Source: Sipunculus nudus
Lineage: Eukaryota > Annelida > Sipuncula > Golfingiida > Sipunculidae
Assembly (NCBI GenBank): GCA_026874595.1
Contig: CM049307.1
Span: 73,446,643-73,510,642 of the forward strand
Direction of reading: 5' to 3'
Length of the DNA: 64,000 nt
Shown: positions 1 through 64,000 of the stretch, piece after piece
How the letters are laid out: each line of letters begins with the position of its first letter
How positions within the stretch are numbered: the first letter of the stretch is position 1
Program-made: the position numbers and the translations under genes
Notes under the pieces: model-generated
Database searches by the model: none
What the model was told of the DNA's origin: nothing
What the model saw: only the letters and a program-made list of their open reading frames with translations

Positions 1-6
1 CAAGGC

Positions 7-72
7 ATGTGATCACCTCATGGGTGACATGTGAACACCTCATGGCCACCATGTGATCACCTCATGAATGTC
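7..72. repeat. 22-bp tandem repeat, three copies
   Basis: Three head-to-tail 22-base units (7-28, 29-50, 51-72) share the core ATGTGATCACCTCATG with a variable last six bases. Each unit contains ATGTGA or an equivalent stop, so it is not coding in that frame. A second, looser repeat of about 33 bp follows at roughly 116-215, with a recurring AGTTCACT core preceded by CAGGT. A good donor-like sequence (CAAG then GTAAGT) lies at about 298-307, but no open frame leads into it. Confidence 0.75.
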
Positions 73-300
73 ATGCCCTTCAGGGCTGCATGTGGACTAC
101 CAACTGTGTCAGATTATGCAACAGGTCAAGAGTTCACTGAATGCAGACAGGTCCAGGTCGAAAGTTCACTCAGTCTAGCCAGGTGCAGGTCATGAGTTCA
201 CTTAGTGCAGTAGCCTGAGCCAGCTAGCAAATTTGTCACAGTTCACTCAGGGCAACTGCCTTTCTCACCTAAGCCTGGTCAGCCCCATGCATCAGACTCA

Positions 301-739
301 AGGTAAGTTTGATGTATTGGCCTGATATTTTGACCTGTCTATGTTTCTTTGTTGGCTTTCTCGTTCACAAGACAGGTGTCGCCACCTACAATGGCTTTTG
401 CACAGTTTATGTGCCTTCTTATTTCTACAGAGGAATTTGATATATCAGCCTAAAATTGGGCATATGTATATATCTCTGATAGCTTAGTTGTATACAAGAC
501 TGGTGGTGCCAGCTACAATCATTTTTGTGTTGTGTGCACCCATGCCAGAATTTCAGCAGTGATGTTTGTGTAATTGTTTCTTATTCAAAATGTTAAGTAC
601 TTGCATTGTTCATATACATGAGAAGTAATGGTCCAGCATTGAAGCATTATACCTGGTGTATTTCCCAATGCACAGGTTCCCACTAGGCCTGTAAGCCTTG
701 TTTAAGTATTAGATGTATATCCCAATTAGAGATTTTATT
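301..739. other. No gene seen
   Basis: Unique-looking AT-rich sequence. It begins with a strong donor-like GTAAGT at about 302, but the three frames leading to it all contain nearby stops. Two partly similar stretches ending in CACAGTTTATG-like and TTTTGTGTTGTG-like text suggest old repeat debris. I see no ORF with coding character. Confidence 0.4.
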
Positions 740-2087
740 ATGCCCCCGCCACAAAGTGGCCGGGGCATATAGTTTTACCCATGTCCGTCATTCAATCCTT
801 CCGAAATCAAACAGTTGTACAGACTTTTTTTCGCAATGCCTGCAGATATTGGCCTGATTTGTGGTGTGTGGGCAGATATAGACCAGTTACAGATTGAGTT
901 CGCGTTTCCTCCCGGTTGACCTACTTATGACCGTTTTACGGCTCCTTAGCTTAGAAAATTTCATGAAAAATAGAAATATTCATGACAGATACACATGTAC
1001 GGACTTTTTTCGCAATGCCTGCTGATATTGGCCTGATTTTTGGTGTGTGGGCAGATATAGACCAGTTACAGATCGAGTTCGCGTTTCGTCCCAGTTGACC
1101 TATTTAGACCATTTTACAGCTCCTGAACATTGAAAATTTCATGAAAAATATGAAATTTCTTGACAAATACAAATGTACAGACTTTTTTTTGCAATGCCTG
1201 CAGATATTGGCCTGATTTTTGGTGTGTCAGCAGATATTGACCAGTTACAGATCGCGTTCACGTTTCGTTCCAGTTGACCTTCTTTTGACTGTTTTACGGC
1301 TCCTAAACTTAGAAAATTTCATGAAAAATAGAAATTTTCATGACAAATACACTTGTACAGACTTTTCTTTGCAATACCTGCAGATATTGGCCTGATTTTT
1401 GGTGTGTGGGCAGATAATGACCAGTTACAGATCGAGTTCAAGTTTTGTCCCAGTTGACCTACTTTTGACTGTTTGACGGTGCTCTAACATAGAAAATTTC
1501 ATAAAAAAGTGCACATGTATGGACTTTTTTCGCAGTTCCTGCAGATACGGGCCTGATTTTTGTTGTGTAGGCAGATAATGACCAGTTACAGATCGAGTTC
1601 TTGTTTTGTCCCAGTTGACCTACTTTTGACCATTTGACTGCTCCTGAACATAGAAAGTTTTATGAAAAATAGAAATTTTCATAACAAATGCACATGTACT
1701 GACTTTTTTTCCTCAATGCCTGCAGATACCACCCTGATTTTTTATGTGTGGGCAGATAATGACAGTTACAGATCGAGTTCGCGTTTCGTCCCGGTTGACC
1801 TACTTTTGATTGTTTTACGGCTCCTACACATAGAAAATTACATGAAAGACAGAAATTTTTATGGAAAATACCCATGTATGGACTTTTTTTCACAATGCCT
1901 GCTTATACTGGCATGATTTTTGGTGTGTTGTAGATAATGACCCGTTACAGATCGAGTTTGCATTTTGCCCTTGTTGACATTCTTTTGACCATACGACACC
2001 TCCTGAACTTAAAAAAGTTTTCAAAATTTTACAAATGTTTCTAATTTGCCCCAGGCGGGGGCATTTGTGTCGTTCCGACACATCTAG
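740..2087 (+). mobile_element. Helitron-like element family I, copy A, with 180-bp tandem units
   Basis: The left end is ATGCCCCCGCC (740-750), followed by a second hairpin-like CAAAGTGGCCGGGGCAT. The same 11 bases recur inverted as GGCGGGGGCAT at 2054-2064, just before the right end. They are followed by a stem-loop (GTGTCG-TTC-CGACAC, about 67-81 of line 2001) and terminal CTAG (2084-2087), flanked by TT. In between are about seven tandem units of 160-181 bp, each with GACTTTTTT, a CTGCAGATA core and CAGTTACAGATCGAGTT. This end structure fits Helitron/Helentron-type non-autonomous elements. No transposase or helicase ORF is present; the short ORFs inside the units are by-products of repetition. 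Confidence 0.65.
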
Positions 2088-2180
2088 TTAACATCATGTT
2101 TTTCAACATTTAAGTGGACAGATATAAAAAAATTTTGGTTTTATTCATTTGCACAATACAAACTTATTATATAAGTATTG

Positions 2181-2312
2181 GTTATAGCCAAATGAAATGT
2201 AATGCAAGCCATGAGGTTTGCGAGGTTTGTGTCACCGTTAGGCATGCGGTGCCATGATTGACACAAGCCAAACAAACCTCACAGCTTGCATTACACTTCA
2301 TTGGGCTGTAAC
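2181..2312. repeat. Long imperfect inverted repeat (foldback)
   Basis: Arms 2181-2220 and 2273-2312 match at about 35 of 40 positions when one is reverse-complemented. Pairing continues inward (GGTTTGTGTCA against TGACACAAGCC), leaving a loop of about 25 bases. It fills most of the gap between the two family-I Helitron-like copies, and copy B begins about 50 bp to its right. It could be a MITE or the relic of a small foldback transposon. No coding capacity. Confidence 0.7.
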
Positions 2313-2363
2313 TGATTTGTCCCACGTGGCGTCTCCTGGTCAAAGGTCACGCATGCCATTTTT

Positions 2364-4245
2364 ATGCCCCCGCCACAAAGTGGCCGGGGCATATAGTTTT
2401 ACCCATGTCCGTCATTCCGTCATTCCGAAATCAAACAGTTGTACGGACTTTTTTTCGCAATGCCTGCAGATATTGGCCTAATTTTTGGTGTGTGGGCAGA
2501 TATAGACCAGTTACAGATCGAGTTCGCATTTCGTCCCGGTTGACCTACTTTTGACCATTTTTCGGCTCCTAAACTTAGAAAATTTCATGAAAAATAGAAA
2601 TATTCATGACAGATACACATGTACGGACTTTTTTTCGCAATGCCTGCAGATATTGGCCTGATTTTTGGTGTGTGAGCAGATATTGACCAGTTACAGATCG
2701 AGTTCGCGTTTCGTCCTGGTTGACCTACTTTTGACCGTTTTACGGCTCCTGAACATAGAAAATTTCATGAAAAATATGAAATTTCATGACAAATACACAT
2801 GTACGGACTTTTTTTCGCAGTGCCTGCAGATATTGGCCTGATTTTTGGTGTGTGGACAGATATAGACCAGTTACAGATCGAGTTCGCGTTTCGTCCCGGT
2901 TGACCAACTTTTTACTGTTTTACGGCTCCTAAACTTAGAAAATTTAATGAAAAATAGAAATATTCATGACAGATACACATGTACGGACTTTTTTTCTCAA
3001 TGCCTGCAGATATTGGCCTGATTTTTGGTGTGTGGGCAAATATAGACCAGTTACAGATCAAGTTTGCGTTTCGTCCTGGTTGACCTACTTTTGACCGTTG
3101 TACAAACATAGAAAATTTCATGAAAAATAGAAATATTCATGAAAGATACACATATACAGACTTTTTTTCGCAATGCCTGCAGATATTGGCCTGATTTTTG
3201 GTGTGTAAGCAGATATAGACCTGTTACAGATCAAGTTCGTGTTTCATCCTGGTTGACCTACTTTTGACCTTTTTACGGCTCCTGAAAATAGAAAATTTCA
3301 TTAAAAATATGAAATATTCATGACAAATACACATGCACAGACTTTTTTTCGCAATGCCTGCAGATATTGGCGTGATTTTTGGTGTGTGGCCAGATATTGA
3401 CCAGTTACAGATTGAGTTCGCATTTCGTCCTGGTTGACCTACTTTTGACTGTTTTACGGCTCCTGAACATAGAAAATTTCATGTAAAACATAAATTTTCA
3501 TGACAAATACACTTGTACAGACTTTTCTTCACAATACCTGCAGATATTGGCCTGATTTTTGGTGTGTGGGCAGATAATGACCAGTTACAGATCAAGTTCA
3601 CGTTTTGTCCCAGTTGACCTATTTTTGACCGTTTGACGGTGCTCTAACAAAGAAAATTTCATAAAAAGGTGCATATGTATGGACTTTTTTTCGCAGTGCC
3701 TGCAGATACGGGCCTGATTTTTGGTGTGTAGGCAGATAATGACCAGTTACAGATCGAGTTCTTGTTTTCTCTCAGTTGACCTACTTTTGACCATTTGACT
3801 GCTCCTGAACATAGAAAGTTTCATGAAAAATATAAATTTTCGTAACAAATGCATATGTATTTTTTTTCCTCAATGCCTGCAGATACCACCCTGATTTTTT
3901 ATGTGTGGGCAGATAATGACAGTTACAGATCGAGTTCGCGTTTCATCCCAGTTGACCTACTTTTGATTGTTTTACGGCTCCTAAACATAGAAAATTTCAT
4001 GAAAGACAGAAATTTTTATGGAAAATGCACATGTATGGACTTTTTTTCACAATGCCTGCATATACTGGCATGATTTTTGGTGTGTTGCTTGATAATGACC
4101 CGTTACAGATCGAGTTTGCATTTTGCCCTTGTTGACCTACTTTTGACCATACGACACCTCCTGAACTTAAAAAAATTTTCCAAATTTTACAAATGTTTCT
4201 AATTTGCCCAAGGCGGGGGCATTCGTGTCGTTCCGACACATCTAG
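2364..4245 (+). mobile_element. Helitron-like element family I, copy B, with about ten 180-bp units
   Basis: Same ends as the copy at 740-2087: ATGCCCCCGCC at 2364-2374, inverted GGCGGGGGCAT at 4212-4222, stem GTGTCG/CGACAC at 4225-4230 and 4234-4239, and terminal CTAG at 4242-4245 followed by T's. It holds about ten tandem units against about seven in copy A. The last units of the two copies (TTTTTATGGAAAAT onward) are closely similar in order, so the copies differ mainly in the number of internal units. Non-autonomous, no long ORF. Confidence 0.65.
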
Positions 4246-4870
4246 TTTTTCTCATGCACCTCAATCACTCTATCTCAGAATGTCAAACTTGATTTTTTTT
4301 GTTTTCCTGGGATCCAGGAAGGTGGAGTTACTATGCTATTGAGAATAAACCAGTTCTTTGCCTAATTTGAAATGTTGCAAATCAGGTTGCATGCTTGCAT
4401 CGCCACTTTTGCTTGACCCTGTGGTGCAAGCAAATTTGAACCTTACAGTTAGAACAAAGGAAAATACGCCACATGTGGGACAAATATAAGAAACAGTGAT
4501 GATACAGGTACATTAAATTGTTACATCTGGGTTGGACATATGCCAGCTTAAAGGCATACATTATTTACAAGTTTATACATCCATTTATTCCCATAAAACT
4601 AGTGCTTTGCATATGTTTTACTGGTACATACTATAATAAATGCAGATTTACTACTATATATTCAACACAAATTAAATGAATTTGCTTTATGTAATCATTT
4701 ATTATTTATCCCATAAAAGTGGACACATAAAGGCAGTATACATGCCATGCTCGTATGCATATATATTAAATAAAGGAAATATCATTTGCAATGATGCTAA
4801 AGTTTTAATTTTCACAGAGCTTGTCATATCTGTACCATGTACGAGTTCATTTTGTTTATCTGTTATAAAG
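4246..4870. other. No clear gene; possible intron before the basic C-terminal exons
   Basis: AT-rich sequence. A credible 3' splice signal (TTTTAATTTTCACAG) ends at 4817 and another T-rich one ends at 4870. Either could open the exon that ends at 4960. Nothing else is recognisable. Confidence 0.35.
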
Positions 4871-4960
4871 ACAATGAAACAGAAGTTTCCAAGGAGGAAG
4901 AGGCAAAAGAAGAGAAGTAAACAGAAAAACATAAAGAAAGACAACCGCCCAGACCACTTG
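4871..4960 (+). CDS. Penultimate coding exon of an unidentified lysine/arginine-rich protein
   Basis: The frame reads TMKQKFPRRKRQKKRSKQ and onward to DNRPDHL, then meets GTAGGT at 4961. Nearly half the residues are K or R, as in a nuclear or nucleolar C-terminal tail. The start is uncertain: acceptors ending at 4817 or 4870 both fit this frame, and the longer version adds a less exon-like stretch. The frame continues without a stop into the exon at 5390-5443 after splicing in phase 0. I cannot assign a family. Confidence 0.4.
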
Positions 4961-5389
4961 GTAGGTTTTACGAAGAAAAATGTTATGCTTCATGATTTTT
5001 TTTCTTTTCTGATACTAAAAATATTGTGATAATTAAGTAGGCTGTGTTTGCAGACCTACCAGACAGAATTTTCCCACTTTTAATTGTAAGCATCCAGTAT
5101 GTTAAAGACCTATTGATCAAATTCTTATTGTTATTCAGCTGAAATAAAAAGGCTGATCAAAATCTTATTATCCAATTTAAGAATAACATAATTTGACATC
5201 TCTGTTTTCACACCAACAACATTATTGGCAGATCAGAAGAGATTTTATGGTGTCCATTAAAAGAGGAATTTTACACATCCAGCTATTTAAAAATTATGTT
5301 GGGAAATAGGAAGAGAGAAAGAACGAGCTTGTATCCATGGCAAAGTCTTGCAGATTGTTAATTTTTTTTATTTATTTTATAATTTGCAG

Positions 5390-5443
5390 AAACCTCCCCA
5401 TTTGAGAAAAAAGACTGAACCCTCAGCTGATAAAGAGCAGTAG
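5390..5443 (+). CDS. Last coding exon of the same unidentified basic protein
   Basis: It follows a T-rich acceptor (TTATAATTTGCAG) and reads KPPHLRKKTEPSADKEQ, then TAG at 5441-5443. Joined to the exon ending at 4960 it stays in frame. The supporting evidence is the donor-acceptor pair, frame continuity, matching basic composition and a poly(A) signal about 100 bp after the stop. The rest of the gene would lie to the left, in a region now full of repeats, or outside the window. Confidence 0.4.
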   Translation, partial: KPPHLRKKTEPSADKEQ

Positions 5444-5545
5444 TCAGTGGATGAAGACATCGTATATTGTGTATAAACAATGTACAGCAATGTGCAGATA
5501 TGTTCCAGGAAACACAAGGCAGCTATTTCTTATGGTGCATATCCA

Positions 5546-5551
5546 AATAAA
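5546..5551 (+). terminator. AATAAA polyadenylation signal
   Basis: A canonical AATAAA lies 103 bases after the TAG at 5441-5443. It is a plausible 3' end for the basic-protein gene, but such hexamers are common in AT-rich DNA. Confidence 0.35.
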
Positions 5552-5658
5552 GATGGCACTGATTGATCGCTCTGTTTATAGCATAGTGTTAAGCTTAACA
5601 GGAATACCACCAGGTGTGCCACGTACCAGTACCTGTCTCAGTGGAGACTGCAGACAGT

Positions 5659-6124
5659 TTAAGGGGCTTATTCCAGTATCTGACATCTATAACTAAAGAT
5701 AAACCCTTGATCCTTTATAAAAAAATATGCCAGAAAATGCTGATCCCACCATACACAGCTGTTCATTTTGTTTATATCAGTGTGTTCATATTGCATGGGG
5801 CCCACCAAAATAATCCAAACACATTCAACAAGGACATCTCATGGCAAGTCAGACAAACCAGTTTTGCAAGGGGCATTTGCAACTAGTGACCTTTCAACTC
5901 CCGCACATATGCAACCAAACTCATTAGTTTAAATGGCTTTTCCTTTTGTCAACATTGCTTTGTTTACCAACAGCTTGTAGATAAACAAGCTCACACATCT
6001 GTCACAGGCGTGTTATAAGAAATTTTTTTTAATATGAATTACTTAGAGTTTATTAAAATGTACAGGGAGTAATGCAGAAATCTCATAAGTTTTATAGATA
6101 AGACAGGTGAATAGCTGGCTTTAA
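5659..6124. mobile_element. TTAA-flanked MITE, copy 1
   Basis: It starts TTAAGGGGCTTATTCCA and ends AGACAGGTGAATAGCTGGCTTTAA. The inside matches the element at 48872-49312: TTTATAAAAAAATATGCCAG, CCCACCAAAATAATCCAAAC and TTGTCAACATTG all have counterparts there in the same order. TTAA at each edge is the target signature of piggyBac-type transposons (family knowledge). No transposase is present. Confidence 0.55.
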
Positions 6125-6566
6125 TATATTGAATACTGGGGGTAATGATTACTCTGATGGTGCTTAAGAACTGGATTCTTATGCCTTAATTAATTTGATA
6201 TTAAATTTTGTGTGTATATTTGTTTTTGTGTAAGAGACAGCTCATCTTTATTAAAGTATCTTCATATTATAATGGTTTGTAGTTCATTTATTAATTGTTC
6301 AATACTGTTAATTATCTTAGCTTGTGATGCAGGAAGTAGCTGATATCACAGATGTTGCGAACCTCCTCAAAGGTGATACTTTTCCTTCCCGATATTTTCA
6401 GTCAACTAATTCTTATATTGCCAAATAATTGAGAAGAAATAAGAATTTCTTCAAACCTGAACTGTGCGGTTAGTAGTTTATAGCTCAGGCCTCTCACCAT
6501 TACACATATACCATTATTATGCTCCACAGCTTACCACGCATACATGCACACACAAACACATGAATA
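6125..6566. other. No gene seen
   Basis: AT-rich sequence with no credible ORF, directly left of the hAT-like element's target duplication. Confidence 0.4.
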
Positions 6567-6574
6567 TCAGGAGC

Positions 6575-6972
6575 TAGGGCTGAAAGGAGTACTCAAGTAC
6601 TCGAGTCCGGGTAATACTTACCGAGTACTCGAGTCCAAGATTTGGACTCGAGTACTCTTGTATACATGCATATATGTATATTACTGCAAATTTTAGGACA
6701 GACTGTAGGATTATTTATCCATTGTCGTAGCCTGGCGTAGGGCTCTAAACATATGCTAGTCAAATTAATCAAGGTCTTGTTATGACATATATCTATTCCT
6801 TCGTTGCGATAAAGTTAAGCCGTCACTGAGTCAAATTTATGCATATTTTGCATCGGTAAACAGATGTTCGTTTTATCTTCACAGTGTTGCCATGGTAACG
6901 AGTACTCGAGTCCGAGTCAGGTAATGCCTATCGGGTACTCGAGTCCAAAATTTTGTACCCGTTTAAGCCCTA
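6575..6972. mobile_element. hAT-like MITE with perfect 8-bp target duplication
   Basis: The element begins TAGGGCTGAAAGGAGTAC and ends GTACCCGTTTAAGCCCTA. The ends are inverted repeats matching at about 15 of 18 bases. TCAGGAGC occurs exactly on both sides (6567-6574 and 6973-6980), an 8-bp target-site duplication as made by hAT transposases. Subterminal GTACTCGAGTCC boxes repeat several times near both ends. At 398 bp it is non-autonomous. Confidence 0.85.
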
Positions 6973-6980
6973 TCAGGAGC

Positions 6981-7480
6981 AATCACACAAACACATATAC
7001 ATATGTGTATACATTTATATATGGAGTGCAAAGTTTGGTCAATCTTGATTCATGATGTTGCCCAACTTTAAGCTGATTTGAGCAAATTACACGACAAAGT
7101 CCAGTCATCAAAAGAAGACAGATGATGATGGTGAACATGTTACAGTGCCACTGGGCCAGTATTACCAGGCATTGATAACTGTTGACGGGAAGAGATATGC
7201 TTTTAGTACAGATTGTTGGGGAAAGTCAAACCAAACAGTTATCAAACACTCAGTCTCCGCTATTGGTGTAAAAAAGTTAATCTGAATAGGAAAAACAACC
7301 TGTCTCACCACTGGGCCAGTACATTGCAATGTGCAAGGGAGTTAGAATCTGATAGTTGTAATAAATATGCCCAATATCCAGTTTCAATGGAAAAAAGAGA
7401 TCTCTCTTAAAAAGACCTTTTCCAATATCTAATTTTTTATTAACTTAAAATAGTCCCTTGAACTCCCTGTAAAAACAAAC
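6981..7480. other. No gene seen
   Basis: Sequence between the hAT-like MITE and a composite repeat. Short ORFs are present, but none has splice signals or a recognisable motif. Confidence 0.35.
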
Positions 7481-7489
7481 CATGAACGC

Positions 7490-7960
7490 CAATTCCAAAG
7501 CTCACAGACTGTCGTTTATATCCACGTGTTTATCACATATTGGAATCCGCAAAATTTATCCAAACAGATTCAACGAGGACATCTGGCGGCAAGTTAGATC
7601 AACCGGAGTTTTGCAAAGGGCGTTTAGCAACTAATTACCTTTAAAATTCTCCACATGAGCAAGCCACCACCCAAGCTTACATGGCTCTTCCGTTTGTCAT
7701 CATTGCCTCCTGCTCCGCTCACTGAAAGTCATCTGAGCTAAAGCGATCACTCTTTGTCTGTCCGGCCGTCTTGCCGTCCGGTTGCCTGTTAACAGGGCAC
7801 AAATCGTAAACAAGGGAAAGGTTTTGTTTAGATAAACATATTTGCATGGGATTACACCAGGATCCACATGTTTTTCAACCTGCCACTGAGTACAGGACGT
7901 TATCAGACACCTGCAGGCCAACATCAATGACGGCATCCCATGAATCACGTTGACAACAAT
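7490..7960. repeat. Composite of a decayed TTAA-MITE piece and a truncated Helitron-like 5' end
   Basis: Positions 7555-7705 (CAAACAGATTCAACGAGG to TTTGTCATCATTG) match the interior of the elements at 5659-6124 and 48872-49312. The sequence then switches to CGCTCACTGAAAGTCATC and a CTGTCCGGCCGTC run, then GTTAACAGGGCACAAATCGTAA, which are the 5' motifs of Helitron-like family II. One fragment has inserted into or recombined with the other. Confidence 0.45.
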
Positions 7961-8034
7961 ATTTGCGTTACGTTTATCATCAGTTCAACCAATATATCAT
8001 GTAAAACACAATTAAGTGCACTGTAATGATTTTT

Positions 8035-10621
8035 AGCTCAGCTGACTATAAGTCATCTGAGCTATGGTCGTGGTCCATTGTCCGTCGTCCGTCCGTCCGT
8101 TCGTAGATGTGGCACGTTTTGAAACCGTAAGACCTAGGAATTCAAAATTCAGCATAATGTTAGATGTCCCCAAGATCTCCTACCAAGCCAAAAACTGGGT
8201 CTTTGCGACTTCATTCCTTTGAGAAATTAAGGAAAAACCTCAATTTTTTATTAAAAACCTATTTTCACACTTTAGGACTGCCTAATATCAAAACCACTCA
8301 TCTGTTTTTCCTCATATTTCCTATAAATAATCCTATATATAATTCCTATGTACATGCCAGAAATTAGGTCTGTATTATTTAATTTGAAAAAGTTATGGGC
8401 CCAAACATAATGCATTTTGTAAATAATCAGGAAAGAAATTTTATCACTTAACACAAAACTTGTTAAAGCTAAGCACTTTTTTTCCAGTAATATTACTTTT
8501 ATTAATCAAAATTAAATTGTATACCCAAAATTAGATCAAAATCTTTTAAGTTTTTAAAAATATTAGCAAAAAAAAAAAATTGGTACCTTAAATTTTGCCC
8601 AACTTTGACCATGGCACGTTTTTTTTGCTGTAACTGCTGTGGATTTAATTTTCACAGCATGTTTTTGTTAGCATTTCAACTGTTAACACCAAAAATTTGA
8701 AACCAGTTGATCAAAAACTGTAGATTTGATTCAAGTTTTCAAGCACCATGTCACATATTGCTAGTGTTATGCAGTTTGCTAGAGCTCAGCTCCCGAGCTT
8801 CAGCTCTAAGTTCCTTAAATTTGGCATACAGTTAGATTTCTCCAAAATCCCCTACCATGCCAAGAATTTGGTCACTAGGACTTAATTCCTTCGAGATATC
8901 AATGAAAAACTTCATTTTTCCATTAAAAATCCAATGTTACACTTTAAGACTGCCTAATATCAAAACCACTGATCTGACTTTGATCATATATAATATACAT
9001 ATTTTTCTATACATTCACTATGCACATGCCAGAAATGATGTCAGTATTGTGTATTTTTTTTAAGTTATGGGCCCAAACATAATGCACTTTGTAAAAAATC
9101 AAGAAATATATTTACTCCCTTAACAAGGGCATTGCTGAAGCTAGATATTTTTTTTGTCAGGGATGTAACATTATTTAATCAAGATTCAATTGAATACCCA
9201 AAATTAGTTCTGAATTTTTCAAATTTTATAAGTTATTAGTATAAATATAAAATTAGTACCTTAAATTTTGCCCAACTGTGACCTTGTGTCCTGTGAGCAC
9301 TGTTGATATAATTTTCATATCATGCACACATAAGGATTCCAGCTTCTTAGTTTAGAAAGCTGAAAGAAATTTGCCAAATATTGTAGCTTTTATTAATGTT
9401 TTTTATGAGACCCTGTCAGACTTTGGCTCTCTCCAGCCCCTCTTGAGTCACCTGTATGTTGACCTTGTTGACCTTTCATCAAATTATGCACGCTTGAGGG
9501 GAGAATCCAGGCAGCTTATGGCCAGCCACAGTTGATCCAGGTGTTCAACCCAACTCATCTAGTAGTTTTAACCAACAACATAACAATAAACAATAAATTA
9601 ATAAATTTTTATTGGTTTTAATAACAAATTAAAGAAAAATAGAAAAGGAATTTGTTAGTTTATAATAACAGGAAATTAACTTGCAGTTACTGATGATATA
9701 AGAATCTTGTATCGATGGGTAGAATGTCACATATTCCAAATAACACCATGCAGTCACCTATGGCATTTTTCAGTTCATTTCTAATGATAAAGAAGTAAAT
9801 CATATTATTCATTACTAATCATTAAGGATTATATGAAGGAAATTGATGATAGACAAAGATGCAGTTGATAATATTAATCTAGATTCCTACTGTGTCTAGT
9901 GTGTACATTGATGTGAAATTAGTCCAAAATGAATTTTTTACAGTTATTTTTTAATATAAATAAAAGCCATAAAACCAGGTACTTATGATCATTATTTAAA
10001 TGTGTGAAATTTGTATATTCTGGATTCTCAACATCATTGTTTGGTGAAAACTGAATAAATACCAGACATGGTGCAAATACTTTGTAATTGTATTTAAATA
10101 CGAATATGATTATGTACTCCATTATAAAATTTCTTGCATAAAGAATGGGAATTCAGGTAAAAATGAAAGTATATGAATACTCGTGCAAATACTTTCAAAA
10201 TGTATTCATGAATGCATTCATGAATATATTCTTTAATATTATTTTAATAATCATATCAGTTATATTTCATTTTAAAAAATCATATGATTCTCTTATTATT
10301 TTTAATAAAAATTATATTTGGGACAATATTTGTAATTTTTTTAATAAATAGTTAAACACTTATATTATATGTTCTGCTTATAAGTTATATGGCCAAGTCA
10401 AAATCTGTGTGACAGTAGTAATACATTTGTTAATAAAATAAATGAAATCAATCCTCTTCCCTGTCTCCAAAGGTACTATCAAAATCATACATAAGCTATA
10501 CAACAACAACTCATAATACAGCTTATATTTATTACCACACAAAACCAGCATGTGCCTCATTTCTAAATAATATTTTTTTATCATATATAACAGCTGAGCG
10601 TCGTGACCCATAGGTCCCTTG
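8035..10621 (+). mobile_element. Candidate Helitron-like element family II, long copy
   Basis: The 5' end is AGCTCAGCTGACT (8035-8047) after T's, followed by the GTCCGTCGTCCGTCCGTCC tract. Two internal units repeat with a period of about 671 bp; the phrase ACTGCCTAATATCAAAACCACT occurs at 8277 and 8948. A family-II 3' end lies at 10590-10621: CAGCTGAGCG, near-palindromic TGACCCATAGGTCC, then CTTG and TT. Everything between about 9560 and 10590 is extremely AT-rich and not repeated, so the two ends could belong to different insertions. No ORF resembling a helicase was found. Confidence 0.35.
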
Positions 10622-11700
10622 TTTAATCGCTCCGTTGATTCAGAATGAGAATGTATCCAGAAATCACAATGGCTAGGCGTTTACGGCCCTCCGAAATTTG
10701 TTTAAAAGGTTCTAAAACAAATATTTTACTGCTGCGTACAAAAAGCGCTCCACAGGGAAAAATTAACCTTAGTGTCGTCCTTTACTTGATTGCGAGAGCA
10801 ATAGGATTTTATCAGCGGTAAATGTTAAAATACTTTTGACTTCTTAATTACATATTGTTGCTTAAAACATCCTTGATTAAGACAGAGAATTAGCTTGGTA
10901 ACGTTAATTATTTAAAATGGAAGCTTCCCCATGTATATACGCTAATACGATTTCTTCTATATGTGCAGATCAGATATAATTTATATTTGCCTTTAGTATG
11001 AATCCGGCTACCTTAACAGTTAAAGGTATCATATTGCATATATATTTATTGTATGTAACACCGATTGCACAGGTAATGCGATGCGATGCTAGAATATGTC
11101 TTATGGCGAGGTCAGTGCGAGTGCATGGTGCAACAGTCGGTTGTACAAACAGCTTTCTGACGGGCCATGCGCTCTTTTAATTTGAAAAGAATATTGAATG
11201 TTTATCATTGTACCAGGGTCTAAAGCATAACGAGCTTGAGCTTATCGTAATGAATAAACGCCTTAGCAAAATATATAGAGGCCCTCTTTCCGGCAGAAGA
11301 GACATCATCACTTGAGTCGTTACATAGCATGGTCTGCTTTTTTTGCGCCAAAGGCTGGTCATTTCTTGTATAATGCAATGAAAACCAGTCGTGCATTGAA
11401 AGATCTGTTCACATCTTATACAGTTCATATGTATAAATAAATGCACAAACTCGTATACCGTATATCAGTGATGCAGTGAGTCCACATCATCCGAGTCCGG
11501 GTGCAAATTAGCCCCCGAAGGCGACGCAACAGGTTTCCGGGTCCACATTGCGCCAGTCACTAGAACAATGCAAATGTGGAGTCCTTCTTATGGGCTAGGT
11601 GCAAACTAACACTCTTGTCAAATTATATCATTTCATTAAATCTCTGATATCAATATTTATTAGTTTAAAATATGTTTCTATTAATAATGCATTTTACTTA
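10622..11700. other. No gene seen
   Basis: Mixed-composition sequence with no convincing ORF or repeat ends. A small GC-richer patch at about 11480-11560 is the only local feature. Confidence 0.35.
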
Positions 11701-11808
11701 GTATTTCAAAGTATGATGGTCACATGATGGATGAGCTGATCAATGAGAAAACAATTTGGTAGATACAAGACAGCAAAAACTTTTATGGGCATATTTTGTC
11801 CTGAACAA

Positions 11809-11898
11809 CCAGCTGCCATAGTCAGCACCCAGGAAAACCCATTTGCCAAAGCCAGCACCCAGGAAAACCCAGCTGCCATAGCCAGCACACGGGAAATA
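11809..11898 (+). repeat. 30-bp tandem repeat, three copies, open in frame
   Basis: Three 30-base units centred on GCCAGCACCCAGGAAAACCC. In one + frame each gives ten residues (PAAIVSTQEN, PFAKASTQEN, PAAIASTREI) inside a 68-codon ORF (11743-11949). The unit length is a multiple of three, so the frame survives copy-number change. There are no splice signals or known domain, so I treat it as a minisatellite, not a gene. Confidence 0.55.
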
Positions 11899-12428
11899 AA
11901 CAAGGAGGCATTAATTTTGAACAGGGTTTCAAGATTCAACAAACAGTGACTGTGCTGGCAATTCAGCGGCTACTAAGGTGTTGTTTTCCATAACTTTTGA
12001 TACTCTTCAGTTATACACACTCCATTCAATTATCACTCTGTCATGTTGCAAAGACTTGTCACATGTTAAAGATTTCTCGTCTCATGGAGCGAACGGTAAA
12101 CAATACTTTTAATTACCAAATTAATCTTTCTGCATAAGTTCTGCATAAGTTGATATTTTTTTCCGGAACTAGAAGGAATCACATTTCACAATGCCTGTTT
12201 TATACCAAGGAATATAATTTATCAATATATGTTTAAAATCAGTGTCAGAAAATTCATTGTTTGCTCTGGATGTCATGCTGCACATTAATGCTATATACGA
12301 TGTAAATAATACACCTGGTATAACATTCCAAAGGAAAAGGAAATATTATTATTAAGATAAATAACATTCTTAATGTAATTACATGATAGCATGCCTAAAA
12401 AGACACTTGTCAAGTTGTACATAAAACC

Positions 12429-13321
12429 TAGTGGTGGGCCGATCATCGAGTTTTTTCGAAAGTCAGTCGGTTTGCTGCGACTTTCAAGCGCTCGATTACG
12501 AAAGGCAACTATCGATTACATCATACTCATGAGTGTTTTTACCAAAATGTCTTCAAGTTATAGGCAAAAATTACAAAAAAAACAACATTCCGCGCTTCAT
12601 ATAATGAGGCTGTGTTCCCAATTAACCTCCGTATATAAATGAGTATGACACGGTAGATGAGAGAACGGAGGACTTATTAAACCTCTGTGAACTGGCAGGG
12701 AGCTGCAGAATTAGCGGACAGTTTTCCAACGAGATGTTCATTGCAAAATATGGGCGGTATGGCGTAAAAAATGCTCCATAATGCTCCAGGTCTATGCCAA
12801 TTTTGCAAGATTCTCTTAGAAATAATCTCCTCAACTGAAGTCAGGTGCCGCTGCCGCATGAGTAATTATATTTTTAGCTTTCAATTACTTATTTGTTAAT
12901 TTTTACAAAAAATTATATGGGCCTGTAATTTTTCTGGCAGGCCTGTGAAACCAGTATGCATGTCGGCAGTCATCATAATTGTTATAAAATGAAAGTCCTG
13001 GTGGTGAAGTTAAAATGATACGTGGAAGTATTCATGAGGGCCAGCAAGTAGATGTCCTGGACTGTGATTTAATTCTTGATTATTGTAATAAATTAAAATG
13101 AAACTTTGAATAGCACATATTAGTGATAAAAGGAAAATATAAAAAAGGCAAAAACTTCTTTTCGTCAGGTAGAATCCCTAAGACATGCGGGCAGGGTTAA
13201 AAGAGTTTCCCAGATAATTGCACATTTCTTTATATTTGTCTGAACCGATTAATAATCGATCATCGATCGGTTTGCCCAAACCGATGATCGATTATGAAAA
13301 ATAAACCGACTCCCACCACTA
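12429..13321. mobile_element. hAT-like element with perfect 8-bp target duplication
   Basis: The ends are TAGTGGTGGG and CCCACCACTA, a perfect 10-bp terminal inverted repeat. ATAAAACC flanks both sides exactly (12421-12428 and 13322-13329). The subterminal regions are rich in CGATCATCGA-type motifs, with strong self-complementarity near the right end (ATCGATCGGTTTGCC). At 893 bp with no transposase ORF, it is a non-autonomous relative of hAT elements. Confidence 0.85.
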
Positions 13322-13679
13322 ATAAAACCTGTAGTGAAATAAATGTGTGAAAAATAATTTCAACTAGGCCTAGATACTTCTAATTAACAAAATTTGTTCA
13401 ATATTATATTAAATTCATAATAAAGATGGCTTTATTTATCGGTACAGTAGTTTTAAATATGGGATCTTGGGAAGAACTCTTTTTTAACAATTATTTTCAT
13501 GATGGCTGCGTCTAAAACCATATCTCATATAAAAACCATATACCTGTCGTCACTTTATCGTAATTTACCCATTATTGACCCAAATTATCCAGTTATTTGT
13601 ATAATGTAACAATTAAGAAACTATGAAATCTGATAAAAAAAAGTGGCCCAATAATAATATAATAATAATAAAACTTTTG

Positions 13680-14298
13680 TTTAAACATTGTAGATAGGTG
13701 CAATGGCGTAAAAAAAAAACAAATATCTCCACCTATGGATAAAGGAAGATAATTATCAACTATGCAGGAACCGGTGTACCTGATACCAGGAGTGATTTTC
13801 CTAACCTGTGGTGTTTTGCAACTGACCCATAACAATCATTATGTATACACAGCCATGTGTCCTTGACGATTTACAAGTGCATTGTTAAGAGTATAGATGG
13901 GCGGTGTTAATAAGGCATGTATACAGATTTTTTTTCTGCGGGTAAAGCGGTGTTTGCCATTAACATACTCGCGTGGTGTGTGAGGATGTACACGTGTGTG
14001 TGCGTTTGTGTTTATGTGTAATTCCGTACAAAACTGACAAACAGACGTAAAGTCACGATGCACATCTGTTCAACCCAACAGGGCCTGTTGTCTTGCATAC
14101 ATTTTACTGTTCTGTCACATATATCAAATATTAGTGGTTCTCAAATCAGTTCAATGTTTACATGTAAAACACATGTAAGCTCATGCAAGGGTTAACAGTC
14201 GTTTCGTTATCATTTTTAAGAAGTTCAATTGGTCCAAGGGCTATTTATATAGTGTCTTAGTAAAAGACGTGGTTATATATAGGCCCACTTGGAAAGTC
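13680..14298. repeat. Dispersed repeat, copy 1 (paralogue of 32860-33427)
   Basis: Shared landmarks with 32860-33427, in the same order: a GATAATTATCAAC block, CAGATTTTTTTTCTGC then a GT-rich ladder, CACATCTGTTCAACCCAACAGGG-like text, TTTTACTGTTCTGTCACA, and finally AAAAGACGTGGTTATATATAGGC. The last motif contains a TATA-like TATATA behind a GACGTGG box and resembles a promoter, but no downstream coding sequence is visible. Confidence 0.55.
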
Positions 14299-14306
14299 AT
14301 TTTATA

Positions 14307-14379
14307 CAGTGGCGTCAATTATCTTCCAAGGTGGTGGTAGTGGTGGTGGTGGTGGGGGGGGGGTGACTCGCATACACAC

Positions 14380-14428
<49 letters not shown>

Positions 14429-14742
14429 TTTTATCGTCTTTATGACACATTTCAAATATATTTACTTAATCACATTTCAAATATATTACAATTAAGTGTA
14501 AGGTTTTAGAAAAAATGTATAATATGTTCCAGTATAGGTTAATTCTAAACCAGATTTAGATAAAAAGGTCTAGGTTCTATTTATTATTATATTTCATTTG
14601 CAGTATATAAATACATGTATTATTCTCGGAAAAGTGTGGGGGGGGGGGGGAATGATAACATTGACCAGCCCCCCTTTGCTAAAAGGTGGGGGATATATAT
14701 ACTCTTACCTCCCCCCCCCCCCCCCCCGTATTGACGCCCCTG
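14307..14742. mobile_element. MITE with CAGKGGCGTCAAT inverted ends
   Basis: The left end CAGTGGCGTCAAT and right end ATTGACGCCCCTG are inverted repeats (12 of 13). The flanking 8-mers ATTTTATA and CGTTTATA agree at six positions, consistent with a worn target duplication. The element holds a run of ten G (14354-14363), an AT microsatellite (14383-14426), a 13-G run (14638-14650) and a 17-C run. Apparent glycine- and proline-rich ORFs come from these runs. Confidence 0.6.
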
Positions 14743-15636
14743 CGTTTATATCCACGTTGTTGGAAATTCCAAAGCAATATACGTGTTCCAAAGGAATATA
14801 CATGTACGTGTATATACATATATACATATAATCCTACTTTAAAAATTCTGTTGGGTCAGGTTCATTAGCCAGTTAGTATACATTGCATAATCAGGGATTT
14901 TAAATCATCAGACAGGACATTACATCATCTGTAACATTCACCGGCTTTTTGTAGCCAGGAAAAAAAGTTCGGGAATTCCCGATACATACAAAGTTTTCCC
15001 CCGCTTGAACTTCAATCATCAACTTAGGCTCAAACAACCAGTTCGATAACGTCAGCTCGAAGGACGGCTCCGCGAAAACTCTCTCTGGCCAGGCTGGGAT
15101 GGCATAAAAAAACAAATTCACTATTCCACCTATATTACACACAGCTGTGTGTGTAGGTATTTGATGATCAAGTGAGACATTCAGTTGGACTATCTACAGG
15201 CGCCGTGTCAATTCAAAAGGTAAGCAGATATAGATCGATACTGTGTCCGAGTGTTGTGTCAATAAGAATCACCCAACACAACCATAAAAGCTATATCACT
15301 ACTATTATTTATTCGTATAAAGTGCAGATAATGCGTATATAGTATACTGTATATGTGTATGTGCGTATATATACACAAATATATGTAGTGTGTTTTTATA
15401 GATAGCTATACAGCGGTACTATATATATCACATGACAATTCGTGCAAGGGTGAATAAGCCAGAGCTCTATGACCACAAATGGGTCACAACCATTTTATAA
15501 CCATGTCAAGATAAGTTCTCTTTTTTTATTAGCAAGTGCACGTTGTTTGTTTGGAGAATAGTACCTCAATCGTTTTGTTCCTTTTCTATTTGAGGAAGAA
15601 CATTTTATACATATCAAGGTATGGAGTATATACAAA

Positions 15637-15640
<4 letters not shown>

Positions 15641-15686
<46 letters not shown>

Positions 15687-15704
15687 TAGATAGATAGATA
15701 GATA

Positions 15705-15738
<34 letters not shown>
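15641..15738. repeat. Compound microsatellite (TA)n-(GATA)n-(GA)n
   Basis: About 44 bases of TA, then five GATA units, then about 30 bases of GA. The Leu/Ser-, Tyr/Ile-rich minus-strand ORF across it is an artefact. The surrounding 14750-15640 and 15740-16840 hold no recognisable gene. A 18-C run lies at 16547-16564. Confidence 0.9.
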
Positions 15739-15740
<2 letters not shown>

Positions 15741-16842
15741 GTTTCGTACATTAATTAATAAAATAAATAACAGCATATTATAAAACAGGTGCGGGAAATT
15801 TGGAAAAGTTTTATTATCAGCTGTGCATGTCTGTGATTGTAAATTTATTCCACATTACTAAAAAGATTAACAGTGGTTACGAATAAATTTATTGCATTAG
15901 AAATGTTTATAAAATTTATAACGAACAATATGTTCTTCAGATAAAATCTAATCTATTTCTCTCAGTTGATGGCTTCTCCATGGTTATCCTTCCCTTTATC
16001 ATAACCCGAACTGGAACAAAGTATTATGAAATCAAGTGCACCTTTGTTTAACATTGTTTTATATAACTGGGACAGCAGTTATGCTGCATCATTTAATCGT
16101 GCATAACTTGGCAACGCCGCCGTAGGTAATACTTGTGACCGAGATGACCAAAGATTTTATTTTAACTTTCATGTGCATAGGAACGGGCCAGAGAACGATT
16201 CTATTTAAATGGGGGTCACAGTTGAAGAAAGTGTAACGTACGGTCTAGCACAAAGTCATATTTATACCAAGTGTAAATCATCCAGAAAATGATAACATGT
16301 AACACATTAAGATCAGTTCCAACACCTAGTACAAAGTGCACTAGTTAGGCCTATATATATACATTATGTACAAAAATACATAGCAGTAAACGGCTTCACA
16401 TAGCTTATTTTTGCCCATACTTTTGGCTTATATGATGCCTGGTTAGTCTCTGCAGTTTTGAACAGCTGAATCATCCAGCGGTGTAGGAAGCAGCGGACAA
16501 AGGGGGCTACCGCCTCACCAATAAAAAGTATTGGGGATTGGGGTTGCCCCCCCCCCCCCCCCCCAAAGCCCCTGGCTTTCAATTTTTATATCTAATGAAA
16601 GGCAGAATCTTGTAGCTGAGAATTCAAACTATATATACTTTTAACTAAATAAAGTACAATTTTATCCTAGAATTTCCTAGTTTTTCATATAATTTGTTCA
16701 TAATGAATTTTTTTTTCATTATTTTATTATTTTTTTTGGTGGAGTTAACCGCCTTCATTTTTTAAAATGCTAACATCTGCAGAATTCCATTCCGGTTTCG
16801 GACTAAATGCAAAGGCAGTATCGCATGCTTCCTTTCAATTTT

Positions 16843-17200
16843 AGCTCAGCTGACTATAAGTCAACTGAGGTATAGGAATGGCGCTTTGTCCGTCGTCCGT
16901 CCGGTCGTCCGTTAGCAGGGCACAAATCGTAACTGCTGGTCCTAGAAACTTCTATGTAAACATCCAGGGAGGTCAATAAAAATCTCCTTGAAAATCGTAA
17001 ATTTGGTCACTGCGACCTATATCCTCCGAGCTATGGGGCTTATAAATAACCCCCCCCCCCCCCCCCCCACCCCCCGAATAATTAAAAATTTGATACAAAA
17101 CCTCCAATATTTTGAAAATTAATGCATGGATTGTCATGAAACTTGCCTTGAATATTGACCATAACTAGTTTTACCAGTTCCCAAAAACTGGTGGCGCCAC
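16843..17200 (+). mobile_element. Truncated Helitron-like family II element
   Basis: It begins AGCTCAGCTGACT with GTCAACTGAGGTATAGG, then GTCCGTCGTCCGTCCGG, then AGCAGGGCACAAATCGTAAC. It is most similar to the fragment at 36394-36705, including the variant GTCAACTGAGG, and both stop soon after TGACCATAACTAG/TGACCATGACTAG. It contains a 19-C run. No 3' stem-loop end is present. Confidence 0.5.
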
Positions 17201-17239
17201 ATGTATTTTTTTCTTATTTACGGATATTTTTCTATGTTT

Positions 17240-19444
17240 TTAGCAAAGCTGACTGAAAGTCATCTGAGCTATAGCGATCACGCTTCGTCCATCCGGCCGT
17301 CCGGCCGTCCGTTAACAGGGCACAAATCGTAACCACTGGACCTGAAATCCTCAAACTTAACATCCAGGGAGGTCCATGAAAAATCTCCTTGAAAACCTGA
17401 AATTAGGTCTATGTTACCCATATCCTTGGAGCTAAGGGACTCCGAAGTACCCTCCAGAATAATGCAAAATTTGATACAAAAGCTCAAGTATCTGAATAAC
17501 TACTGCATTGATCACCATGATTCTTTGCATGAATATTGATCATGGGATGTTCCATCACTTTCTGTAGACTGGACGTGCCACCTGCTTTTTTTTCGAATTT
17601 TTACAATTTTTTTTTCTCTTTTTTTTTCAGACCTCAATGAAACTGTCATCTGTTAACAGGGCACAAATCGTAACCACTGGACCTGGAATCTTCAAACTTG
17701 ATATCCAGGGAGGTCGATGAAAAATCTCCTTGAAAAACTGAAATTAGGTCTCTGTTACCCATATCCTTGGAGCTATGGGGCTCCGAAGTATCCCCCAGAA
17801 TAATGCAAAATTTGATACAAAGCTCCAGTATCTGAATAACCAATGCATTGATCTCCATGATTCTTTGCAGGCATATTGATCATGGAGTGTTCCATCAGTT
17901 CCTGCAAACTGGTGGCGCCACCTGTATTTTTTTTTCAATTTTTTAGGCTTTCAAATGAATTGGTCATCGGTTATCATGGCACAAACTGTAACTGCTGAAC
18001 CTAGAATCTTCTTACCTCACATCCAGGGAGACTAATGAAAAATCTCCTTGGAAACCTGAAATTAGGTTTCTGTTACCGATATTCTCTGAGCTATAGGGCT
18101 CATAAATACCCCCAAGAATAATTAAAAATTTGATAAAAACAAAAGCTCCAGTATCTGAATAACTAATGCCTTGATAGCCATGATTCTTTGGATATATATT
18201 GATCATGGAGTGTTTCATCAGTTCCTGCAGACTGGTGGCACTCCCCTTATTTTTTCAAATTTTTACGCATTTTTTTTCTATTTATGAGACCTTTTAAATG
18301 AAGTGTCCCAAAAAACCTGGTGTGTTTATTGATCACAAGTGGATGCCCTATAGTAATCACCCTGTCTGTCTGTCTGTTCATCTGTCTGTCTGTCTGTCGA
18401 TCCGTCCATCCACACAAATTTGTTTCCAGATGATAACTCCAGGTTGGATTGAAATATGTATACCAAACATGACTTACACATGGCCCACCACTAAGGAAAG
18501 AACCCGTATGATTTTTTGGTCATGAGGTCAAGGTCACAAGACTCACTTATTTAAAAAGATTATGGCTACATTTAAAGCCAAGCTTTTCATCCCAAACTTT
18601 CCATCTTGCACATTTAGCTGACTTGTCAGTATAGGGAGAGCATAAATGAATTTGGGGTCAAAGGTCAAGGTCACCGGGGCCATCTGTTCACAAATTAGTT
18701 TCCAGATAAAAACTCCAGTGTAGTCTGACATATTGGTTTCAAACTTAAGTTATGTCTTGCTCACCAGTAAAGTAATAACCCTGCCGATTTTAGGGTCCAA
18801 AGGTCAAGGGTCAAGGTCACAGGACCCATTTCTTTAAAAGGAATGTGTATGCATTTTAAGCCAAACTTTTCATCACAAACCTTCCATCTTCAAAATATTA
18901 CTCACCTGCCAATAGAGGAAACTTCTTTTTGATTTGGGGTCATAAGGTCAAAGGTCAAGGTAACAGGGCCTATCCATTCACAGTCTAATTTATGGATGAT
19001 AATTCTGCTTTGGCAAGACAGATTGGCTTCAAACTTGATTTATTAATGACCCACCACTTAAGTAAGAAACGTTTTGATTTTCAGTGTCATGAGGTCGAAG
19101 GTGAAGGTCACAGGAGCCATATCTTTAAAATGATTGTGGATGCAATGTAAATCAAACTTTTCATCCGAAAGTTCCCATCTTTCACACATGGCTTACTTGC
19201 CCAAAGTGGAGGAAATCTGTGGAGTTTGAGGTTACCTGGTCAGAGGTCAAGGTCACTTGACACACATTTTGTAGAAGATTGTTACAATAATCTAAATGCT
19301 GCAAGTACAAGGATAATAAATTCTTAAATTTTTGGGTGACAAGGTCATTGGTTTAGGTCACAGGACCGTCATTCTGAAAAAAAAATCTTTAAAAATATCC
19401 TTAAAGACAAATACAGTTGAGCGTCGAGACCCCTGGGTCCCTAG
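17240..19444 (+). mobile_element. Helitron-like element, family II 5' part with a CTAG 3' end
   Basis: The 5' motif AGCAAAGCTGACTGAAAGTCATCTGAGC is followed by GTCCATCCGGCCGTCC and three units of about 320-340 bp (ATTAGGT phrases at 17403, 17743 and 18062). From about 18355 a CTGTCTGTCTG tract introduces another array, with units of about 287 bp (CTTTTCATCC phrases near 18585, 18867 and 19157) and many AGGTCAAGGTCAC boxes. The right end is GTTGAGCGTC, the stem GACCC-CT-GGGTC, then CTAG (19441-19444) and TT. It may be one element or two nested ones. Confidence 0.5.
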
Positions 19445-19868
19445 TTATATCTTGCCGTTAACATGGCCCGGTGACTACTGCACCTGCGGGCTCTGGGTGG
19501 TTAATCGTCCTCATTTCTTGGTCGTACCACCGGGAAACCCCCGAAAGACACTCGTTTGTAAGAGAAACACGGCCGTTAAACACGACCTCACCATTAAGCC
19601 TGCAGAGCGCTCACCCTGGGCGGGGGCCGACCGTGAAAACCGCCTCGGCTGAGATTCGGACACACGATCTCCCGGCTTTGAGACCTGCTCTCTACTCCTG
19701 AGCCACAGAAGGAACAATGAAAGGTTGCCACCCCCCCCCCCCCCCCCCCAAAAAATCCGCTTGTTCACTGACCTATGCCTACCCTGATGGTCTCAGATCT
19801 GTTATCTCCCCCCCCCCCCCCCCCCAATATTGAATTTTTTCCTATACCTCTGCCATCATATGAAGATC

Positions 19869-19902
<34 letters not shown>

Positions 19903-20095
19903 ATAGAGGGGGGGGGGGGGTTGGAGTGAACGTTATTATCCAAAATGTATCGATAAATATCCAGTGTACCGCGAGGACCCGCTTTTTTTCTTGAGGCTCA
20001 TGATTCGAAAGTTAAAATATATTATTATCTCGTACATAGTTCATCAGTCACTCTTGTAGGCGTCAAACATGAATGGCATTTGCACGTAGCATTTT
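19445..20095. other. GC-richer spacer with homopolymer runs; no gene
   Basis: Positions 19450-19700 are unusually GC-rich, with two overlapping + frames open for 76-106 codons, but no splice context or domain. C runs lie at 19731-19749 and 19808-19825, a TA microsatellite at 19872-19899 and a 13-G run at 19908-19920. Confidence 0.4.
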
Positions 20096-20831
20096 AGCCC
20101 TCAGGCTGATGGGCTATTGTCGTCACCCAAGCTGTCCGTCCGCCCGCCCGTCTGTCCGTCCATCCGTCCGTCCGGCGGCCGTTAACTTTTACCTTGTGAG
20201 AGGGATATCTCTAAAAGGATTCACTGTGGGAATTTTATTTCTTCGGCCAAGATGCATATCGACAATTCTCGGTCAAGATCGAAGTTGGGTGACCTTGAAC
20301 TATCTTTCTACGTTTTAGAGCTGATTATAAAAAAACACTTAGAAGCTATTTCTCAGGAACCATTGGGTGGATTTTCACAAAACTTACTATGATCATTAGG
20401 ACTGATGGTCGGTTCCTACTGGACAAGTTTGGGGGCGCCACCTGCAGTTTCTGATTTTAAATGAATTTTTATCAACTTTCGCCTTGAGAGCGAGATATCT
20501 CCAAAGGTATTCAACAAAGGATCTTCATTTTTTTCAGTGCTGATGCATATCATTACAAAATTTTGGTCATGTTCAAAGATGGGTGACCTTGACCTACTTT
20601 TCAAGGTCACAGAGCTTAGAATAGAATAAAATTTAGAGGCTAATTTTTTCAGGAAGCATTTGGTGGATTGTTATGAAACTTGGTAAATACCTCCTCAGTT
20701 AAAATTTATAACTGAGACATGTACAGATATACATCCATGTGGGAACAAATATTTCGTACTTTTTACTGTTACCACCTATAAACACTGTTATTTTGGCTGA
20801 GGGCTTTTGTCAGCTTCTACTGATATTCTAG
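20096..20831 (+). mobile_element. Helitron-like element family III
   Basis: The 5' end is AGCCCTCAGGC (20096-20106). The inverted copy GGCTGAGGGCT lies at 20795-20805, followed by a short stem (TCAG...CTGA) and terminal CTAG (20828-20831) before TT. A GTCCGTCCGCCC-type tract follows the 5' end, and two internal units of about 250-300 bp repeat GAGATATCTC and GGTGACCTTGA. It has the same architecture as families I and II but different sequence. Confidence 0.55.
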
Positions 20832-21744
20832 TTCTACTTTGCTTCCTCTTATTGCCTCCGCCAGGTGTTTTAGCGTCCCCCCCCCCCCTTCGCGCGTGTG
20901 CGTGTTCGTGTTTGTTAACAATTTAACTGTAATATTATGAACAGAATCTCATGAAATTTTAAGGTAATTTTATTGGAATGGGCTAATGGAGAATCAATTA
21001 GATTTTGGTGTGGATCCTGTACAAAACCCGGATTCAAGAAGGTGATCAAGGAATATTCACAAATTAAAAGTCATTTATGCACGAATGAACCTGGGTATAT
21101 TGGCCGAATACTTTAGTAAGTGAATACAAACATGGACTGGGGAGCATCTCACCACAACCCCCCCCCCCCCCCCCAACACACGCACACACATAGCTTGCCT
21201 TCCTTAGAGTGTTATTTCTAGTCTTGAGTCTTTATTCTTTGGTTCTGAACTGTCCAGAATGAGACCAGGTAAACAAGTTTTCCACATGTGTTCCTTATTA
21301 TAGCGGTCTTGTTCAGAACCCTGACATCAGTCACGAGCAGTGAGCTTTTAGAAAAACATGGTGTGACGAACAGTATGAACTCATGACAAACTTAATCTCT
21401 AAATTTACTCAATGTTACACAAGCCATACAAAACATTTACTTTCTCAAAATTGAGTGAATGGATTTTTAGAAAATATGTATAACAAAAGGTCATTGATAG
21501 CTTGTCACCGAGATCCGTAGTGACATTAATACAAGCTTTTAATCCCCTCCCCCCCCCCCCCCTTCTGTGCTGTTTATCTCCCCATTACTACCGCTGAATA
21601 ATGTGAGCACTGAGCTATATGACCCGAAAATAAGTACATTTGAGGGAATTCTTTAGAATTAAGCTTATACATAGATATTTGTAAGCCTAAGATTGAGATT
21701 GAGGATATCACATTTACGACGAGAATGACCCAGCTCATTGACTG
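20832..21744. other. Repeat debris; no gene
   Basis: TTGCCTCCGCCAGG at about 20852 begins a fragment that recurs inverted near 40430 (CCTCCTGGCGGAGGCGATG). C runs occur at 20877-20888, 21158-21174 and 21549-21562. No coding signal. Confidence 0.35.
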
Positions 21745-22730
21745 GCTCAGCTTACTTAAAATTATCTGAGCTATAGCGATAGGTTTTTGTCCGTCGTCCT
21801 TCCGTCCGGCCGTGAGCAGGGCACAAATCATATTGTGGTAAACGGCCCAGAATCTCAATATTATGCTAAGAATGATGAAATTACACAATAGTATACATGT
21901 GAGCTCACAACCCAAACTGAAACACCGTCTCCATTGACACGGGTCATTTCCTGTATCGCTTGCAAGCTACCTGCGTCCTGTAACCCGTGCGAGCCATGCT
22001 TGTATTCATGCGGTCATAATTCAACAAACTTGCCAAGGGGTTTACCAATGTGCTGGGTTAAAACGGAACTTTTCTAACTCATGTTTGGTATTATTAGAAA
22101 GTGGCCAAAAATGCTAAGGGATTGGTCTGGTATATGTTGATTGACAGTGTGCCTCTAGTCCATGAAGCGTTGTCAGAAATTACGAAAATATTTGCATCTT
22201 CATAAGGCTTTAATGCGTTCTTCAGACTCAGTGTAAAGACACTCTGGCGCCAGTAGTCTGTTCGTAATGCCAGAGGGCGATATGACGCTAAATTGATCAT
22301 GACTTGTTTTATCAGTTTATGAAGCCTGGAGGCACCACCTATATTTTAGTATTTTTTCACAATATTTGAGACCGACAAGTGACTACAATCATGTCAATTT
22401 CTTAGCTGTGGTTTCATCTAGTGTTCTGAAACCTTGCATCTTTATTGATCATGATTTTAGTATTAAAACCAGTAGCAAATATTTAATCATGACTAGCATC
22501 ATCACACTGGTGCTGAATCTTGATAATTTTGTACGTAGTGACCTCTACCAATCAGCTGTACCCCCACATTGGTAATTAGGTCACCATGACCTAATTTGGA
22601 TACATTACAGGCTTCACATGCAGTGCCCTTAGGTCAACCAGTGCCAAACACATAAATGCATCAAGTATCTCACTATAGCCAATACCAATATGGGTCAATA
22701 AGCTGAGCGTTATGACCCATGGGTCACTTG
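21745..22730 (+). mobile_element. Helitron-like family II element with matching variant ends
   Basis: The 5' GCTCAGCTTA (21746-21755) and 3' TAAGCTGAGC (22699-22708) share the same variant, CTTA where other copies have CTGA, so the ends belong together. The right end continues with the 14-base palindrome TGACCCATGGGTCA (22713-22726) and CTTG (22727-22730) before TT. About 21829-22289 is a separate dispersed repeat also found at 52031-52395. Confidence 0.6.
21829..22289. repeat. Dispersed repeat, copy 1 (mate at 52031-52395)
   Basis: Both copies run from ATATTGTGGTAAAC through CACCGTCTCCAT, GACACGGGTCATTTCCTGTATCG and TGTTGATTGACAGTGT to ACTCTGGCGCCA and GATATGACGCTA. Copy 1 has about 100 extra bases near the middle. 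Here it lies inside a Helitron-like element, so it was either captured or inserted. Confidence 0.65.
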
Positions 22731-23009
22731 TTAGTCCTTCCAGCCAGTTGGGGGGGGGGGGGGGGGGGCAGAGGCGGGGGGGGGGGGGGGACAAATCCCA
22801 GCATGCCCCCAGCCACGTTATTGCGGTAACCTCATTTTCGGTATCCTAGGAGATATTACTTGGTGACCGACAGCTATGTAAGTGGTATGAAATCTATGTG
22901 TAGTATGGACTGTTTTCGGGTGGGGCTCGCTTTATCTATCTATGTGGTATACACGAAATGGGAATTCTCAGTATATGAATAATTTATTAGATATCACGCT
23001 ACGTGCCGC

Positions 23010-23330
23010 ATTATAACTTTCCCGTCACCATAGCATTACCAGCACTTGCATATGATAATGTCGGCAGTCGCATTGTGTAAACCCTTGGTGAAGTTACTTC
23101 CTCATTCCGACGGCATTCAATTTACAATCTTTTCTGCTAAGTGTCGAATCATTTTGAATCACGTCTTTTGAATCATATTTCTTGGGTGCCGTGAAATATA
23201 TTTGAAAGGGAGCAGGCATGCATGCAGGCATTGTTTTGTAATATCAGAGGCCACAAACCAATATTGGTTTATTCAGTTGATAGGTATGACTTCCGGATGA
23301 ACAATGGATTGAAAGAATGAATGACTTTTA
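23010..23330. repeat. Dispersed repeat, copy 1 (mate at 36757-37060)
   Basis: The shared block starts ATAACTTTCCCGTCACC, continues GATAATGTCGGCAGTC and TTCCTCATTC, and ends with GGATTGAA(A/T)GAATGAA. In the mate it leads straight into a LINE 3' end (TTTTATTGAGAAAATACATGCCTGAGGCC). Here it leads into TTTTATTTAGAAC and then unrelated sequence, suggesting this is LINE-3'-flank material. Confidence 0.5.
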
Positions 23331-23659
23331 TTTAGAACTAGCTGATACACCCGGTAACCGGATCTATATCGGGAATACGTTGGTGTATTAAATAAGATGA
23401 AGACTGTTAGCTCATTTATTTTTATCCTGAAAGTTAAAACAAAATATAGATTTTCAGTGGGATACTGTCCCCAATAGATATGTATACGAATATTGCTATT
23501 GGTGTTAAATTTGTTCCTTTTCTTGGTCATTTCCTTATAACTATTACTTATCTGACATTTTCCCCGCATTTTTCGCACTAAATGGTCCATCTCTTCATTA
23601 TTTACTGAATATTTGAGATAGGCTGGCAAGAAGCCGCCGTTGTTAGACCCGAAAGCCAT
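23273..23659 (-). CDS. Uncertain minus-strand ORF, possible first exon
   Basis: 128 codons read leftward from an ATG at 23657-23659 in good Kozak context (GCCATGG). The first 35 residues (beginning MAFGSNNGGFLPAYLKYSVN and including an EEMDHLVRKMRGK stretch) look protein-like. The remainder is AT-rich and overlaps repeat sequence, so only the beginning may be exonic. No consensus GT donor sits at the transition; an ATAAGT occurs where one would be expected. I do not recognise the protein. A retrocopy or chance ORF is possible. Confidence 0.25.
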   Translation of the reverse strand: MAFGSNNGGFLPAYLKYSVNNEEMDHLVRKMRGKCQISNSYKEMTKKRNKFNTNSNIRIHIYWGQYPTENLYFVLTFRIKINELTVFILFNTPTYSRYRSGYRVYQLVLNKSHSFFQSIVHPEVIPIN

Positions 23660-23920
23660 GGCAAAGCAACCGAGGACGCACTATCTAATGTGGTGGAATG
23701 TCTGCTACTGGAGTCTTCAGATGGTGACACCGCTGACGTAACAATGGTTCAGCCAGTCACGCATGTACTCCAAATTGAGCCAGAAACCGATGTGCTCACC
23801 GTACGGTTTTTGAGACCGCATGAATTATTATGCGGCCGGCGTGCGAGAACGGCAAGTTGTCTTCCTCAGTACCACGACATTCGAACGGTAAAGTTAGCTA
23901 ACCTACGGAAGACGCAATGA
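23609..23920 (+). CDS. Uncertain plus-strand ORF in a CpG-rich patch
   Basis: Open from just after a TGA (23606-23608) to TGA at 23918-23920, about 103 codons, overlapping the opposite-strand ORF's start. The ORF track begins it at a non-ATG codon, and the frame has no obvious ATG before the protein-like part. The region is richer in CG dinucleotides than its surroundings. No domain is recognised. It could be promoter or CpG-island sequence that happens to lack stops. Confidence 0.2.
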   Translation: MFEIGWQEAAVVRPESHGKATEDALSNVVECLLLESSDGDTADVTMVQPVTHVLQIEPETDVLTVRFLRPHELLCGRRARTASCLPQYHDIRTVKLANLRKTQ

Positions 23921-24093
23921 CCCCTTATGACCACCGCAGGTACACCGTACGATTTTTGGGTCTCTCGGTGGCCAAGTAGACGTAAAACAAACCCCGTACG
24001 TGGCTGCCTGACGCGCGGTCGCCGCATCAACTTTTAAAGCGCTTGCACTAATTTGTCAGTAACGGTCGTGGCGGAGTCCCTGCGGCTTTGTAA

Positions 24094-25400
24094 CAAGTGG
24101 CCCATGGGCCATGACGCTCAGCTAATTTTGACTGGGTGCTCATTTTTTTATTAATGTTATATATTGTCTGTGAGAATAGCCTATATATGCCTAAAGTTAC
24201 AGTGAAAAATGGACAGAAAATAAAAATTTCAGGATTCATAGGAGAGCTGTCCAGGACCCCCCTGGATTTCATTATAGAGGATTCCAAGGAAAATGGATAC
24301 AATTTGTACCCTGTATGTCTAGGTGCTAAAATCATGTTTCTGGTCGATAGCTGGCAGAATATAGGTCACCATGATCCAATTTGAGGTTTTCAAGGAGAAT
24401 TGCCAAGAATTTCCCAGAATGTCATGTTAGAAGAGTCTATGGCTAATGGATACAATTTGTGCCTTGTCTGTCTGGGTGCTCAAAACCTTTTTTCAGCCCA
24501 TAGGTCACACAATATAGGTCACCATGGCCTAATTTCAGGTTTCCAATGAAACTTGACTAGGACCTCCCTGAATTTTATGTTAAAAGATTCTAGGCCTAAT
24601 GGATACAATTATGCCCTGTCTGACTGTCTGGGTGCTTATATGACATCTTTTCTGATAGGTTGCAAAATATAGGTGATGGTGACCCTATTTCAGTTTTCCA
24701 GGGGCATTGGCCAAGGACGTCTCAGAATGTTAAATTAGAAGATTCTAAGCCTAACAGATACAATGTGTGCCCTGACTGACTTTGTGGGTGCTCAAAATCC
24801 TGTTTCCGGCCTGTAGGTCACAAAATGTAGGTCATTCAGGGTGTTCATACGACATCTTTTTCCTATAGGTCGCAGAATATAGGTCACCATGATCTAGTTT
24901 CAGGTTTCCAAGGAGATTTGCCCGGAAACTCCCAGGATAATGAGTTAGAAGATCTAGCCCTCAAATATACAATTTGTCCCCATCTGACGTTTAGGGTGGC
25001 CGAAAATGTCACGTTGGAGGTTTCTAGGCCTTATCGATTCAAATTGTGCCCCGTCTGACTGTCTGGATGCTAAAAATCATGTATTCGGCCCGTAGGTCAT
25101 AAAATATAGGTCACCATGACCTAATTTCAGGTTTTCAAGGAAATTTGCCTAGGACCTCCTAGGATGTTGCATAAGAAGATTCCAGGCTTAACAGATACGA
25201 TTTGTGCCCATCTGACATTCAGGGTGCTCAAAATCAGGTTTTTGTCTTGTAGGTCACAAAACATAGGTCACCATGACCTAATTTCGGGTTTCCAAGGAGA
25301 TTTGCCTAGGGCCTCCCTAAATGTCACGTTTGACGATTCTAGGCCTTATAGATTCAATTTAACAACCGTACGGAGACCGTATACCGGTTGTGACCTGTAG
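24094..25400 (-). mobile_element. Helitron-like family II element, reverse orientation, 5' end not found
   Basis: Read on the minus strand, the 3' terminus is AGCTGAGCGTCATGG, palindrome TGGCCCATGGGCCA (24098-24111), CTTG (24094-24097), TT. To the right are six repeats of a unit carrying GGTCACCATGACCTAATTTCAGG (at about 24363, 24519, 24677, 24882, 25109 and 25267), with spacings of about 157 or 205-227 bases. No GCTCAGCTGA 5' end is visible on the right, so it is truncated or rearranged. Confidence 0.5.
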
Positions 25401-25740
25401 GCTTAAGTTGCAGAATTGGAACCAAGGGGTCCGGACACCCCCCCCCCCCCCTACTTTCTCAGCCGCCGCAACCTTTTCAGACCAATATGAGGACCCCCCC
25501 CCCCCCTCCCCCGGTCTATCTGTCATTAATGTCAAGGATAAACCTCCTGCCCACATTAATTCACACAACACGCTTTACGCCGCAAACCTGAGGAGTGTAA
25601 TTACAAAAATTAATTAAAATGAGCAAACATACAGTATGCATCGTATAATCAACAGAAGGTATTTGTCCGTGAAACATATTTTGTTTATAAGATTGGGTGC
25701 AATGTCAGGCCAAACATGCTTAAGTCCGTCACCAACAGCA
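25400..25740. other. No gene; C-run pair
   Basis: Runs of 14 C (25438-25451) and 13 C (25494-25506) dominate. The proline-rich and glycine-rich ORFs on the two strands here are products of these runs. Confidence 0.5.
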
Positions 25741-26059
25741 GGGGTTATTCATGTGCACCAAAGTCCTTAATCCTGCACTGGAGGTTTCTGTGTCAGGTGG
25801 TGTTTGTGTATGCAGGTATTCCGTTCATTGCCGAAGGCAGTTCGTTTGTTCTCGGTGCATGGTAGCCTCCACGCAATTTAAAACATACGAAAAATCACTC
25901 AAAATGATGTGTACATTAAAAATTATTTATCCGCATATCAACGAGGTCACTGCGGGAACCATATTCTTTAAAATGAGGTATGACACAGTATCACACGCAA
26001 AGCGGTTTTCGAGAACTTTGAGAACAAAAGTGGACCCGATTCCTTTTATAAGTATTTGA
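25740..26059 (+). repeat. Dispersed repeat, copy 1 (inverted mate at 50776-51110)
   Basis: This block and the reverse complement of 50776-51110 share AAATCACTCAAAATGATGTG exactly and long flanking similarity. Both keep an open frame reading KSLKMMCTL, then RTKVDPIPFISI here or RAKVDRIPFISI in the mate. The DNA is conserved as well as the protein, so coding constraint is not shown. I do not recognise a family. Confidence 0.55.
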
Positions 26060-26065
26060 TATATA

Positions 26066-26181
26066 CAGGCCTAAGGCCCATAGGTCCACTATAATATGTT
26101 ATATAATACATTAATCCATAGTCACGTGACTCCATATTCAAACAAAGATTATAATGCAATTTAAGCCAAAGAACATGAAGA

Positions 26182-26230
<49 letters not shown>

Positions 26231-27640
26231 TGAAGATCAAGAACGTTTAAACGAAAGTGTATAAATGAATAAGGATAATTTTGGTATCATTCATACTTGT
26301 AATTTTGGTAATATATATATATCCAAACATTACTGCATATACAAACATATTTCTTATCCAAAATGAAATTACACACTCAAAAGAAAAAGTGAGAATCAAC
26401 CACAAATACTCTAAAGTGATATTTATAAAATTCTATGAGCAATGCTGAAGACTTGAAAGTTACAAATTAATGTTACATATTAAATCTTCTTTGAGAGATC
26501 TGAGATGGTAATGAGATTTAAACATAGTTCTAAGACAAGCTCTGAAACAAGCAATAATCATTATTCATTCTTAACTAATCAAGACAATGATTAAACGGTC
26601 CTGTTATTTACACAAAATATCAATCAACACTGTTTATAATAGTGATGACAATGCGACATAATTAGCTGTTTATGATAATTAATCAAACAATTTTACCAAG
26701 CGAAATACAGTTTTTTTTATCGAAAGCGTGATATATGAAGGCATCAATACTATTTATTGTGAATGGATTTTTCTTGACATCAATGAGTGGAAAGATTAAT
26801 TCTTTTCTCTAAACATATGTTTATCCTTAGGTTATCATACAAAGGACACAATAATAAAATTCATCTTTTATAAACATACGGTACTCCATTTATATACATA
26901 CAGTACCTACCAAGTCTTTTCCCCAATTTATTCTCCTGTGATGACCATTTCAAGTACATGAGAAGATTTCCTGTGTCTTGCCAAACTAATTCTATATCTC
27001 TTAATTGGAATCAATGTTAAATACAGTTCTATCTGGAATGCATTTTGCAATACTACACAAGTTTTTAATCTTCCATTGTTTTCAACAGTTGGCTGACCAT
27101 TCTTGCACTTCATTATAACATATAATTTAAAGCTTTCGACTGGTGTAAGTTTTCGATGACAGTGTTATTGTATTGAACTCCAGAAATCTTGATTTTGCTT
27201 TTATTTACTCAGCAAAAGCAGTGTCGCCATATTATTTTCTGTCCTCATATACATACATTTATTAATCAATTATTTTGGCTGTTTATGTTGTATTTTATTT
27301 GTTTAACCAATATTCTCTCAAATGTTTGGTTCGCTATACATCGAATTAAATTTTTAAAGACTTCATCACTATGTTCAATACTATACAATATATTGGTTTC
27401 AAGATCATATTAAGTTGGTTCACCCTGTAAAGCTGCATAGTATATATCTTCTTTTTCTTCCTATACTGAATCCAATCTATTCTATCGTCAGTTAAATTCT
27501 TCTGATTTACATTAAATTTAATCTCAAAATTATTTGTTACGGAAAAATGGTCCAATATGTCTTCATTTAACACTTCAAATGATTTAATTTTATCAGAAAT
27601 GTCACAACTTGGTGTTATATGATCTATCACACTGGATCGA
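26066..27640 (-). mobile_element. Decayed LINE (non-LTR retrotransposon), copy 1
   Basis: On the minus strand, 27113-26928 reads KRYRISLARHRKSSHVLEM, the RxSSH motif typical after the reverse-transcriptase domain. It is followed, after frameshifts, by CPLYDNLR near 26840, the Cys/His end of LINE ORF2. About 27630-27530 reads SFEVLNEDILDHFSV, like the end of an endonuclease domain (SDH motif). The reverse-transcriptase core between is missing. The 3' end has GGCCTAAGGCCCATAGG at 26069 and an AAT microsatellite at 26182-26228. About 70% similar to 37040-38240. Confidence 0.6.
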
Positions 27641-28960
27641 GACCACAGTTTTAGTTATACCTTCATTATACTAAAACTATACTTTGCTTTTGACCATACA
27701 GTTTGCATGCCACGGTACATGTACTGATTGTTCAAATTTTTAAGCATAGATACTCTCGCATGTTGCCACTTAAAGTCCTCCCAAAAGACAGTTTTGTAAA
27801 ATAAATGCATAATATATTCATAGAAAGTCATGATCCTATTTATTTTGGCTTGTAAATATCACGTACGAATGTATCGCGTGTCTATTTATGAGTTCCATAA
27901 TATTATTAGTAGTGCCACACTAAAGAATAATTATTCCATGCAATCACCGCTCCAATGTTTTTCATGGATCATTTATTAGTCTTTTTCGGGGGGGGGGGGG
28001 GTATATGAGTACTACGAACATATTGCATGGTGCTCTGGCCTGATCTTTTCAAAGAAATCATTATGTGATTCTTCATGAGGAAATAAAATAAATAACATAT
28101 GTTGCTAGACTTGTTTCATTTCAACAGGAAGTCCGTGACATCATACCTTTACAAGCAAATCACAAAATAGCATTACATATATAAATCATAACGAAGAAGG
28201 CACCAGGCCAGGTTTCCAGGTTCTACAATGATTCACGCGGTCTGCCCCGGACGTCACTGATTTAGGCGGGACTCTTATGACGAATTTAGTAAAAAGCCAA
28301 AATTTATATATATACACATTCGCCTGTCAAAATAGATTGTTTGAAACATTTAAATATGTTTTCACGTTTGTTGGTTATATATGGTGTTTCTAGAGATATG
28401 GCGAATTCCCATATCCTTGTATTATAGTCCTCTCCCTCTGCCGATACAGACCTTACGCATATTCTGACCCAAATTTCGGTTATTTCATGACAGAATATTA
28501 TAAACGAGGCAATTGAACCAATATAGAGGCATGTATGCCAAGGCTTCACGCTTATAGAAATCCCTAGGGGGAGAAAAGAAGGCCTGATGGTGACAGGGCG
28601 TGGGAATCTCCCATAAAAATGTTTTAAAATTTGTAAAATATATAGTATAAATTCAGAATTCTGTGACACTTTCCTTCTGTGGCATACCTAAGGGGGGGGG
28701 GCGTCATTTCACTGATAGTATACAATTTTACAGGTACAAATTTGAACGTTTTAAAAAGATTTGTGGGAAAATTGAATGTGGTCTCTCTTACACATTGTGC
28801 GGAAAATGTTATGACGAATATGCTCTTTCCTTCCTATGTTTAAGGAATTCTACCCTTGAATTAAACAAAATACCATGATATTTAAAAAAGCATGAAACAA
28901 CGTAAAATGCCCTTTTCCGTGATTCCAAATATTCTTACAACAGCCTTGTTAAAATGCGAA
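27640..28960. other. No gene seen
   Basis: AT-rich spacer with a 14-G run at 27988-28001. A 121-codon minus-strand ORF (28304-28669) has no motif that I recognise and no splice context. Confidence 0.4.
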
Positions 28961-28969
28961 CGTTTCATT

Positions 28970-29640
28970 TTTTATTATTTATTTATTTATTAAATCATAT
29001 TTATACAGGGTAGCCCGTTCAGACAAGATTGTCTGCCCTGCCACAGGGCCCTGTTAGGCTATACAGTTTATACAATGTATAAAACATGTAAAATGCAATC
29101 AGAATTAATAAAAGTGACTAAAGATAAAATTATGCAGCAAAATGGGATATTAAACATGAAAATATATAACTATGACATTTAACGTAATATACAGCAAGAT
29201 GTGATATTAAACATGAATTTAAAACTATGAGTCGAATTGTTTTCAAGAAAGCAGATTAATATTGAGTTATGTCATGTTGATTTAAGTGTTATACCATTTG
29301 AGCATGTAGAACCTTTCAAATATGCATGCTAAATGAGGAAGAACAGAAATAGGCCGATAATTAATAATATATTAATTGGATCCTTTACCTTTGTATATGG
29401 GAGTGATTCTTGCGGATTTCCATTCAGTGGGGAAGGTACTTTCACTAATACACCTATTAAATAAGGTGGCTCAGCTGATGCATAATATATATATGAGGCT
29501 ATTCTCACCAGTTTGGAATCTATTGGCATCGATTTTAATTTCGAGAGATAGGCTTGTTAGAAACTGCTGTACTAGAGAGGAAGTTATGGGATTAAATTCA
29601 AAGTCACTGGACGATGTTTGGATGTCAAAGCTTTAAGGCG
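28970..29640 (-). mobile_element. Decayed LINE, different clade (CR1-like reverse-transcriptase start)
   Basis: Read leftward, 29443-29379 gives FPTEWKSARITPIYKGKG, then, after a frameshift, NYRPISVL-like text and IFER near 29300. These are the first motifs of LINE reverse transcriptases. Most of the palm domain is deleted. The probable 3' end is near 29060-28990, with GGGCCCTGTGG, GGGTAGCCC-type sequence and ATTTATTTATTTATTAAAT. Several frameshifts mark it as dead. Confidence 0.5.
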
Positions 29641-29757
29641 ACGAAGGAAATTTGTCAGACAGTTGAAGGCCAACATCAGTAAAGTGTTTATGTGCCAGAA
29701 ATCATTGCTATTCTGAGTTTTTTTTAAGATGCTGTTCACAACATTCCATATCTTTTT

Positions 29758-32006
29758 AGCTCAGCTGACTTTCAGTCATACTGGGCTATAGCGATGGGTC
29801 TTTGTCCGTCGTCCTTCCGTCTGTCCGTCCGGCCTTCCGACCGTCCGGCCGGCCTTCCGTCCGTTAGCAGGGCACAAATCGTAACCGCTGGACCTGGAAT
29901 CTTCTTACTTTACATCAAGAGAGGTCCATTAAAAATCTCCTTAGAAACCTGGAATTAGGTCTCTGTTACCAATATCCTTTGAGCTATGGGGCCCCAAAGT
30001 ACCCCCCAGAATAGTGAAAAATTTCATACAAAAACTTCAATATCTTATTAACTACATCACTGATGGTCATGATTTTTGGCATACATATTGATCATGAGAT
30101 GTTCCATCAGTTCCTGCAGACTGGTGGCACCACCTGTATTTTTCAATTTTTTACGATTTTTTTTCTCTATTTTTGAGACCTTTAAAAATGTGGACATCTG
30201 TTAACAGGGCACAAATCGTAGACGCTGGACCTAGAAGCTTCATTCTTGACATTCTGAGAGACCTATGAAAAGTCTTCATGGAAACCAGAAATTAGGTCTC
30301 TGTGACCCATATCCTTCGAGCTATGGGGCCCCAAAGTACCCCCCAGAATAGTGAAAAATTTCACAAAAAAACTTCAATATCTCATTAACTACATCACTGA
30401 TGGTCATGATTTTTGGCATACGTATTAGTCATGAGATGTTTCATCAGTTTCTGCAGACTGGTGGCGCCACCTGTATTTTTCAATTTTTACGAATTGTATT
30501 CTCTATTTTTGATACCTTTAAGGATGTAGTTATCTGTCAACAGGGTTCAAATTGTAATGACTTGAACTAGACTCTTCATTCTTGACACACAGGGAGATCC
30601 ATGTAAAGTCTCCGGGGAAACATGAAATTAGGTCTCTGTTACCCATATCCTTTGAGCTATGGCACTCCAAAGTACAGCTCAGATTAATGGAAAATTTGAT
30701 ACAAAAGCTGAAGTATCTGAACAACGAATGCAGAGATCACCATAATTGTTTGCATGGATATTGATCATGGAGTGTGTCATCAGTTTCTGCAGCCTGGGTA
30801 CGCCACCTCTATTTTTTTTTAAGAATAGTTTTCTCTATTTTTGAGACCTTTAAAAATGTGGACATCTGTTAACGGGACACAAATCGTAAAGACTGGACCT
30901 AGAATCTTCATTCTTGAAATTCTGAGAGACCTATGAAAAGTCTCCATTGAAACCAGAAATTAGGTCTCTGTTACCCATATCCATTGAGCTATGGGGCCCC
31001 AAAGTACCCACCAGAATAGTCAAAAATTTCACAAAAAAACTTCAATATCTCATTAACTACATCACTGATGGTCATGATTTTTGGCATACATATTGATCAT
31101 GAGATGTTTCATCAGTTTCTGCAGACTGGTGGCGCCACCTATATTTCATTCAATTTTTCTAATTTTTTTCTCTATTTTTGAGACCTTTAAGGATGTAGTT
31201 ATTTGTCAACAGGGTTCAAATTGTAACAACTGGAACTAGAATCTTCATTCTTGACACACAGGGAGACCCATTAAAAGTCTCCATGGAAACCTGAAATTAG
31301 GTCTCTGTTACCCATATCCTTTGAGCTATGGCACTCAAAATACAGCTCAGAATAATAGAAAAATTTATACAAAAACTCCAGTATCTGAATAACTACAACA
31401 CTGTTGCTCATGATTTTTGGCATACATATTGATCATGACGTGTTCCATCAGTTTCAGCAGACTGGGTGCGCCACCTCTATTTTTTTCAAATTTTTATGAA
31501 TTATTTTCTCTATTTTTTGAGACCTTTAAAGATGTGGTTATCTGTCAACAGGATCCAAATTGTAACAACTGGACCTAGAATCTTCATTCTTGTCATGCAA
31601 GGAGGCCCCTGAAAAGTGTCTGTGGAAACCTGAAATTAGGTCTCTATTACCCATATCCTTCAAGCTATAGGACTCCAAAGTATCCCTCAGAATAATGGAA
31701 AATCTGATACAAAAGCTGAAGTATCTGAACAACTAATCAAGAGACCATCATGCTTCTTTGCATGGATATAGACCATTAAGTGTTTTTATTAGTTTCTGCA
31801 GACTTGTGGAGCCACCTGTATTTTTTTAAAGTTTACGCATTTTTTTCTCTATTCTTGAGATATATTAATACAGACACAATCTCAGCCTGTAGGTTAATCT
31901 GTTTGATGCTTCAGTTCAATGGTTATATACTACCATTTAGATGATAAAATTTCCTTTTGCAAATCTCTTTCCAGTCAGCTGAGCGTCATGACCCATGGGT
32001 CACTTG
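29758..32006 (+). mobile_element. Complete Helitron-like family II element with six 336-bp units
   Basis: The 5' end is AGCTCAGCTGACT (29758-29770), preceded by T's. The 3' subterminal inverse is AGTCAGCTGAGCG (31973-31985; 12 of 13 match), then the perfect palindrome TGACCCATGGGTCA (31989-32002), then CTTG (32003-32006) and TTTT. A GTCCGTCGTCC/GGCCGTCC tract follows the 5' end. The phrase TTAGGTCTCT recurs at 29955, 30292, 30628, 30960, 31298 and 31636, giving periods of 332-338. Each unit also carries ACAGGG(C/T)(A/T)CAAAT and a CAGACTGGTGGCGCCACC-like block. No protein is encoded. Confidence 0.7.
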
Positions 32007-32687
32007 TTTTTATTCATACCATCTTGGTCTATCTAAGTCATATAAAATCTACGTTTATGTTGTTTGATTTTAATATTAGCAAAATTTCGAAGTTGTTTAT
32101 AAATAACTAAGTCAGTCTCAATGTTGTTTTTGAGCCATTTTTTATGCATGAAGTCACATTGCCTCATAATTTCTCGTGTTTCCTGTCAATAAAACAAGGT
32201 TTTTGAGATTTTACTCTGACTTGTCTAATTGGAGCATCCTTATTACAAACGTAGAGAAAGGCCTCTTTCCAGAGAGTCCATGCATTATTCACGTTTACAC
32301 TATCCTGAACATAATGAGTACTGGAATTTCTGTTGAGTCTTTTGATTTACCACTGGTAAATTAGAATTTGATGTTAATATGACCTGATCTTTTTTTGTCA
32401 TAAAAATCTTTCACCTAGACCTATGTAGAAGTTATTTTATCTTTAAGATGGCAGATGTAATTGCTTTTCAGATATAAATTTATTATAAATGTCCCGAGGG
32501 GAGGGGTGAATGAATCCCTCATGGCCGCTTTGTCACACATCAGGATACGAAGTCAGTATCAGTGTTACCTTTTAGCGTTCACAACTGAAGTACAGATATA
32601 TTTGCCTGTACTATTATCAATTGTTTAACTATATGATCCACTACCAACAGACAATGTATGTTGTGTCAAATCCTTTCTAGTAAATCA

Positions 32688-32745
<58 letters not shown>

Positions 32746-32859
32746 GTAATATAATATTGCATGCACATATACTGCTAAAACCCATCAACCGCTAAACCAG
32801 AATTAGCGCCCCCCTGTTATATTTCTTTCCTAATTAAGAAAAAAATTGACTGCATATGC
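32007..32859. other. No gene; TA microsatellite
   Basis: Unique AT-rich sequence with a TA run of about 54 bases at 32690-32743. Short ORFs are unsupported. Confidence 0.5.
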
Positions 32860-33428
32860 AGACACACATTTTATCCCCACCTGCGGATAGCTGGGGATAA
32901 TTATCAACCGGTGAGGTGTGGTGAATTTTCTAGCCTGTGAAGGGGACAGCGCCCAAAACTATTATTATCTGGCGGGCGTGAATTCAGTTTGCAGCGGACG
33001 CACAACAATTAACCATAGTATATACACAGGGACACGTCCTCACCTCTTTACAAGAACCCTGTTACGAGTAGGTGGCATGTGTTGATAAGCTTATATAACA
33101 GATCTTTTTTCTGCTGGTGTAACGTGGTCGGCAATAAATATATTCGCTCGTGTGTGGGTGTGTATGTATTTTCGTCCAAAATTAAAGAAAAAAGAGAAAT
33201 TAAATACCTCACGATACACATCCGTTTAATCCAACAGGGGCTGTGTTTTCTTTCATATATTTTATTGCTTTGTCACAATTATTACATATTAGATCAGTAA
33301 GATCAGTTTACATGTAAGACACAAGCCCGTGCAAGTCGTATTGATATCATTATAAAGAAGGTTAATCGGTGCAAGGGTTTTACTTGAAGTCCCTCAGGAA
33401 AAGACGTGGTTATATAAAGGCTCCCTTA
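32860..33428. repeat. Dispersed repeat, copy 2 (paralogue of 13680-14298), split by a transposon
   Basis: It matches 13680-14298 up to AAAAGACGTGGTTATATAAAGGC and is then interrupted by the Harbinger-like element. The sequence on the element's far side (TTATACAGG at 35319) resembles what follows in copy 1 (TTATACAG at 14302-14309), as expected if the element inserted into an existing copy. Confidence 0.55.
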
Positions 33429-35318
33429 AGCCGGGTGCTCACTACCCGATTTTATCAAGCGACATTGTCGGGCGATTTTCTGGGCAGATTTTCTCAAAAT
33501 CGGCTGCAAATCGGCTTGGTTTAGTTGGCCGATTTTCGGTGTCACATTTACCGACGCGCTTGTTCCCACCTCCCGATTATCGGGGAAGGAGTCTGTCTAA
33601 TTATAACGATCTGATACTGAGCTTCCTACGAGAGAAACTAAAAGGAAATATTTGTTCTCTTTGTGGCTTGTCCAAAGAAAAATATACTGTGGCGGAAGAG
33701 TGACCTGTCAGTTAAACCTTGGCTTGAATCAAGGGATGAACTAGTTGCATGTAAATAATACACTTGTATGCGAACTGAGACAGGAGGGTTGAACCGTCCT
33801 TGATCAATTTAATGGTTTTGTCCGTGTATCTCAGGGGCGGGTCCAGGATTTAAGAAAAGAGGGGTTCAACCCAGGAGCACTAATAACAAAACCTTAAGAA
33901 AGGTCCCCAGGTCCGGAAAATGTCCGAAAGGATTGGTCTTAAACCCTTTAAACGAATGCTGCGGCTGATCTGCAGGATTTGGTAAAACCGAACATCCACC
34001 ATCATGATACTACATTCAGAAGGGCTATTTCACCAGAACGGAACTCTTATTTAGAAAATGACATTCTACTTGTATGTTTGTGTGATTTCTAGGATTTCCT
34101 GTTTCTAGAAATTCAAAGAAGTGATATGTTTTCATCTGTCCTGTATAAACCAGAAACAGTTTATAACCTTTTTCATTTGACTGCTACACACAACAAACGT
34201 TAACAGCAGCAGATATGTTGCGTGATTAGGTTTTAATCTATATTATTAATTCCTGTACCAGGTGATGATCAGTTATATATCTGGCAACTCTCTGTTATCT
34301 GTCAGATAAAATATGTTAAAACGTATTAAAGTACAGCATCGCCACCAATGCCGCCGACTCCGTGAAAAAGATTAAGTGTACCAGAGATCCGTTCACGCTT
34401 TTGCCTATTGGGTTACCTTAAAACATCAGGTATGCTGCGTACACTGGACTGGATGTAATATCACTCAAAAGTTTTCGGCTATTCATTCATATCTTCTCTC
34501 ATTTCCTCTTACTTTGGGCTTATTATTTTATTTATACACTTTCTTCTCTGGCACCTTTGTTTTTGATAACTTTAAGGAGAACCTGTGATAGGACAAAACA
34601 CTGTGACGGGACAAAAAAACTATAATAAGGAAAGAAATTTATAATGATGGTTAGAGATTACAAGCAGATATACAGTTGATAATTACCATCCCTGAGAAGT
34701 AAATATTGAATTGTGTTATTTTTCCAAGGAAACTCTTACATAAGCTTGAGTTAATTGTTCAGAGTAGCTCGTCACGCAATGGGAAGGATTGCTAAACAGC
34801 CAAGCAATAAATACGCGTTTGCGAACATACACCTTGTTCGTTCGGTCTTATATTTACAGAAATGTTCGCACATTGTAATTATATGAATGGATACTCCTTT
34901 ATAAAGATTAGTAAAATTGTAGGTGGTCTTATAGGAATACAAGAAATTTGAATCTTTACCAAAATCTGTCTTTAGGCCTAATTCTTTTTAAAATACAAAA
35001 ATATGTCATTATACAATATATACTTATAATAACTCATAATGACAACGTACAGAACGTGAACTCTGACCTACAAAAATAACCAAAATCGGCCGACTTTGTC
35101 GCAAACATTGGCTCACTACACGATTTCGCTAATCGCCCGACAAAATCGGCCGATTTTCTTTGACAGTGCCAGACTCTTGGCGATGGCGATTTTTCACGCC
35201 GACGCCGACAAAATCGCGTCGCTCGGGGTGTCACACTACACGACAATGTACCCCCGTCGGTACATAGTCGGCCGATCCTATGAATCGGCCGATAAAATCG
35301 GTAAGTGAGCCGCCGGCT
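33429..35318. mobile_element. Harbinger-like non-autonomous DNA transposon with TTA target duplication
   Basis: The left end AGCCGGGTGCTCACTACCCG continues ATTTTATC. The right end, reverse-complemented, is AGCCGGCGGCTCACTTACCG followed by the same ATTTTATC, matching at about 24 of 28. TTA lies directly outside both ends (33426-33428 and 35319-35321), the 3-bp duplication typical of PIF/Harbinger elements. CGGCCGATTTT motifs recur in both orientations near the ends (about 33470-33600 and 35080-35300). No transposase frame remains. A fragment at 33832-33980 belongs to the family described at 51233-51441. Confidence 0.7.
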
Positions 35319-35321
35319 TTA

Positions 35322-35930
35322 TACAGGAAAGTCAACTGAAAATGCTCGTCATTGGGAACTTCCTCAGGGAAACCCAGGTATGTATATATAGGTCTACATC
35401 ACATGCACTACATTGAATGCAATTCTGATGAATCAGTTTCGTCATCCAATTTGATAATTCCTCATACAAGTCATATACAGTTATCGGATACATTCAACTG
35501 CTTTTTTTTTTGTGGAAATACCCAGCTGCAAAGAAATCACTGGAAACGCTGCTCCAGTTGCAATGTACACCGACTCGTCATCGGCTGACTAATGTAAGAT
35601 TCAGGAATTACCTAAACATCCAGGGGTTTTTAACTTTTTGACTGAGCTCCAACGATAGCTCTACTCTGCCTGTGTCAGGATGAGATGCTGTCACAGGTGA
35701 AATTAGACCTTCAATCCACTATCCAACCATAATACACACGTGGCAAGGTTTGGATGATCTGGTCAGGAATTCAGTCGGAGTAGGCGTGAAACACGTAAGC
35801 TAAACAGACACAGTATGTCAGCGTGTTACGTGTTGTGTGAATATGAAACCCTCTCGTAATGCAAACCACAAAAACAATATGACTTACTATTTATGCAAAT
35901 ACTTTGATTTATTCATTCATATGGTAGATA

Positions 35931-35963
<33 letters not shown>

Positions 35964-36210
35964 CCAACAGCAATCAACCTGTCACTGGTACTATATCTTT
36001 CTTATATATAAAGAGATAAATCGATCACTTGAGGTGAGTCAGCCTGAGCTATATAACCACTTTTTATAACCATCTCACTTAAGACAGAGCACTTGTTATT
36101 GTTGTGGACAACAGAACCCTGGCCTGATGTGTGCCTTTTCTGCCTGAGGAAGAACGCTTCTGACATATTACGGTAAGGAGTACACATACAATACACATAG
36201 CCCCACTCCC

Positions 36211-36241
<31 letters not shown>

Positions 36242-36390
36242 ACACGCATATATATATATAGGGAGAGAGTGGGAAATAGACGTGTTTTACACAAATTAGT
36301 AATGTTAATAATAGCAGCAGCATATAAAAACAGGTTTGGGAGTCTGGGTGGTTTGTCATGTTATTGTATCATATGTGTCTGTGTGTGTTT
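35322..36390. other. No gene; microsatellites
   Basis: Contains CA/TA repeats at 35931-35963, a 20-C run at 36208-36227 running into a CA repeat to 36245, and TA at 36248-36260. Glycine- and valine/cysteine-rich minus ORFs come from these. Confidence 0.5.
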
Positions 36391-36393
36391 TCT

Positions 36394-36705
36394 AGCTCAG
36401 CTGACTGTAAGTCAACTGAGGTATAGGAATGGTGCTTTCTCGTCCGTCCGGGCGTCCGTTAGCAAGGCACAAATCGTAACTGCTGGACCTAGAAACTTCG
36501 AGGTGAATATCCAGGGAGGTCAATAAAAAATCTCCTTTGGAACCAGAAATTAGGTCACTGCGACCTATATCCTCCGAGCTATGGGGCTTGAAAGTACCCC
36601 CAGAATAATCAAAAATATATAACAAAACCTCCAATATCTTGATAATTAATGCATGGATTGTCATGAATCTTGCCTTGAATATTGACCATGACTAGTTTTG
36701 TCAGA
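36394..36705 (+). mobile_element. Truncated Helitron-like family II element
   Basis: It starts AGCTCAGCTGACT (36394-36406) with the variant GTCAACTGAGG, then GTCCGTCCGGGCGTCCG and GCAAGGCACAAATCGTAAC. It resembles 16843-17200 and stops at a similar point (TGACCATGACTAG). The 3' end is missing. Confidence 0.5.
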
Positions 36706-36756
36706 ACGAATATTTTTAAATTTTTTACTATAAAATTTCAACAATACTGCACTATA

Positions 36757-37060
36757 ATAACTTTCCCGTCACCCTAGCATCACCAGCTGTTGCATATATG
36801 ATAACGTCGGCAGTCACATTGTGTATACCCTTGGCTGGGTTCCTTCCTCATTCATACGGCATTGCATGCAGAACCTGGTTTTGCTAAACGTCGACGCTTT
36901 GAATAGTTTCCTTAATATCTTGGTTGCAATAAATAATATTCGGAAATGAAGCAGGCATGCAGAGAATAATGGTGTTGTTATATCAGTGGCCCCAACCAAT
37001 ATCATAATGTTGCTTGACTTTCTGCTGAACTGTGGATTGAATGAATGAAAGAACGAGTTT
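36757..37060. repeat. Dispersed repeat, copy 2 (mate at 23010-23330)
   Basis: Same ordered landmarks as the mate. It continues directly into LINE copy 2: on the minus strand the LINE would end ...TTTTCTCAATAAAACTCG, with an AATAAA signal close to the 3' terminus. Confidence 0.5.
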
Positions 37061-39660
37061 TATTGAGAAAATACATGCCTGAGGCCCGTATAGCGCCAAA
37101 ATGGTAATTAACATAATACATTAGTACTTAGTCAGGTGACTTCATATTCAAACAAACATTATTAGTTAAAACGCAAATGAGTTGAAAGAACATTAAGAAA
37201 TTATAATAATAATAACAAATATAATAATGAATAAAAGAACAAACATGTTTACGAAAATGTGTGTATATGAATAACGCTATTTTTTGGTATCATTAATATT
37301 GATATTATAGTAATATATATAAATATCCAAACACTATTGCATATACAAACATATTTCTAATCCAAGGTAGGAATACACACTCGAAAAAAAATAGAGAATC
37401 AAGAAAATGAATGGTTAAATCAACCACAAGAACTCTTTAGTGATGTTTGTAAAATTTACGGATAAATTTTACATTTTATCCCTTCTTTGAGGGACCTGAA
37501 TTTTTATGAAATTATTAACATTGTTCTATGATAAGCTCTTGATACAAGAAATAGTCATTATTCACTCATAACCAATCAATGAAATGATGTAACGGTCTTG
37601 TTATTTACCCAAAATAACAATCAACACTGTTGTTAATAATGATGAAAATGACACATTATTATTAGCTGTTTATGATTATTATTAAAAAATAATTACACTG
37701 ACCTAAGCATTAACGGTACAAATGTACTTGTTCTTCATATAGAATGAAAGTCTGAAATATTCTAGAAGAAAAGCACACTATATTTTAATTTTTAGAATTC
37801 TTCCAGGATTTGCACCTCACAAAATAATATAAATCAGACTAATAGAATTTTAACGAGTAATATTCTCTAATGCAGTTTTTTTATGCAAGACTATTTATTA
37901 TGAATGTTATTTTCCTTGACACCAGTGATTTGATAGATAAACTGTTTCTTAAGATATATTTTCCCTTAGTTTATCACACCAAGGACACTTATTAATAAAA
38001 AGGTACATGATCTACATCCGCTGCTCCATGGTTTAAGTACCGACCAAGTCTCTCTTCCCAATGTATTCCCATGTGATGACCATTTACTATATCCAGTTCA
38101 TGCGAAGATGTTCTGTATCTTGCAAAACTAGCTGTATATCTCTTATTTAGAACTAATATGATAAATACATGTTTAAAACCAGATGAAAAAGTTTTAAATA
38201 TTCCATTATTTTCTACAATAGCTGACCAGTCTTGCATTTCATTATCCTGCAGTCTTTGCTTAAAACATTAAAAAACACTGATTTTCTATCCCCTACATCT
38301 TGTGATATTCATGAATATCCAAAACCAAGAGACAATAATATCTGCTTTATTCTTGTCGCCCAGGTTTTCTTACCCATTTCATCTTATCTGCATAATCTTC
38401 ATCTAACTTGCATAATCTATTTTCTGTTGTCTGACATTTTCAATATTTTAACCCAACAGGAAATACATTTCATCATGTACCTGTTAATTGGCAGTCTGTA
38501 TTTTTCATTCAGTGCAGTACTATCAAAACAGACCAAGGTTAGATGGCAACGTCCAGTAAATCGGCAATGTGACAGTTACTGAAATTCATATATTTTCACT
38601 CACGCTTTTGAAATTGTGCGCATTCTAAGTTATTAAAGTTATTTAATAAAAAAATTATTATTCATTTAAGAATTCATTAAGAATGTACGGTATTGAGCAT
38701 TTACTTTTATTTCATGTTAATGCAGCACATAATATTTTGTGTTGTAAACAATCAACTGATTTGATGATGTCGATAAAAATTGCATAGTCTTTTGCTCCTT
38801 GATATTTGAAATATATATGTTTCAGTCAAAGCTATTCATGTAAACCTATTGTCTGTTGCACTTTAATTCCTCTGGTAACCTGCTTGCTCTTCCAGGAGTT
38901 ACTCCTGAGTTCAGTCAACTTTAACAGTCTTTCATTTAGACTTTTTGTGAACATTTTACTTACATTTAAAAGTTATATGCCTCTATAATTATTTGTATCA
39001 GTAATAGAACCCCTCTTCATGTATTTGAATTATAATACCTTTAGACCTTTCGGCTAGAAATTCACCTTTAGTTTATATAACATTAGACAGCTGTTCAACT
39101 TCTAATAGCAGTACAAATAACTCTTGATTTTCTTTTAACAATTCCCTGTTTCCAGTACTTTTCTATTTTTCTTACTTGTTGTTTTCTTAAATTTCTTCTT
39201 CATTTACATTCATATTAATTTCATCCAAAGTGCAAAAGAAGACCCTGTACATGTAGTTTTGTTTTATTCATCAAGGTACTTTCAAAATCTACATCTAATG
39301 CATTAAAAAAATCTTTTGTTATATGTTATTCTTTACATTCTGTTTTATGGAAACCCTAATAATCCTGAACATATCATTTAAAGATCAAGATTATTGTATT
39401 TTATGTGTAACCTCAGTATTCTTTCTTAAGTGAACTCCAGAATCTTGATTTCATGTATACTCAGCAAAATCAGTGTCGTTATTTGTAGTTCTAAACATGT
39501 TCTATAATTGAACATTTCCGTTGCATGAAAGCATGGGTGCATGTATCTGAACATATTTAGCAGTGTTATCTCGTGAACACTCCAAGCGGCCGTTCCGTTC
39601 AGGTTTTTCAATGCAACAAGCGGATTCTTCTCATAACTCAAGTGCAGTTCATTTATAAAA
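37040..39660 (-). mobile_element. Decayed LINE, copy 2, with reverse-transcriptase and C-terminal motifs
   Basis: Minus-strand order, high to low coordinates. At 39280-39030 there is a linker (NEEEI, NRELLKENQELF, LGEFLAERSKG-like). Near 39030-38960 it reads KRGSITDTNNYRGI. At about 38890 it reads EEQAGYQRN. Near 38787-38750 it reads FIDIIKSVD, the A motif of the polymerase palm. At 38530-38240 comes the post-RT region, and at 38160-37990 KRYTASFARYRTSSHELDI, then CPWCDKLREN near 37950. Many stops and frameshifts occur, and the catalytic YADD region is deleted. A further conserved block at 39641-39426 (ALKNLNGTAAWSVHEITLLN) is shared with copy 1 near 27250-27174. Confidence 0.65.
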
Positions 39661-39974
39661 TCTATTGGTTATATAGCTGACTGGCATGCAGTTGCCATGA
39701 AAACAGAACCCTAGTCTATCTTGTACCTTTTCTGTCTAAATAAGAATATTTTACATAAACAAAAGAGACTCATATCCGAAAGTACCCAGTAAAATTCCAA
39801 TGAATCTTTTTGCGGAAACGGTGATTATGGTTTAAGGAACAAATCCATTATATTTCGCTTGCAGATTTGGAAGTACATACTCGTGTGATTTCCATTCCTT
39901 ATTTTTACTTTGGCCTGACTGTATTTTCAGGATAATGTATTCTGTATATTCAGTTTTTTCTTAAGTTGTTTCAG

Positions 39975-40048
39975 GAGTTCAGGAGGTTCTGACGGGTGTG
40001 TTTGAAGGCCTGGTCCGGTAAAACTGATGGTCGACAGAATCAAGTAAA
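39975..40048 (+). other. Probable 5' UTR part of the first coding exon of the HLTF-like gene
   Basis: A T-rich acceptor (CTTAAGTTGTTTCAG) ends at 39974, so this stretch may be the untranslated start of an exon whose coding part begins at 40049. An in-frame TGA at 40025-40027 prevents the reading frame from extending further upstream within this exon. A weaker alternative acceptor at 40037 cannot be excluded and would allow an upstream coding exon. The region to the left back to 39660 shows no gene. Confidence 0.4.
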
Positions 40049-40114
40049 ATGGAGGACCAGCAGCTGTACCTGGAACAGGATGACTTGGTTATCCCATCTG
40101 GAATACTATCGCAG
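40049..40114 (+). CDS. HLTF: HLTF-like exon 1 (start codon, residues 1-22)
   Basis: ATG at 40049 opens MEDQQLYLEQDDLVIPSGIL, then SQ, with donor GTATAA at 40115 and phase 0. The DDLVIP stretch resembles the QDVIPPDDF segment that precedes HIRAN in human HLTF. The product therefore starts about 40 residues shorter than the human protein, unless an upstream exon exists. Confidence 0.65.
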
Positions 40115-43100
40115 GTATAAACTAGGAATCTGCATTCTGAAGAATGCAAGCCTTCGCCACATGGGGATCCCTATTATGGGATTCATTCCAACCCGTGTTT
40201 TCATTCACTTATTCGGACCATATTGCTAGATTCACTCGTGCATTATGACACTAAATTTGTAAATATTCCTTTATGACATTACTGAAACCGGATCATGTGC
40301 CGGAACCTCACCAAAATCTAATCGATTCTTCTTTGCAATCTGCCCGAAATACCCTAGAAATACATGAGATTTCGTTTGTTGTGAAAAAAAATATACACAA
40401 ACACACACACGAACGGGTATTAATGCATACCCTCCTGGCGGAGGCGATGAAACACTTTCAATATTGTCAAGTACAGGTGATTCCCGGTGAGCTAAACTGT
40501 AGAGCTTCATAATAGTTTGACCTGCAACCTTTACAATCTAATAAATTGGACTATGTTCTATTTTTAGATCTTGAAAAAGTTCACTTTGATTTCTTTTCTA
40601 AGAGTAGTGTATGCTTAGAATCGTACCCACAAAAGCTTTGGTTAGAAACTACCTCTGGCGTCAGGATGTAATGTGTGAACAGGACTACATACTTCTGAGA
40701 TAGAGAGAGTGAGGGGGGGGGGGGGGAGGAGGAAGGGAGAGAAAGTACTGTCCTTTTAATAACAACCATGCATTGATTTGCGGCTACAATATTTTTACTG
40801 CGCTTCACGCAGTATCATTTCAGAATCAAAGGTTATTTGATAGTTATTAATAACCGTATTGATACCGTGTTGATGCTTGCCAGAGCCAACGATAATCATA
40901 TCCGTGTTTCTTACATCTATTGATATATCAGTATATCATACAAACCGTAATAATCAATGAACCTTGGCTGTAATTTAATATTCAGGATTCAGCGGCCCAT
41001 GAATCACCATTGTAACACAAATTTATACTTGTCTTTATTTCTATGTAACAATGGTTTTGTCGATACCTATATACAGTAACGGCCACGTCTTATACACACC
41101 TTTTAACCAGAGTTATTCTTGGTGAAAAAAATACAAATACAAATGGCAGTTTCATATAAAAGGCGAATGCAAGTGCTGCATTTTGTCGGAATAATTAAGT
41201 ATAAGAACATCAGACACTAATCTGTGATTGGCTTCTACAGAAGATACATGCCATTAGAACTAAAGGAATCCATTTAATTTTGGTAAAGCAAATTCCTGGA
41301 CAGCTAGATCTTTACACACGTTCATTATTCCAGTTAGAGAGTCTCCTGGATAAATTTCTCGATACTTATATTGCCAATAAAACATCTTATTTTTATCTTA
41401 CTGAGAGGCTGAGTTTTGATGGTTTACCATTTGATCCAAAACTGTTTAAGCGCCCTTTGAAAACCAGCTTCAATTCACAAAGATTACAATTTCAACGCAT
41501 TTCTAGATATAATTCTTGATACATGTTAATAACTCTTTATATTGCACCATTAATTTTGTCTTTTCCAGAGTGACCCCGTAACAGATCCTATAATGACTGC
41601 AATTCAAAACACGGCAGTGTTTGGTACCTTCCATGGAACTGTTACTGGGGCTGAAATCAACCAAGCGACAGTAAGATAATCTTATATTTATGTAAGGTAT
41701 AATAGTAGATGTTCATTTTACAGTTACACTGGGTTAGATCGCCAGTTTTTTAACAGCCACTCTATGTGTAATCCAGCTATGGGGAGGGAAGTTAATTTAT
41801 CACGCGTGTGCGCTCCTGCGCACACTTTTTACCAGTCTTTTTTCCCTGCATTGTAGGGGAAGTGGGCACATTCTTTAATTATAACTCATATTTTTTTTTG
41901 CTATTTTTAAATATATCAATGCGGCGCCCTGTCATACCGGCCTTACTGTCTTGTTGTCTGCGAAAGAGGTAACGTACATTGTATATATGTAATTAATCCG
42001 TTATGTCTATAGTTTTCATATTAGGTTTAGACAATACACCTGTTAATGTTACTTTTACTGCCCAGAAGGCCGCTCAGGATCATATCAGACTGACAATTAC
42101 AGCTCCCTCATATGGTACGAATTTCTAGGATCAAACCTATTGCATGTTTATTTTCAGTACATAAGACTTCCTGTAAACAAAATCGAACTGTCTGTGGTGA
42201 CAATGGAAGTCTCGCTAAAAACACAGAGTTGGATGTTACATGTAATGCAAATATAAGGTATCAGACTATCAAATTTTGTCGGAAACATTAAAGGGACCTA
42301 ATCATTTAAAGGGACCTAAGCATGTTGAATAAACACGAAAAATAGCGTCTTCTCTTTGAAATAAATATAGGCCTGTCAAAATATTGCCCTGAAACCGTAA
42401 GCTTAATCCTTTACACGAATGTAAAAAAGTGCACCGGGCGCGATCACTGGTGCCAACATAAACAAAGCGCTATGGACTCCGTGGTTTGCCGGGGCCACAA
42501 CACTTGTCAATCATGAGAATTCCCGACTGACTTTGACCGGAAAAATGAAAATACATGTTCCCCTGGACCCAACCTAAAAATCTGTTTCGACAGGTTCTAC
42601 AATTATTAATATACATTCGGCCCATGGAGCGTAATGTCGATCCAGCAGAGATATATCTGAGGACATGAGGGGGCATGTATGGACTAGTTTGGACTACTCT
42701 GTGTTAAGGATATGTCACGCACGCACAAATTTGGACCTCCGGTCACGCGGTCTTGTTATCGTTAACAGACACACGTTGACCGTGCTTAAAAAGAAGCACT
42801 TGGACTGTGTGCTGGGATGGTTCTGCTGGTTGAACTGATAGTGTGAAAGAATATGTATAATATTGCTCCTGGTTATGTCTCTTTAATCGATAGGCCTAAT
42901 CTGAGCAGAAAACGGTAAACATTATAGTCTTTTCACAATATTGAAAATAGATGACTTAAAAAAGATGGCACAAAAAAGATACATTTATCCGAACACTTGT
43001 AATATATCTGATTTTTAACTTAATAATTTCGTATATAAACACCTTTGGTAGTCATTTCTCAATTTGTGTTAATTTAAATAAGGTTAGAAATGTCTTTTTC

Positions 43101-46100
43101 ATCGACTTACTTTGTATTTACACAAATAAATCTATAATGATAAGGTGTTAAATAAAAAAAGTACTTGTTACAATTGTATTGTATAAAATTTATATTACAG
43201 TGGTATGTCCAAATGGATATAATGAAAAGCTGATAATTCGGCTTTATTCAGATTTGTTTTATTCTTACAGGTGGACCATGGTGATATGGTTTATGTTCGT
43301 AAGGATCCTACTGGTGGTAACATGTTGCAGTTAGTCACACTATCAGATTCCGTCATAGTAGGTCATCTAGAGCAGGGTCTGGCCACTGCTGTCGCAGCCG
43401 TTATGGATGCTGTTAAAGCTGAAGGAACAGGGTAAGTCCTAGAGTGTGCTGTGCATTTTGACTGATCAGTCATTCAACAAATACAATGGTGAAGCGCTCG
43501 CTGTCTGTTACCTAATATCTCAACAGCCACTCCAGCAGTCATTATAAAAAATCGCGGACACAATGATTATATGCATAGTAAAAATGCAGAAATAAGCTTT
43601 TTTTGGCTCTACCTATTTTTACCTACTTTCCGCGTTCTATTGTTATTCCCTTTTCCCCAGGGTAAGTAAGGAAGTATTATTATTTCTGCTTTCACATCAT
43701 AGCCAACAATTCCTAAGAGGATTTGAAATTATACGAGACAGAATGAATTGACTGGATTCAATTAAAAAATGCTGCATTGACGGAAATTTAACAATCTGAA
43801 ATGTTTGAACGCAATTAAAATTTTGCAGTCATCTGTACTAGAACCCTGTGCAGGCCCCCACCCTACCCGCGGGCTGCGGGTAATGCAGCTGCGGGATTAG
43901 TTATGTTTCTAACAAAATTTAAAATTTCGCCATTATTTTGTATTACCTTGTATTTTTTTTATATCAGGGCCTTGTGGAAGATCAGACACAGTCTGAACAG
44001 GTCACCATGAATAAAGATTTCTTAATAAATGAATAAATACTTAAACTAGAATGGCTTTGTTTTTGAAGCGCAAAAACAAATATATGTCTCTCCCCTGTCT
44101 GCCATCCCAAAACATTAGGGGTAAAATATGGACTATCTCAAAACAATCATTCAAGATTTCAGCAGATTTAACCTTGAAGATCAAGGTAAAGGTCACCCCT
44201 TTTTTAATTCCTCCGAGATTTTGGCAGAGAGAACTGGTGTGTAAAATTTGTAGAAAAGAAGTTATAGGGGGCACAATAATCCTAGAATTGCATAAATTTG
44301 ACCTTGAAGACCGATGTCAAGGTTACTAGTAACAAAAATATTCCGAGAACTCATTAAAAACAATTTGTGTGTAGAATGTGAGGGAAAAATCCGCAATATT
44401 TAATAAGTGATTGTGTTCACAAGACAAAACCTTGGAAGGTAAAATTCAAATTTTGGAAGAAAATATCCAGCCCTTCAAAAGCTATCGCGCTCACAAGGCA
44501 ATAACTATAATTCGGCTGATTTGACATTGAAGATCCTAGTCAAGGTAGGCGGTTTTTTAACTCGCCCAAGAACTTTGTAAGAACTAATTTGTGTACCAAA
44601 TTTGAGGACAAAATGTGAAACACTTAAAAAGAAACGAGGTTAAAAATTTTTGATTTTTTTTTCAGAATGGCTACAAACTTGATCTATTAATGACCCACCT
44701 CTTAATAGGAAACATTTTGATTTTCAGGGTCCAGAGGTCAAAGGTGAAGGTCACAGGACCGTCATTCTAAAAAATTTTCTTTAAAATGTCCTGTAGACAA
44801 ATACAGCTGAGCGTCGAGACCCCTGGGTCCCTAGTTACATGCATGGGGCGGTGCGCTACGGGTTTTGTGGGCAAGTTAATATTGATGATGGACCGTCACG
44901 TGATAATAGTATCCTGCTTTATATGGTAATAAACGGTGGTATATATTCCATCCTCTTTTGTAGTGTTTTACAGAAAACACAGACTGGTGTAACTGTTGAG
45001 TTGATATTGTCTGGTATACCGGAGAGAAAGGCAGAGGCCGAGAGTTTGCTGAGTTCCTTTGTTCTAAACTTGAACGAATCGTCAGCACATACAGACGGAC
45101 ATCAGTCACATGACCAATCAGTTCTGCCCAGTACATCCACCGACATACCGACCTTTAATCCAGAGAGAGTATATCTGCCAAATGAACAGGTACAAATTCC
45201 CATTTACGACGACTCTATAATCTTCTGGGAATAGTGTTAATTATATGGTACATCTTTCTGGTTAAGCCATCGGACTCTAATATATAAAACATCGGAATTT
45301 CTTTTTGGGTAATCCCTATACCTCTGCATGCAAAAACATTTCGAGAAGGCTTAAAATATCACAGCTGTCATCTTTGCATTTACTAAGACCCCTGGCCAAG
45401 GGTGTTACCAAACACTTGAATGCTTTTGACCTTGGAGTTACTAAGTTATGGGATGCATGGGTAGCTGGCGAATACAGAAGTAATAATTTCTTTATTATTT
45501 AATTTACATTGTTTAGATATTTTGTTTCATAGAGATAAATGGATATAAAGAATAGACATGCTTAATAGAAAACATTAAGCAAATAGTAAGGTAAGATGTG
45601 ATTTACATTTGTGATATCATCTACACATCCGACTATACACCAGGTGCCTATACCTGTATTTATAGATGACAACTTACCTTGATCAGTTATTTGAGAACCT
45701 GAAGGAGGATGACCAGACTGCAGAAATGGAACCAGCAAAGGTATATGACTCAATGATATGCTTTTAATTTAAATCAGGCCACATGTCTTAAATTTTGCTC
45801 ACTAAGGCTATTGAATCTAAGTGAATGTTTGTAAAATTAACAGCTCCATAAAATAGTTTAAATAAAATGAAATTCTGTGTCTATTCTGTGGTACCGATAA
45901 GCTGTTTACTGCCCAATCGAATTCCAGTCAGATTGAGGGAAGATAGCATTCTGTCTCTGTTAATCAGTCTTCCCTTTAAAGTGTTCGTCCTCCCGTAGAA
46001 ATCATATACAGCAGGACTAGAAATTTCTTAAGGGACATCATGGCAGGAGCTGATCTTTCAAAATTACTTGTGTTTCATAAACAAACTTACTTTCCCCAGA

Positions 46101-49100
46101 CCACAAGTTTTAAAGGGACATCATGGCAGGAGCTGATCTTTGGAAATTACTTGTGTTTCAAAAACAAACTTACTTTCCCCAGACCACAATTTTTAAAGGG
46201 ACATCATGGCAGGTGCTGATCTTTGGAGATTACTTGGGTTAAAAAAACAAAATAACTTTCCCCAGAACACAAGTTTTAAAGAGACATCATGGCAGGAGCT
46301 GATCTTTAAAAAATTACTTGTGTTTCAAAAACAAAATAACTTTCCTCAGACCACAATTTTTAAAGGGACATCATGGCAGGAGCTGATCTTTGGAAATTAC
46401 TTGTGTTTAAAAAAAACAAAATAACTTTCCCCAGATCACAATTTGTAAAGGGACATCATAGCAGGTGCTGATCTTTGGAAATTACTTGTGTTTCAAAAAC
46501 AAACTAACTTTCCCCAGACCACAAGTTTTAAAGGGACATCATGGCAGGTGCTGATCTTTGGAAATTACTTGTGTTTCAAAAACAAAATAACTTCCATCAG
46601 ACCACAATTTGTAAAGGGACATCATGGTAGGTGCTGATCTTTGGAAATTACTTGTGTTTAAAAAAAAAACAAAATAACTTTCCCCAGACCACAGTTTTGA
46701 AAGAGACATCATGGCAGGAGCTGATCTTTGGAAATTACTTGTGTTTCAAAAACAAACTAACTTTCCCCAGACCACAAGTTTTAAAGGGACATCATGGCAG
46801 GTGCTGATCTTTGGAAATTACTTGTGTTTCAAAAACAAAATAACTTCCATCAGACCACAATTTGTAAAGGGACATCATGGTAGGTGCTGATCTTTGGAAA
46901 TTACTTGTGTTTAAAAAATAACAAAATAACTTTCCCCAGACCACAGTTTTTAAAGAGACATCATGGCAGGAGCTGATCTTTCAAAATTACTTGTGTTTCA
47001 AAAACAAAATAACTTTTCCCAGACTACAATTTATATACGGCCAATAGCAAGACATGATGAATGTTGTATTTTCACCTATATATGCATCCCTGTTTGTCTG
47101 TATTCTTCATTTCTCGTAGTCATTTGGATAAATTACAAATTAGTTTTATGAAGAGGGCTGCCTTGATGTTACCCGTCTTCAGATGTGCAAGCAGGGTCAT
47201 ATTTGTCTGTTTGTTCATCTGTCCACCAACTGTTGCTGACATCTAGTTCATCTAGTTGTAGATTTAAATATTACAAGACAGGTGGTCACGTAAGAAGAAC
47301 TTCTATATTACACATTTGAGATTGACCCCAAGGAAAACCTGGTTTAGTTATGCGTTTTCTGAGTGGTGTCGTGTTCTAATGCTGTTTATATGCTCTGTGA
47401 TTGGTGATCCAGGCTATCTGCACCAAGCTGTACAAGCACCAGAAGCAGGCACTAAGCTGGATGGTAAAACGGGAAAATGAAAATGACCTTCCTCCATTCT
47501 GGAAGGTTAAAAGGAGAATATATTACAATACACTCAGCCAGGAGTATTCTGACGTTCCACCAGCAAGTATACGAGGAGGTACTCAATCACATTGTTCTAT
47601 TCCTATCTATATTGTTACTAGTAGCATGGTAGAAATATCAAAATACACAAAAATACTAATACTAAACAAAACGCAGTTTTGCTGCCACGGTATTCTCACT
47701 GTTTTGACATTTGATGACTTTATTTATCATTTACATGAAGCCACACGGTACATTGAATGCATGAGAATATCCACAACTCATATCACCCATCATGCGTCGG
47801 AATACGAAACTAGATCACAATAAACAGGGTTTTACCTTAATTTACACGTTTCGTTCTTGGATTATTATGGTTTGACTGAAAAGTTCTGCTGTGATAATAA
47901 CAAACATTACAGTATAAACCATGTTCTTCACAGTTAGTTGGGCAATTTTTAAGTTGGTCCATTTAAAAGAAGTATATATGCCAATGTATACCAAACCTAT
48001 AGACAGCACTCAACTGTTCCCAATTACGCCGCTCACTGATTGTGGTCCTCAGGTGAGACATGTAGTTTAAAAACCTGACACGTTGAAAAAACATATAAAT
48101 AAGGAAGTTACAAATAAACACCATTCAGTAGATCGGGTTTTGTCTGAACAACATATTAATGACAAAGAGAGCACAAATATATTCCCATAAGGTTCACTAA
48201 GTTGTGGATAACGCACAACTGGAGAGACTTCGCTTCACCGTACAAACGTCTTGCCACAGGAATATAATAGTTAAAGAATTATCTGAATATCTGTCACAGC
48301 TTGAATTGGACCACACGGGACATTGTCCTGAAGACAGTTTCTTTACATATCTAATAAAGTAATTCAAACATTTAGTCATGTAGTCGACAACACATTGCTC
48401 TCTCAATTTCTCTACAAATTGACTAAGGTGAGCTAATAATACACCATTTAAACTATTTATGCCACATTTTTTTTCTATAATAAATGAGATAAATTCGATT
48501 GATGCATCGTTGAAAAATTTCCTGCGTGTGGGAATGTAACCCCTAGGGAAGTTAGTCACTGTCTTTACACATACTGAAGGCACTGCAAGCTACTAGAATT
48601 ACATACTGAGGTTTTCAGTTGTATACTCTTACATTTGTTTTATTTATCTGGTCTTATTTGTTTCAGTCCGATTAAAAATTGCAACTTGAACTATGTTACA
48701 AATGTTTACAATTCAGCAAGTCAGAGATAGGATGGCTGATAAATGTTGAAAAGTGAATGAAGGTAGTAGATTAGCTATAAATGTACACAAGTTAAATATC
48801 TATTTTACCATATGATAGGCCGGCATTCAAAAAGTTTTTTTTTCATCAAGTGATAAATTTGTTCTGATGACTTAAAGGGGCCTAACCACCTATCTGACCG
48901 TTATAACTAAAGGTAATCTCTTGGAGCTTTTATAAAAAAAATAAGCCAGAAAATATGGGTATCACCGCTCAAAGACTAGCTGCTTATTTTGTTTATAATA
49001 TGTAGAGGCCCACCAAAACATTCAAAACAAATTCAATAAGGGCATTTAACAAGCCAGAGCTTTGCAAATGGCGTTTTACAACAAGTAACCTATCTATCTT

Positions 49101-52100
49101 CGCATATATGCAACCTACTACCTTAGGTTACATGTGTTTTCCCCGTTTGTCATCATTGGTGTGTTTACAAACATGTTGTTCATATATCCTTCACGAAGGC
49201 GTTATATGAACTTTTCACAACTAAAATACCCCTAGATCATTAATATATACAGAGAGGAAGCTAGAAATTACATGAATTCTTTTTCAAAAGGCAGGTGATT
49301 GGGCACCTTTAATTTATATATCATGACACAGTGTTTAATGTTTCCAGGTATACTGGCAGACGACATGGGACTAGGAAAAACTCTAACAGTGATTGCCCTT
49401 ATACTCACCAACTGTAACAACAAACAACCATTGGCTGTTCCAGTTGAGGGTTATATCAGAAGGTCAAAGGTTGGTTAGCAAATGTCAGGGTATTTGTTGT
49501 ATTTGGAGGATTTATCTTACAGAAAAAAACTTTAATATGATGCAATTACAAGCATTACAAAAAAAGCAGAAGTTTTATACAGCTAATTGTGTTATCATGA
49601 CTGTATTTCTTTACACCCATTAAAATTTTTCATGGTAGACCAACATGTTCCTTAAGGTTTCAGTTCAACACGTTTCAGCATGTTTGATTGGTAAATATCA
49701 TGGGGTAACCGTTTGAGTAGTCAACGCACATTTTATGACCAAATATCAGTTGATGAAAGGTTACATTACACGTATTGTTTATGAAAATCAAGAAAATATA
49801 AGTTTTGGAACGTGTGATCGTAAACGTAACCATAATTTTGCTTCGTTTGCCTTATATCAACAAGTCGCTTGCTGTTTCCAAACAATACTGTGTTGATTCG
49901 TAGAAGTATAGTATCAGATTATAGAATAAAAAAGATTTTCTTTCTGTGGTAGGTCTCATAATCCAGTCAAAGAGGACTATCATAATTTGGTTCAAATATT
50001 AAGTATATGTTGATAGTTACATATTCCAGATACATCGGGAAAAAATGTCAAACATAACAGAAGTACTTGGTCCTCAAGTGTTTAGGGTTATGCCTTATAA
50101 ATGAAACAGCTTGTACATCATACAACAAGTGCGATTATAACAATAAGCCACATAACATAAGAATTTGTCTCAATGTAGTTAGAGCAAAAGATGAAGCAAG
50201 CAAAAAATAAGAGACCAGCTGAGAAAGACCCAAGGCTTCATTGTATGATGAAGATGAAGAGAGCCAACACAGCAGCATCACTATCTTCATCTGAGGACAC
50301 AACCTGCACCATTCTATCCAATAACAGTAGGTTTTGTTGAAATGCGGAAAACTGGTTGCTAGTGTTTACTGGAAATTTAAAAAAAAAAACTGATGGAAAT
50401 TTCAGTTGTGTCAAAAGCATGTAAATAAGATATGGATACTTACTAAGTACCTGTTAAACTGTTGAGATATAGATAATATAATCTTGATGATGGGTTATTC
50501 ATTGAAATGTAAACATATCCATTTAAATATGTAATAAAAAACAATTGACCAATTGAATCACAGGCGAGAGGAAAAAATTCATTATGTGAGGGTGTTGCTG
50601 CAAAGCGTTGTATCCAGTTGCCTGCAGATACTTCAAAGTGTATTTAAATAATATTAAGCACCGACTTGTTCGGTATAGCCTTAGTACTGGCGAGGGTAGC
50701 GTAACGACAAGAAGCCCGAAGGACCAATACCAAGGCCAATACCAAGGTAATACCCAGCACGTTAGTTCATAATCTAATACTTATAAAAGGAATTCGGTCC
50801 ACCTTTGCTCGCAATGCTCTCTGGAACCGAGTTGCGTAAGACACTGTGTCAGACCTCATTTTGAAGGTTATTGTTTCCGCAGTGTTCTCTCCTATGAGAA
50901 CAAAACAATTTAATGTACACATCATTTTGAGTGATTTTCGCGTGTTTTCTGACTTGGGGGAGACTACCATGCACCGAAAACAGCCGAACTGCCTTCGGCA
51001 AAGACCGGATCGTCTTCATGGTCATTTCCAGTGCAGGATAAAGGACTATTATGCCTGTGATTAACCTTGCTTTCAGTGACGGATTTAAGCATAGTTGCCC
51101 TAAAATTTGACAAAGGCTCTGACCCACGTGCGTGGTCAGTCAACGTGAAACATACATCACTTTATGAACCCAGGAACATTAATAACAAAACCTAATACAA
51201 GGTCCCCGTTTCCACAAAAGGGGTGATGTTCGCAGGGGCGGATCCAGGATTTAGGAAAAGGGGGGGTCCAACCCAGGAGGACTAATGAAAATCCTAAAAA
51301 AAAAGGTCATCACGTCTGGAAAAGGGGGGGGGGGTCCAGGCCGCAAAATTACGTCTAAAACCCCTTAAAAAAGGTTGCATCGGGTGAAAAAGGGGGGGTC
51401 CGGACCCCCTGGACCCCCCCCCCCCCCTGGATCCGCTTCTGGTTCGGGTGGGTTGGGAAGTTTCAGGCCTCAATATTGGTCTGTTACAATTTAAAAAGGG
51501 TTGCGGCTGAAAAGGGGGACGGACCTCCTGAACTCCCTTTTTGGTCCGCTTCTGCTACTAAAGAGGTATACATACGTATTACAAACGTACATTTAATTCA
51601 TCTTTTATGTCCTCCTCACATCAACGTTTTCATTAAACTTCAAATAATAGTAACCAGTCAAAGATTATCGAAAACCTGATACCCCCATGTCCCATTCCAG
51701 TTCCCAAATGAAAAATTTCATCATTGACCAGGTCTTCAATTAAGGTATAAACATACCGGTGTATGAATTTCTTGCCACGAGCACAGGGCCACAAAATAAA
51801 TTAAAAATATATTTATACATATCTTATTGAGGCAGTAACCCACTGAATTCTATATTTTCTTTTGATTAAAAAAAAAACCCAACACTCTCCTATCAGTCAT
51901 CTCCCCAACCAGCCGTGACATCTCGACTCAGCAGGTATTCGGATAATTGGGCTGGTAAGCCTACTTGAGTCGTGATACAAGTAATGTCGAGGAATGAATC
52001 GCAGTGGTCTTTCATCAGGTTACATTCATATTGTGGTAAACAGCCCATAATCTCAATATTATGCTAAGAATGATGAATCAACACAATAGTAAACATGTTA

Positions 52101-55100
52101 GCTCACAACCCAAACTGAAACACCGTCTCCATGGACACGGGTCATTTCCTGTATCGTCTGCAAGCTGCCTGCATCCTTTCTCGCTCATATTAAGTATTAT
52201 TCGAAAGTACGCAAAAAATGCTAGCTATTGGTCTGGTTTATGTTGATTGACAGTGTACCTGTAGGCGATGAAGCGTTGTCAGAAATGACGAAAATATTTG
52301 CATCTTCATTAGGCCTTATAATGCGTTCCTCAGACTTAGATGTTAAGACACTCTGGCGCCAAGAATCTGGTCGTAACGCCAGAGGGTCGATATGACGCTA
52401 CTCCCTACGCTCCCGAGGCAGCGGAAAACCTGCGCTTCTAAAGAAGCAACCGATTTTCACGCTGCCAGCTTTGACCGTTTATGATATATTTAGACACCAG
52501 ATGGCGGTTCGTTTTCCACTGAAATAAACGTGCGTGTGATGTGACAAGCAGCCAATCAGATGCCAATAAACAAACACTCGACAGGCATCCTGGCTCCGCC
52601 CATTGCCGCGCTTCAAGCGCCGCTTATTGAGTTTCCGGTCGAATTTAAATTGCTCCCTCTGCATTCTCGCATCATCGACCGATTCGATTATGACATTATG
52701 ACTGTGTTAGCGTAGCCATGTATCTGTTGTCTGCAGAACTGAAACCAGCAAGCGAGGTGTGCACGCAGCCTTTGTTGTTACGTTTCGTTTGAATTACAGC
52801 TCACCGAGCATCCCAAGGCCCTAAGCAAACCACGTCAGGGGCAATTCTCTCTGAGCCTGTGGCCTGTTCAGACGGTTACGCTGGGGGATGAGCTGTCACT
52901 CAAAAAGAAATTAATATGATTGGCTCTGTGTATTCCTCGCTTGGCTTTGTCTTCCAGCACAAAGTCTCATCTGATTGGACAAAAATACAGTGCTCCCCTC
53001 TGGTGTTGCAATTCAGGATACGAGGTCATAACAAACAGCGCCTTACGATATAGGTAGTAGCCCTATAGGTAAAGCGCTGTGTAATGAGCGTAGCTACTCC
53101 CCAACCCCGGTAAAAAATCCCGGTATACCAGGTTTATCACCTAGTAGTTTTATAAACGCATATTATCACAACTTGTTGCGGATCCACAACTGTGATACGA
53201 TCACAGTTGTGGGAATGGCCTGTACAGTTAGGCCTTGTAATGGTGAAATGGTAGACACTGGTAGAAGGCACCAAAAACACTCTTAAAACTACTAAATATA
53301 CACACCAAAATGCATCCGTTAGTGTCTTTGGTAGTAAATGGGTCTTTCTGGCAACTTTACCACGTTCTTACCTTAATATATTAATGAAATATTATCCCTA
53401 ACGATCCTTATAAGCCCGCCGTGATTTAAACATAACAATATACAGGAATTTGTAATAAGCGGACGTTGATCGACTGGTACCCGCCACCGAGATCTATTAT
53501 CGCCCGCTTTTTCCAGTTCAAACAGCGATAAGATCAGAGCGGGTTCCCAGTCTAAATCCCGTAGCAAAGGCTTATGGGTCATTAAATGTAATCATGGCGG
53601 CATGTTCTCTATGTAAACACATCAGCTCTTGGTAAAATTATGGATAAGTAGGGCTATTGAGCATTATTTTGGTGCCAATACTTTACAGATGTTTAATAAA
53701 ACATCCAAAGACAACAAAAAGGTAATTATTTTATGTTGACACCGCTTGAAATATCAATTATACGATTCCAAAGGGGTCTCCTCTTTGGAACCTTACGAGG
53801 CGTTTTCCTAAGAGTCGTTCCCAAGACGTTGTTGACGGAGAGGAGCAGAGCGGATCGGAATCACACGTCTTGGGCCGAGACTATATCACAACCAGTCATG
53901 TAAAGTCACTCTGTTTGGACGCAGTACTCGAAACATTTCAATCGTGCATACGAGCCGGAACCTTAGCATGTCCATGTTCAATTTTGTTGTCGATTCAATT
54001 CTGGGCGGTTCCCCGCTGAACACAGATCACGTGCCAGGCTAATGTAAGCGGTATGAACCGGCAGCGATATGGACAACCAATGTCTAGTGGCATCGCGTGA
54101 GCCGGGGCCCGGTATACGGTTGATAATATGTGTGCACACTATTGTGTGTGACTTTTACGCAGTGATTTAGTCAACTAACGGGAAAATTCTGGGAAAAGCA
54201 GTAGTGTGCAATTTAATGTGTATACTTTAACTTAAACCAGCGATTTCTTCTCAATAAAAAAAAAAACAGGTGCTGATGGTGTGATTGAAGTCACCGATGA
54301 CTCGTCAGAAGAGGCTCAGACTAGCATTTACTTTGACTCTCGAGACAAGAATTCTTGGACTAATAGATCAGCAGGGTGAGAAATCTTATGGATACTACTT
54401 CACAACCACAATTATCATACAGTGGACAATACTTAAATTTCTCATGAGCACCATCTTCAAATACTGCACGACTTAACAAAATTTTACCATTTACTCAGTT
54501 ACAGCGTCTTTTGAAAAAAAGTTTGTTTTACCGTTGTACACATTACAACTGCATTGCACACGACACTTACTTGGACACTAAACATGAATCACAGTCCCTT
54601 GTTAATAAACTGATGTGGCAAGAACATATATATCGACATGCACCCTCAGAATGACCAACAGCCACCCGTACAGGGATTCCCTTAATGTTCAAGGACTGTC
54701 GACGGGAAAACATACAGGTAAACTTTGATATCGGCCTCCATAACCTTATTACTTAATTGACAGGAAATCCACAACAAATACAAATTTTCAAAATCTTCAT
54801 ACCCATAAGTCTGAATTGAAATAAAATTTTGGTTAATTGACTGCTGGCTCTTCAGGCAAAGGATGCTGAACTCTTTCAACCTGATAGTCGGATAAAGTCT
54901 CAACAGGTATCTTAAACTGCCATGACCTCTCCATAACTTTCCCTAATAATCACAGAATTATGTGCCTTTTAATGAAATTCACTTATCACTTACCTTGAAA
55001 ACAAAATTTTCAGTGACATTTCCCGAACTATTTTCACCCCTAAGCCTAACAAGCATTACATATGCGCACATTCATCTGTCCAATTACATGATCATGTCTA

Positions 55101-58100
55101 GCCACATGTACAAAACATGTAAATTTGCAAAATGACAGCCATTACTGGAAATGGCAATCTATGTGTATTCCGGTGATAAATAAAATGGAATTAGCAGACT
55201 TTGTTATATATATTATATTTAATGATAATTGAAGTAAATAACTTTATATTTACTGATTTCTAAAGCTATTGTTACACATCACTTTGGCAAGAAGGAACAA
55301 TCATATTTGTTTTGCAGACAAGCTTTGCATAATGAAACTGAACTTGGATCCGAGTCATTCCCCATTCAAGGTAAGATTCATATGGTGTGAGTGTAGTAAT
55401 GGGAAAGTTGTCAACGTCACATGTTTCTATCAGTACACGAATGAATTAAACAAATAGTTCTACATATAGAGTATGACTAGGCTGCTGTTTAACAAAAATG
55501 TAATTTCATACAATTATCTTTTCTCCTGTCATAATTTCTGTTGCTACAGTGGATGGAGAGACCAGTGCCCTTGTAATAGACACATCAAGTGATATATCAA
55601 ATGATGGATCACTCCACAATAAGAGGTAATTGTCTTTTTTGCATTCATATTAAAGACAGAATAAACAATGGAGAAATGAAAATCATTTCTTTATTTCCAA
55701 ACATACATCAAAATTAAGCAATTTTTAAACCCATAACAAGTTATTACCACACGATCACCTGGAACTCAAAGTTATATCTTCAACACAGACCGAGAAAAGC
55801 AGCATAGCACGTAACCTCCTTTCTATTAAAGTCTTCGAAATCCTGCAGCGGAAAATTACCTAACATTTGACTTTGTTTATTGTTATTAAACATTAGTATG
55901 GTTAAGGTAAGAGGCACTTATAGGGTTTGACACAGTCTCGGTTTGAGGATCAGCCTAGCAATAAAAAGTAAAATAACGGGGCACTATACCAGAGAAAGGT
56001 ATAATGAGGAGAGTGTAGGTGAGTTTACCTGAGCGCCTAATCATTTTTTTGGCCAGTGAATAAGCACCGAAACTGAATGATCTTTAATGTGATCACCAAA
56101 CATTATTTTCCAAAAGAAATATAAATTAAGTAGTAAAATACGAATAAATTTTAATGTAATGCTACACTGTTTATTTTGCAACCAAATTTATTATTACATG
56201 TTCATGTGGTTTGTAACGGGGTAAAACGTATTTACCATGTAAGTTATCTAATATTTTCATGGCAATTGATATGTTATTTAAAGAACTTACTTTCGCTAAT
56301 AAGTGTTAGATGAAATCTATATAAAACATTATGATAGTCAACTGATAACAATTTCTTTTGTTATACTGTCCATCATTTGCACATGCTCTTTGTAACAGAG
56401 CTGTTAAAAGACCTCTGAGCCACAAAGATGATGATCATAGCATGGGACCGGCAGCAGACGTTTCTTCAAGTAAAAGAGGTAAGAAATGTTTACGAAATTC
56501 CCTTTCAAATGTGCAATGTATTACGTGAACATTTGAACCATATTATAGATACTGCTGAAGGTTCGGTGTATATTAAAAATGTTAAATCTGAAATAAAGGT
56601 AAGTTTTCGCCGTAAATCAACCTGCCTTATCTTCTGATATTTCAGGCAAGCGATGAATAATATGAAAATATTAACCTTACATATAATCTTGTATTTTTGA
56701 GTAAATAAAAATTTATTCTTACTTTATACATTTGGTGGGGAACATGACAAAGTTTAACAACAAATATATATAATCCAGTTGTGGGGTTCTTCAGTCATTT
56801 CTCATGACATTAAAAAACTGAAAATGTAGTGTGTGATTACTGAAAGAAAAGAATACATAAATATATTGGTACTTTTTAGAACATTGGTCAATATCATGAC
56901 AGAGCCTCTCTACACATTATACTTAAGAGATTTTTTGTTATTTCTGGACTCTTTTCACGTATTAAATACATCCTGCTTCTGCTGCTGTTGCTTCATTATT
57001 CCTTTCATGTCTTATATATGAAACCTGAAAGATATATTTTTGGTATATTTGAAATAAAGATGATTTTTGTTGTGATAAAAAAATTTATGTAAGGAAAACT
57101 GATGGCCTAACTGTTTTATTACTTGCTCTTATTATCACAGTGGCCATAGACCTGATATCAGTAGCGTCAGACTCGCCATCAGTAGCCTCAAACATGTGGA
57201 CTGATGACTCAGACCCATTATCAGTAGCTTCTGACTCGCCAACAGTAGCCTCAAACTTGTCATCAGACATGCCAACTGGAGTTTTAGACCTGTCAACAGT
57301 GGCCTCAGACTTGTCAGAGGGCTCACCCTCCACCCAGGCCGCAGCAGGTCAGACTCAAAACCCGACTCCTGAATTCGGTGAGTCTGTTAAAGCAGCAGCA
57401 GCCCACGTGATGGGGACGGGTGGTGGGTCACATCATCTACAACAATACATTGAATCATCCACACCAATCCATCATCAGTCACCTAAAAGGTTGAACTTTA
57501 AGAAGCTGTCCCCATGTCGGCCAAAGAAACGAACATCAGGTAAGTTTCCTTACCGTACATGGATTTTTCGTATATTTTTGTCCAACTTTCTGGTTTTTCT
57601 TTACGAGAGATATCGACATTGGCGATGGAAGGTTCTAAACAGTAAGCCTTTGATACATGTTGGTAAGTTATGTTGAAGGAAATAACTTTAAACAAATAAT
57701 GCATTTTAAAAAATTGTGCTACAAATGTTATGGTAAGCTTTAGCTTATACGGGTAAATGTTCATTTGATATTACGTCTAAGGTCAATGTTTGTCAGCTGA
57801 ACATTATGACTCATTCGTTTGATGCTAATGGTGTGTAAAATAGTTTAAAATAACCAATAAAATTCTTTTCTTTATTTTAAACATAATGCAAGTTTAAATG
57901 GGTCGGTTTCTTCTTCAGATAATAACATACTGCCAGATTTATCCCCTATGACAGAAGAGCCATCATCGCCTAAAATCATCACACCACACCTAGAGCCGGA
58001 GGTGACTGAAGGTCCTAGGGCACCACATGAGGTGACTGAAGGTCCTAGGGCACCACATAAAGAACCTCAGATGACTGAAGGTCCGAGGCCAACGCTGATT

Positions 58101-59860
58101 GTTTGTCCTCTGTCTGTGATGTCCCATTGGAAGGTAAATCGCTTCCTGGCTATAATACCATTTTTGTAATTTCATAATAATCAAGTAAAACCTCTAAGGT
58201 TCGGCGAATTATAACTTTATTGACGACGGGAATATGAAATTAAAATGCAATAAATGAAAATTAATTTATCTGTTTTAATGCAAGTTTGTTTCCTTAAATA
58301 AGTTGAGTTGCATTATGTGTTGCTTGTTTTCTTCAGGACCAATTTGAGGAGCATGTGGAGTTTTCCGTGGAGTTGAAGATCACCCAGTTCCACAGTTCAA
58401 GTCGTACTGCAAATCCAAGACTGCTTTCACAACAAGACATAGTCCTCACAACATATGGGACTGTCAGTGCTGATGCCAAGGCAAGCGTGAATTTCAACTT
58501 CACTGTCATTTTAAATAGGTTGTCATATTTTCAATTATTTTATAGTTTGGTCTACCAAATGGTTATATGAACTAAATTCCTGAGCCACGTCAACTAAAAT
58601 CAGTTATTTATAGATACTCATTTGCCATTTCTATGTCAAAACCTGTCTATAAAGATTTTGACCAGAACTTTCAAAGCATAGAAATGTATATTACAGTTGT
58701 TGCAATCACTTCAGTCGCTTTTATTCTTGTGGAGAGTGGCAGTGTTGGGAGTCGTGCGTGTCCTAGGGAAAAGACTCTCCTCCAAACACAGGTAGAGCAG
58801 TTGCTGTAGGTCCTGGAATATGATGGATGTCTTGCCGTCCTGGATCACTTTCTCTGGTCTTTCTGTGCCTGATAGTGCCACACGCTTAACTTAAACGGGT
58901 GCTTCATCTCTGCAATATCCAGACACAAACCAAATTATGCTTCTTTTTCGAATACAGCTCCATTTCACAATGCTGCCTGTTTGGAAGCCCCGAAGACCCT
59001 CTATATGTAATATCATTCCATGACGGTAAGGAGAGTACCGGAAGGTGTCGCGCGTTTCCACAACGTTTGGCTTGTATTTTTTCTTACTGCTATCACACAC
59101 ATTCAGTTCCTGCCATTCGATATCTGACACAAGAAGTATTAAGTGCCTGCTTGCAAGCAAAGACCAGAATGCGGCAAGTGCTGATACGCCAATGTTGTTT
59201 ACAGCGATGGGGCACTTGACACTACAGAGACTCATCGGCTACTTCGCTCATGCCTGCGAGAACTTTAGACTGCCTGTCAGTTTGCAGAAGACAGACCTCG
59301 TGGGCAAGGATCCTAGCAACATCACAACCATCCGTTTGGGTAACTTGAGGATTTCACCTTCCTAGGCATAACAGTCTGGAAGCAGCATCTGCAGTCAAGG
59401 CAGGAGAGAGAGAGAGAGAAATAGGGGGGGGGGAGAGAAAAAAAGAGAGCGTTGACTACCGAACACCTCATCACAGTCGTTGCAGCATTTACCTGCACTA
59501 TCTGCAAAAGTCTCCCGTGTAATGATTGTACAGCCACCAAAGGCAGTACCACTCACAAACAGAACGACAAACCTCAGGCAAAACATCCAAACTTCCGACA
59601 CAGACGATGCAAACAACAAAGAACTGTGGATGGATGATTCCAAGTCGGAGAACCAGTTTTGAGATCGTACATATCAGAATGTTGTGAATATTATTATGCA
59701 CATTAGATTGAAAGTAATTAAACCTGTTTTGAATCTTAAAATACTAATCTTTATGTAGATATCATTAATTAGTTGTATGGTTGTTTTCCTTGAACAGACC
59801 CGTGCAAGTTTTTACTGTTCATTGAGTACTGATGATTTGAAACTTTACACACAAACACAC

Positions 59861-59912
<52 letters not shown>

Positions 59913-62900
59913 CCAGGGCAAAGGAATACTTCGGCAAGTGGAATGGTTGCGAATTGTACTTGATGAGGGGCACACTATTAGGAATCCACATGCCAAGCAA
60001 ACAATAGCCATTCGAGAGCTTTGTGCTCAGCGAAAGTGGATTCTAACTGGTAAGTAATCATCGTTAAATAGGCCATCAAATCATGCTGATAATAATACTG
60101 CTGAGGATTAGTTTTAATAACGTGTATGTAAATTGTATGATCGTACTATGCTTCCCTACTTATTCATCTACCTAAGTTATCCAAGTTTTACTGTATTTAA
60201 CAATCTCTGTCATGTTTCAGTGATGGTATATTTTATGTTACAGAAATTCGTTTGTAATATTTTACATATGTATTCAACTTCAAAGTTACATTTTTTTTTA
60301 TCAACCGCAAAGTTCTTGATTTCTTTTCCATTGTCATTTCCATTAAAAAAACAAATTACAATTATTTTGTGTGCATAAAAATATAATTTTGGTTAATAAT
60401 GTAACACTGACGAATGGCATGTGTACTTTAGATGGGTCTTTATTTTTACAGGGACACCAATACAGAATTACATGAAAGATTTGTATTCACTGGTCAAGTT
60501 TCTTGAAATAAAGCCACTGGATGACCATAGTTGGTGGACATGCATGGTGGAGCGTCCACTGAAAAGTGGAGAAGAACAGGCATTTAAGTAAGTCCTAATT
60601 AATGGTTGCCTTAGCAGTCCTGCTACTTTAAGCTTCCACATTTTCCGGTGAAGATCAATATACTGGCCGTATATAGTTTGAGATGATTCATGAGAATAAA
60701 AGTTCTTTTTTTAACAGTTCTACATTTGCTTTATCTGAAGTGAAATGATTACAAGGTGGCATGAATGCTAGGTAACACAAGTTTCGATAGTGCGACCAAA
60801 AAGACTCTCTCTCTCAAAAAAAAAAAAAAAAAAAAAACAAGCACCCGTCACCAAATAGCTCATTGTCAAAATGAACTCCAGGCACCTGTTTAGAGACCGG
60901 TAGGAATATGAACTGACTCCAGTATTATTAAATTCTTTGCGTATCCAAAATGTTCAACATGGCCCCTAGTGAGTTCAGAAGTAACTTGTGTTGTCTTATG
61001 AGAATTGCGCACGAGGATCTGTGTGTTGCAAATTCCCCCTTCATATGTGAAAAGTACATGCAGGATACGTGTGAACAGGCAAACTGTCAAAGATTACAGC
61101 CATAAATAAATGTTTATGCCAAGTTTGAATTCACAGAAGAGTACGCCGCCTGCTGAGTGCCATTGCAATGCGGAGGGTTAAGACACAAATGGTGAACGGG
61201 AAGCCCCTGCTTCAACTGCCAGAGAGGACGGTGTGCATGGAAAAATTGATCATTGACCCTGAGCAGAGAAAACATTATGATCTCATGGAAAATGAGGGGA
61301 AAATTATCATATCCAGGTGACAACTCTACAAATTTTACATATGAGAATGTATGTGTTAGTCATATCCTATTAAATCAGTTGTTTTTTTCTACATTACCCT
61401 GTCAAGGCCATTATTCAAAATAGCAGTTTACTAAAATATACACTATGTGGCATAAGTTAATACTAGCGTAGTACTACAGCATAGCAATGCATATTATGCT
61501 TAACTTCCATTACTGAAGAATGTTAACTCGGACTTAATTTCCCCGAGTTTGCTGGATTCAGATTAAGAAAATTCTTAAGTTAATGTACGCTGTATGCTGG
61601 CATTTTGCTCAGGTTAATGCAGGCTTCAGACAAGTTAGGGCAGGCTACAGACTTTACATGCGTTATAGCTGGGTACAGACAAAAATGTACCCAAAGTATT
61701 TGGAAGCTGCTACTAAATAAGATTGACTCTGAATCGAAAATTGCCAGATGCAGACTAAGAATGAGGAATAGCTGATGCAGCCTACCTGTCAGGACTCTAT
61801 ATAAATTCTTGTAGGATACAGCGAAATCAGAACATTCGGACCAAGAACATATAGACTAATTTGTATGATTTCTAACCGATTATAAATAAGCAATTCACCT
61901 GAACTATTTTTGAGCTGGTGTTCATCTGATTTTTATACCGCAGATTGCATAGGCAGGGAAAGTTACTTCGCTACTATACCAAGGTACTGGCCATATTGGT
62001 GAGGCTACGCCAATTTTGCTGTCATCCAAGACTTGTAGCTAATGCCATGAAGTCTACGAATACAGCTGGTAAGTACAAGAGACTGGGATATAGCCTAGTC
62101 ATTAAACAATTGAGTACCAAGTAACATCTCGGTGACATTTAAAATCCGGCATACCCAGGATATGGTTGTATTTTTCATACATAATAATGATGTTATCCGT
62201 TACAAAACATCTCAGGTATAATAGTTTCAGTTATCATGACAGGAACCGTTGCAATGATCAACTTTATTGGTCATGTGACCAACATTCAGCATTAGGGTTT
62301 TAACATTGACTTTTGGATACAGGCACTGTCAGAGTAGCTTCCATTTTTTCTGTTCCATTTTCACCAGTTTTCAAGCATGAAGTGGTGGGTTCTGGGTCTC
62401 TTGTTTCATTTTAGCAGGGGGAGACCAAGGTAATTTGGACCAGAATAAAGATCAAGCTGACAGTGATGAGGGACAGCTAAGGAACTACCTCATGGCTGTG
62501 CTGAACTCAGGGTCACACGAGGAATGCCCCATCTGTATGAGGGATCTCAGAAATCCCGTTGTCACAAAGTGTGTTCATGTTTTCTGCCGAGCATGTATTG
62601 AAGGGGTCATCGAAAAAGACAAGGTGGGCACCGTTGTGCCTTGATTCTTTCAGTTAGGATTAGTGCCAGCTGTTGTCTGTTTACGTGATATTCAAGTAAT
62701 AATTCACATACATTAGAGACTCATCTGTTTCATGTATAATATAAATAAACAATAATAATGTAAACGTCTGATCCGAAAAGAAATGACCCAGCATTAACAC
62801 AGTTTTGTTTAACAGTTACTTGTTCGCATGAAATACCTTAGAAAGTTTTAATCCGTCTGATGATTGGTAAATCCGAGTTCCAATCACTCTCCAGCACCTC

Positions 62901-63296
62901 TGGTCAAAAGTAACATTATTTTCTTTAGGCCAGTGTCATAAAGTTAAGAATTTTGTGTTTATTTTTCTTAACTATGCTAGTTACAACTCAATCGTCACCC
63001 TTTATTCAGAAACCATGGATTTAAACCGTCTTATTTAACATTTAACAAACCTCATATATGAAGCAATTTGATATTATTTAAAGACCTTAAATGAAACCGC
63101 TATATTAAATTTTCAATTCTTTCTTAAAAAGTTCCTGTTGCATTATTATGCGCGTGTTACCTTACAGCCAAATGCCTCGTGTCCAATGTGCAGTGAATCC
63201 ATCACAAGCGACACCCTGAATGAAGTGGCAGAGCTTCAGGATGCAAGTGACCAGACACCAGACGACAGTCAACACATTTGGGAATCAAGTTCAAAG
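40049..63296 (+). CDS. HLTF: HLTF-like SNF2 ATPase / RING ubiquitin ligase gene, 3'-partial, 21 exons
   Basis: The spliced product is 1017 codons so far: HIRAN domain (residues about 38-150), Q-like HQKQALSWM (219-227), motif I DDMGLGKT (270-277), long Ser/Pro/Thr-rich linker (about 307-645), motif Ia region PTLIVCPLSVMSHW (651-664), DEGH box (729-732), LTGTPIQN (756-763), conserved block through QFCCHPRL, and C3HC4 RING (C942, C945, C957, H959, C962, C965, C979, C982). HIRAN + SNF2 + inserted RING is diagnostic of the HLTF/Rad5 family, which remodels stalled forks and polyubiquitinates PCNA in the nucleus. The second helicase lobe is beyond the window. SHPRH and Rad16 lack this N-terminal HIRAN, so HLTF fits best. 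Odd points: HIRAN pocket residues are replaced, and the linker is about 375 residues against roughly 135 in human HLTF. Confidence 0.9.
41569..41670 (+). CDS. HLTF: HLTF-like exon 2 (start of HIRAN)
   Basis: Acceptor TTTTGTCTTTTCCAG; donor GTAAGA. It encodes residues 23-56 with AVFGTFHGTVTG, matching the first HIRAN strand of human HLTF (VLFGSLRGHVVG). After that, human RYYTG is replaced by EINQA. Intron 1 (40115-41568) also holds a 79-codon ORF (41280-41519) without exon borders. Confidence 0.85.
42306..42886. mobile_element. TTAA-flanked MITE, copy 2, in intron 2
   Basis: The left end TTAAAGGGACCTAAGCATG is preceded at 42288 by a near-identical TTAAAGGGACCTAATCAT, so the end is doubled. 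The right end GGTTATGTCTCTTTAA (to 42886) is the inverse of the left. It belongs with the copies at 5659 and 48872 by its ends. No ORF of note. The GC-rich 42430-42720 portion differs from the other copies. Confidence 0.5.
43271..43431 (+). CDS. HLTF: HLTF-like exon 3 (HIRAN core)
   Basis: Acceptor TTATTCTTACAG; donor GTAAGT. Residues 57-110 include DMVYVRKDP and VIVGHLEQGLATAVAAVMD, which align with EMVALQRDP and QVGHLKKELAGALAYIMD of the human domain. The NPYDKNA loop between them is reduced to GGN. Ends after two bases of a codon. Confidence 0.9.
43990..44834 (+). mobile_element. Helitron-like element with CTAG 3' end, in intron 3
   Basis: The right part (44665-44834) is nearly the same as the end of the element at 17240-19444: GACCCACC(T/A)CTTAA, TTTTGATTTTCAGGGTC, AGGTCAAAGGTGAAGGTCAC, GCTGAGCGTCGAGACC, stem GACCC-CT-GGGTC, CTAG (44831-44834), TT. 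To the left are GACCTTGAAGA and AAGGT repeats with a period near 120 bases. The 5' end is unclear. It ends 129 bp before exon 4. Confidence 0.5.
44964..45189 (+). CDS. HLTF: HLTF-like exon 4 (end of HIRAN)
   Basis: Phase forces the acceptor at TCTTTTGTAG (ending 44963) rather than the later TTTTACAG (44973). With it, the codon split at 43431 is completed as Gly and the frame reads VLQKTQTGVTVELILSGIPE. Residues 110-185 finish HIRAN and lead to a Ser/His-rich stretch. The human Phe of the 3'-OH pocket (in NNAFTMPL) is Val here. Donor GTACAA, phase 0. Confidence 0.85.
45666..45740 (+). CDS. HLTF: HLTF-like exon 5
   Basis: 25 codons reading MTTYLDQLFENLKEDDQTAE and on to MEPAK. This aligns almost residue for residue with human MTTEQLKTEFDKLFEDLKED...MEPAE, one of the clearest HLTF signatures. 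Acceptor ATTTATAG, donor GTATAT, phase 0. Confidence 0.93.
46029..47035 (+). repeat. 84-bp tandem array, about 12 copies, in intron 5
   Basis: The unit begins GGGACATCATGGCAGG, contains GCTGATCTTTGGAAATTACT and TGTGTTTCAAAAACAAAATA, and ends CCCCAGACCACAA with TTTTAAA. Units differ by substitutions and A-run length. Parts of the array repeat as blocks of three units (about 252 bp): 46489-46740 is nearly identical to 46741-46990. ORFs inside (MAGADLW...) are by-products. Confidence 0.9.
47413..47578 (+). CDS. HLTF: HLTF-like exon 6 (start of the SNF2 ATPase)
   Basis: Residues 211-266 read KLYKHQKQALSWMVKREN, LPPFW and IYYNTLSQEYSDVPPAS, matching human LLPHQKQALAWMVSREN, LPPFW and LYYNTITNFS. 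HQKQAL is the Q-motif-like element in front of motif I. Acceptor GTGATCCAG, donor GTACTC, ending one base into a Gly codon. Confidence 0.93.
48197..48583 (-). other. Unsupported 128-codon minus-strand ORF in intron 6
   Basis: Long for this AT-rich context and reading FFNDASIEFISFIIEKKCGI with a LSQFVEKLREQC stretch, so it may be transposon-derived. No splice signals, start context or known motif support it. Confidence 0.15.
48872..49312. mobile_element. TTAA-flanked MITE, copy 3, in intron 6
   Basis: The ends TTAAAGGGGCCTAACCACCT and AGGTGATTGGGCACCTTTAA are inverted repeats (17 of 20), each carrying the TTAA target motif. This is the best-preserved copy of the family at 5659-6124, and it ends only 35 bp before exon 7. 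Confidence 0.7.
49348..49469 (+). CDS. HLTF: HLTF-like exon 7 (Walker A / motif I)
   Basis: Completes Gly266 and reads ILADDMGLGKTLTVIALILT, then a PLAVPVEGYIRRSK tail. GLGKT is the ATP-binding P-loop and matches human ILADDMGLGKTLTAIAVILT. Acceptor TGTTTCCAG, donor GTTGGT, phase 0. Confidence 0.95.
50179..50326 (+). CDS. HLTF: HLTF-like exon 8 (linker)
   Basis: Residues 307-355 are a basic, then acidic/serine linker (LEQKMKQAKNKRPAEK ... SLSSSEDTTCTILSNN). The acceptor (CAATGTAG) is modest. The donor GTAGGT at 50327 gives the phase needed by exon 9. The human gene has a similar unconserved basic and serine-rich insert here. Confidence 0.75.
50776..51110 (-). repeat. Dispersed repeat, copy 2 (inverted mate of 25740-26059), in intron 8
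   Basis: Minus-strand reading keeps KSLKMMCTL and FKMRSDTVSYATRFQRALRA, as in the mate with a few changes. Confidence 0.55.
51233..51441. mobile_element. Small MITE with CAGRRGCGGATCCAGG inverted ends, in intron 8
   Basis: Left CAGGGGCGGATCCAGG and right CCTGGATCCGCTTCTG are inverted repeats (14 of 16). GTTCG occurs directly outside both ends and may be the target duplication. The interior has GGTCCAACCCAGGAG-type sequence and G and C runs. A partial copy starts at 33832, and a related fragment at about 51495-51555. Confidence 0.55.
52031..52395. repeat. Dispersed repeat, copy 2 (mate at 21829-22289), in intron 8
   Basis: Same landmarks as the mate, ending GGTCGATATGACGCTA. A CpG-richer segment follows immediately. 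Confidence 0.65.
52396..54130. promoter_or_regulatory. CpG-richer, CCAAT-box-bearing segment in intron 8
   Basis: Contains AGCCAATCAGA (52549), GGCTCCGCCCATTG (52592, a GC-box-like motif), TGATTGGCTC (52918) and TGATTGGAC (52972), two of them in each orientation. CG dinucleotides are denser than elsewhere, through to GAGCCGGGGCCCGG near 54105. It could be an alternative or antisense promoter, or the promoter of a repeat. No downstream exon was identified. Confidence 0.25.
53184..53212. repeat. Perfect 13-bp inverted repeat with 3-base spacer
   Basis: CCACAACTGTGAT, ACG, ATCACAGTTGTGG: a perfect hairpin or dyad in intron 8. The arm contains the E-box-like CAACTG. No function can be read from it. 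Confidence 0.85.
54270..54375 (+). CDS. HLTF: HLTF-like exon 9 (linker)
   Basis: Completes Ser356 and reads ADGVIEVTDDSSEEAQ, then TSIYFDSRDKN. The V(I/V)(E/D)(V/T)(T/D)DSS pattern resembles a SUMO-interacting motif next to acidic serines; this is a suggestion only. Acceptor A-rich then CAG, donor GTGAGA, phase 2. Confidence 0.7.
55318..55370 (+). CDS. HLTF: HLTF-like exon 10 (linker)
   Basis: A 53-base exon between TATTTGTTTTGCAG and GTAAGA. It completes Gly391 and reads QALHNETELGSESFPIQ. Its support is splice-site quality and exact phase fit on both sides. Confidence 0.65.
55550..55625 (+). CDS. HLTF: HLTF-like exon 11 (linker)
   Basis: Reads VDGETSALVIDTSSDISNDG, then SLHNKR. ALVIDTSSD again resembles a hydrophobic-acidic SUMO-interacting pattern like that in exon 9. 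Acceptor TTGCTACAG, donor GTAATT, phase fits both sides. Confidence 0.7.
56399..56478 (+). CDS. HLTF: HLTF-like exon 12 (linker)
   Basis: Completes Arg and reads AVKRPLSHKDDDHSMGPAAD, then VSSSKR. Acceptor CTTTGTAACAG, donor GTAAGA. Weakly complex, with a basic end. Confidence 0.7.
57141..57539 (+). CDS. HLTF: HLTF-like exon 13 (large repetitive linker exon)
   Basis: Residues 461-593. The first half repeats SVASDSPSVAS, SVASDSPTVAS and STVASDLS, a Ser/Asp/Val internal repeat. The second half has an Ala/Gly/His-rich part and a basic end (PKRLNFKKLSPCRPKKRTSG) that looks like a nuclear localisation signal. Acceptor CTCTTATTATCACAG, donor GTAAGT. At 399 bp it is much the longest exon in the gene. 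Confidence 0.8.
57919..58133 (+). CDS. HLTF: HLTF-like exon 14 (linker end and motif Ia)
   Basis: Residues 594-665. It contains a 30-base exact duplication giving two copies of EVTEGPRAPH, then a third partial unit QMTEGPRP, joining directly to TLIVCPLSVMSHWK. The latter matches human TTLIICPLSVLSNW, the motif Ia region. Acceptor TTTCTTCTTCAG, donor GTAAAT, phase 0. Confidence 0.9.
58337..58480 (+). CDS. HLTF: HLTF-like exon 15, followed by a GC donor
   Basis: 48 codons: DQFEEHVEFSVELKI, then PRLLSQQDIVLTTYGTVSAD, AK, matching human DQFGQHIKSDVHLNF and ALLSKQDIVLTTYNIL. The exon ends AAG and the intron begins GCAAGC, a non-canonical GC donor with otherwise good consensus. No GT nearby would keep the frame into exon 16. 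Confidence 0.9.
58680..59400. mobile_element. Broken LINE remnant in intron 15, with halves in opposite orientation
   Basis: On the minus strand, about 58860-58685 reads TLHKNKSD-stop-SDCNN, resembling the LYKNKGDRSDCNNYRG start of a LINE reverse transcriptase. On the plus strand, about 59140-59360 reads ACLQAKTRMRQVLIRQ, then frameshifted LTLQRLIGYFAHACENFRLP and VSLQKTDLVGKD, resembling the palm region following the catalytic aspartates of the same kind of LINE. The two parts point away from each other, so an inversion or two insertions occurred. Non-functional. Confidence 0.55.
59863..59910. repeat. AT microsatellite abutting the exon 16 acceptor
   Basis: 48 bases of alternating A and T run to four bases before the AG at 59915-59916. 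It occupies the place of the polypyrimidine tract. Confidence 0.95.
59917..60049 (+). CDS. HLTF: HLTF-like exon 16 (DEGH box)
   Basis: Reads GKGILRQVEWLRIVLDEGHT, IRNPHAKQT, then RKWILT. DEGH is the Walker B / motif II of this family and matches human RWLRVILDEGHAIRNPNAQQT. Acceptor TTCCAG directly after the AT run, donor GTAAGT, ending one base into Gly758. Confidence 0.95.
60452..60587 (+). CDS. HLTF: HLTF-like exon 17 (motif III)
   Basis: Completes GTPIQNYMKDLYSLVKFLEI and KPLDDHSWWTCMVERPLKSG. Human GTPIQNSLKDLWSLLSFLKLKPF and WWHRTIQRPVTMGD are close. Acceptor ATTTTTACAG, donor GTAAGT, phase 2. Confidence 0.95.
60816..60837. repeat. 22-A homopolymer in intron 17
   Basis: A CTCTCTCTCTC stretch runs into 22 consecutive A. 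It could be the tail of a retroposed sequence, but no unit was identified to its left. Confidence 0.6.
61137..61316 (+). CDS. HLTF: HLTF-like exon 18
   Basis: Reads RVRRLLSAIAMRRVKTQMVN, GKPLLQLPERTV and DPEQRKHYDLMENEGK, matching human RLQSLIKNITLRRTKTSKIK, GKPVLELPERKV and DEERKIYQSVKNEG. This is the LRR..K and LPER block of SNF2 proteins. Acceptor TGAATTCACAG, donor GTGACA, phase 2. Confidence 0.95.
61944..62068 (+). CDS. HLTF: HLTF-like exon 19
   Basis: Reads RLHRQGKLLRYYTKVLAILV, RLRQFCCHPRLVANA. LRLRQxCCH is a Rad5/HLTF hallmark (human LLRLRQICCHTYLLTNA). Acceptor TTTTTATACCGCAG, donor GTAAGT, ending one base into a codon. Confidence 0.95.
62415..62623 (+). CDS. HLTF: HLTF-like exon 20 (RING finger, first six ligands)
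   Basis: After a Gly/Asp/Gln-rich lead, it reads LNSGSHEECPICMRDLRNP, VVTKCVHVFCRACIEGVI. C942, C945, C957, H959, C962 and C965 are six of the eight zinc ligands; human is DEECAICLDSLTVPVITHCAHVFCKPCI. The acceptor is TTTTAGCAG: AG at 62414 or 62417 both work and differ by one residue. Donor GTGGGC, phase 0. Confidence 0.95.
63168..63296 (+). CDS. HLTF: HLTF-like exon 21 (RING end)
   Basis: Reads PNASCPMCSESITSDTLNEV, AELQDASDQTPDDSQHIWES, SSK. CPMC supplies ligands C979 and C982; human is HAKCPLCRNDIHEDNLLE and DMEWTSSSK. Acceptor TACCTTACAG, donor GTCAGT, phase 0. This is the last exon visible; helicase lobe 2 should follow. Confidence 0.95.
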
Positions 63297-64000
63297 GTCA
63301 GTTAAAAGGTTAAGTAAAATATCTAGGTCAATCAATTTTCTTTTACCTACTCCTCCAGATCAGCAGAACTAACGTTTATGCTTGTTATAGGTGAAGAGGT
63401 TCTAATTGTTAATCATGTCAATAATTGTAATTAGGTTGCGTGATAAACACGAACATTCTTTGTATTGGTACATATCTGATTACCAGGATCTTGGCTTATG
63501 AAATGAAGAAAAAAGAGGAAGTGAGAAAACAAAGCAACTCAATATCAACATTTTCAAGGATATAATTGTGCCTTATAGGAAACTCCATAGTCGACCACAG
63601 GCCCCATTGATCCCCCCCCCCCCCCCGATGAAAAGCTATATATATATATATGAATTTTACACAGAATTCAAAGAGACATTCTGATTTTTAAGCAATTTCT
63701 TGTTCACTAAAGTAAGCACTTAGCCACCTCGGGCTATTTAATGCAACTCTCCAATAAAACTGTATTGTAACAAATACAAATATCAAATAAGACTACCTAA
63801 ATTTCCCAGGAGAATGTCCACTAACTGCCCACAATATAAAACACCATTACTTCCCAGGGCCCCGATAAAAAAATCGAATGAAAACGAAACTTTCGCATCT
63901 TAAGTGCCTTACAGGACACAGTCCTTGTCGGCCCGGGCCCTCTCTGCCCCTCATGGCAAAATTTTATAAAACCAAAAAAGAGACTTCTACATTTTAAAAC
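63297..64000 (+). other. Intron 21 of the HLTF-like gene, to the window edge
   Basis: AT-rich with a 15-C run (63612-63626) and a short TA run (63638-63651). I see no exon for helicase motifs IV-VI here. Confidence 0.6.

Follow-up and report, generated by a model that had tools for sequence, protein, structure and literature searches.

The HIRAN domain of human HLTF has a pocket for a free 3'-OH DNA end, and papers on the human protein name R71, Y72, N90, N91, Y93 and H110 as pocket residues, with designed mutants that separate fork reversal from PCNA ubiquitination (PMC11366124, PMC4666394). The R71E mutant is reported to have lost 3'-OH binding and fork remodelling, with unaltered ATPase and ligase activities, and it still suppresses G-quadruplexes (PMC11366124). 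The double alanine mutant NN90,91AA is described as fully impaired in HIRAN function, with the ligase and a significant part of the translocase activity spared, while alanine at 71 or 110 alone gives incomplete impairment (PMC4666394). As for yeast Rad5, the K. lactis protein is said to keep 2 of the 10 HLTF contact residues, and the HIRAN domain of Rad5 to bind PCNA and ssDNA through a conserved positively charged region. Both K. lactis and S. cerevisiae Rad5 are reported to bind ssDNA with no requirement for a 3'-OH, and thus a HIRAN domain that is blind to the 3'-OH is not without precedent (PMC7804152).

The 64,000-nucleotide stretch of Sipunculus nudus DNA analysed here (the window) carries a gene whose SNF2 motifs, C3HC4 RING between the SNF2 lobes and N-terminal HIRAN make it, as judged from sequence, a member of the HLTF/Rad5 family (Table 1). 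All eight SNF2 motor strings that we tested are present, and Pfam scores the SNF2 domain of the joined protein at 231 bits. The RING (residues 603-644) lies between SNF2 (219-555) and Helicase_C (687-795), with intact zinc ligands. The HIRAN domain is encoded by exons 2-4 together. It scores below the Pfam curated cut-off (14.8 vs 24.7 bits), and for the longer joined protein Pfam does not list it at E 0.1, whereas the HIRAN of the second copy described below scores 83.3. Its assignment comes from homology and position: the top phmmer match in the PDB is the human HLTF HIRAN (E 5.9e-5; solved human HIRAN entries listed there include 4S0N and 4XZF), and its introns are those of the second copy. 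Each of exons 2-4 is bordered by an AG acceptor and a GT donor, and their reading frame is continuous, with incoming phases 0, 0 and 2, followed by 0 for the next exon. There are no stops across the 19 joined exons, which lie in 40049-49469 and 58071-66991. Simulated neutral decay of the second copy's coding sequence (811 codons) at 0.1 substitutions per site gave a mean of 8.5 stops and a minimum of 2 in 200 runs. A processed pseudogene was rejected, since the gene keeps its introns and an open frame.

Table 1. Exons of the HLTF-family gene in window coordinates.
Feature	Position	Strand	Basis and remarks
Probable first coding exon, MEDQQLYLEQDDLVIPSGILSQ	40049..40114	+	ATG (putative start), GT donor, frame continuous with exon 2
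Exon 2: HIRAN first strand, human R71-Y72-Y73 region is E-I-N	41569..41670	+	AG/GT, phase 0, alignments
Exon 3: HIRAN core, N90-D94 loop gone, VGH (H110) present	43271..43431	+	AG/GT, phases as in C9 copy
Exon 4: HIRAN end (F142 region) and linker	44964..45189	+	AG/GT, phase 2 in, 0 out; C9 exon 4 counterpart
Exon 5: linker MTTYLDQLFENLKEDDQTAEMEPAK (C9 counterpart MTNELDKLFENLKEDDKGSEMEPAK)	45666..45740	+	AG/GT, in frame
Exon 6: SNF2 ATPase start	47413..47578	+	tblastn 46% to a provisional human HLTF sequence; splice sites
Exon 7: intact SNF2 motif I GILADDMGLGKT	49348..49469	+	tblastn, splice sites, motif test
SNF2 motif Ia exon	58071..58133	+	5' border uncertain; model leaves out exons between 49470 and here
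SNF2 exon	58337..58480	+	GC donor (GC-AG intron)
SNF2 exon, motif II DEGH	59917..60049	+	
SNF2 exon, motif III TGTPIQN (first residues supplied by preceding exon)	60452..60587	+	
SNF2 exon	61137..61316	+	
SNF2 exon	61944..62068	+	
RING finger first part, CPIC...CVHVFCRAC	62415..62623	+	C3HC4 pattern
RING finger last part CPMC, then Ser instead of linchpin Arg	63168..63296	+	
Four exons past the window end (window numbering continued)	64654-64766, 65017-65197, 66240-66320, 66848-66991		last with stop

A second HLTF gene is found on chromosome C9 of the same genome. Its pocket is near-intact, with only N90 and P92 differing among the loop residues, and its HIRAN is identical to the human domain at 68 of 115 residues. 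The two copies have HIRAN intron positions and exon 2-4 phases in common, and the 3' border of exon 2 is identical. The check proposed in the initial annotation, a search for an intact-pocket paralogue in the same genome, was thus positive, and the idea that this animal is without the 3'-end-binding type of HLTF was rejected. For the same reason, the suggestion made there that HLTF fork reversal would need another mode of substrate recognition finds no support. The window gene is, by its sequence, a diverged and faster-evolving HLTF paralogue. Its SNF2C+RING is 63% identical to C9 and 33% to K. lactis Rad5, which argues for an HLTF duplicate and not a gene of the Rad5 type.

The genome was searched with three queries, namely the HIRAN domains of both copies and the SNF2-RING of the window gene, and a multi-exon HLTF series appeared at the two loci and nowhere else. 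The SNF2-RING search scored 112 of its 208 candidates; of its 47 matches, 16 fall inside the two HLTF genes and 31 elsewhere. The one inspected among the latter, a single 1055-aa frame on C17 (L025), is probably similar to ERCC6L2. Nothing in these searches points to a third HLTF copy. A further HIRAN that has diverged strongly could escape them, since all three matches of the C9 HIRAN query lie on C9 with the window HIRAN itself not recovered, and in view of the fraction of candidates scored. With the same C9 query, 0 of 86 pattern matches in the prokaryote collection and 0 of 21 in the virus collection were confirmed as HIRAN relatives. No published HLTF paralogue of this type was found among titles and abstract openings concerning molluscs, bivalves, invertebrates and HIRAN loss.

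In the window HIRAN, the residues corresponding to R71, Y72, Y73, N90, N91, Y93, D94 and F142 of human HLTF are altered or deleted. R71 is replaced by Glu, Y72 by Ile and Y73 by Asn in three alignments (two to human, one to C9), so the first two replacements hold as initially annotated. Loss of the N91-P92-Y93-D94 loop, also claimed there, is borne out: N90 is Thr, N91 is Gly, and Y93/D94 are gaps in two of the three alignments and Asn/Met in the third. F142 is indeed changed, though to Thr and not to the proposed Val (the phmmer alignment stops short of it). H110 is retained as described, but not alone, since N96 is also kept in the two human alignments. In the pocket set R71, Y72, N90, N91, Y93, D94, H110 and F142, of which D94 and F142 are included after the initial annotation, 1 of 8 residues is kept (H110). 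The domain is also acidic, with a net charge of -6 and a pI of 4.76 (the charge of the overall domain, not of its surface), against +1 and 8.4 in C9 and +5 and 9.6 in human. We conclude that the HIRAN domain has been retained minus nearly all of the known residues that hold the 3' end, and that it is probably unable to bind a 3' DNA end, in line with the original suspicion. This view depends on many changes jointly, because no single residue decides: alanine at R71 or at H110 alone is reported to be insufficient in the human protein.

The acceleration of the window copy is concentrated in HIRAN. Identity to C9 is 30% in this domain (33/109) and 63% in SNF2C+RING (312/494; Fisher P 5e-10). Among the positions identical in C9 and human, 24 of 68 are conserved in the window HIRAN, compared with 219 of 264 in its SNF2C+RING (P 8e-14), the latter count using a provisional human SNF2 sequence. 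With Rad5 letters from PDB output in their place, 143 of 175 are kept in SNF2C+RING (P 1e-11).

The RING carries a further change. The linchpin Arg after the last zinc Cys is Ser (CPMCSESI) in the window copy and Arg in C9 and K. lactis Rad5, and presumably also in human HLTF. Because of this replacement, a reading in which the ligase is kept and fork reversal lost is not secure. Since about half of human RINGs are reported to be without an optimal linchpin (PMC10643145), the window RING may still have ligase activity.

We suggest, as the quite likely reading of these sequences, that this HLTF duplicate has been retained for its motor activity on dsDNA, lacks 3'-end capture and has by nature the change that was engineered in R71E. 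The duplication would have taken place after the split from the human lineage. In C9 the HLTF toolkit would have been preserved; in the window copy the SNF2 dsDNA translocase would have remained and the HIRAN pocket for the free 3'-OH end would have been lost. What we infer for the window copy concerns its expression, biochemical activities and cellular role. If expressed, the protein would hydrolyze ATP and translocate on duplex DNA as HLTF does, with no 3'-end-guided fork reversal, since the motor is kept and the pocket lost (compare the R71E and N90A/N91A forms of human HLTF). The RING would still fold and bind E2, with weaker ubiquitin transfer because of the Ser at the linchpin. Its role would most likely lie in translocation tasks independent of a 3' end, or in competition with the intact copy. 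Tentatively, and as the less probable extension, this lineage may have split HLTF in two, i.e., a protein for 3'-end-guided reversal and either a HIRAN-blind duplex translocase (e.g., for G-quadruplexes) or a competitor that restrains fork reversal.

It is also conceivable, though unlikely, that selection has simply been relaxed and that the duplicate is being lost by drift, beginning with its HIRAN, and serves no specialised function. The window copy is faster in both parts. In a tree of four sequences, without a support value, it groups with C9 against human and K. lactis Rad5 on a branch of 0.485, compared with 0.145 for C9. Its unique changes number 44 vs 4 in HIRAN and 45 vs 23 in SNF2C+RING (P 0.008; 14 vs 6 at sites shared with Rad5), and the faster SNF2C+RING is as compatible with general relaxation as with specialisation. 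The lost linchpin and the weak Pfam score of HIRAN fit relaxation too. However, over 19 exons and despite near-saturated dS the reading frame is open, the tested motor strings and the zinc ligands are intact, and so are the splice sites, of which one is GC. Pairwise dN/dS between the copies is about 0.12 in SNF2C+RING, a rough value since dS is saturated and both branches are averaged.

The corresponding dN/dS of 0.24 in HIRAN, equally rough, is below 1, and the domain is in frame; both would suit a domain re-purposed as in yeast Rad5, for PCNA, for ssDNA with no 3'-OH, or for another partner, given the partners reported for the Rad5 HIRAN. We consider this improbable, as Rad5 is reported to use a positively charged region, and the overall acidity of the window HIRAN disfavours DNA binding of the Rad5 kind. 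More improbable still is an error in the gene model whereby the real transcript is built from different exons that encode an intact pocket. The exon structure does come from DNA alone, and 49470-58070 lies outside the model, but the HIRAN intron positions and phases agree with C9 and the C9 HIRAN query matched C9 alone in the genome. When the C9 HIRAN exons were searched by tblastn against 38000-50000, the sole significant match was the known exon 3 (E 2.7e-4). All others had E >= 0.08; the known exon 2 reached only E 3.6 and exon 4 was missed, so this search reveals an intact but not a diverged exon. A scan of the three forward frames of 40049-45189 for the patterns R[YF][YF] and N.[YF]D gave three instances (RFF, RFF and RFY), never in a HIRAN-like context. 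Within the sensitivity of these searches, an alternative exon that restores the pocket was rejected, and the exon borders restoring RYY or NPYD that would have overturned the initial annotation did not appear.

The HLTF function of this animal should not be inferred from the window gene alone. A genome with both an intact HLTF and a natural variant that differs at the positions of the designed mutants would offer a way to examine whether this division of functions has been of use in evolution. The window gene resembles human HLTF in its domain order, the RING within the SNF2 motor, the eight motor strings and the C3HC4 ligands, and differs in the lost 3'-OH pocket, the Ser at the linchpin and the acidic HIRAN. 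It resembles the engineered R71E and NN90,91AA proteins as reported, with the same positions altered and R71 changed to the identical Glu; unlike these, it is natural, has many more HIRAN changes and a RING residue change, and has an intact copy in its genome. With yeast Rad5 it shares HLTF-family membership and, by prediction, a HIRAN without the 3'-OH recognition that Rad5 is also described as lacking (PMC7804152), whereas the Rad5 HIRAN region is basic and that of the window gene acidic.

The HIRAN domain of the window gene, a diverged HLTF duplicate with the order HIRAN-SNF2-RING, has lost most of the pocket that binds the 3'-OH DNA end in human HLTF. Human HLTF is the top PDB match of this domain (E 5.9e-5). 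In alignments to the human HIRAN, R71-Y72-Y73 is replaced by E-I-N, which bears out the Glu and Ile reported in the initial annotation, and N90-N91 by T-G. The loop N91-P92-Y93-D94 is indeed deleted or replaced, with N91 read as Gly, though the exact form at P92-Y93-D94 varies with the alignment. Both stacking tyrosines (Y72, Y93) are gone. K113 is Gln, and F142 is changed as proposed, the aligned residue being Thr and not Val. H110 is kept, but not as the sole survivor, since N96 is also conserved. The pocket numbering is anchored at R71 in the human HIRAN text and is consistent with Y72, Y93 and NN90,91 as named in PMC4666394. The domain scores 14.8 bits in Pfam, below the cut-off of 24.7, and in the longer joined protein Pfam lists no HIRAN at E 0.1.

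This protein is from a gene model predicted from DNA, with no internal stops in the joined exons. AG acceptors and GT donors flank the first seven exons (an acceptor is not applicable to the first). The donor at 58480 is the sole GC donor in the model; its counterpart in the C9 copy described below is GT. Frames resembling the translation of the ~180-base array are also found, among the matches listed, near the C9 gene, and thus the array may be a dispersed satellite.

Features of the window gene and repeats, in window coordinates
Feature	Position	Strand	Remarks
Exon 1	40049-40114	+	in-frame join
Exon 2	41569-41670	+	in-frame join
Exon 3	43271-43431	+	in-frame join
Exon 4	44964-45189	+	in-frame join
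Exon 5	45666-45740	+	in-frame join
Exon 6	47413-47578	+	in-frame join
Exon 7	49348-49469	+	in-frame join
Left out of model	49470-58070		
12 further exons	from 58071	+	8 inside window, 4 past its end; remaining SNF2, RING, C-terminus up to stop; 5' border of 58071 exon uncertain
Arg to Ser after last RING Cys	63168-63296	+	
Tandem array	816-4148		long; unit ~180 bases
Repeat	17311-17943		unit ~340 bases, 1.9 copies
Repeat	29868-31860		unit ~340 bases, 5.9 copies
Tandem repeat	46022-47032		between exons 5 and 6; unit 83 bases, ~12 copies, 88% matches

A check for a second HLTF with an intact pocket, proposed in the initial annotation, leads to chromosome C9 of the same genome (1.43 Gb, 153 contigs; the window is G000:C2:73446643-73510642 therein). 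The C9 locus, whose HIRAN has a Pfam score of 83.3 bits, is the single match in a whole-genome Pfam HIRAN search, which did not detect the window HIRAN. Its HIRAN exons translate as EVMFGSLRGAIVGIRYYSGT-VNNGEMVALVREPQNRYDRNAV...VGHIKREL...AANQFSMPVDLTFWG (E 2e-43 against human HIRAN). The pocket is near-intact: R71, Y72, Y73, N91, Y93, D94, H110 and F142 are identical to human, and the deviations are N90 to Gln, P92 to Arg and K113 to Arg. HIRAN intron positions and phases are identical between the two genes, and the exon series through SNF2 and RING run in parallel. As whole-genome queries, the window and C9 HIRAN domains each give three matches, all in their own gene and none elsewhere. For the window SNF2-RING, 112 out of 208 candidates were scored and yield at least 47 matches: eight fall in the window gene, another eight in the C9 gene and 31 elsewhere. 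One of these 31, on C17 (53775884-53776408), is a single 1055-aa open frame with an SNF2 motor which, judged by eye, we take to resemble ERCC6L2.

By MAFFT, the two copies share 33/109 residues (30%) in the HIRAN and 312/494 (63%) in the C-terminal SNF2 part plus RING (SNF2C+RING); the C9 and human HIRAN share 68/115 (59%). Where C9 equals human, the window copy retains 24/68 sites in the HIRAN (5 of the 44 losses are gaps) and 219/264 in SNF2C+RING (Fisher P 8e-14; human SNF2 letters provisional). Where C9 equals K. lactis Rad5 in the SNF2 part, a count free of provisional letters, the window copy retains 143/175 (P 1e-11 versus its HIRAN count); conversely, C9 retains 143/163 of the sites at which the window copy equals Rad5. 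Unique changes in the window and C9 copies number 44 and 4 in the HIRAN and 45 and 23 in SNF2C+RING, and these ratios are unequal (P 0.0015). NG86 dN and dS are 0.71 and 2.99 for the HIRAN, 0.25 and 2.27 for linker+SNF2N, and 0.27 and 2.32 for SNF2C+RING, all pairwise and so not attributable to the window copy by itself. Since the copies pair in an ML tree (branches: window 0.485, C9 0.145, common stem 0.345) of four sequences, without support values and with provisional human SNF2 letters, the duplication is probably later than the split from the human lineage.

Each copy contains all eight of the SNF2 strings tested, and the C3HC4 of the RING is complete. At 138 sites where C9, the provisional human HLTF sequence and Rad5 agree, the window copy conserves 124; C9 alone deviates from the other three at 6. 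Among the 14 window changes is Arg to Ser after the last RING Cys, a position at which C9, K. lactis Rad5 and the provisional human sequence all have Arg. This residue is the linchpin that touches E2 and ubiquitin; it is canonically Arg and is suboptimal in about half of human RINGs, according to PMC10643145.

We suggest that the window protein would translocate on duplex DNA but not capture 3' ends, and that its ligase activity, which is uncertain, would probably be weaker. It had been proposed that, if the loss is true for related species, fork reversal by this HLTF would need another mode of substrate recognition. This need does not follow, because fork reversal in S. nudus can rest on the C9 copy with its near-intact pocket. 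Rad5 has a HIRAN without 3'-OH recognition whose basic region still allows it to serve in fork regression (PMC7804152). Such a mode is less likely for the window HIRAN because, in contrast, it is acidic (net charge -6; human HIRAN +5, C9 HIRAN +1). The window HIRAN naturally carries the Glu at 71 of engineered human R71E, which blocks 3'-OH binding and fork remodelling and leaves ATPase and ubiquitin ligase activity unaltered (PMC11366124). Both Asn of human NN90,91 are likewise naturally changed, and the human HIRAN mutants in PMC4666394 are as efficient in ligase activity as wild type and keep significant translocase activity.
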